Shown piece by piece: positions 1-33,681 of a stretch of 33,681 bases of DNA. Position 1 is the stretch's first letter. The number at the start of each line of letters is the position of its first letter. Made by a program: the position numbers and the translations under genes. This stretch comes from a virus, in the IMG/VR virus record IMGVR_UViG_3300030098_004840, positions 1 through 33,681 of that record. One strand, written 5' to 3'. Below the pieces are notes generated by a model, which did not search any database, was not told the origin of the DNA, and was given only the letters and a program-made list of their open reading frames with translations.

Positions 1-10
1 AACTAGACTC

Positions 11-29
11 GGAAGATAAATAATCTTCC
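11..29 (+). terminator. Hairpin upstream of the sigma factor gene, possible weak terminator
   Basis: GGAAGAT (11-17) and ATCTTCC (23-29) form a perfect 7-bp stem around a 5-base loop. No T-tract follows directly; the nearest pyrimidine-rich run is at 50-59. It may end an upstream transcript or be a processing site. The rest of 1-103 holds no open reading frame that I can support. Confidence 0.35.
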
Positions 30-90
30 TCGATAAATCTGACAAACGGCCCCTTTTTCTTTGCAACACAATTTTATTTTTTATATGGGA

Positions 91-105
91 GTGAGGCGAC
101 CTCAT
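91..105 (+). promoter_or_regulatory. Hairpin that can hide the ribosome binding site and start codon of the sigma factor gene
   Basis: TGAGG (92-96) pairs with CCTCA (100-104) around a CGA loop. The stem contains the GAGG Shine-Dalgarno-like element and the first base of the ATG at 104. A second purine run, GGGAG at 87-91, lies just outside. Folded RNA would limit initiation, so translation of the sigma factor may be self-limiting or dependent on upstream translation. The stem is short, so this is a suggestion from sequence only. Confidence 0.4.
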
Positions 106-625
106 GAAAGTACCTGATGGTATGAACGAAGCTCATGTTACCGATGTGATTATGAAGATTAGCCGCCGCTTGGCCCCTCGTTATGTGTTTAGTGGCTATG
201 ATGTTGAAGACATTGAACAAGAGGCATTTCTTATTGGGTGTGCTGGCCTAGAAAAGTACGATCCCACCCGCCCCTTGGAAAACTTTATGTACACTCACAT
301 AAACAATCGCCTCAAAACCTTCAAACGCGACAATTATTACCGCATGGATTATGGTAGCTCGGCCCAAAAAATTCAGGACCGCAAAAAAAACCTGATCGAA
401 CCCATCAATATCGACAGTATCTACAGTATCTATAGCCCCAACCACACCTCAAACGACGCCCATATCAGTGAGATACTAGATTTGATCGACCAAAAGCTGC
501 CCGCCCATCTTCGTCGCGACTACTTAAAACTACAGGCCAACGCTCCTTTGCCCAAAAGCCGCAAGGCAAACATTATTGAAGTCATTTCAAGAATTATAAA
601 TGGAGACTGTGACAAAGATGATTGA
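104..625 (+). CDS. Phage RNA polymerase sigma factor (sigma-70 region 2 type, reduced)
   Basis: Predicted sigma factor of 173 residues that would direct host RNA polymerase to phage promoters. Residues 21-80 read as sigma-70 region 2: a DVEDIEQEAFL helix (33-43), then GLEKYDPTRPLENFMYTHI (48-66) and the basic NNRLKTFKRDNYYR stretch (67-80), which correspond to the core-binding and -10-melting parts. The C-terminal third (about 130-168) is helical and basic and could be a shortened region 4, but there is no clear -35-binding helix-turn-helix. T4 gp55 is a known late sigma factor of similarly small size. Codons are unusually C-ending (CGC, CCC, AAC, GCC) compared with downstream genes. The five TTGTGTAT motifs in front of the structural modules are its likely targets; that link is inference. 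The ATG at 104 is preceded by GGGAG and GAGG. Confidence 0.82.
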   Translation: MKVPDGMNEAHVTDVIMKISRRLAPRYVFSGYDVEDIEQEAFLIGCAGLEKYDPTRPLENFMYTHINNRLKTFKRDNYYRMDYGSSAQKIQDRKKNLIEPINIDSIYSIYSPNHTSNDAHISEILDLIDQKLPAHLRRDYLKLQANAPLPKSRKANIIEVISRIINGDCDKDD

Positions 626-643
626 TTTGAAAGGTATCCGATT

Positions 644-1447
644 ATGAAAAGTGGCAGATTCTCAAACGATGAAATGCTTTTTATCGAGGCGAACGCCGAG
701 GTTCTTTCTATTGAAGAGATTGCTTCACAATTGAATCGTGATCCGGCGAGTGTAAAGAAGTGGATCTCTAAAAAGATAGGTTTTAGTGCAAAGCAAAAGA
801 AGGAGGCGGCGGTAGCCAACGAGCTGAAGAGCAAACCATACTACAAAGAGCTTAAACATCAGTTTGCAGAAGAAGAATTGGAAATGTTTGAGTTCCATTT
901 CAAAAAAATGTGGAGTCAGTTCAAAGACGACGTGTTTCACACCGAAGAAATGCAGATTATAGATACAATCAAACTAGAAATATTGATGAATCGGATTTTA
1001 AAGTCTCAACAAGACAATCAAACCGAGATATCGACGTATGAACGCCTAGTTCAGGCGGAGAAGGCGGTGGACAGAGATCAAAGGGACATAGAATACGTTA
1101 TGCAGTTGGAGCGTCAGATAGCAGTTTTAAGAGCCTCACAAGAAACATTGTCAAAAGACTACAAAGATCTCCAAGCTCGCAAAGCTACAATGCTAAAAGA
1201 TCTGAAAGGCACCAGAGAGCAACGTATCAAAGCGATTGAAGATAGCAAGCAAACCTTCGCTTCGCTCGTTAAACAGATTGCTACCGATAGCGAGTTCCGC
1301 ACCAAGATCGGATTGGAAATGGAAAAAATGCGACTTTCGATGGAATCAGAGAAAGAACGTTTAGCAGAATACCATGAATACGAGGATGGCACGGTAGATC
1401 AGCCCTTTTTAACCTCGGAAACACTAATAAAAAAGGAAGATGAATGA
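644..1447 (+). CDS. Helix-turn-helix/coiled-coil protein, probable small terminase subunit
   Basis: 267 residues. The N-terminus (about 5-45) contains a helix-turn-helix: helix SIEEIASQLN (22-31), a turn, and recognition helix SVKKWISKK (36-44). Residues about 150-240 are a long charged coiled coil, followed by an acidic tail. A DNA-binding head plus an oligomerising coiled coil is the layout of many small terminases, which recognise the packaging site and load the large subunit. The gene lies in the packaging block, three genes of DNA metabolism and a protease away from the large terminase at 4187. I assign it from architecture and position, not from a recognised signature; a generic phage DNA-binding regulator is the alternative. 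AAAGG at about 629-633 precedes the ATG, and the stop overlaps the gmd start as ATGA. Confidence 0.55.
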   Translation: MKSGRFSNDEMLFIEANAEVLSIEEIASQLNRDPASVKKWISKKIGFSAKQKKEAAVANELKSKPYYKELKHQFAEEELEMFEFHFKKMWSQFKDDVFHTEEMQIIDTIKLEILMNRILKSQQDNQTEISTYERLVQAEKAVDRDQRDIEYVMQLERQIAVLRASQETLSKDYKDLQARKATMLKDLKGTREQRIKAIEDSKQTFASLVKQIATDSEFRTKIGLEMEKMRLSMESEKERLAEYHEYEDGTVDQPFLTSETLIKKEDE

Positions 1448-2583
1448 AAAAGGCACTTATTTTCGGAATCACAGGACAAGATGGCAGCTATCTCGCTGAA
1501 TTGCTGGTAAATTGGGGCTATGAAGTCACTGGTGTCACCAGAAGAGTCAGTGTTAGCACCCTTTCAAGAATTGAACATATCTTGCCCCAAATAAACATTG
1601 TCGAAGGCGATGTTACGGACGGTTTTAATGTTAGTAAAATTATCGAGGAGGTTAAACCCGACGAGATTTATAATCTGGCGGCTCAATCTCATGTTGGCAC
1701 TAGTTTCAAGCAACCTAGCCTAACCTGGGACATTACTGCGGGCGGATGTCTTAACATTCTAGAGGCTATTCGTTATAGTCCGCGAAAAGATGATATTCGG
1801 TTTTATCAAGCCAGTTCTAGTGAAATGTTTGGCAAAAACTACAGCACAGACACAAACAAGAAGTCCTTGGTAGGATATATCGTAGGCAATGGTTCTGAGC
1901 AAAAGAAATATCAGGATGAGTCTACCGAATTCATGCCACAAAGCCCCTATGCTATTGCAAAGCTTGCGGCCCACCATCTTGTGCGGAATTATCGCGACAG
2001 TTATGGAATTCACGGAAGTTGTGGGATTTTATTTAATCACGAGTCTGAAAGACGGGGCGAACACTTTGTAACTCGCAAAATAACCAAATGGATTGGCGAA
2101 TTTGTGAATTGGAAGGGCGATCACAAGGTTTTTTGCAGGGGTGACGTTATATCAAGGAATCATGATGATTCTCATGCAAAAATATCAATGCCAAAGCTGC
2201 GTTTGGGGAATCTTGATGCAAAAAGAGACTGGGGCCATGCGGAAGATTATGTTTATGCTATGTGGCTTATGTTACAACAAGAAGATCCTGATGATTATGT
2301 GATTGCCACGGGCGAAACTTATACTGTTAGGGATTTTCTTGATGCGACATTTTCTTACGTGGGAATTGATAATTGGGAAAACTATGTGGTTATTGATCCA
2401 GAGTTTTACAGGCCCGCAGAAGTAGATTATTTACTTGGAATTCCTGTAAAGGCAGAAACTGAACTAGGGTGGCGTAGAAAAATTAGTTTTCAACAACTTG
2501 CAGAAAGAATGGTAAGTCACGATGTCAAAGAAGCGAAATTACTCGGACCCAGTGTACAAGCAGTTCAGGAATGCTGTTCTTAA
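1444..2583 (+). CDS. gmd: GDP-mannose 4,6-dehydratase
   Basis: Extended short-chain dehydrogenase that converts GDP-D-mannose to GDP-4-keto-6-deoxy-D-mannose, the entry to fucose, rhamnose and perosamine sugars. Visible signatures: nucleotide-binding GITGQDG (8-14), NLAAQSHV (77-84), SSSEMFG (124-130) with the active-site Ser/Glu pair, Tyr169/Lys173 in SPYAIAK, the NHES segment (198-201), LGNLDAKRDWGHAEDYV (254-270), VIATGE (286-291) and RPAEVDYLLG (323-332). The length of 379 is slightly above the usual; the extra length is an insertion at about 131-158 before the YxxxK motif and a C-terminal tail of about 20 residues that lies inside the overlapping HNH gene. All key residues are present, so it should be active. 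Phage copies are known, for example in cyanophages. Its partner here may be the glycosyltransferase at 6266. Confidence 0.95.
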   Translation: MKKALIFGITGQDGSYLAELLVNWGYEVTGVTRRVSVSTLSRIEHILPQINIVEGDVTDGFNVSKIIEEVKPDEIYNLAAQSHVGTSFKQPSLTWDITAGGCLNILEAIRYSPRKDDIRFYQASSSEMFGKNYSTDTNKKSLVGYIVGNGSEQKKYQDESTEFMPQSPYAIAKLAAHHLVRNYRDSYGIHGSCGILFNHESERRGEHFVTRKITKWIGEFVNWKGDHKVFCRGDVISRNHDDSHAKISMPKLRLGNLDAKRDWGHAEDYVYAMWLMLQQEDPDDYVIATGETYTVRDFLDATFSYVGIDNWENYVVIDPEFYRPAEVDYLLGIPVKAETELGWRRKISFQQLAERMVSHDVKEAKLLGPSVQAVQECCS

Positions 2584-2797
2584 AAGGGACAAGTTCACAT
2601 GTCAAATGTGTAAAAAAAGGGGGAAAGGGGTATGGTTAAACGTTCATCATATTATGAAGTGGAGTGCCGCTAGTACCCTTAGATATGATCCAGATAACGG
2701 GATTACCCTTTGTAGAAGTTGTCACAAAGAAGTGACAGGACATGAGTCACATTATATTTCATATTTTTCTGAAAAAGTAAGGAGCAATAAAAAATGA
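2522..2797 (+). CDS. HNH endonuclease
   Basis: 91-residue protein with the HNH fold: Cys27-x2-Cys30, the HH pair (42-43) as general base and metal ligand, Asn59-Gly60 in PDNGITLC, Cys64-x2-Cys67-His68 and His74. The paired CxxC motifs form the structural zinc site seen in many phage HNH proteins. The small size with no extra DNA-binding domain matches HNH proteins encoded next to terminases, which in HK97-like phages assist DNA cleavage in packaging; a homing role is less likely because no interrupted gene or intron is seen. The gene starts 62 bases inside the end of gmd in another frame. The family-like FRNAVLKRDKFTCQMC segment (15-30) begins within the overlap, so the start is believable although its ribosome binding site is weak. 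Confidence 0.88.
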   Translation: MSKKRNYSDPVYKQFRNAVLKRDKFTCQMCKKRGKGVWLNVHHIMKWSAASTLRYDPDNGITLCRSCHKEVTGHESHYISYFSEKVRSNKK

Positions 2798-3084
2798 ACC
2801 TCAAAGACGCAATTATTTCGTTCGCAAAACAAGTTGCTGCCGATGGTAAAGAAGTTACCATTGATGCAAATTCATATGCTGGCAAGCATTGGAGGGCCGC
2901 AGACGGGGCTAAACCAACACTGGAAAAGCTTGGAGTTTCTATCGAATGGGATGGGGTTAGTAAAACCTATAAATTGACGAGTAGTTCCAAAACAAGTTCA
3001 AAACCAGAAGAAAAAGAAACTGAAGATTCTTCAGATAATTTTTCTGGTGATAAATGGTGGAAAAAGACCAAAACAGATGAGTAA
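2794..3084 (+). CDS. Small protein of unknown function
   Basis: 96 residues, not recognised. Residues 1-65 look like a compact alpha/beta domain; from about 66 on the protein is a low-complexity Ser/Lys/Glu tail ending in a basic, Trp-containing segment. An AAGGAG site (2779-2784) lies nine bases before the ATG, and the start overlaps the HNH stop, so translation is well supported and coupled. Its place between two nuclease genes suggests a helper role in DNA handling, but nothing in the sequence shows it. Confidence 0.6.
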   Translation: MNLKDAIISFAKQVAADGKEVTIDANSYAGKHWRAADGAKPTLEKLGVSIEWDGVSKTYKLTSSSKTSSKPEEKETEDSSDNFSGDKWWKKTKTDE

Positions 3085-3589
3085 ATACACAGTAATAAAA
3101 GATACACGAGAGCAAGATGGTTGGTTTTTTTCCTCTTACGACAAGTGTGAGGGAATGGAGATCGGCACACTACATACGGGCGACTATACCCTAAAAGGTT
3201 ATGAAGATATAGTGTGCGTAGAGCGTAAAGCCTCTGTGTCCGAGATTGCTATGAATTTAGGAAGAAAAAAGAAGCCGTTTCAAGAAGAGATAGAAAGGAT
3301 GAAGGATTTTCATTTCTCTTTCTTGATTCTTGAATTTGATATGAATGATGTATTAAAGTACCCAGAAGGTTCTAGAGTTCCAAAAAACGCACGCTCCAAA
3401 GTAAAAGTGACAGGCAAGTACCTATTAAAATGTTTAATGGAATTTGAGATCTGGTACAGCACTAAAATTATATTCTGCGGCAATAAACAAAACGCTTTTT
3501 TAGTTACTAATAGTATTTTTAAAAGACTGACAGAACTTTTTGACCGAGGTTCAGATGACGAAACAGCATCAAGAGGATTCGATTTCTGA
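3077..3589 (+). CDS. ERCC4-fold nuclease (XPF/Mus81-type domain)
   Basis: 170 residues from the ATG at 3077. Predicted metal-dependent structure-specific nuclease. The ERCC4 signature is complete: Asp9 with Arg11-Glu12 (DTRE), Gly35-Asp36 (TGDY), and Glu49-Arg50-Lys51 (VERKASVSE), followed by the helix KKPFQEEIERM and the strand FSFLILEF. It is a single catalytic domain without the helix-hairpin-helix pair of cellular XPF proteins. Such proteins cut branched or flap DNA, so it could trim replication or recombination branches before packaging, or attack host DNA. I prefer 3077 to an in-frame ATG at 3047 because homology starts right after it and it overlaps the previous stop by only eight bases. 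The 3' end overlaps the next gene by 35 bases. Confidence 0.85.
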   Translation: MSKYTVIKDTREQDGWFFSSYDKCEGMEIGTLHTGDYTLKGYEDIVCVERKASVSEIAMNLGRKKKPFQEEIERMKDFHFSFLILEFDMNDVLKYPEGSRVPKNARSKVKVTGKYLLKCLMEFEIWYSTKIIFCGNKQNAFLVTNSIFKRLTELFDRGSDDETASRGFDF

Positions 3590-4190
3590 TATTCATGCAT
3601 CAAATATTGATGTAAACAGAAGGATAATCTACCTGCAAGAAAAAGAAGATGCATCCGAGTCTAGCGGCGTAGATTTTAGAATGGTGCAAGATTTTGTAAA
3701 GAATATTAATATACTTCAGTTTCAGTCATCAGACCCAATTACCATTTACATGCAGACCGTGGGTGGCTGCTGGTATTCTGGTATGGGTATTTATGACGCT
3801 ATTAAGTTGTGTAAATGTAAAGTTACCATCATAGGTTATTCACAAATTTGTTCTATGGGAACAATAATAATGCAGGCGGCTGATAGAAGAATCTTGATGC
3901 CGAACTGTATCTTTATGTGCCACTACGGTTCTAGCGAAATGTCTGGGGATTTTTTAAGTTCTCAGAATTTTGCAAGTCTTGATCGTAGAAACATACAAAC
4001 AATGATTGACATTTATGCGGAAAAGTGTCACAAGACTGGTGGCTTTTTTAAAGAAAGAGAAGATTCTCTTTCTAAAGTAAAATCCTACATAAAAAGAAAG
4101 ATGAAGGATGGTGATTGGTATTTGAGACCAGAGCAAGCAATTGACTTTGGTTTTGCTGATCGTGTCTTTTCTAATTCTATAAAAATATGA
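3555..4190 (+). CDS. ClpP-like serine protease
   Basis: 211 residues in the ClpP/crotonase fold. Catalytic triad visible: Ser100 in ICSMGT, His123 in MCHYGS and Asp187 in DGDWYL, the last followed by RPEQAIDFGFAD, which mirrors the C-terminal motif of ClpP. TVGGCWYSGMGIYDAI (68-83) supplies the Gly-Gly of the oxyanion region. Phage ClpP-like proteins usually mature the procapsid and sit between portal and capsid genes. Here the gene lies before the large terminase, and a second, unrelated protease precedes the capsid gene, so its substrate is uncertain. The ATG at 3555 has GAGG five bases upstream; a TTG further up in frame (3540) is less likely. The stop overlaps the terminase start by four bases. 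Confidence 0.88.
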   Translation: MTKQHQEDSISDIHASNIDVNRRIIYLQEKEDASESSGVDFRMVQDFVKNINILQFQSSDPITIYMQTVGGCWYSGMGIYDAIKLCKCKVTIIGYSQICSMGTIIMQAADRRILMPNCIFMCHYGSSEMSGDFLSSQNFASLDRRNIQTMIDIYAEKCHKTGGFFKEREDSLSKVKSYIKRKMKDGDWYLRPEQAIDFGFADRVFSNSIKI

Positions 4191-6175
4191 AAAAACAAGA
4201 ACTGATGCTAGAAGATGCTTGGCTTGGCATTGATGTCGACGAGTCTAACTTATTTAATCCTATGGATTTTGTTATGCAAGACTCTGACAATGAAGCCCTT
4301 CTGAAAAGGCTTTCGTGGCTAATGATGAAGCCGGAATATTTCAGCTTTGCCTGCAAGTATATTCTAAACATTGAACTTTCTCCGTTCCAAGCACTTTTGT
4401 TGCATGAAATGTGGGACAGAAAGTTTCCTATGTTAGTTGGTAGTCGTGGTATGGGTAAATCTTTCATTTTATCAGTATACCCTTTATTGCGTGCATTATT
4501 CATGCCACGACGAAAAATCATTATTGTTGGTGCCGCTTTTAGACAGTCGAAAGTTTTGTTTGAGTATATGGATACCATTTGGAAAAATGCTCCTGTGTTA
4601 AGAGATTTATGTTCGACTAATAGTGGCCCACGAAGGGATGTGGACAGATGTGTGATGCATATTGGTCAAAGTACCATCACCTGTCTTCCATTAGGTGACG
4701 GTAGTAAAATTAGAGGTCAACGTGCGAATGACATTATTGCAGATGAATTCGCGTCTATTCCACGCGATATTTTTGAAAACGTCGTTGCTGGTTTTGCTGC
4801 CGTTGCTGCATCCCCCATAGAAAAAGTGAAACAAAAAGCCAAGGAAAAAAAAGCAAAAGAATTAGGTATTCCTGTTGTTGATGGGGCCGAAAATGAAAAT
4901 CCAGCCGACAAGTCTAATCAAATTATACTTTCCGGTACTGCATATTATGATTTTAACCATTTTGCAGAATATTTTAAGCGTTATCATTCTATTGTATCAA
5001 GTGGCGGAGATGAAAGAAGGTTAGAAGAGGTATTTGGCGGAGAAATTCCCACTGATTTTGATTATAGTAATTATTCAGTTGCTAGAATACCAGTAGAAAA
5101 GTTACCAGAAGGATTTATGGACACTGGACAGATTGGACGTGCAAAAGCTACTGTTCATGCTGGCATCTATCAAATGGAATATGGTGCTGTTTTTACTACA
5201 GACAGTCAAGGTTTCTTCAAACGTAGTTTAATTGAGGGGTGTACTACTAGTCCTACAGAACCAGTAAATTTTGCTAATTCTGGCGATGTCTGGTTTGAGG
5301 CTTCATTAAAGGGTGATAGCAGCAAAAAATATGTTTTTGGAGTCGATCCCGCATCAGAAGTTGATAATTTTAGCATTGTTGTAATGGAGATCAATTCTGA
5401 TCATAGAAAAGTTGTTCACTGCTGGACAACTAACCGCAAATCTCATAAAGAGAAGCTAAAGTCAAAAATAGTTGACGAAGATGATTTTTACTCTTATTGT
5501 GCAAAAAAGATTAGACAGTTAATGAAAGTTTTTCCATGCGTTGAGATCGCCCTGGACGCCCAGGGAGGCGGTATTGCAGTTATGGAGGCTTTACATGATA
5601 AAGACAAAATACCGGACGGAGAGCTTGCCATATGGCCTGTAATAGAGGATAAGCCCAAGGATACAGACGATTATGCTGGACTTCATATTTTACGCATGTG
5701 TCAGTTTGCTAAGTACGACTGGTTGGCTGAAGCTAATCATGGTCTCAGAAAAGATTTTGAAGATAAAATTGTATTGTTTCCTTATTTTGATTCTGCTAGT
5801 TTGGGCGTTGCGTTAGAAGTTGATAAATCTGTTGGAAGAAAGTATGATACTTTGGAAGATTGTGTTATGGAAATTGAGGAGTTAAAGGATGAACTGTCTA
5901 TGATTGTTATGACACAGACCAGTACTGGCCGAGAACGTTGGGATACTCCAGAAGTAAAAACGGGTGCTGGTAGAAAAAGTAGACTAAGGAAAGACCGTTA
6001 TTCATCACTCATTATGGCAAACATGTCTGCTAGAAATGTTTTGGTTGAAAAAACAACTATAGAATCTGGTGCAATTGGAGGATTTGCGGATGGTCAACCG
6101 TCTTTTATGAGTAAAGATACAAAGCTGTTTCAAGGTCCGGCTTGGTTTACTGAACAAATAAAAGGAACTTATTAA
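4187..6175 (+). CDS. terL: Terminase large subunit
   Basis: 662-residue packaging motor: an ATPase that pumps DNA into the head plus a nuclease that cuts the concatemer. Walker A GSRGMGKS (85-92), Walker B IIADE (183-187) and a coupling motif ILSGTAY (247-253) define the ATPase. The RNase H-like nuclease domain begins about 382 with Asp387 in GVDPAS and Asp457 in ALDAQGGG; a third acidic residue is expected near 500-560. An insertion rich in Lys/Glu (about 212-240) separates Walker B from the coupling motif. Length is in the normal range for the family. Stop at 6173-6175 is followed by a T-rich stretch and then the first late promoter-like motif, so it is probably the last gene of the early/packaging transcript. 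Confidence 0.96.
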   Translation: MKKQELMLEDAWLGIDVDESNLFNPMDFVMQDSDNEALLKRLSWLMMKPEYFSFACKYILNIELSPFQALLLHEMWDRKFPMLVGSRGMGKSFILSVYPLLRALFMPRRKIIIVGAAFRQSKVLFEYMDTIWKNAPVLRDLCSTNSGPRRDVDRCVMHIGQSTITCLPLGDGSKIRGQRANDIIADEFASIPRDIFENVVAGFAAVAASPIEKVKQKAKEKKAKELGIPVVDGAENENPADKSNQIILSGTAYYDFNHFAEYFKRYHSIVSSGGDERRLEEVFGGEIPTDFDYSNYSVARIPVEKLPEGFMDTGQIGRAKATVHAGIYQMEYGAVFTTDSQGFFKRSLIEGCTTSPTEPVNFANSGDVWFEASLKGDSSKKYVFGVDPASEVDNFSIVVMEINSDHRKVVHCWTTNRKSHKEKLKSKIVDEDDFYSYCAKKIRQLMKVFPCVEIALDAQGGGIAVMEALHDKDKIPDGELAIWPVIEDKPKDTDDYAGLHILRMCQFAKYDWLAEANHGLRKDFEDKIVLFPYFDSASLGVALEVDKSVGRKYDTLEDCVMEIEELKDELSMIVMTQTSTGRERWDTPEVKTGAGRKSRLRKDRYSSLIMANMSARNVLVEKTTIESGAIGGFADGQPSFMSKDTKLFQGPAWFTEQIKGTY

Positions 6176-6190
6176 CCCTTTTTTTATTAC

Positions 6191-6207
6191 TTGTGTATAA
6201 TAATACG
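6191..6207 (+). promoter_or_regulatory. Putative phage late promoter 1 (TTGTGTAT motif)
   Basis: TTGTGTATAATAATACG lies in the 90-base gap between the large terminase and the glycosyltransferase, 75 bases before the latter's ATG. The TTGTGTAT core is shared exactly with four other intergenic gaps. A TATAAT-like -10 follows directly; no -35 box is evident. Downstream, AATATAATT occurs twice (6214-6222 and 6226-6234) at a 12-base step and might bind a regulator. Confidence 0.6.
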
Positions 6208-6265
6208 ATTGGCAATATAATTGTTAATATAATTAAGAGACTTTTAATATATTTGGAGCATATAT

Positions 6266-7252
6266 ATGGGAAACGAAGAAGAATTAAGAAAAGAACTTGC
6301 CGCAGCCAGAGAATTGATTGAAAAAATGCAGCAGCGACTTAATTCTCTTAGTGAGAGTGAAGCTAATAAACAAATAGATAAAGATAAAGAAGATACTAAA
6401 TCGTTAAAAAAGGTTATTAGTTTTTCTTTGTATGGGGATAAAGCTTGTTATCAAGTTGGTGCAATAGTTAATTTATTAGAGGCTAGAAGGATTTTTCCTG
6501 ATTGGACTTGTAGAGTATATACTAATGTCGCACCTGAAGTTAGTAAATTGTTGTCATATATGGGTGCAGAAGTAATTGATATGGCCAACGAGCCTGATGA
6601 ACTTATAAGAAAAGGTGGAATGTTTTGGAGATTTTTACCTATAGATGATCCAGAGGTAGATGTCTTCTTTTGTCGAGATACTGATTGTGTTGTTTGTGAA
6701 AGGGATCGTTCTGCTGCGGATAATTTTTTAGCTAGTGGTAAGGAATGGTTTATAGTTAGAGACCATCCTGGGCACAAAGTTGTTCCTATTCCTGGCGGAA
6801 TGTGGGGACATAGAAAGCATAAAGATGGATTGGATTTTATTAATGGAAAATCTTTAAGGGATTATATAAAAAAATGGTCTGAAGAGTCGGGTAAAAAAAC
6901 TTGGGGGTTTAATAATGATCAACGTTTTTTGAAATGGTTTTATGAATGTTATGCAAAGAGGTCTCTAGGTGGTATTGCAAGATACGGCCCTCAAGGTATG
7001 CTTATACCTCCTCATGGGGATACTTATCTTACGTACCACATAGGTGCAAGAATGTTTCGTGGAAACAAATTTAATGCTGTTTTACCTAGACGTGGTTATA
7101 CTGCTGATTGGTGGAGACAAATACGTGGTAAGCAATGGCGTTTTTACTCACAAGGCGATGATATGCTTGGTTTAATTGATTACAATGTCTTTGGCAGTCC
7201 GTATAGCGATGAAATGCATCCACGTCGTCGTCCTGAGTCAAATGAAAAATAA
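6266..7252 (+). CDS. Putative glycosyltransferase (RDxD type)
   Basis: 328 residues. After a charged coiled-coil N-terminus (1-45) comes a GT-A-like domain: a Rossmann-type start VISFSLYGDKACYQVG (50-65), the strand DVFFCRDTD (132-140) giving the RDxD metal/nucleotide-sugar site, ERDRSAADNFL (145-155), VRDHPGH (164-170), PGGMWGH (176-182) and NNDQRFL (216-222). The series RDxD, RDHP-H, GGMWG and N-D-Q is a set I know from a family of uncharacterised bacterial and viral glycosyltransferases. Acceptor unknown. It stands between terminase and portal, under the first late motif, so it is probably made with virion proteins and may modify them; gmd could supply the sugar nucleotide. TTGGAG sits about ten bases before the ATG. 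Confidence 0.72.
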   Translation: MGNEEELRKELAAARELIEKMQQRLNSLSESEANKQIDKDKEDTKSLKKVISFSLYGDKACYQVGAIVNLLEARRIFPDWTCRVYTNVAPEVSKLLSYMGAEVIDMANEPDELIRKGGMFWRFLPIDDPEVDVFFCRDTDCVVCERDRSAADNFLASGKEWFIVRDHPGHKVVPIPGGMWGHRKHKDGLDFINGKSLRDYIKKWSEESGKKTWGFNNDQRFLKWFYECYAKRSLGGIARYGPQGMLIPPHGDTYLTYHIGARMFRGNKFNAVLPRRGYTADWWRQIRGKQWRFYSQGDDMLGLIDYNVFGSPYSDEMHPRRRPESNEK

Positions 7253-7291
7253 TATACTAAAAAATAAATAATATGGAGGTATAGACGCAAA

Positions 7292-9421
7292 ATGTCAGAT
7301 AATTTATACAACACATGGGGTAGCGAGGCTGAAAAAGACAAGGTTTATGATTCTATTAACCTTGATGGTTATGATGGAGCTGTATATCGTAGTGAAGGTC
7401 ATGGTTGGGGTTATCGTGGAGATCCTTCCTATAACAGTTATCAACAGACATATCTTGATATAGAGCCTAATCGTAATGTACGTCCCTCTTTTAACCGTTC
7501 TGACTATGACGCATTTCGTCCAGGCGAGGCAATTCCTAGTCGACAAAAAAAGATAATGGCGGCTTGTATGGCTGCCTATGATCGCGTTGGAATCATTCGT
7601 AATGTTATTGACTTGATGAGTGATTTTGCTAGTCAGGGTCTCGTATTGGTGCATCCCAATAAAAATATTGAAAAGTTTTATCGTAAATGGTTTAATCAGG
7701 TAAATGGTAATGATAGATCTGAACGTTTTCTTAATTATCTTTACAGAACTGGTAACGTTGTTGTTCAACGTCGAACTGCAAGGTTAAACAGAAGAAAAGA
7801 AGCAGAGTTAAGACGTGCCGCTGGTGCAGATATAATTATAGATGAGTTAAAAATACCAAAACGCGAAGTTCCTTGGATGTACGACTTTATTAATCCTATT
7901 GCGGTTGATGTTGATGATCCTGGTATGCTTGCAGTTGGGAAGCCTCAATTTTACTTAAACATATCTAAATATACTTATCAATCCTTGTTGAACACATCTA
8001 CAAATAACAAGGGTGTATTCAAGACTTTACCTGTCGATTTGCAAAAAAGAATTGAATCTGGAGATAGAAGAATTCCTTTAACCGATGATACATTCTTTTA
8101 CCACTACAAAAAGGACGATTGGCTTCTTTGGGCTAATCCTATGATTTATGCTATCCTTGACGATATTCGCATGCTTGAAAAGATGAAGCTTGCGGACTTA
8201 GCAGCTTTAGATGGTGCTATTAGTCAGGTTAGATTGTGGACAGTTGGGGACTTTGATCAGAAGATTGTACCAACTAAGGCTGGCTTGGAAAAGATTAGAA
8301 ATATTCTAGCTAGTAATGTTGGCGGCGGAACCATGGATCTGGTTTGGGGTCCAGAACTTAAATTTACCGAAAGTAATTCTCAGGTTTATAGATTTTTAGG
8401 TTCTGAAAAATATCAACCCGTATTAACAAGTATTTATGCAGGGCTTGGTATTCCTCCAACACTTACTGGTGCATCTGGGCAAAATGGTGGATATACTAAT
8501 AATTATGTTTCTTTAAAAACTCTTATTGAAAGATTAGAGTATGGCCGAGAGGTTCTAACTCGTTTCTGGAAACAAGAAATAGAATATGTAAGAAAAGCAA
8601 TGGGTTTTAGGCTTCCTGCTGAAATTCATTTCGATTCTATTATTCTTTCTGATGAATCCGCACAAAAGAAACTTCTTATGGATTTGGCTGATCGTGATAT
8701 AATTTCTCAAGAGACCTTGCTAGAAAGATTTCGCGAAATACCTGGAATTGAAAGAGTTAGAGTTAGAAGGGAAGAACGTGAGCGTCTTAATGACTCTAAT
8801 GCACCCAAAAAGGCTGGTCCATATCATAATCCTCATCATAAAGAGGATATTGCTAAAATGGGTTTACAAAAGGATTCTTTAGATAGTGAACAGTATTTTG
8901 AACAGTTGGGACTTCCTTATATAGACACTGAAAAAGAACAAGTAAAAGTAACTGTTGATAATACTAAAAATGAACCTCAAGATGAAGGTGGTAGACCTCT
9001 TTTCTCTAGAGATTTAGAGCCAAGAAAGCAACGTCGTGTACTTCCTAGAAGTGGAGAACCTACTTCTGCTACTTTGTGGGGTATTGAGGCACAGGAGAAA
9101 ATTTCTGAGATGATGACTCCTGTAATTTGCGAACACTACAAAAAGAAAGACGCTCGTGCTCTAAGTAAGGTACAAACTGAAGAATTGGAAAGTTTAAAAC
9201 TTTCTATATTCACTAGCTTAGAACCTATGATTGAAGTAAATGAGCAAAGTGTTCAAGAGGCTTTGGCTAGGAATACTAAACCCAGTAAAGTATTTAAAGA
9301 ACTAGTTGATAGTAAAAGGGAAACCTTTAATACAGTAAGACAGAGAAGGCCAAATACTTCAGAAATGCGTCACATTTACGCTTCGTCGTTTGCGGAAATT
9401 TTTTGTAATAATCATGAATAA
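7292..9421 (+). CDS. Portal protein
   Basis: 709-residue ring-forming protein at the unique head vertex, through which DNA enters and leaves. Recognised by the portal pattern: an N-terminal segment with RQKKIMAACMAAYDRVGIIRN-like region (about 84-104) and MSDFASQG (109-116), a middle alpha/beta clip, the helix rich in Leu/Lys (DDIRMLEKMKLADLAALDGA part near 289-308), then YAGLGIPPTLTG (about 386-397), a hallmark close to the tunnel loop and crown, and a long charged C-terminal region. Its place after the terminase and before the protease/scaffold is canonical. A GGAGG site is at 7275-7279. The C-terminal part from about 590 is helical and may face the interior. No TTGTGTAT motif precedes it, so it is likely co-transcribed with the glycosyltransferase. 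Confidence 0.92.
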   Translation: MSDNLYNTWGSEAEKDKVYDSINLDGYDGAVYRSEGHGWGYRGDPSYNSYQQTYLDIEPNRNVRPSFNRSDYDAFRPGEAIPSRQKKIMAACMAAYDRVGIIRNVIDLMSDFASQGLVLVHPNKNIEKFYRKWFNQVNGNDRSERFLNYLYRTGNVVVQRRTARLNRRKEAELRRAAGADIIIDELKIPKREVPWMYDFINPIAVDVDDPGMLAVGKPQFYLNISKYTYQSLLNTSTNNKGVFKTLPVDLQKRIESGDRRIPLTDDTFFYHYKKDDWLLWANPMIYAILDDIRMLEKMKLADLAALDGAISQVRLWTVGDFDQKIVPTKAGLEKIRNILASNVGGGTMDLVWGPELKFTESNSQVYRFLGSEKYQPVLTSIYAGLGIPPTLTGASGQNGGYTNNYVSLKTLIERLEYGREVLTRFWKQEIEYVRKAMGFRLPAEIHFDSIILSDESAQKKLLMDLADRDIISQETLLERFREIPGIERVRVRREERERLNDSNAPKKAGPYHNPHHKEDIAKMGLQKDSLDSEQYFEQLGLPYIDTEKEQVKVTVDNTKNEPQDEGGRPLFSRDLEPRKQRRVLPRSGEPTSATLWGIEAQEKISEMMTPVICEHYKKKDARALSKVQTEELESLKLSIFTSLEPMIEVNEQSVQEALARNTKPSKVFKELVDSKRETFNTVRQRRPNTSEMRHIYASSFAEIFCNNHE

Positions 9422-9449
9422 TACCAAAATGAACCTATTTATTGGTTTT

Positions 9450-9461
9450 TTGTGTATTATT
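9450..9461 (+). promoter_or_regulatory. Putative phage late promoter 2 (TTGTGTAT motif)
   Basis: TTGTGTATTATT lies between the portal stop and the protease/scaffold start, 31 bases before the ATG at 9481. It follows a T-run and is preceded by an AT-rich stretch without a -35 box. It would drive the protease/scaffold, decoration and capsid genes as one unit ending at the 12526 terminator. Confidence 0.58.
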
Positions 9462-9480
9462 GGTTATGGAGAAACTAAAT

Positions 9481-10968
9481 ATGAATATACCAATATATCA
9501 ACAAGAGGTTCGTGATGGCTTGCAGGAAGTTATAGCTAACAATTCTATTGCTTGTCTTGCCGTTGCAGAAACTGATACTGCTCCGTCTCCAGAGTCTGTA
9601 GAGAGGTTACAAAAAGCTCTCACTGACAATAAGACGGACATGGCCTTGGCTGAAAATAAAGAACAGATAGATCTTTACTATATTAAGTCTATTTTGGTTA
9701 GTACTGGCTGGAATAAAAACGATGATGTTTTTGACCATAAAGAATTATGGGAAGCTAGAAAAACCCCAGAAGATAAACCGTTTAACTTTATGCACGATGA
9801 AAAGGATATCATTGGGCATATTACCGCTAATCAGGTGGTTGACTTTGAAGGTAATACAATCAATGAAGATGCTGAAGCTCCTAATGAGTTTAACATTCTT
9901 ACATCTGCTGTAATTTATACTGAATGGTCTGATCCTGAGCAGCGAAATCGTATGCAAAAGATTATCGCTGAAATTGAGGAAAACAAATGGTTTGTATCCA
10001 TGGAGTGTTTGTTTCCAAACTTTGACTACGCTTTAAAAGATAGTAAAGGTGAAATGAAGGTTGTTCAACGTGATGAAGCCTCCGCCTTTTTAACAAAACA
10101 TTTAAGATCTTACGGAGGAACTGGAGTTTATGAAGATTACCAAGTGGGCCGACTATTAAGAAACTTATCGTTCTCTGGTAAAGGCTTAGTTTCCAAACCC
10201 GCTAACCCACGTAGTGTAATTTTGGAAGGAAATGATTTTTTTGATGAATCTCAAGCAAAAGTTTTATCTTTATCTTCACTAAAGGAGAATGATATGTCTG
10301 ATAGTTATGAAAAGCAGGTTGACGACCTGCGTGCTGAATTGGCAGAAGCTAAAGCTGCTAATGAAGCTCTTAAAGAGAAGGTCATTGCAGAACAACAATC
10401 CGAGTTCGAGGCTAAGATTCAAGAGCTTCAAACTACGATTGAATCGCAAGCGGCTGATCTGGTAGAAAAGTCTTCTAGTTTGGAAGCTGTGTCGGAATCT
10501 TTGAAGGAGGCCGAAGAGGCCATTGCTGTTAAAGATGCAGATATGGAAGAAAAAATGGAAGAACTTAGAAAGCTTAAGAAGAAAGAAGCTATTATGAAGC
10601 GTAAGGCCCAACTTGAAGAAGCTGGTTTTGATGCTGAAGAAGCTTCCGCGACTGTAGCTGAATTTGAAGAAGTTGACGATGATACCTTTGCTAAGGTAGT
10701 TGCCGTTATGAAGAAGAAGGCTATTATTACGAAGAAGAAGGCTATTAAGCAAGAAGAAAAGGAAGAAGAAAAAGAAAAAGATGCCAAGGCTGAAGAGCTT
10801 GCAGAAGAGGTTGATACCGCTGAAGCAAGTGAAGAAGTTTTGGAAGAAGTAGAAGTTCCATCGGAAGTTGCTGTTGCAGAAGCGATGGGTGAAGAAGATC
10901 CTGCTGAAAACCTTCGTTCGGTAGCTACTGAATGGGTCAGCTCAGTTCTCAAGCATAAAAATTCTTAA
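9481..10968 (+). CDS. Head maturation protease fused to scaffold protein
   Basis: 495 residues from the ATG at 9481, which has GGAG ten bases upstream. Residues 60-250 form a prohead protease domain: a strand YYIKSILVSTGWNKNDDVF (67-84), His105 in FMHDEKDIIGHI and Ser173 in WFVSMECLF, the His/Ser pattern of the herpes/HK97-type assembly proteases. Residues 272-495 are a highly charged scaffold: a coiled coil (about 276-370), a Lys/Glu-rich stretch, an acidic Glu-rich zone, and a C-terminal helix ENLRSVATEWVSSVLK that probably binds the capsid protein. Fusion of protease and scaffold is a known phage arrangement; the protease normally removes the scaffold after assembly. An upstream in-frame TTG at 9442 overlaps the promoter-like motif and is rejected as the start. 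Confidence 0.86.
   Translation: MNIPIYQQEVRDGLQEVIANNSIACLAVAETDTAPSPESVERLQKALTDNKTDMALAENKEQIDLYYIKSILVSTGWNKNDDVFDHKELWEARKTPEDKPFNFMHDEKDIIGHITANQVVDFEGNTINEDAEAPNEFNILTSAVIYTEWSDPEQRNRMQKIIAEIEENKWFVSMECLFPNFDYALKDSKGEMKVVQRDEASAFLTKHLRSYGGTGVYEDYQVGRLLRNLSFSGKGLVSKPANPRSVILEGNDFFDESQAKVLSLSSLKENDMSDSYEKQVDDLRAELAEAKAANEALKEKVIAEQQSEFEAKIQELQTTIESQAADLVEKSSSLEAVSESLKEAEEAIAVKDADMEEKMEELRKLKKKEAIMKRKAQLEEAGFDAEEASATVAEFEEVDDDTFAKVVAVMKKKAIITKKKAIKQEEKEEEKEKDAKAEELAEEVDTAEASEEVLEEVEVPSEVAVAEAMGEEDPAENLRSVATEWVSSVLKHKNS
10294..10968 (+). CDS. Nested scaffold protein from an internal start
   Basis: A strong internal Shine-Dalgarno, AAAGGAG at 10281-10287, lies six bases before an in-frame ATG at 10294, exactly at the junction between the protease and scaffold parts of the 9481 gene. 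It would yield a 224-residue free scaffold beginning MSDSYEKQVDD. This mirrors the lambda C/Nu3 pair, where a nested gene makes extra scaffold so that it far outnumbers the protease fusion. A 6-bp hairpin (GCAGGT 10314-10319 with ACCTGC 10325-10330) lies 20 bases into the nested gene and could favour initiation there. That both products are made is inference from the quality of the site and its domain position. Confidence 0.75.
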   Translation: MSDSYEKQVDDLRAELAEAKAANEALKEKVIAEQQSEFEAKIQELQTTIESQAADLVEKSSSLEAVSESLKEAEEAIAVKDADMEEKMEELRKLKKKEAIMKRKAQLEEAGFDAEEASATVAEFEEVDDDTFAKVVAVMKKKAIITKKKAIKQEEKEEEKEKDAKAEELAEEVDTAEASEEVLEEVEVPSEVAVAEAMGEEDPAENLRSVATEWVSSVLKHKNS

Positions 10969-10989
10969 TAAATAAAAGGAGATTTTACA

Positions 10990-11466
10990 ATGGCTCTTAA
11001 ACAAGACAGATCTAGTCTGCAAACGGACATTTCGTTCTTCATGAATGAAGTCGCAGAAAGAGGTGGTGTTGTTTCGTTAAGCACTGCCGGCTCTGGTGCA
11101 TCTCTTGATAATGGTAATGCTGTGGTTACTTACGCAGCAGATCCTTCTGGCAAGGTTCCGCTTGGCTTGCTTATCAATGATATGGTTAACATTGATTTGA
11201 CACGACAGCACTTGAACCAACACAAAGACGAAGTACAGAAGGGTGGTAAAGTTACTCTTCTCAATAAGGGTTACGTTGTAACCGATCAATTGGAGGGTAC
11301 TCCCAATGGTGGTGACTTGGCTTACCTTGGCCATAGTGGTACTTTGGCTACGCCCACGGCTGCTGCTGGCACTAACAGTGGTGACGCAAACTCTGTTGGA
11401 CGTTTCCTCAGTGATGTTGACCAATTTGGTTACGCTAAGGTTTATATTGACCTGCCCAACAATTAA
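10990..11466 (+). CDS. Probable head decoration protein
   Basis: 158 residues. After a short helical N-terminus (FFMNEVAERGG, about 16-26) the protein is beta-rich with many Gly, Ser and Thr: GNAVVTYAADPSGKVPLG, KVTLLNKGYVVTDQL and the C-terminal YAKVYIDLP strand. Small beta proteins encoded directly before the major capsid protein and sharing its transcript are usually decoration or stabilising proteins that sit on the outer shell. Codons are C-ending and CGT-rich like the capsid gene, which points to high expression. AAAAGGAG ends eight bases before the ATG. I do not see a family signature, so the role rests on position, size and composition. Confidence 0.68.
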   Translation: MALKQDRSSLQTDISFFMNEVAERGGVVSLSTAGSGASLDNGNAVVTYAADPSGKVPLGLLINDMVNIDLTRQHLNQHKDEVQKGGKVTLLNKGYVVTDQLEGTPNGGDLAYLGHSGTLATPTAAAGTNSGDANSVGRFLSDVDQFGYAKVYIDLPNN

Positions 11467-11494
11467 TTTTAATTTATAAAAGGAGAAGAGCATA

Positions 11495-12499
11495 ATGTCT
11501 ACTAATGAAAGACCTACCGCAGAATTCATCGAATTGCTCAAACGATCCGGTGATTCTGAAAAATCTGTTGCAATGCAAGCACAGCGAGAGATCGCTAAAG
11601 CTTTAGAAACGCCTCTTCGTAAGGGCGTTTTGTTTGGTGACGTTGTACGTGGTATCTACGAGGCTATGCCTCTCGAACCCGGTGCTACGCCTGAGTTCCC
11701 CTTGGATCTCCTTGCACCCGGAACCGAGATTGATCACGTTGCTTTCACCAATCCCGGCAACGGGCGTATTCCAGAACGTCACGTTGAAGGTGATTACGTC
11801 ATGATCAACACTTATGGCATCACTAGTTCGATTGACTTCTTGTTGAAGTACGCTCGTGAAGCTAATTGGAATGTTGTTGGTCGTGCCATGCAAGTTCTTG
11901 AGTCGTCCTTCGTTAAGAAGATCAACGATGATGGATGGCATACGTTGTTGGCAGCTGCTGTAGACCGTAATATTTTGGTCTATGATGGCGATGCTGGTGC
12001 TGGCCAGTTCACTAAGCGACTTGTCAGCCTTATGAAGACTGTCATGCGTCGAAATGGTGGCGGTAACAGCGTTACGGCTCCTGGTCGTTTGACCGATCTT
12101 TACATGTCGCCTGAAGCTATTGAAGACATCCGCAACTGGGGTGTTGATCAGCTTGACGAAGTTTCTCGACGAGAGATTTACGTTGCTAACGAAGATGGTC
12201 CTTCCTTGACTCGCGTCTTTGGTGTTAACCTTCACGATCTCTTTGAGTTCGGTGACGGTCAAGAGTATCAAGACTACTTTGTTACCGATCTCGGCGGTTC
12301 AATTGAATCTAGCGACGTTGAGTTGGTTATCGGTCTTGATCAAAGTGCAGACGATTCGTTCGTCATGCCCGTCAAGAAAGAGGTTGAGATCTATGAAGAT
12401 CCCGCTCTCCATCGACATCAGCGACAAGGCTACTATGGCTGGGCTGAAATTGGCTTTGGTGTTCTTGATAACCGAAGAATCATTGCTGGCTCGTTCTAA
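11495..12499 (+). CDS. Major capsid protein
   Basis: 334 residues, HK97-fold candidate that forms the head shell. Features: a charged N-terminal arm (1-45), the segment ending PERHVEGDYVMINTYGI (about 88-104), the spine-helix region SSIDFLLKYAREANWNVV, LTDLYMSPEAIEDIRNWG (about 201-218) typical of the A-domain, and a C-terminal sequence VEIYEDPALHRHQRQGYYGWAEIGFGVLDN in which the GYYGWAEIGFGV part resembles the end of many capsid proteins. Codon use is strongly biased (CGT, TTC, GAC, GTC) and visibly more GC-rich than flanking genes, as expected for the most abundant virion protein. It follows the scaffold and decoration genes and is followed by a strong terminator. An AAAGGAG site precedes the ATG. 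Confidence 0.93.
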   Translation: MSTNERPTAEFIELLKRSGDSEKSVAMQAQREIAKALETPLRKGVLFGDVVRGIYEAMPLEPGATPEFPLDLLAPGTEIDHVAFTNPGNGRIPERHVEGDYVMINTYGITSSIDFLLKYAREANWNVVGRAMQVLESSFVKKINDDGWHTLLAAAVDRNILVYDGDAGAGQFTKRLVSLMKTVMRRNGGGNSVTAPGRLTDLYMSPEAIEDIRNWGVDQLDEVSRREIYVANEDGPSLTRVFGVNLHDLFEFGDGQEYQDYFVTDLGGSIESSDVELVIGLDQSADDSFVMPVKKEVEIYEDPALHRHQRQGYYGWAEIGFGVLDNRRIIAGSF

Positions 12500-12525
12500 G
12501 AACGTCTGCGATAGATTATTTAAGA

Positions 12526-12559
12526 AAGCCGTCTCGAAAGGGGCGGCTTTTTTCTTTTT
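12526..12559 (+). terminator. Strong intrinsic terminator after the capsid gene
   Basis: AAGCCGTCTC (12526-12535) pairs with GGGGCGGCTT (12540-12549) around a GAAA tetraloop: ten pairs, two of them G-T wobble, followed by TTTTCTTTTT. The GNRA loop and U-tract make this a textbook Rho-independent terminator 27 bases after the capsid stop. It separates the high-output capsid unit from the neck genes. Confidence 0.93.
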
Positions 12560-12561
12560 AA

Positions 12562-12570
12562 TTGTGTATA
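12562..12570 (+). promoter_or_regulatory. Putative phage late promoter 3 (TTGTGTAT motif)
   Basis: TTGTGTATA lies directly after the U-tract of the capsid terminator and 50 bases before the next ATG (12612). A promoter is needed here because the terminator should stop most upstream transcripts, which gives this copy the best contextual support of the five. Confidence 0.66.
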
Positions 12571-12592
12571 GAGTTTTATAAAATGTAAATTC

Positions 12593-12605
12593 ATCCTTAT
12601 AGGAT
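12593..12605 (+). promoter_or_regulatory. Short hairpin over the ribosome binding site of the 12612 gene
   Basis: ATCCT (12593-12597) and AGGAT (12601-12605) are a perfect inverted repeat around TAT. The AGGA at 12601-12604 is the only Shine-Dalgarno for the ATG at 12612. The stem is only five pairs and AU-rich, so its effect would be mild. It repeats the theme seen at 91-105. Confidence 0.33.
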
Positions 12606-12611
12606 AAAATT

Positions 12612-12803
12612 ATGGCGGAAGAAATCAACTTTTCGTTAGAAACGAACACACAGTCAGAGTTTACTTTAGAAATTCAAACACAATTAGACCAAATTTTGAG
12701 TATAAATACACAGAGTCAATTAAATCAATCTTTAAGTATAAATAAGCAAATAGATAATACATTAAAAATTAACCGTTCAATAGAATTTACAGTAGAGAGA
12801 TAG
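12612..12803 (+). CDS. Small repeat protein of unknown function
   Basis: 63 residues, not recognised. The protein consists almost entirely of a degenerate repeat of 10-12 residues alternating hydrophobic and polar positions: FTLEIQTQLDQ, ILSINTQSQLNQ, SLSINKQIDN, TLKINRSIE, FTVER. One unit is visible in the DNA as a 36-base step between identical TATAAATA words (12701 and 12737). Cysteine, glycine and proline are absent and Gln/Asn/Ser/Thr dominate. It could form a tiny beta-solenoid or a fibrous peptide. It is the first gene after the capsid terminator, three bases from the next gene, and so belongs to the neck/virion module. Confidence 0.62.
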   Translation: MAEEINFSLETNTQSEFTLEIQTQLDQILSINTQSQLNQSLSINKQIDNTLKINRSIEFTVER

Positions 12804-12805
12804 TC

Positions 12806-13132
12806 ATGTCTTGTTCAGAAGAAGAAGTTCATTACAATGATATAGGCACCGATATTATCGTGACTGTAAACGACTGTGTTTCTGGTACAGCCACCGCTTT
12901 GGATGTATCTAGTGCTAGTACTTTAGAACTTATTTTAAAATCACCATCTGGTACTTCTAGCACTAAAATAGCGAGTTTAAATACGGATGGCACTGATGGA
13001 AAAATAAAATACACTTCGGTGGATGGAGATTTTAACGAAGTGGGAACCTGGAGAATTCAGGCAAAGATCATCATTAGTGGTGGTACATTTAGATCTGATG
13101 TAGGATCTTTCAAAGTTTACGAAAATCTATAG
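12806..13132 (+). CDS. Ig-like phage structural protein (BppU N-terminal-like)
   Basis: 108 residues with an all-beta, immunoglobulin-like pattern: NDIGTDIIVTVNDC (11-24), LDVSSASTLELILKSPSG (32-49), then TDGTDGKIKYTS and the closing GTWRIQAKIIISGG (about 78-91) with a final SFKV strand. The 'IGT ... dvS.A..l.l..k.PsG ... DG...Y....d....GtW..Qa' pattern is shared by small phage virion proteins and by N-terminal domains of baseplate proteins such as BppU. It could decorate the capsid or connect to a host-binding element. The place right after the capsid unit favours a head-associated decoration role, but the exact site in the virion cannot be read from sequence. Confidence 0.6.
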   Translation: MSCSEEEVHYNDIGTDIIVTVNDCVSGTATALDVSSASTLELILKSPSGTSSTKIASLNTDGTDGKIKYTSVDGDFNEVGTWRIQAKIIISGGTFRSDVGSFKVYENL

Positions 13133-13141
13133 GGTAATATT

Positions 13142-13645
13142 ATGCCTTGGCAAATGGATATGATCTTGATGTTGAGATCTGTACTTGGCGATCTTGACGA
13201 AACAAAATATACAGACGAGCGTCTTAAGCAAGTTTTAATGGTTGGTGCTTATAATGTTCGAAATGATGCTACGTTTCCCAATACATACACTGTTAATGTT
13301 GGTCAGGTTTCTATTTCTCCAGATCCAGTAGATCAAAGCGATACTGATTTTGTAATTTTAACTGTATATAAAACAGCATGTATATTAATTGGCAGTGAAG
13401 TAAAAACAGAATCTGCTAACGCTATTTCAATTAAAGATGGTCCTTCCGCTATTGACTTACGTGGCGTTAGTGGTAGTTTGAATGTTTTATACAAAGATAT
13501 ATGTGCTAAATATGAAGATTTACTGAATACGTATAGGTGGGAACGAGGCAGTGGAGATGGAAAGCCTCTTGGTACTGCAATACTTGGCCCCTACAGCCCT
13601 GGAAGCTGGGGTGTCGGTCGAAATGGATACACTGATTTTTCTTAA
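13142..13645 (+). CDS. Head-tail adaptor (connector) protein
   Basis: 167 residues. The N-terminal half is helical with MILMLRSVLGDLDETKYTDE (about 7-26) followed by RLKQVLMVGAYNV, the pattern of gp6/gp15-type adaptors that dock under the portal: a short helix, an acidic turn, then a helix that begins with a Tyr/Asp-Asp/Glu cap. The second half has a long helix (VILTVYKTACILIGSEV) and a Gly/Pro-rich C-terminal tail. Adaptors of 100-170 residues are normal. It is the first gene of the neck series, before the zinc-ribbon and completion proteins, which matches the usual gene order capsid - adaptor - stopper - completion - terminator - tube. Confidence 0.7.
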   Translation: MPWQMDMILMLRSVLGDLDETKYTDERLKQVLMVGAYNVRNDATFPNTYTVNVGQVSISPDPVDQSDTDFVILTVYKTACILIGSEVKTESANAISIKDGPSAIDLRGVSGSLNVLYKDICAKYEDLLNTYRWERGSGDGKPLGTAILGPYSPGSWGVGRNGYTDFS

Positions 13646-13667
13646 TAACATATAAGGAGAGAATAAA

Positions 13668-13904
13668 ATGTCAGTTGTGCAAAAAATTATAGGTGGCAAT
13701 AGTCAACCAGCGGGCGGTCGTGCTGTAGTTGGTGTTAATGGTGCTAGGGGTTTAGATTCGAGTTCTGTGTTAGATGCAAACCACACTTTAGAACCCACTC
13801 CATTACCTTCTTCTAAAATAGATGAATCTATTGCTAGGATTAACTCTGTTCTTATTAGTCGTTATGATGATCCTCGTTACTATACTGGTGATGCAGCAAC
13901 TTAA
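13668..13904 (+). CDS. Small protein of unknown function
   Basis: 78 residues, not recognised. The N-terminal half is Gly/Ala/Val-rich and probably flexible (about 8-40), and the C-terminal half has one helix, SKIDESIARINSVLISR, followed by DDPRYYTGDA. AAGGAG lies a few bases before the ATG, and the gene is tightly set between two neck genes, so it is very likely expressed. A linker or minor neck component is possible; the sequence does not decide. Confidence 0.55.
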   Translation: MSVVQKIIGGNSQPAGGRAVVGVNGARGLDSSSVLDANHTLEPTPLPSSKIDESIARINSVLISRYDDPRYYTGDAAT

Positions 13905-13913
13905 GGTGTTTAA

Positions 13914-14429
13914 ATGGCGATTAATATCCCAAGTAGTGTTTTTACTACTTATAACGAAGCGGTCCTTTTGTTTACAAGGACCGCGACATTAGTATATCCT
14001 GAAAAAAAGGAAGATTGTCCAAATTGCATCATGAGCAATATGGGCACTAGAAATCGTTCTATAAGCATTTATAAACCTGGAGGTCCATATCCTTTTGACA
14101 GGGGTATGCCATGTCCTTATTGTGGTGGCAAGGGATATAAAGCCGTTGAGTCCACTGATGATATTACTTTAAGAATATATTGGGACAGAAGATCTTGGGT
14201 CGATATTGGAGTTCCTATCAATATTCCTGCCGGTAGTGTCCAAACTATAGCATATATGACAGATTTAGAAAAGATAGAAAAATGTAAATATATGATTCCA
14301 AAATATGACGGAATAGAAAACTATGATGTAAATGCCAAATTTGAAAAAAATGGCATGTCTTTTCCTCAAGGTTTTAAACAAAATGCCACGAAGTATGTGG
14401 TTACTTTTTGGACACGGGCCTCGGAGTAA
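13914..14429 (+). CDS. Neck / head closure protein with a zinc ribbon
   Basis: 171 residues. Two Cys pairs, Cys35-x2-Cys38 (DCPNC) and Cys67-x2-Cys70 (CPYCGGKG), form a DnaJ-like zinc ribbon with the CxxCxGxG variant in the second half. Between them lies GGPYPFDRGMPC. The C-terminal two thirds are beta-rich (ITLRIYWDRRSWVDIG, AGSVQTIAYMTDLEKIEKC, KYVVTFWTRASE). This is the pattern of small virion proteins encoded just before the tail completion protein in several long-tailed phages, and I place it as a head-closure (stopper) candidate by position. Zinc would stabilise the fold. Two strong hairpins occupy the first 70 bases of the gene. AAGGTG precedes the ATG. Confidence 0.6.
   Translation: MAINIPSSVFTTYNEAVLLFTRTATLVYPEKKEDCPNCIMSNMGTRNRSISIYKPGGPYPFDRGMPCPYCGGKGYKAVESTDDITLRIYWDRRSWVDIGVPINIPAGSVQTIAYMTDLEKIEKCKYMIPKYDGIENYDVNAKFEKNGMSFPQGFKQNATKYVVTFWTRASE
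13931..13984 (+). repeat. Two tandem perfect hairpins at the 5' end of the zinc-ribbon neck gene
   Basis: AAGTAGT (13931-13937) pairs with ACTACTT (13944-13950), 7 bp and a 6-base loop. Nine bases on, GCGGTCCTT (13959-13967) pairs with AAGGACCGC (13976-13984), 9 bp and an 8-base loop. Both lie inside the coding sequence, 18 to 71 bases after the A of the ATG. They may tune translation or be RNA processing sites; chance for the second stem alone is small. Confidence 0.5.
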
Positions 14430-14432
14430 CTT

Positions 14433-15047
14433 ATGTCTTTATCTATTAAGCTTATCGAGTCAGATAAAGCTATCCAACAAAAAATAAACAAGGCATTAGT
14501 CAAGCAAATCAATAGGTCTATATCTAAGAATTTACCATCTGCTCAAAGAAAGATATTAACTTTAATTAGGACTTCATTAAACTCTAGTCCTGAAATGCAA
14601 TCTTTAAGAACTGGAATTTTAAAATTAGAATTTGGTTTAGACAAAGATCCTACATTTGACATAATTGAATCCATTATGTCTAGTTTAGAGATTAAATTTT
14701 CTCCAATCAATCCTAGAGATTTTAGTGGTGGTATTTTAATTGTCTTACAACCTTCAGATTATCGTAATTTGCTTTCTATGCCTGCGGCATATCAACAAAT
14801 AGATGGTGGTAGCCTTCCTTGGTTGAGCTGGCTTTTGACTTTGGGGGACGCTGTGATTATTACTAGATTTGGTGTTGAGATTGGTGATTTTCCAGACTCT
14901 AGAACTGGCGGTGCTAGAATGACCCAAAAGGCTGCTCCTTATAAAGTTAATAGTGCTTTTTCTGGAACTACAGAAGATAATTTTATAACAAGATCTGTTG
15001 CCAGAGTCTCAAACCAAATTCGAGGAATAATAAAAGGAGTATTGTAA
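14433..15047 (+). CDS. Probable neck / tail completion protein
   Basis: 204 residues. The N-terminal half is helical and basic (KAIQQKINKALVKQINRSISK, RKILTLIRTSLNSSPEMQ), like HK97 gp10-type tail completion proteins. The second half has a signature I associate with phage neck genes next to a zinc-ribbon protein: GGSLPWLSWLLTLGDAVI (124-141), then FGVEIGDFPDSRTGGARM. Tail completion proteins sit between stopper and tail terminator and help attach the tail. GGAG lies ten bases before the ATG. The stop overlaps the next start, which gives translational coupling. The exact position in the neck is an inference. Confidence 0.6.
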   Translation: MSLSIKLIESDKAIQQKINKALVKQINRSISKNLPSAQRKILTLIRTSLNSSPEMQSLRTGILKLEFGLDKDPTFDIIESIMSSLEIKFSPINPRDFSGGILIVLQPSDYRNLLSMPAAYQQIDGGSLPWLSWLLTLGDAVIITRFGVEIGDFPDSRTGGARMTQKAAPYKVNSAFSGTTEDNFITRSVARVSNQIRGIIKGVL

Positions 15048-16033
15048 TGGTTGGGGGTACGAATACAAAACTCAATTTAAATTATGGCATAGAAAAGGCC
15101 ACAGATGCTAGTCTATCTGAAATTTTATTAGATAACATAATTAATTTTTATGATTGGGGATTGTTAGACGCTGGATCATTTTATACTATAAATGTTCCAC
15201 AAAGTGGTATTTACGGCGGAGACAGGCACAAGTTAAGGTTGGTCAATAGCCCTAATTATACCGCTGGACAAGTATGGGAAGGTTACAGACAAAACTGGGT
15301 TTGGGAAGGTAGTGGAAATATAGATGGTGTAGACCAACAGCCTATAGATATTTCTGGAGTTTTTGTTGATGGTTCGTTTTATGGTACTGGCAACGTGACT
15401 AAACCCTTTTACATTGATTACCCTTTGGGCAGGGTCGTTTTCGATACCGCCGAATCTAGCACTAGTGAAGTTCATTTGGCTTATAGTCATAAACGTGTGC
15501 AGATTCTTCCTGGCAAGGGTGATTCTTGGTTTAGGCAAATTCAGCAAAACTCTTTTAGAACAGATCAGAATTTTCAAGTTTCTGGATCTGGTGGCTGGAT
15601 TAGATTAGGTCAAACAAGAGTTCAATTACCAGCTATAGCTGTTGAAGTTGTGCCAGCTAGAGATACACAAGGATATCAACTGGGTGGAGGTCAATGGGTT
15701 AGGAGTGATTTGGTTTTCTATGTTATGGCGGAAAATCACTGGGAGGCAACCAATCTTGTAGACACTATCGCTGCTCAAAATGATAGAAATTTAACACTTT
15801 TTGATACTACAAAAGTTGCTATAAGTGGAGTATCTCCTCTTACTTTTGAAAATGGAAAAGAGCGAGAATTACGAGGACACGCTAGATCAAGCGGTTTATA
15901 TCCTCAATTGGTAGAAAATTATCCTTATAGAAAGTGTTGGTTGTACGAAGCAAGAGGTGAAAATATTACTCAACTTGCTACAGATTTATATGTTGGAATT
16001 GCACGGTGTAAAACGGAAGTTGGACCTGTTTAG
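15047..16033 (+). CDS. Virion protein, possible tail terminator
   Basis: 328 residues. The N-terminal half is beta-rich and Tyr/Trp/Gly-rich (DNIINFYDWGLLDAG, GYRQNWVWEGSG, YPLGRVVFDT). The C-terminal half, about 190-300, reads VQLPAIAVEVVPARDTQGYQ then WVRSDLVFYVMAENHWEATN and LVDTIAAQN: strand, long loop, strand and helix as in tail terminator folds, which cap the tail tube at the neck. Terminators are usually 130-200 residues, so this would be a two-domain version. It is the last gene before the tail tube, which is the usual terminator position. AAGGAG precedes the ATG. The call rests on position and fold-like pattern. Confidence 0.45.
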   Translation: MVGGTNTKLNLNYGIEKATDASLSEILLDNIINFYDWGLLDAGSFYTINVPQSGIYGGDRHKLRLVNSPNYTAGQVWEGYRQNWVWEGSGNIDGVDQQPIDISGVFVDGSFYGTGNVTKPFYIDYPLGRVVFDTAESSTSEVHLAYSHKRVQILPGKGDSWFRQIQQNSFRTDQNFQVSGSGGWIRLGQTRVQLPAIAVEVVPARDTQGYQLGGGQWVRSDLVFYVMAENHWEATNLVDTIAAQNDRNLTLFDTTKVAISGVSPLTFENGKERELRGHARSSGLYPQLVENYPYRKCWLYEARGENITQLATDLYVGIARCKTEVGPV

Positions 16034-16040
16034 CTTTATT

Positions 16041-16053
16041 TTGTGTATATAAT
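16041..16053 (+). promoter_or_regulatory. Putative phage late promoter 4 (TTGTGTAT motif)
   Basis: TTGTGTATATAAT begins seven bases after the stop of the previous gene and 53 bases before the tail tube ATG at 16094. It contains a TATAAT hexamer and no evident -35 box. It would drive the tail tube and the three following assembly genes. Confidence 0.6.
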
Positions 16054-16093
16054 ATTGCCTTACCAGGGAATAAAACTATAGGAGAAATACAAA

Positions 16094-17125
16094 ATGGCAA
16101 GAAATAATAGAATATTCTATGCCTGCAAAGCCGTTGTAATCATGAGGACCGGCCAGCCAGCTGCTGATGTGGGTTATGTTTACGGTTTGCAGAGTGTGGG
16201 AATGAGTTCTAATTTTACGCTTGATCAGGTTTTTGAAATTGGTCAGCTTGAAATTTATGAAAATATCGAAGATGTAGCTGATGTCGAAGTAACTTTGGAA
16301 AAGGTTATTGATGGCGAAAAACTTATCTATAATTTAGCTAGTAATGGAGAATGTAGAAATTCAATTGTTGCAGCATCTAAAGAACGTTCTGATGTTTATC
16401 TAGCTATCTATGACGATGGTCAAGATAATGCTACTGGCTTGGCTAGAAATGTATGCTGGAACTCTGGTATGTATGTTTCGAGTGTTGGCTATAATTATAG
16501 TGTTGATGGTAGTGCTACAGAGTCTGTTACCTTGGTTGGTAATGAAAAATTCTGGAATGATGATGTTTTTCTAGATGGTGGCTCGAATACTAGTGCTTAT
16601 GAACAGTTTAATTCAACTGGTAGGAATCCCGGTTTTGATAATGATACTCCAAACTCTGGCGTTCAACGTCGTGTGAATGTTGATACAACAAGCTCGACCT
16701 TCCCAGATATTGTTAAGAGTCAGGTGGGTGATGATATTGCTGGTACTAACAGTTTTCATATTCAAAGCATTAGTATTAGTGCAGACTTTGCACAGGAAAA
16801 CATTCTTGAATTGGGTCGATTTGCTCCGTATGCTCGTTACGCTACGTTCCCAATTGAAGTGACTGCTGAGTTTGAAGTTATTGCAACTTCTGGCGATCTT
16901 AAAACTGTTTCCGGTACAGGTCCAAACCTATCTAATTCTACAATCCTTATTAAGGACGACGCTGGAACTGTTCTTGACCTATCAAATAAGAACAAGTTGA
17001 GTTCAATTTCTTATTCTGGTGGAGATACTGGTGGTGGAAATGCTACTATTACTTATTCGTTTAGTAACTTTAACGGTCTCACAGTTGTAGATGGTGGTGG
17101 TTCCGAGCATGTTATTACTCCATAA
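16094..17125 (+). CDS. Major tail tube protein
   Basis: 343 residues. The segment VYGLQSVGMSSNFTLDQVFEIGQLEIYENIEDVADVEV, starting near residue 28, is the tube-protein core: an N-terminal strand, a loop, and 'FEiGqLeiYEniE', the inner strands that line the DNA channel. ESVTLVGNEKFW (about 142-153) and SFHIQSISISADF (about 217-229) fit the second half of the barrel. A C-terminal region (about 255-343) with GDLKTVSGTG and a beta pattern may be an Ig-like surface decoration. Hexameric rings of this protein stack along the tape measure. It has its own late motif, as expected for a second very abundant protein. A GGAG site precedes the ATG. No sheath gene accompanies it. Confidence 0.82.
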   Translation: MARNNRIFYACKAVVIMRTGQPAADVGYVYGLQSVGMSSNFTLDQVFEIGQLEIYENIEDVADVEVTLEKVIDGEKLIYNLASNGECRNSIVAASKERSDVYLAIYDDGQDNATGLARNVCWNSGMYVSSVGYNYSVDGSATESVTLVGNEKFWNDDVFLDGGSNTSAYEQFNSTGRNPGFDNDTPNSGVQRRVNVDTTSSTFPDIVKSQVGDDIAGTNSFHIQSISISADFAQENILELGRFAPYARYATFPIEVTAEFEVIATSGDLKTVSGTGPNLSNSTILIKDDAGTVLDLSNKNKLSSISYSGGDTGGGNATITYSFSNFNGLTVVDGGGSEHVITP

Positions 17126-17150
17126 GTTTTAAATATTAGGGAATTAGGAT

Positions 17151-18212
17151 TTGGACGATATATATTATGAAAGAATTTTAAATAGAATAATTCAAGGTCG
17201 TCTACGTTTTAAACTAGGCGATCTTGTTTTATTTATTGAAGAGCCTTCTAATGCAATCAAAGAAGCATCTTTTGATATTTATGATGATGCCTATAACAAG
17301 GCTTATTTCTCGGGTTGTTATGTTGAAAGGGAAGCTTTAGAGGTTCTTGTTGAATATGAATTATGGACTCCCCATGTTGATAAAAGGACTGAAGAACTTG
17401 AAAAAAGACTAGAAGAATTAAAAGTTGAAGCTTTTCAAAATTTCTTTAAAAAGCAAGAACTAAGAGGAATCAAGAGAAGTATAAAGATGACACAACGAGA
17501 AATAAACACATGCATGTTACAAAAACAACAATTGGATCATTTGACTTGTAAGGGTGTAGCAACGCTTACTAGAAACATGTGGATGTTATCTAAAACAACT
17601 AAAGATATAGATGGAAATTTATTTGATTTTGGTGCCGGTGATATTTCTGTTAAGAGCGTAATGGATATAGCTGCCAATAATGAAATTACTGTTGAAGACA
17701 TGAGATATATAGCAAGAAATTCTCCATGGAGACAGATGTGGAGTGGATCTAAAAATCGTGAATTTGTTTTCGATAAACGTTCTGTTGACCTTGATAAGAA
17801 CCAACTATCTTTGGTTAGCTTTTCTCAGATGTATGATAATGTTTATGAAAGTCCAGAACAGCCTTCTGAAGATGTGGTAAATGATGATGATTGTTTGGAT
17901 GGTTGGTTTATAGTAGAGCGTAGAAAGCAGGATAAAGACAAGAAAGACAGAGCTATTGATAATAAGTTGAGCAATTCAAAGATTGCCAATTCGCAAGAAG
18001 TAATGTTGATGGCAAATAACCAACAAGAGGCCAATGAGATCTTTGATCTGAATAACGATCATACTAGACAAATTATTCGACAAAGACAGCAAGAAATTAA
18101 AAATAGTAGTGGGAATATAAACTTTAAAGAACTGCAAGATGTCAAGCAAGACAGAATGATGAATGCTACAAATCAAAAGGTTCAAGCTTATAAGGGGATG
18201 AAAGGAAAATAA
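17151..18212 (+). CDS. Probable tail assembly protein (chaperone-like)
   Basis: 353 residues, starting with TTG at 17151; AGGG at 17138-17141 is well placed, and the only nearby ATG (17167 region) is out of frame. The N-terminal half reads LGDLVLFIEEPSNAIKEASF and YDDAYNKAYFSGCY, then a long coiled coil (about 80-140, KRTEELEKRLEELKVEAF). The rest is charged and helical with an acidic patch (VVNDDDCLDGW) and ends in a Gln/Asn/Lys-rich tail. Between tail tube and tape measure lie the chaperones that hold the tape measure during assembly; this and the next two genes fill that slot. No -1 frameshift site typical of G/GT was found. The stop overlaps the next start (TAATG). Confidence 0.5.
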   Translation: MDDIYYERILNRIIQGRLRFKLGDLVLFIEEPSNAIKEASFDIYDDAYNKAYFSGCYVEREALEVLVEYELWTPHVDKRTEELEKRLEELKVEAFQNFFKKQELRGIKRSIKMTQREINTCMLQKQQLDHLTCKGVATLTRNMWMLSKTTKDIDGNLFDFGAGDISVKSVMDIAANNEITVEDMRYIARNSPWRQMWSGSKNREFVFDKRSVDLDKNQLSLVSFSQMYDNVYESPEQPSEDVVNDDDCLDGWFIVERRKQDKDKKDRAIDNKLSNSKIANSQEVMLMANNQQEANEIFDLNNDHTRQIIRQRQQEIKNSSGNINFKELQDVKQDRMMNATNQKVQAYKGMKGK

Positions 18213-18592
18213 TGTCAGAACAAAAGGACTACAAGAAGTTTTTAAAAAATTCTATAAATCTAAAGAACGTGAGGGAAGAAAGGAGAAAGGAAGTATCTAA
18301 GGATGAATTGTTTAAATCTTGCAAAAAGAAAATTCAAACTACTATGATTGGTGCATTAGATACCATTGAAAAACAGTTTGGATTTCTTTGGGGTTTTGAA
18401 GATCAGCAGGATTTAAACGAAGAACAACAACAGCTTAAAGAGATTTATGACAATGTGCGAGCCTGTATTTTAGATAAAGGCAATACACAAATTAGAAATC
18501 TAGAGGCTGAATTTTCTAGTTATGAAGTTAATAGAAAAAGATATCAAATAGACATACCAGTAATGAATGACAATAATAATTCAGGAGAATAA
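18212..18592 (+). CDS. Small helical protein in the tail chaperone slot
   Basis: 126 residues, not recognised. It is nearly all helical and charged, with a basic N-terminus (KDYKKFLKNSINLKNVREERRKE, about 5-27), a central amphipathic helix around TMIGALDTIEKQFGFLW and a Gln/Glu-rich stretch. It overlaps the previous gene by one base and stops three bases before the next, so all three are translated together. A tape measure chaperone role is suggested by position only. Confidence 0.5.
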   Translation: MSEQKDYKKFLKNSINLKNVREERRKEVSKDELFKSCKKKIQTTMIGALDTIEKQFGFLWGFEDQQDLNEEQQQLKEIYDNVRACILDKGNTQIRNLEAEFSSYEVNRKRYQIDIPVMNDNNNSGE

Positions 18593-18595
18593 AGA

Positions 18596-19582
18596 ATGGA
18601 AAATGAAAACGTTAAAGAAAAGAAGTTTGAATCTAGGGATCAAGATGGCAATCAGATTATAGTCAAATTGATACAACCCGGACCCGCCGAGTATAGAGAT
18701 TCTCAAATCGAATATAATAAAGCCTTTAGAAAAGCTCTCGATTCTAACGCTTTGTTGAGGCAAAAACTTGAAGATTATATGCAAGAACAAGGCATTTGGA
18801 ATGAAGACAAACAAAAAAAGCACGATGAGTTTGTTTTACAGATTTCTGCCAAAGAAGATCAATTAAATAGTGGTGGCATTAAGCTTTCGGAAGCAAAAGA
18901 CATTGCACTTGAATTGAGAGTTTTAAGATATCAATTCAGAGAATTTTTATCTGAAAGAAATGCCCTGGATCAAAACTCTGTTGAAGGACAGGCAGACAAT
19001 GCTAGATTCGCTGAGTTAGTTAGATTGTGTATGTTGAACGTCAATACAAACAAACCATACTTTCAAGATCAACAAGACTATGATAAGTCTAGTAATTTAG
19101 ATTGGGTTATTGAAGCTTCTTCAGAGTTGGCGAGTATGATTTATGGTCTCGATCCCAATTATGACAATAAACTTACAGAAAATAAATTCCTAAAAGAATT
19201 TGAATTTGTAGATGATGATTTACGTTTAATCAATGAAAATGGTCATTTGGTTGACACTGATGGTAGGCTAATTGACAACGAGGGTCGTTTTGTTAAATAT
19301 AAGACGGCTAAAGCGGAAAAGGAACAAGACGAGGAGGCTAGATATTTTTGTAATCGGGATGGTGATGAGGTAGTAAAAATTGAGGATGGCGATGAAATCC
19401 GGTGGGTAACTAAAGATAAGGTAAAGAGGAAGCCCTTTTTGAGAGATGACGGCACTCCTTATCCTGAAACCGCTAAAAAGGAGGATGCGGAGAAAGAAGA
19501 GGATTTAGTTGCCGAAAAGACTACAAAAACCAAAAGAACTAGAAAAAAAGCAGAGCCGGAAAAAGACGCTGCGAAGGAATAG
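18596..19582 (+). CDS. Probable tail assembly chaperone with heptapeptide repeats
   Basis: 328 residues. The N-terminal domain (1-130) is helical, with AEYRDSQIEYNKAFRKALDS (31-50) reminiscent of proteins that pack on tape measure helices. Residues 207-234 hold four units of seven: DDLRLIN, ENGHLVD, TDGRLID and NEGRFVK, a beta-turn-type Gly-x-Leu-Ile/Val-Asp repeat. The C-terminal 90 residues are low-complexity Lys/Glu (RKPFLRDDG, then EKEEDL and TKTKRTRKK) and end in an AKE tail. The position immediately before the tape measure gene is that of a chaperone. The coding region contains one chance copy of TTGTGTAT at 19025. The function is inferred from position. Confidence 0.5.
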   Translation: MENENVKEKKFESRDQDGNQIIVKLIQPGPAEYRDSQIEYNKAFRKALDSNALLRQKLEDYMQEQGIWNEDKQKKHDEFVLQISAKEDQLNSGGIKLSEAKDIALELRVLRYQFREFLSERNALDQNSVEGQADNARFAELVRLCMLNVNTNKPYFQDQQDYDKSSNLDWVIEASSELASMIYGLDPNYDNKLTENKFLKEFEFVDDDLRLINENGHLVDTDGRLIDNEGRFVKYKTAKAEKEQDEEARYFCNRDGDEVVKIEDGDEIRWVTKDKVKRKPFLRDDGTPYPETAKKEDAEKEEDLVAEKTTKTKRTRKKAEPEKDAAKE

Positions 19583-19591
19583 TTGTGTATG
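19583..19591 (+). promoter_or_regulatory. Putative phage late promoter 5 (TTGTGTAT motif)
   Basis: TTGTGTATG starts just after the previous stop and lies 70 bases before the tape measure ATG. A 7-bp GC-rich hairpin lies between the motif and the start, so any transcript from here would carry it in its leader. This is the least promoter-like copy, with TATGAA as its -10. Confidence 0.5.
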
Positions 19592-19610
19592 AATAGTTAG
19601 GTAAATCTTG

Positions 19611-19629
19611 GTGGGGCTTTGTGCCCCAC
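19611..19629 (+). terminator. GC-rich hairpin in the leader of the tape measure gene
   Basis: GTGGGGC (19611-19617) and GCCCCAC (19623-19629) form a perfect 7-bp stem around TTTGT. It is followed by GGTTTT, a weak T-run, so it can terminate only partly. Placed after promoter 5 and before the ATG, it may attenuate read-through or stabilise the 5' end. Confidence 0.5.
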
Positions 19630-19652
19630 GGTTTTAATGCGAGAAGGTAAAA

Positions 19653-22600
19653 ATGGCAGAGCGATTTAATCTAACGGCACAGATAAATTTACAAGCACCT
19701 AACACGGCTGATGTTGCTAATAAAATTAGGCGTGATCTTTCAGGTTTAAAGGCTAATGTAAGCATTAATGCAGATTCTAAAGCTTTGGCTGCTGTCAATG
19801 GACAAATGGCCAAGGTTGATAAACAGACCCAAAGAGCAAGTAAATCAATGGGTGTGTTTAATAGAAATCTAACAGAAGCTGCTAGAAGATTTAGTGTTAT
19901 TACTGTTGCAACTGGTAGTTTTATTGCTTTAGCTAGAGCTATAAAGGGCTCTGTTGGGGCTGCTATTGAATTTGAACGAGAATTGGTTAGAATTTCTCAG
20001 GTCACTGGGGAAAGTTTAAATCAGTTGGGTGGATTACAGAAGGAAGTAACAAAATTATCCAGCACTCTTGGTGTAGCTAATGCTAGTCTTTTACAAACAT
20101 CTAGAATTTTAGCTCAGGCTGGGTTGTCCGCTAGTAAAGTTAAAGAGGCTTTAGATGTTTTGGCCAGAACTACTTTAGCACCCAGTTTTGACAATATTAT
20201 TGACACGACTGAAGGTGCTATTGCTATCTTAAATCAGTTTGGTAGAGCCGCCGCAAAAACTGGAAACGATATTGTATTTTTAGAACGTTCTCTAGATGCC
20301 ATCAACCAAGTTTCTAAGAGTTTTGCTGTTGAGTCTGCTGACCTTATTTCTGCTATTCGTAGGACTGGTGGTGTTTTTGAAGCTGCTGGTGGTAGTATTA
20401 ATGAATTGATTGCTTTATTCACTAGTGTACGTCAAACGACTCGTGAAAGTGCCGAGACTATTGCTACTGGTTTTAGAACCATTTTTACTAGATTGCAAAG
20501 AAAAGATACTATTGATGCGTTGAATGAGTTGGGAATTAGTCTACAGGATGCTGAAGGAAAGTTTATTGGCCCCCTAAAGGCAGTCGAAGCCTTGTCTATT
20601 GGTTTAGCTGGACTAGATCCTAAAGATATTCGATTCAATGAAATTGTAGAACAGCTTGGTGGTTTTCGTCAGATCGGTAAGGTTATTCCTCTTATCAATC
20701 AATATGCCGTGGCAACACAGGCGTTGGCTGTGGCTAATAATTCTGCAAACTCTGTCTTTAAAGATTCAGAAACAGCACAACAAAGTTTGTCTGTCCAATT
20801 CCAAAAGACTAGAGAAAGTTTTGATGCTTTGATTAGGAAATTCACGCAAAGTGATACATTCCAAGGTTTGGCTCAAGATGCTCTTAAAATTGCAAATGCA
20901 TTTATCAAATTTGCAGAGTCTTTAGAAAGTGTACTTCCTCTTCTTACTGCTATCGCGGCAATTAAAATAGGTAAAGGGTTGGCTCCTGGTTTATTGGGTT
21001 TGGCTGGTGGTCGAAGAAAAAATGCTGGAGGTAAAATACTTGGACTTAATCGTGGAGGTTTTGTTCCAGGTAGTGGAAATAGAGATACTATACCAGCAAT
21101 GCTTACCCCTGGTGAATTTGTTATTCGTAAGTCTAGTGTGCAGAGCATAGGTGCAGAAAATCTAGCACGCATGAATGAAAACAGGTTTAATAGGGGTAGT
21201 AAAGTTAAAGATGACAAAAATAAAATAAAAGACTCTGGTCCTTTAAATTATAGAATCCCCGAAACAGTGGGTCAGATTATACCAAGTGGTACTAAAAGTA
21301 AAGCCCAGCCTGGAACAACAACTACCACTCTTGGTAATTTAAGGAAACAAAGTGGCAAGAATTTTAATCCTAGTTATTCTGATAGTCAACGTGTTAATAT
21401 TTCGGGTAAGGTCTCCACTTTAGTTTTAGAAAAGGGTGGTGGAGAAGGTGTTTTTAGTGAGTCTTCTATTATTGATCCTATAGCAAATTATGGCGATAGT
21501 GTAATTTCAAGGCAGCTTGCTTCAGTAGATAAAAGACTTAAAGTAAAAAGCAAACTTGCTGCTGATAAAAATGCTAAAGATACTCTTGCTGGTTTTGCTT
21601 TTGAAAGTTTTGTTAGTGGTATCACTAGTGTTGCTGCTGGTGGTGATAAGACTCCTTTTGATTTTGTCGGCGGTGAATCTGCTAGTCTGGCTAGATTTGC
21701 ACAAGATGATCCTCCTCCTAGATTTTTGGATGCAAAAAGAAGCCGGGCATCTACAACAAAGATTTTAGCCAAAGCTGTTAATGAGAGGGAATTATCATCT
21801 AGAGCTGTATCTTTAGGTTTTGCAAATGGCGGGTTAGTTCAAAGATTTAACACTGGTGGTGCGGTGGGTGGCATTGCTTCTCAAGGGTCCGCCGGTGCAG
21901 CTATCTTAAATCCCGCACCAACGAGTGTTAAACAGGTTGCTGTTTCAGGTCAAGATGTTAAGAATACATTTTCTCAATTTAGAGGATTGGCTAAAGGTAA
22001 AGATCCAGTTTCACAATTTTATAAAGGTAGAAAGTTTAAGATTGTAAAGTCGGGACTTGACAAAAGTACATCTGATAAATTTAAAATTGCATTAGAGGAT
22101 GGTCTTCTTGCTGGTGTTAATTTTGCTACAGAAAGATTGTCTGCCGATTTAGGAACTCCTAATGCAAGAATTGATCCTGGTCAAGTTTCTGGTTTTGTTA
22201 GAAATATTAATACTTCTATCTTTGGCAGGCTGTATGAAACTACAGTAGATGCTATTAGTAGACAGGGTAATTTTAGTGGCGTCTCTAATCCTGATAAACC
22301 CTTTGATGCAGAAGCGGGACTGCCACCTGGATTAAGAGATAATTTTCCAGACCTTCCTCCTCGATATATTGATTTAAAATCTAGTATAGATGCCGCTAGT
22401 GATGCGAGCATGAAGGGTAAGGTTATAAATCAAATAAAAGAAGACTTGATTTCTGCTGGAATATTAAATGTTGATTACCCAGGTAAAGGTAAAAGTAAAG
22501 AACAAGCAAAAAGAACTAGTGCAGGGACTGGTGGTTTTCCTGTAAAAAGAGCAACTGGTGGTGGCATTTCTGGCCAAGATACTGTTCCTGCATTATTGAC

Positions 22601-25600
22601 TCCTGGTGAATTTGTTTTCAGTAAGCCCGCTGCTCAAAGTATTGGCTATGGTAAACTAAGTAGCATGAACACCAAGGGTGTTAAAGGCTTTAATAAAGGT
22701 GGTGTTGTTCCCGGTACGTCAATCCAAAGCTTTGCAAATGGCGGAGGTGTTCAACGTTTTGCAAACGGTGGAACAGTTGATCCTGCTCAAGTTATAAAAT
22801 CTGAACTTGATATTCAAGGTAGGGAAAGTAAAGCAACGGCCAGAGCTTTAAAAACTTATAGAACTTCAATAGAGAAGGGATATACTGAACAGAATGCTCT
22901 CAATGCTGCTTTAAAAGTTGGACTTGCAGTTAAAAAGGAAAGAGACAAAAGACTAGAAAAAAATACTGCTCAATATATTAAAACATTAGATGCGGAAAAA
23001 CAACTTGAAGAGGCCACAAAACAATCCGCTAAAGACCGAAAAAAGCGTGCAAAGCGTGGTCCTGATGGTCCTGCGTCCGGTGGTGGTGGTGGTAGAGTTA
23101 GTGGCATTAGTGGTTTCTCTAAAGGGCTTGATGGTGCGGGACGTGCTTTAGATGGACTATCTACTGCGGCTTTGGGTTATACTTTTATTGTTGGCACTTT
23201 GATAGAATCAAGCAACAATTTAACCGAAGAACAAAAAAGAATTGCCCAAGCTGGACAGACTGCTGCTGGCTCTGTTATTGCGATCAATTCACAGATTGCG
23301 AGTCTGGTAATTCAAATTGGCTCTCAAATTGCTCAGACCGTTGCTACTACCCGAGCATTTAAGAATTTAGAAATTGCCGCAAACAGTACTGCTAATAGTA
23401 TAGCTGGCGGTGGTGGTGATGGGGCAGATGTAGATTTAGATGTGGGACGTAAGAAGAAAAAGCCAAACCTGACCCAGAAAGGCGGCATAAGAGGAGCCGC
23501 GAAATCTGGATTTGCTAAGATAGGCGGTAATGCTGGTGCAGCTGCTGCTGCATTAGGGGTATTTACTGTTGCTACAGTAGCCCAATCTATAGCTGCTAAA
23601 GAAGCAGCAGAAGCTTTAACTAGACTAGATATAGCATTAGAAAAGTCTGCGGAAACAGCCCAGAATGAACTTGAAAAAATTGGTCAAGCTGGACAGGTTG
23701 CCGATGAGGCAACATTTGTAGCCGCCAGGGGGGAAAGTGTTGCTATAGAGCAAGAAAAAACGGCTGTAGCACAAAAGGGTGCGACGAAACAAACAGCTGC
23801 TTGGACGTTTGGTTTAGCTGGTGCTGGGGTAGCGTTGGTCGCATTTGCCGGTAAAGCTGCGTTAGCTGGTGCTGCGGCACAGGCGTTTGTCGGCCCCGGT
23901 AATATTGCGGGGGCCGCCCTGTTAGCGGCAGCCGGAGCGGCGATAGCTATAGCTGGTGCTTTTGCTGTTATTGATAGGAGTTATAAGAATAACGCAAAAG
24001 AAAGAAAAAGGGCTACTGACATAGCAATATCTCTTTCTAATGATTTTGCTCGTACTCAATTTAGGGCTGCTCAAGCTTCAAACAACCTGTCAACCGCTTT
24101 GCAAAAAGCCTCTGATGCTGGTCTAGATACTGCGGGGCAAATACAAAGCTTGGCTATGGCTTTTGATCAAGGTAGAGCTACTTTTGAAGCGGGCCAAACC
24201 AGATTAGGTGGAACGGCAGAAAGACAACAACAGCTTACAGAAAAATTACAAAAAAGAGGTATTTTAAGAGAAACCAACGCTGGTAAAATTGTTACAAATG
24301 AAGGTGAATTAGAGGGTGCTAGTGAGGGAACAAAAGATCTGTTTAACCAATTTAAAGAACTTGGAGATCAACAAAAGCAAGCGGCACAAGAACAACAAAA
24401 ATTGATTTCAGGACTTACTGCCCAAGCTAATGTCTTCAGAAATTTAGCTGGTAAAGCTGTAGGAGAAGCTGTTAATGCTTTAGAAGGTCTTGGTCCAGCT
24501 GCCCTGGCTTCAGTTACTAGCATTGATGATGTACGGGCTAAATTTCCAGAGCTTACAGATGCGGCAGATATTGCTATTAGCAAATTTAAGGAAGCAAAAG
24601 AGTTAGAGTTTGATGCAAAAATTAGCCAAGCACGAAAAGCAGCCGAGGCAGCTTTAGCTGCCGGTAATAAAGATTTGATGTTTGCCAATATGGGATTGAT
24701 GCAGGTTTTAGAAAAACGTAAAAACGCAGAAATTGCCCTTGCAGAATCTCAATTAGCAGTTCAACAGCAGCAAACCATTGTAGCACAACAAAAACTTACA
24801 TTAGCGACACTTCAAGCAGAACAAGCTGAAAGAGCTAAGGCGTTAATACTATTAAAGACAAACAAATATCTTGGTGCCTTTAATACATTTTTATTGCAAA
24901 GTAATAAAAGTTTGGCTAATTTTCAAGAAATAGACGATGCTGCTGGTCGAACTTTTGGTGGAGGAGGAACATTTGGGGCTACTCAGATTGATACATCTCT
25001 TTTTGACCTGCCCTTTGAACAACTAAACGATAAAGCTATAAAGTCAATTACCCAACTAGGTCAGGGTGTTTTAAAGGGATCTAAAGATTCCGAAAGGGAT
25101 GCAAAACAGTTTGCAGATAATATTACAGGTGTTAAAAATATAACTTCGGCATTGCCTCAGATTTTTGACCAATTTAGAATTGAAGGTGCTGAAGGAGGTA
25201 GAGGTTTACCTGCGGCAGTCACAGACCTAACTGACCAAATTCTTGGTGCTGCTGGTACAAATGTTTCTCCAGAAATTGCAGAAATAATAAAAAACAGAGT
25301 TGTAGACGCAATTGGCGAACAAAGAACTGCTGGTAGACTAACTACCGAAGACCAACAAAAACTTACCGAAGAATTACAAAAGCAAATTGAAGGTCAGATT
25401 GCGGTATTCAAAGCCGGAGTTGAATTACAAAATGTATATTTAACAAAGTTAAATAGCATCAATAACGCTATTATTAATGCTAAACAAAGAGAAGTTGACG
25501 CTTCTACTCGTGTGATAGAAGCTCAAGTAAGGGGTGCTCAACGTGCAAGAGAAATGTTTGGCACTGAGCCACTTAGTCAAGATGCGAAACGTGAACGAAG

Positions 25601-27353
25601 AGAGTTAGAACAACAAGAAAGAGATGCTGTTGCCCAAACGCGATTGGGTGAGTTTGGCTTTGATCCACAAACTAACTTGACAGGGGCTATTGCTGGCGAT
25701 GTTAATAGTGTAACTCAAGAATTTGACCGTTTGAATCAACAGGCTATCGCAGATAGAAAAGAAGCAGAAAGACTTGCTAGAGAACAGGTTTCTGGTGCTG
25801 ACGCCAAGGATATTGGAGCTACCGCTGACAAAATTGCTGCACTAAATAAATCGGCTGGAGAGGCATCTGAGGGTGCCAAAAGAATGAAACAAGAGCTGGA
25901 AAGGCTTGCAGATCAATCAGCCCGTGCTGCTTCAATTCAGGCTGATTTAAATAGTTTAAGAGGTAGGCAGGCTCAAGTTCAAGATTTGCAAGAAAGAATT
26001 GGATTTGGTAGTGATGCTGAACGCTCGCAAATTTCTATAGATCTGAAGGCTATGAGGGCAGCTATAAGTCAGGGCGGCAATCTGCAAGGTTTTTCAGAAG
26101 AACAGCGGGCTGCTGCGGGTAGGGGTTTTGATCTGTTGTCTGACCAGTTGTTTGAGTTTGAAGGTCAAGAATTAACCGGAAAGCAGCTTAAGCAGATTGT
26201 GGGTGCCAGGGCGACTGGTGCTCTTGAAGGTGGTGAAGATATACAAGCATATCTTGAGAGACTACAGGCTGCTGAACAACCCTTACAGGCCGAACTAAAC
26301 AACCTCACGAAACAAGAGCTTGAGGCTGCACAAGCGTTACAAAATATTGCAGCTCAAGAGGTCGCATACCTTCAATTAATCGCACAAAATACAGGCACTG
26401 ATTTTGATGCTGAATTAAATCAAATGCTTGCTGACGTTGGCAAGGGTACGCCAGAAGAGAGATCTCTACAAGATATACAGGATAAGAATGCAAAAGATAT
26501 ACAAAATATAGGAATTTCGCTTGCTAATTCTACTACTGAGTTGAGCAACTTAGCAGCGTCTGCGAAGCTTGCGTCTGAGGCATTGCAGAAGATTGAAAAA
26601 GAAGAAGCGGCTCGTCAAAGGGATATACAGGACTCCGCAATAACTCCCGCTATGGGTGGATACATTGGAAGTAAAACCCTTTATCGAAATCAAGGCGGTT
26701 CTATTTTTCAACCGCAAGGTACTGATACAGTACCGGCTATGTTAACTCCTGGTGCGTTTGTAATCAGAAAGTCAGCGGTAAATAAGGTTGGTGTTAATAA
26801 TTTGACTGCTTTAAATGGTGGTAGGGCTAACGTTGTTTATCGTCAAGACGGGGGTTCTATTTCTGGCCAATCTTCTGTTCCGGCAATGTTAACTCCTGGT
26901 GAGTTTGTTATGAATCCAGATGCTGTTAAAAAGCATGGCGTTGGATATATGAGGCATTTGAATCGTGGTCATGCTCCTGGTTTTCGCAGGGGTGGATTGA
27001 TTGGACGTGGTATTGGCAGTGCGGCAAGAGGTCAGGGCGGTATGCTTATGATTGACCCAGGTCCATTACAGCAAGTTTTTTCTGAATTCAATGCTGTTTT
27101 TAGTGGATCTCTTGATAATATAATAGTGACATTTAGTTCTGTTGCAAATTCTATAGACAGATTGTCGGCTTCTATTAGTCAAGGTATGGTTGTAAATCAT
27201 CAGTTTAGTGGCGATATGACATTAGCTTTCAACATTCAAAATGGTGATGTTTTGAAAAATCAGATTGCTGAGGCCATTAGTCCCAAGATTTCACAAATGG
27301 TTTCTGAGGCTATAGATGCAAGACTTAATCCTAACGACTTTAGATCGGGGTAA
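19653..27353 (+). CDS. Tail tape measure protein with embedded nuclease-like domains
   Basis: 2566 residues, the longest gene. It sets tail length and is ejected with the DNA. Residues about 110-340 match the phage tail tape measure/minor tail family (VRISQVTGESLNQLGGLQKE and ATGFRTIFTRLQ segments). Four copies of D/STxPAxLTPGEFV lie at 478-490, 976-988, 2358-2370 (A for E) and 2407-2419. Residues about 640-700 and 850-925 each carry Glu, PFD Asp and Asp-x-Lys in PD-(D/E)XK spacing. Hydrophobic, Ala/Gly-rich segments lie at about 1172-1186 and 1384-1440, typical of the membrane-inserting part. From about 1480 to 2340 the protein is coiled coil. A fully helical chain would span roughly 380 nm; inserted domains make the real tail shorter. 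AGAAGG precedes the ATG. Confidence 0.95.
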   Translation: MAERFNLTAQINLQAPNTADVANKIRRDLSGLKANVSINADSKALAAVNGQMAKVDKQTQRASKSMGVFNRNLTEAARRFSVITVATGSFIALARAIKGSVGAAIEFERELVRISQVTGESLNQLGGLQKEVTKLSSTLGVANASLLQTSRILAQAGLSASKVKEALDVLARTTLAPSFDNIIDTTEGAIAILNQFGRAAAKTGNDIVFLERSLDAINQVSKSFAVESADLISAIRRTGGVFEAAGGSINELIALFTSVRQTTRESAETIATGFRTIFTRLQRKDTIDALNELGISLQDAEGKFIGPLKAVEALSIGLAGLDPKDIRFNEIVEQLGGFRQIGKVIPLINQYAVATQALAVANNSANSVFKDSETAQQSLSVQFQKTRESFDALIRKFTQSDTFQGLAQDALKIANAFIKFAESLESVLPLLTAIAAIKIGKGLAPGLLGLAGGRRKNAGGKILGLNRGGFVPGSGNRDTIPAMLTPGEFVIRKSSVQSIGAENLARMNENRFNRGSKVKDDKNKIKDSGPLNYRIPETVGQIIPSGTKSKAQPGTTTTTLGNLRKQSGKNFNPSYSDSQRVNISGKVSTLVLEKGGGEGVFSESSIIDPIANYGDSVISRQLASVDKRLKVKSKLAADKNAKDTLAGFAFESFVSGITSVAAGGDKTPFDFVGGESASLARFAQDDPPPRFLDAKRSRASTTKILAKAVNERELSSRAVSLGFANGGLVQRFNTGGAVGGIASQGSAGAAILNPAPTSVKQVAVSGQDVKNTFSQFRGLAKGKDPVSQFYKGRKFKIVKSGLDKSTSDKFKIALEDGLLAGVNFATERLSADLGTPNARIDPGQVSGFVRNINTSIFGRLYETTVDAISRQGNFSGVSNPDKPFDAEAGLPPGLRDNFPDLPPRYIDLKSSIDAASDASMKGKVINQIKEDLISAGILNVDYPGKGKSKEQAKRTSAGTGGFPVKRATGGGISGQDTVPALLTPGEFVFSKPAAQSIGYGKLSSMNTKGVKGFNKGGVVPGTSIQSFANGGGVQRFANGGTVDPAQVIKSELDIQGRESKATARALKTYRTSIEKGYTEQNALNAALKVGLAVKKERDKRLEKNTAQYIKTLDAEKQLEEATKQSAKDRKKRAKRGPDGPASGGGGGRVSGISGFSKGLDGAGRALDGLSTAALGYTFIVGTLIESSNNLTEEQKRIAQAGQTAAGSVIAINSQIASLVIQIGSQIAQTVATTRAFKNLEIAANSTANSIAGGGGDGADVDLDVGRKKKKPNLTQKGGIRGAAKSGFAKIGGNAGAAAAALGVFTVATVAQSIAAKEAAEALTRLDIALEKSAETAQNELEKIGQAGQVADEATFVAARGESVAIEQEKTAVAQKGATKQTAAWTFGLAGAGVALVAFAGKAALAGAAAQAFVGPGNIAGAALLAAAGAAIAIAGAFAVIDRSYKNNAKERKRATDIAISLSNDFARTQFRAAQASNNLSTALQKASDAGLDTAGQIQSLAMAFDQGRATFEAGQTRLGGTAERQQQLTEKLQKRGILRETNAGKIVTNEGELEGASEGTKDLFNQFKELGDQQKQAAQEQQKLISGLTAQANVFRNLAGKAVGEAVNALEGLGPAALASVTSIDDVRAKFPELTDAADIAISKFKEAKELEFDAKISQARKAAEAALAAGNKDLMFANMGLMQVLEKRKNAEIALAESQLAVQQQQTIVAQQKLTLATLQAEQAERAKALILLKTNKYLGAFNTFLLQSNKSLANFQEIDDAAGRTFGGGGTFGATQIDTSLFDLPFEQLNDKAIKSITQLGQGVLKGSKDSERDAKQFADNITGVKNITSALPQIFDQFRIEGAEGGRGLPAAVTDLTDQILGAAGTNVSPEIAEIIKNRVVDAIGEQRTAGRLTTEDQQKLTEELQKQIEGQIAVFKAGVELQNVYLTKLNSINNAIINAKQREVDASTRVIEAQVRGAQRAREMFGTEPLSQDAKRERRELEQQERDAVAQTRLGEFGFDPQTNLTGAIAGDVNSVTQEFDRLNQQAIADRKEAERLAREQVSGADAKDIGATADKIAALNKSAGEASEGAKRMKQELERLADQSARAASIQADLNSLRGRQAQVQDLQERIGFGSDAERSQISIDLKAMRAAISQGGNLQGFSEEQRAAAGRGFDLLSDQLFEFEGQELTGKQLKQIVGARATGALEGGEDIQAYLERLQAAEQPLQAELNNLTKQELEAAQALQNIAAQEVAYLQLIAQNTGTDFDAELNQMLADVGKGTPEERSLQDIQDKNAKDIQNIGISLANSTTELSNLAASAKLASEALQKIEKEEAARQRDIQDSAITPAMGGYIGSKTLYRNQGGSIFQPQGTDTVPAMLTPGAFVIRKSAVNKVGVNNLTALNGGRANVVYRQDGGSISGQSSVPAMLTPGEFVMNPDAVKKHGVGYMRHLNRGHAPGFRRGGLIGRGIGSAARGQGGMLMIDPGPLQQVFSEFNAVFSGSLDNIIVTFSSVANSIDRLSASISQGMVVNHQFSGDMTLAFNIQNGDVLKNQIAEAISPKISQMVSEAIDARLNPNDFRSG
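21570..21752 (+). other. PD-(D/E)XK nuclease-like segment 1 within the tape measure protein
   Basis: Residues about 640-700. GFAFE places Glu651 on a helix, TPFDF places Asp670 on a strand, and FLDAKRS places Asp693 and Lys695 on the next strand. Spacing E-19-D-23-D-x-K fits the PD-(D/E)XK core. The flanks are ordinary tape measure sequence. No experimental link to nuclease activity is known to me. Confidence 0.55.
22200..22430 (+). other. PD-(D/E)XK nuclease-like segment 2 within the tape measure protein
   Basis: Residues about 850-925. GRLYE gives Glu862, KPFDA gives Asp885, and PPRYIDLKSS gives Asp907 and Lys909. Spacing E-23-D-22-D-x-K. PPR[FY][LI]D-x-K is common to both copies, which suggests an internal duplication. 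It ends about 50 residues before the second LTPGEFV repeat. Confidence 0.55.
23891..23916 (+). repeat. GC-rich 26-base palindrome in the tape measure gene
   Basis: CGGCCCC (23891-23897) pairs with GGGGCCG (23910-23916). After one mismatch the inner arms continue as GTAAT and ATTGC around the centre, so the whole element is nearly a perfect palindrome centred on AATATT. It lies in the GC-rich stretch encoding the hydrophobic segment at about residues 1384-1440, in an otherwise AT-rich gene. Confidence 0.65.
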
Positions 27354-27355
27354 TA

Positions 27356-28045
27356 ATGCCATTTGTTTTTCGAGGAAATTCATTAACGATTAGAGGAGGA
27401 CCGGATACTGAGGGTCAACTGACCCTGTATGTAGGTCCGTCTAATCCGTTTAATGCCTCTACAGACTTATTTATTGCTGGCCCTGCTGCAAATGAAATGC
27501 CTCTTTTTATTGGGCCAAATAAAGATTTTCAGGGGAGTGGGGTTTTATCTCTTAGTATCACTGCTAATTCTACTGGTGATTTTAATAATGATGGACTGGC
27601 TCCTCTCTATATAAAGTCTATAGCTAATTCAGGTGCTCCATTTCAATCTACTGCACCTTTAAGAATAGTTAGTAATGAAAAGTTAGTAACTAGTGGTAAT
27701 GCCCCTTTAAATATTGATGGTCAAATGGGTACTAATAATGGTTTGATGACATTGTTGGTTCCTGGTGATACTGCATCCTCATCATTTCCAATATCAGCCG
27801 AGTCGGAAACCACTTTATATATTGCCAATTACAATACTACAACTAGTCCGGCTTGTGATTTAAATATAGCAACAGATTTTAATTATGGTGATACCTTTAC
27901 TTTTTATATGAAATCTACAAACCCATCTGGAACTGCACCTCTTTATATTTCTGGAGTTGGTGCTATAACAAGTAATTTAAATTTATCAATTCGTCCCCCG
28001 TTTATTGGTGATACGACACTTTATTCTATAGGATATTCGGAGTAA
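27356..28045 (+). CDS. Beta-repeat tail protein
   Basis: 229 residues built of about 15 short units with a Leu-x-Ile/Val core and a following Gly or Pro/Asn turn: LTLYVGP (22-28), LFIAGP (38-43), PLFIGP (49-54), LSLSIT (64-69), PLYIKS (83-88), PLRIVS (101-106), PLNIDG (117-122), TLYIAN (153-158), PLYISG (195-200), LNLSIRP (208-214) and TLYSIG (221-226). The step is about 12-20 residues, so the protein could be a beta-solenoid or a row of strands. No catalytic residues stand out. It begins two bases after the tape measure stop and is followed closely by the distal tail-like gene, so it is probably a tail tip or tail fibre component. A binding role for polymer or lipid is possible but not shown. 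Confidence 0.6.
   Translation: MPFVFRGNSLTIRGGPDTEGQLTLYVGPSNPFNASTDLFIAGPAANEMPLFIGPNKDFQGSGVLSLSITANSTGDFNNDGLAPLYIKSIANSGAPFQSTAPLRIVSNEKLVTSGNAPLNIDGQMGTNNGLMTLLVPGDTASSSFPISAESETTLYIANYNTTTSPACDLNIATDFNYGDTFTFYMKSTNPSGTAPLYISGVGAITSNLNLSIRPPFIGDTTLYSIGYSE
27398..27438 (+). repeat. Composite inverted repeat near the start of the beta-repeat gene
   Basis: Outer arms GGACC (27398-27402) and GGTCC (27434-27438), middle arms ATAC (27405-27408) and GTAT (27427-27430), inner arms AGGGTC (27411-27416) and GACCCT (27421-27426) closing on AACT. About 15 pairs in 41 bases with small bulges, 43-83 bases after the start. It resembles the hairpins at 13931-13984 in place and strength. Confidence 0.5.
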
Positions 28046-28049
28046 CAAA

Positions 28050-29570
28050 ATGGCAGGTTTAGCTACATTTACACCTGGAGCAGGCAACCCTTTAGAAATA
28101 GGAGGTAGCTCTGGAAATATTCCTGGGCCAATGCCTAGATATAGTATCTCTACGGAGACATTAAGATCTGATGCAGTTAATTTAGGTCAAAGGTTTAATA
28201 TTACTGTATCTGGAACTGCTGTTATTTCAGATTCGGCAAGTATGCTTGTAAAAGGTCAAAGACAATCTAAAATTCATGAACTTATTAGTTATGTGACAAG
28301 CAACCAGGGTAATGCAGGTACACTGGTTATAAATCCTTACGGCGGATCAAATCCAATAACTTTTAATGATTGTGTTCTTGTGTCCATGGATGCCCCTGAG
28401 CAAGATGACGTAAGTCAGGGTGTTCAAAGCCAAGACTATTCATTTACTTTTGAGGCATATCGAATTACCGTTGCGACTGGTAGAGATAGTACAGATGAAT
28501 TGTATGGAACTACTAGCACATTAGGCATACAGGATTATAGCGAAACTTGGAGTTGTAGCCTTGTTGAGGGTCTGGTGTCTGGTAGTTTGAGTTTTGGTAC
28601 AGATACGCCTAATGAGCCTGTATACACAATTACTCAAAATATCTCAGCTACTGGTAAAGTTGATGAGACTGGTAAAGCTTCATATTTACATGCAAAAACA
28701 TTTGTTGATTCTAGACTAACCGCATTGGGCGATAATCCATTGGCAACTTTACAAGATGCGGCCAGAACTCCTCAAGATATTGAAGTAGAATTTAGTCCTG
28801 CTGATTATTCTGCATACAATCATGTGTATAACTACAATAAAGACATACAGGGTGGCACATATAGCGTAGATAGAACGTGGATAGCTAGTAAACAAGAAGC
28901 CACAATGACCATTGAGATTGGTAATAATATTGATCAAAGTGCTGATGCTAATACTGTTTCAGTCAGTATCAATGTTGCTGGTTTGGATTCTAGTAAATCG
29001 GGCACCTCTGCTGGTGAAGGCACTGGAAATACAAAGTATTCCAATGCTTTATCTTTTGTCAATGCTCATGTTTTAGATACATATATAATACTTTGGGCAG
29101 CTGCTGCATACATGGGAAGTGGTGCCTTAAATACAACAGCTGTTTCTACTAGTCGATCAGATAATAAAAGCGATGGTACTATTTCGATTAGTAAAACTTT
29201 TAATGATAAAGAGATATCAACAGATTTTCCCTGTGCTATTGATCAAACTATCTCAATCAATGATACTAACAGGGATGGTGGAAACGACATAGTGGCCATA
29301 TTGGCTGTAATTGCAAAATCTGACGGTCCTGTTATTCAAGATATGGGAACTACTAATGAAAAAACAAGATCTGTAACACTTGATTTGCAAATTAAAAAAG
29401 AAGGTAATTGTCGCGATGATGAGCCAACGACTAGCGATGGTAAAACTCCTATACAGTGGATTACAGAAAATTACAAACCGGATACTACCGCATATAGAAC
29501 TAATGCTTCTTCCAACTGGAGTCCTTCAACAGGTGCTTATTCGGCTAGTGTAGATTTCGTTTGGGTTTAA
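28050..29570 (+). CDS. Distal tail-like structural protein
   Basis: 506 residues, beta-rich. The N-terminal domain (1-150) has RYSISTETLRSDAVNLGQRF and LVINPYGGSNPITFNDCVLVSM followed by YSFTFEAY (about 129-136), a pattern of distal tail/tail tip proteins that bridge the tube and the hub. The remainder contains three loosely repeated units ending in a 'GtyS.s.tf/W' strand: GGTYSVDRTW (about 270-279), DGTISISKTF (about 374-383) and GAYSASVDFVW (495-505). Such repeats suggest ring-forming or trimeric assemblies. It lies between the tape measure/beta-repeat genes and the 942-residue hub-like gene, which is the usual site of distal tail proteins. GGAG precedes the ATG. Confidence 0.6.
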   Translation: MAGLATFTPGAGNPLEIGGSSGNIPGPMPRYSISTETLRSDAVNLGQRFNITVSGTAVISDSASMLVKGQRQSKIHELISYVTSNQGNAGTLVINPYGGSNPITFNDCVLVSMDAPEQDDVSQGVQSQDYSFTFEAYRITVATGRDSTDELYGTTSTLGIQDYSETWSCSLVEGLVSGSLSFGTDTPNEPVYTITQNISATGKVDETGKASYLHAKTFVDSRLTALGDNPLATLQDAARTPQDIEVEFSPADYSAYNHVYNYNKDIQGGTYSVDRTWIASKQEATMTIEIGNNIDQSADANTVSVSINVAGLDSSKSGTSAGEGTGNTKYSNALSFVNAHVLDTYIILWAAAAYMGSGALNTTAVSTSRSDNKSDGTISISKTFNDKEISTDFPCAIDQTISINDTNRDGGNDIVAILAVIAKSDGPVIQDMGTTNEKTRSVTLDLQIKKEGNCRDDEPTTSDGKTPIQWITENYKPDTTAYRTNASSNWSPSTGAYSASVDFVWV

Positions 29571-29583
29571 AAAAGGAAAAATA

Positions 29584-32412
29584 ATGTCAGTACAATCTCC
29601 AATAACAATGTTCGGTGCCTACGTATCCAATCTTAGTGTCAGCCTTGGATGGGGCGGTCAAGGTGGCAGTATGCAACTAACGCTTGTTGAAGATCCAAAA
29701 AATGGTGTAACTATTCCCAAAAGGGGTGGTAAAGTTTTTAATGGCGGAGAGAGAGATGGTATAATTGCACCGCCCACTGGCACTGCTTGTTATTTTAAAT
29801 ACGGCGGTTTTTACTTTGGGGGTATCTTTCAAAGGTGGACATACAAAAGAGATGCAGTAGGCGGTGCTACTTACGACGTGATTTTAGAATCTCCTTCTAA
29901 ATTTATGGATGGTGTGCAGTTAATTATAGAAAATTTTAATGGTGCCACTGACTATTTTGCAAGTAGTTATAATGATAACTTTTTTTCTACAAATGCAGTC
30001 AACGTAGCGGCTGGCCTTCCTGCTAGTCATGTTGTATATGGTGAAAGCTCAAATGAATTGCATAATGTTTATAATTTGTTTGGATTTTTTGAAAATCCTG
30101 GTTTTGGTAGTTCGTATCCACCATCCTTAAGCCCAGGTGTGGGGAAAGAGCCTTCAAGTGCAGAAGACTATGAAAGACTTGAGTTTGTGAATTTTGGATC
30201 TTCTAGGTTTAACTCTTCCGGTACACCTTTGAGGGAGTTGTGGTGGGCTTTGGATAAATGTGCTAAAATAAGGTCTCGTACTATTTGGGGCGGTCCTATG
30301 AGATTTGGAGATCCAAGTGGTGGCAAATATGGAGTAACTGAATATAGTTTAAATGTTGATGAGGCTTTAAACATATACAAAGAGTTGGGCGTTGATGTTG
30401 TGACTGATTTGAAAGATATCAGGATTCAAGGCCCGGTAAAAAGCATTAATCAATTTGTTTCTGAGGCGGCAGAGTATCATCAATGGGATTACTTTTTTAC
30501 TGTAGAACCTTTGGGTGGCAAAAGTGCAATCAATAATTTGCCCGAGGGTGGGGGACTTATACAAACAGAGGTAGAAGAGGATGATGAAGATGGAATCCCT
30601 TATAAAGTAAAAAAACAGTGGGCAGTTATAAAGTTAAAAGCCACTAGTAAAGCATCTGCACCAGAGCCTGATAGAATACAAAACTTTATTGATGCTGAAT
30701 TAGACAAGCCTGATTCCGAAAAAAGACTGATGTCTTACAGTAATGGAAAAGAATGGGCTGATGCCACCACTCAAAAAATTATATGGGGTGCTAGAAGAAG
30801 TAGATATCTAGAAATTAATGGTCGTATAAACCTTCTTTCTGGGGCGATTAATCCAGCCGTTGGCGGGCAGGGGGCTGTTTGGGGCAGAACTACTGATATT
30901 GTTGATCAGGCTTACAATATAGTTGGTCCTGCTGACTTAGTATATGGTAATCCTTTGAGAATAGCTAGGCCAATTTTTATAGATGTAGAGCAGCGTAATG
31001 CAGCGGGACAATATATTAGACGGGTATTGCCCTATATGGTCAAACCATTTGAATTAAGAATGGCCTTGGCTGGAAAAGAAGTTTGGAAGATATATAAAAC
31101 AATGGAAATTATATCTGGAACATCTTTACAAGGTTACAATCTTTTAACTTCACCATTCACTGCCAAGATGGAGCCAACAAAAGAGCTTTTAAATCTTTTG
31201 AAAGAGGGGTGTGGCAATGAGTTTGACCTTTTACAAACAAATCTTAAAAAGGCCAATAGCAGATGGAATGCCGTTAAACAAAAACTAGGAGATCAAATTT
31301 TTTCTGCGATCACTTCGGTTGCTGAAAATTCATACAAGCAAGAATATTATGTTTCTTTGCCTAATGAAAATAGTTCAACGAATTATAACATTTATTACGG
31401 AGATGATGAATCTCAAGATGTAAGATCTTGGAGAGTCGCAAGTTCTGCGTATAAATCACCTCCACCTGTGTTTGATGTTTCTTATTTTGATGGATCTGGT
31501 AAGATGCAGCCAGTAGTTGGTTATGCCCAGATTGGTAGAAATGGTGGACAACCAGATTTTTCAAGCTTGGGCTCTGATTATGCTGTAGGAGTCGAAGGTG
31601 CCTCTGGTTTAATTCTTACTCAAAAAGGAGGAGTGCAGGGCGAAGATAGATGGAATTCCCTTTATGGTCAATTTGGAGTTCTTTGTAGAGGTGTTCAACT
31701 TAAAGAATATGATGCAATTACGACTCCAGATTTTGGCCTGACTGTACTAGCTAAATTGTTATATGGAATAGATATTGAGCCAGAAAAGTATACAAAAAAA
31801 GCTAAGACAAATTTACAATTTCAAATTCCTCCAGATGTAATGGAACCTGCATATTTTGGTATTCCTCAAGAAAGTGAACGATTTAACTATGGTCCATGGA
31901 TAACAGTTTCTGGTGCATTTGGGGGTGATATGGATGCTAATGGTAAAGCTACAGCTGAAGAAATATCACAATTGGCACCTGAGACTTATGGATCTTATGG
32001 ATTATTGAGGGCGGTTGGGATGACTATGACTCAAGTTGCTAATGCTAAGATGCATCAGTCTGAAAGTGGTTACATGGAGTTTGCTGGTGCTCCTGATTAT
32101 AATATTGGCGAAAGATTTGTTTCGGATGGTCCTTATGTGACGGGCATGGATATTAGTGTTGATGCTACTGGAGGTGTTACAACCTCTTATAAGTTTAATA
32201 CTTGGACATCAGAGTTTGGCAAATTAGCAAAATACAATATAGATAGAATAGCAAAAATAAATAAAAATTCTTGGGCAGCTTCTCAGGCTCTTCGTGGACG
32301 AATTACAAAACCTTCATTTCCTGCCACTAAATTCGAGAAAACAGATTTTAAAAACGGGAAGCAATTACCGCCTCCTAATTTTAGTGGATTTGGAATGCAT
32401 ATGATAGTATAA
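29584..32412 (+). CDS. Tail hub-like (tail-associated) protein
   Basis: 942 residues. The N-terminal 130 residues resemble baseplate hub/tail-tip domains: LSVSLGWGGQGGSMQLTLVED (17-37), YFKYGGFYFGGIFQRWTYKRD (69-89) and TYDVILESPSKFMDGVQLII (95-114), the pattern of gp27-like and Tal-like hubs that form the tube's closed end. The middle (150-700) is long and mixed, with many Tyr and Gly, a helix-rich section around 500-560, and no clear lytic motif such as a lysozyme or peptidase site. The C-terminal third (about 730-942) contains DMDANGKATAEEISQLAPETYG, whose first part looks like a calcium-binding loop. It is likely the largest tip protein. AAAGG precedes the ATG. Confidence 0.68.
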   Translation: MSVQSPITMFGAYVSNLSVSLGWGGQGGSMQLTLVEDPKNGVTIPKRGGKVFNGGERDGIIAPPTGTACYFKYGGFYFGGIFQRWTYKRDAVGGATYDVILESPSKFMDGVQLIIENFNGATDYFASSYNDNFFSTNAVNVAAGLPASHVVYGESSNELHNVYNLFGFFENPGFGSSYPPSLSPGVGKEPSSAEDYERLEFVNFGSSRFNSSGTPLRELWWALDKCAKIRSRTIWGGPMRFGDPSGGKYGVTEYSLNVDEALNIYKELGVDVVTDLKDIRIQGPVKSINQFVSEAAEYHQWDYFFTVEPLGGKSAINNLPEGGGLIQTEVEEDDEDGIPYKVKKQWAVIKLKATSKASAPEPDRIQNFIDAELDKPDSEKRLMSYSNGKEWADATTQKIIWGARRSRYLEINGRINLLSGAINPAVGGQGAVWGRTTDIVDQAYNIVGPADLVYGNPLRIARPIFIDVEQRNAAGQYIRRVLPYMVKPFELRMALAGKEVWKIYKTMEIISGTSLQGYNLLTSPFTAKMEPTKELLNLLKEGCGNEFDLLQTNLKKANSRWNAVKQKLGDQIFSAITSVAENSYKQEYYVSLPNENSSTNYNIYYGDDESQDVRSWRVASSAYKSPPPVFDVSYFDGSGKMQPVVGYAQIGRNGGQPDFSSLGSDYAVGVEGASGLILTQKGGVQGEDRWNSLYGQFGVLCRGVQLKEYDAITTPDFGLTVLAKLLYGIDIEPEKYTKKAKTNLQFQIPPDVMEPAYFGIPQESERFNYGPWITVSGAFGGDMDANGKATAEEISQLAPETYGSYGLLRAVGMTMTQVANAKMHQSESGYMEFAGAPDYNIGERFVSDGPYVTGMDISVDATGGVTTSYKFNTWTSEFGKLAKYNIDRIAKINKNSWAASQALRGRITKPSFPATKFEKTDFKNGKQLPPPNFSGFGMHMIV

Positions 32413-32439
32413 GTTTGACAATAAGAAAGGTTAAATATA

Positions 32440-33657
32440 ATGGCCAATTGTGGTGGAGCTAATGACCCTAAAGGAAAAACATCTGGGTCTTTTAATGAGT
32501 CCTCAGAGTTAGCTTCTGAAGCCGGGGCAGATCCTAATAATAGAACTGTTACTGGAACGGAACAAACATTCACTCCTATAGAAATCAAAAAAGAATCAGA
32601 TGGTGGAGATGAGCGGGCATTTTCATCTTTTGAGGTGCAGATAGGAGATGGTGCTTCTGGCGGTATATATGGGGCATCTCATTTAGGGGCAACCAGAAAA
32701 GAATTAGATCCTTACTTTTCTACTTTGGCGGGTGGAACTTCCAGTGATTTTATAGAAAATTGCGATTATAGCATAGCTATGAATAATGGGCCACTAAGAA
32801 CGGATTTAGGTGGCGATGCTGAAGGCAATCAAGAGACTAGCGATTTAAGTCTTAATAAAGTAGATCGTTCTAAGGTTGACACTGTTTTAGTAAGTCATTT
32901 TCGTGGACCGATGATAGTAAGTGGCTGGGGCACGGATCATGGCGATAGGCCGGTTCCTTATGCTGGCGACAGTGTATTTTCTGCCAATCCTGCATTAAAA
33001 AATGACAGAAGCACTTGGAAATCTGGCCCAGTGGATTTAAAATGGGATTATTCTCGTAAAGTCTGGAGTATGGGTCATCATATGATTGCAGGCATTGCCC
33101 GAGGTGCTATAACAGCTCCAACTACTCCTTGTAATCCAACCTTTTTTTCTATTAAAGTTCTTAGGAATATTAATGAGTCTACACCCACTAATCTTAATTG
33201 GGAACTAAGTGAAACCGCGATAATTACAAATAGAGATCCTAGTTTACAACAAGAAGAGGTTAAAGATTTGGTTTGGGTTGTGGCTGCTAGAATTAACTAC
33301 GAGTGGTTGCCAGTTTGGGTGGGCTGTCCTGATCCCTGTGATGATCCTGACACAGAAGAAACAGAAACATGTCCTGATGTCCCCTGTGCTTCTGGAGGAT
33401 CTCCGCCAGAAGTAACACCTCCAGGTCAAGGTAGTGGAGAGGATTCGCAAGACTTTCAATGTATAGCAGATCCTAGTAACCCCTGTCAATACAATCCAGA
33501 TCCTGCTGCCGCAGAGTTCTTTCCTTTTGATGGATGGAATTTTGCTACATGTGCAGCTCTTGCTGGCCCCGATAACTGTCCTCCAAATCTGAGTAATTTT
33601 AATATATTTTCGAATGACTGGTGTTCTCAGAATCCAGACCAGTGTGAGGGTACATAA
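32440..33657 (+). CDS. Tail protein with a paired-cysteine C-terminal tail
   Basis: 405 residues, not assigned to a named family. The central part has VLVSHFRGPMIVSGWGTDH (149-167), VPYAGDSVF and GPVDLKWDYSRKVWSMG (196-212), a combination I associate with large tail tip proteins of long-tailed phages that follow the hub. The C-terminal third holds ten cysteines in pairs: 296/300, 311/316, 341/349, 371/380 and 395/402, in a Pro/Asp/Gly-rich linker-like region. Pairs may be disulfides or metal sites on the outside of the virion. AAAGG precedes the ATG. It is the last gene, and only 24 bases remain. Confidence 0.65.
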   Translation: MANCGGANDPKGKTSGSFNESSELASEAGADPNNRTVTGTEQTFTPIEIKKESDGGDERAFSSFEVQIGDGASGGIYGASHLGATRKELDPYFSTLAGGTSSDFIENCDYSIAMNNGPLRTDLGGDAEGNQETSDLSLNKVDRSKVDTVLVSHFRGPMIVSGWGTDHGDRPVPYAGDSVFSANPALKNDRSTWKSGPVDLKWDYSRKVWSMGHHMIAGIARGAITAPTTPCNPTFFSIKVLRNINESTPTNLNWELSETAIITNRDPSLQQEEVKDLVWVVAARINYEWLPVWVGCPDPCDDPDTEETETCPDVPCASGGSPPEVTPPGQGSGEDSQDFQCIADPSNPCQYNPDPAAAEFFPFDGWNFATCAALAGPDNCPPNLSNFNIFSNDWCSQNPDQCEGT

Positions 33658-33681
33658 ACTATCAGTAAAAAAATCAATTAA

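Follow-up and report, generated by a model that had tools for sequence, protein, structure and literature searches.

A conserved word before the virion-gene blocks of an uncultivated phage lineage, a probable late promoter element read by a phage sigma factor

Comparison across genomes indicates that the word TTGTGTAT is placed at the head of each virion-gene block in the phage analyzed here and in uncultivated relatives numbering well over a hundred. The window, i.e., the whole stretch of DNA under analysis, corresponds to an entire IMG/VR record (33,681 bases); as related records reach 148 kb, it is probably a genome fragment. The best-supported explanation of the word is the one offered by an earlier note on this DNA, a phage-specific late promoter whose likely reader is the sigma factor encoded at 104–625. 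Among the papers listed in a literature search for the word, none was relevant.

Results

The word in the window

Exact copies of TTGTGTAT occur nine times in the window, compared with 1.45 expected, and none of 100 shuffled sequences reached this count. Six copies lie on the plus strand (the five in Table 1 and one at 19025) and three on the minus strand (15663, 18483 and 28622), a recount identical to the list in the earlier note. With gene ends as read in this analysis, intergenic gaps make up 743 of the 33,681 bases (2.2%), and five of the six same-strand copies fall within them (P for at least five of six, 3e-8). The distances from the word to the start codon, previously given as 31–75 bases, were measured as 75, 31, 50, 53 and 70 for the five gap sites in order. 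At the second site the likely start is ATG 9481, a mechanical TTG start at 9442 being unlikely.

Two gene assignments made earlier had to be revised. The name "glycosyltransferase" for 6266–7252 found no support in Pfam or PHROG; this gene is a window-specific addition between the first element and the portal gene, absent from the relatives, where the promoter directly precedes the portal. The protease placed in the module behind 9450 belongs elsewhere, the ClpP-like head protease match being at 3540–4190, and 9481–10968 is a putative scaffold gene, so called from its position alone.

Table 1. Coordinates of the predicted late promoter elements and associated features in the window
Feature	Positions	Strand	Remarks
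Late promoter element 1	6191–6198	+	Before 6266 and portal 7292; predicted start 6207
Late promoter element 2	9450–9457	+	Before putative scaffold gene 9481–10968; predicted start 9466
Late promoter element 3	12562–12569	+	Neck unit; predicted start 12578
Late promoter element 4	16041–16048	+	Tail tube unit; predicted start 16057
Late promoter element 5	19583–19590	+	Tape measure unit; predicted start 19599
Intrinsic terminator	12526–12559	+	After capsid gene, directly before element 3; GC-rich inverted repeat and T-run
Three AATnnnATT dyads	6202–6234	+	Portal-unit leader; 12-nt spacing; relatives' leaders alike
GC-rich hairpin	19611–19629	+	Tape-measure leader, downstream of predicted start; stem GTGGGGC/GCCCCAC
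Phage sigma factor, 173 aa	104–625	+	ECF-like sigma region 2, no detectable region 4
D5-like regulator, 267 aa	644–1447	+	N-terminal helix-turn-helix and long coiled coil

Recurrence in related phages

Relatives were collected by a terminase scan, which contributed 80 loci, the best 80 of 596 confirmed matches. When all 8-mers were ranked by enrichment in upstream gaps across 98 nonredundant loci (1.33 Mb), TTGTGTAT came first without having been chosen beforehand, with 131 copies in gaps versus 17 in coding sequence (127-fold). The word is thus far from equally frequent in genes, and the earlier claim that its placement in gaps is not due to chance holds in the relatives as in the window. Across 120 loci, 154 gap copies were sense to the next gene and 2 antisense. 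Being both the top 8-mer and strand-biased among relatives, the word is not peculiar to one contig.

Its copies recur at the same five places, before the portal, scaffold, post-capsid (neck), tube and tape measure genes, and almost nowhere else. With at most one mismatch, the word precedes 60 of 63 portal, 44 of 46 scaffold, 18 of 18 tube and 11 of 14 tape measure orthologues, while for nearly all other genes the share is 0–12%; the exceptions are the small genes right after the neck site (12612–13142, 29–67%) and families with very few orthologues. Permuted words reached a mean of about 13–23% when one mismatch was allowed, and some, including motif-overlapping words in a shifted register, came near the rate of the real word. 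The exact counts therefore carry the weight: 40, 33, 14 and 7 matches at the portal, scaffold, tube and tape measure genes, versus permuted means of 0.1–0.8.

The neck site reaches 12 of 18 in the ortholog table, some copies lying inside coding sequence, and looks weaker there owing to the variable presence of small genes behind the capsid gene. Measured from the capsid gene, the post-capsid site is present within 250 nt in 56 of 60 nonredundant loci: the pattern N[TGA]GTGTA[TA] was detected in 28 of the 29 loci on the window's side and 28 of the 31 from the wider group, compared with 2 and 0, respectively, for the reversed word. Among the matches listed, the post-capsid word in most sequences follows an intrinsic terminator, as it does in the window.

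Geometry of the late element

Alignment of 115 nonredundant sites gave the consensus TTGTGTA(T)(A/T), i.e., TTGTGTAT(A/T), and little else. TTGTGTA is kept at 83–100% per position, strong information is restricted to indices 0–8, and the flanks vary. A classical or clearly conserved -35 was not found in the 115 aligned late sites, which agrees with the description in the earlier note. That note also had the word followed by TATAAT-like bases; these are present at two of the five gap copies, 6191 and 16041, but TATAAT was rejected as a second half of the motif, since it is not conserved in the aligned sites.

A Shine-Dalgarno sequence follows the word as close as 9 nt and never closer (120 loci), at many sites 9–11 nt away. 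This proximity rules out a -35 role at the late sites, as the RNA start must precede the Shine-Dalgarno. A pyrimidine-purine step at indices 15/16 is found in all five groups, at 60–94% of their sites, and in about 10% at both neighbouring positions; all five window sites carry it 16 nt from the word start, and the predicted starts in Table 1 are placed on it. Taken together, the Shine-Dalgarno spacing and the step mark the word as a putative -10-type element. Upstream, a weak pattern (AA at -40/-39 and C at -32/-31) is common to the groups, and given this pattern the late promoter may not be strictly single-element; the pattern was not repeated in 17 independent extra sites.

Leaders and hosts

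The AATnnnATT dyads of the portal leader (Table 1) amount to 78 units in 42 portal leaders versus 8.0 expected, at a spacing of 12. Such tandem dyads, just downstream of the portal promoter, are seen in the wider superfamily too, and are candidates for an operator, a packaging signal or an RNA element. The tape-measure hairpin was detected in 9 of 10 leaders, with stem letters that differ between them, and resembles either a terminator lying beyond the promoter or a structural element of the leader. Most tube-unit leaders of relatives contain the word CCTTTACCAGAGG, and a conserved leader word, CCTTTACCAGAGGAC, follows the tube promoter at 16057–16090 in the window and in the tube leaders of relatives.

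Many portal genes of a second clade (portal leaders L240–L309) have no Shine-Dalgarno before them, hinting that its hosts and the hosts of the window's clade belong to different phyla. A host search in genome contigs returned three MAG contigs (SAR202, Gemmataceae and Flavobacteriales) with one partial match; as these represent three different phyla, they were rejected as hosts and are likely binning effects.

The sigma factor, its neighbour and the drift of the word

The product of 104–625 matches Pfam Sigma70_r2 above the cut-off (1.1e-7), with a profile match to SigE/SigW region 2. Region 2 was detected in 51 of 51 homologues and region 4 in 0 of 51. An AlphaFold2 model of fair confidence (pLDDT 80) resembles sigma region 2 in its first part (8b3z; TMt 0.73, rmsd 2.1), the Foldseek E-values being weak. 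The adjoining gene keeps its place beside the sigma gene in most relatives, the most diverged ones included. Matches to phrog_323, transcriptional regulators resembling D5 of phage T5, were obtained for 53 of its 58 homologues (best 8.7e-8); the window's own protein scored no better than 0.00096. For this protein (model pLDDT 82), Foldseek returned coiled-coil matches alone, HK97 TerS weakly; it could be a co-regulator, a small terminase being less likely. Searches of isolate phages with the sigma or the D5-like protein gave no matches.

A second scan, with a diverged member as the query, added loci whose terminase is about 45–50% identical to that of the query. In this wider superfamily, GTGTA is present in 65 of 66 nonredundant terminase–portal gaps, 58 times as GTGTAT; gap shuffles gave a mean of 1.0 and at most 4. 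Immediately before GTGTA, the window's clade has T and the second clade mostly has G or A. Mapped onto a tree built from 77 sigma proteins, this base changes 4 times, versus 21.3 when shuffled, and in 65 of 71 genomes it is the same at the portal site as at the scaffold site. In the G009 lineage, which has the most diverged sigma (27%), TTGTGTAT is absent from the portal, scaffold and tube gaps, and TATCGTATAAT stands there instead, a diverged word seen in this one lineage.

From the linkage of gene and word, the motif variant that tracks the sigma tree, and the different word that accompanies the most diverged sigma, we infer that sigma 104–625 is the reader of the late word. As the sigma and the motif belong to the same genome and have had the same history, they could co-vary through common descent, which can account for part of the pattern; a reader that moves along with the genome would account for the whole.

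Early promoters, extra sites and the sigma operon

In long relatives, early genes carry promoters of the form TTGACA-16..18-TATAAT (26 full matches, none in shuffles). The word (G/C)CGATA, perhaps an operator, is often located in their spacer, as in the early gaps of G001, G012, G013 and G014. In the long records, few gap copies of the late word are antisense and few words lie outside the structural cluster. Some of the latter stand before the genes of a PAP2 enzyme and of a 320-aa protein that is conserved, and an extra word close to the cluster is followed by the gene of a virion structural protein (phrog_3758, 1e-26). This distribution supports a late regulon. In L152 (4465–4481, or 44465–44481 in G002), two head-to-head copies of TTGTGTAT form a near-palindrome before the gene of a 321-aa protein that is conserved among three genomes.

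The window begins 103 nt before the sigma gene, and the promoter of the sigma operon was seen in relatives. There, [TAG]TGTGTAT is located about 190–380 nt upstream of sigma, and it occurs anywhere in the 520 nt upstream in 39 of 75 loci. A TATAAT-like box stands exactly 17 nt after this word in 68% of 28 deduplicated sites, versus 0–18% at other spacings and 9% of late sites at the same spacing. Judged by eye, the late initiator step is missing from most sigma-operon sites. The composite [TAG]TGTGTAT-N17-TATAAT was observed upstream of sigma in L089, L090, L093, L101, L109, L170 and others.

This arrangement suggests that the same reader controls the sigma operon, an autoregulation that could act in either direction. 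A serious, if tentative, possibility is that one word is used in two geometries, as the -10 at the late units and in the -35 place at the sigma operon, forming a built-in handover switch. In that case the sigma or the D5-like partner would regulate its own operon by occupying the -35 place of a host-type promoter.

Discussion

A model of late transcription

The element itself, its conserved places and strand, its register with the start signals and the classes of promoter can be read from the genomes directly. A promoter fits the orthologous placement, the strand bias, the -10 geometry, the initiator step and the presence of sigma70 early promoters elsewhere. We consider it probable that host RNA polymerase, when it carries the phage sigma 104–625, recognizes the late promoters through the word as a single -10-type element. 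In this model, TTGTGTAT(A/T) would be the single essential element of the late promoters, replacing the -10 box, and the phage sigma would replace the host sigma on the host enzyme. The sigma-bearing polymerase would open the DNA at the word and start RNA 16 nt after its first T; a -35 box would not be needed, since region 2 is present in the sigma and region 4 could not be detected. Late transcription would then fall into about five consecutive units (portal, scaffold-capsid, neck, tube, and the tape measure with what follows it), with an intrinsic terminator separating at least one of them from the next. Because the early genes of relatives use host TTGACA/TATAAT promoters, synthesis of the sigma would be the early-to-late switch. 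A point that speaks against the model is the different geometry of the word at the sigma operon.

The strongest competitor, which we nevertheless regard as unlikely, makes the word the binding site of a regulator, e.g., the D5-like protein, that activates or recruits polymerase, and not a -10. The D5-like gene is indeed conserved beside sigma, and at the sigma operon the word lies 17 nt upstream of TATAAT, where an activator site or a -35 would be expected. The late sites differ in that they have no downstream -10: the TATAAT-like box so common at spacing 17 in the sigma operon is rare among them, the Shine-Dalgarno begins within 9–11 nt of the word at many, and an activator bound there would stand in the way of initiation. 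A -10 is also what the initiator step fits.

If the word is a -10, it might be one for a host sigma70-type factor, as an odd extended -10, and not for the phage sigma. Two sites, 6191 and 16041, have TATAAT-like bases overlapping the word, and host-type TATAAT promoters exist in these genomes, so the idea is not without footing; we nonetheless judge it improbable, as the early promoters combine TTGACA with TATAAT and the late sites share neither. In addition, TGTGTATA deviates from the TATAAT pattern, the most strongly kept bases (G at indices 2 and 4) lie outside the sigma70 -10 consensus, and a host factor would leave the motif variant that tracks the sigma tree unexplained.

Still less probable is an RNA or DNA signal of another kind, such as a processing site, a terminator tail, or a packaging or recombination signal. 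Although the word often comes after T-runs and terminators, and the leaders bear hairpins and repeats, its almost strictly single orientation, the fixed distance limits to start codons, the fixed initiator step and the scattered copies before single late-type genes elsewhere in the genomes speak against such a role. Chance or a composition artefact, to which T-rich words in AT-rich gaps might be prone, can practically be dismissed in view of the relatives, where the word is the first-ranked gap 8-mer, the shuffles, the gap statistics, the permuted-word counts and the excess of copies in the window.

The preferred model is accordingly graded in its parts: the element is real, very likely functional and well explained, and the word probably starts transcription, acts late and is read by this sigma, perhaps aided by the D5-like protein.

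Comparison with known phage systems

The earlier note had likened the element to the late promoters of T4. These carry TATAAATA and depend on gp55, gp33 and gp45. The comparison stands as a loose analogy, with late genes behind a -10-only element and a small phage sigma as the reader. The word here is TTGTGTAT(A/T) and not TATAAATA, the neighbour of the sigma is D5-like and not gp33, and the late-sigma family phrog_234 (gp55) shows weak similarity, in 7 of 51 sigma homologues (best 0.0028); the T4 word and homology to gp55 were rejected on these grounds.

A much closer parallel, the closest known, is gp36 of phage phiEco32, a sigma without region 4 that reads the middle/late promoters through a single tAATGTAtA element with the start 6–8 bp downstream (PMC8948821). 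The window system similarly has one short conserved element, its 3' half closely matching TGTATA about 8 bp before the predicted start, no clearly conserved -35, and a phage sigma with region 2 as its sole detectable sigma region and no recognisable region 4. In both, early genes are left to host sigma70 and one copy precedes each late unit (PMC8948821). The 5' half differs, TTG here versus tAA in phiEco32, and these are other phages with another terminase lineage. Homology of the sigma to gp36 was not demonstrable (hhalign probability 1.7%; HMM E = 0.011 in a small set), so the two systems may work alike without proven kinship.

In phage 7-11, SaPh711_gp47 also serves late units at matching genome places, but through a measured two-part promoter, GTAAtg-16-aCTA, and with a sigma that has region 4 (PMC8948821). 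Its promoter word had been predicted from sequence as TGATGT (PMC4331800), and the difference from the measured element advises caution with predictions of this kind, ours included.

By terminase, the nearest isolates are Bacillus phage Slash and Microcystis phage MaeS (25–28% identity). Slash likewise has an annotated ECF sigma ahead of the terminase. In contrast, the gaps of both phages carry GTATTAAT, all four plus-strand copies in Slash lying in gaps; the word recurs before the portal and other units in Slash (L311) and MaeS (L310) and is perhaps their late element. No homology was detectable between the window sigma and the proteins of Slash and MaeS.

Significance

The related phages comprise several hundred contigs in one collection, without a close cultured isolate. 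The promoter word, the predicted starts and the sigma together would give the late programme of these uncultivated phages from sequence alone, and the word would let unlinked late genes, such as candidate virion proteins and the PAP2 enzyme, be picked from among unknown ORFs. If the two-geometry reading is true, a handover switch coded by one word is conserved across a large uncultivated phage lineage. The lineage would further offer natural sigma–promoter pairs with drifted specificity (TTGTGTAT, GGTGTAT/AGTGTAT and ATCGTATAAT), making promoter choice by sigma region 2 alone directly testable.
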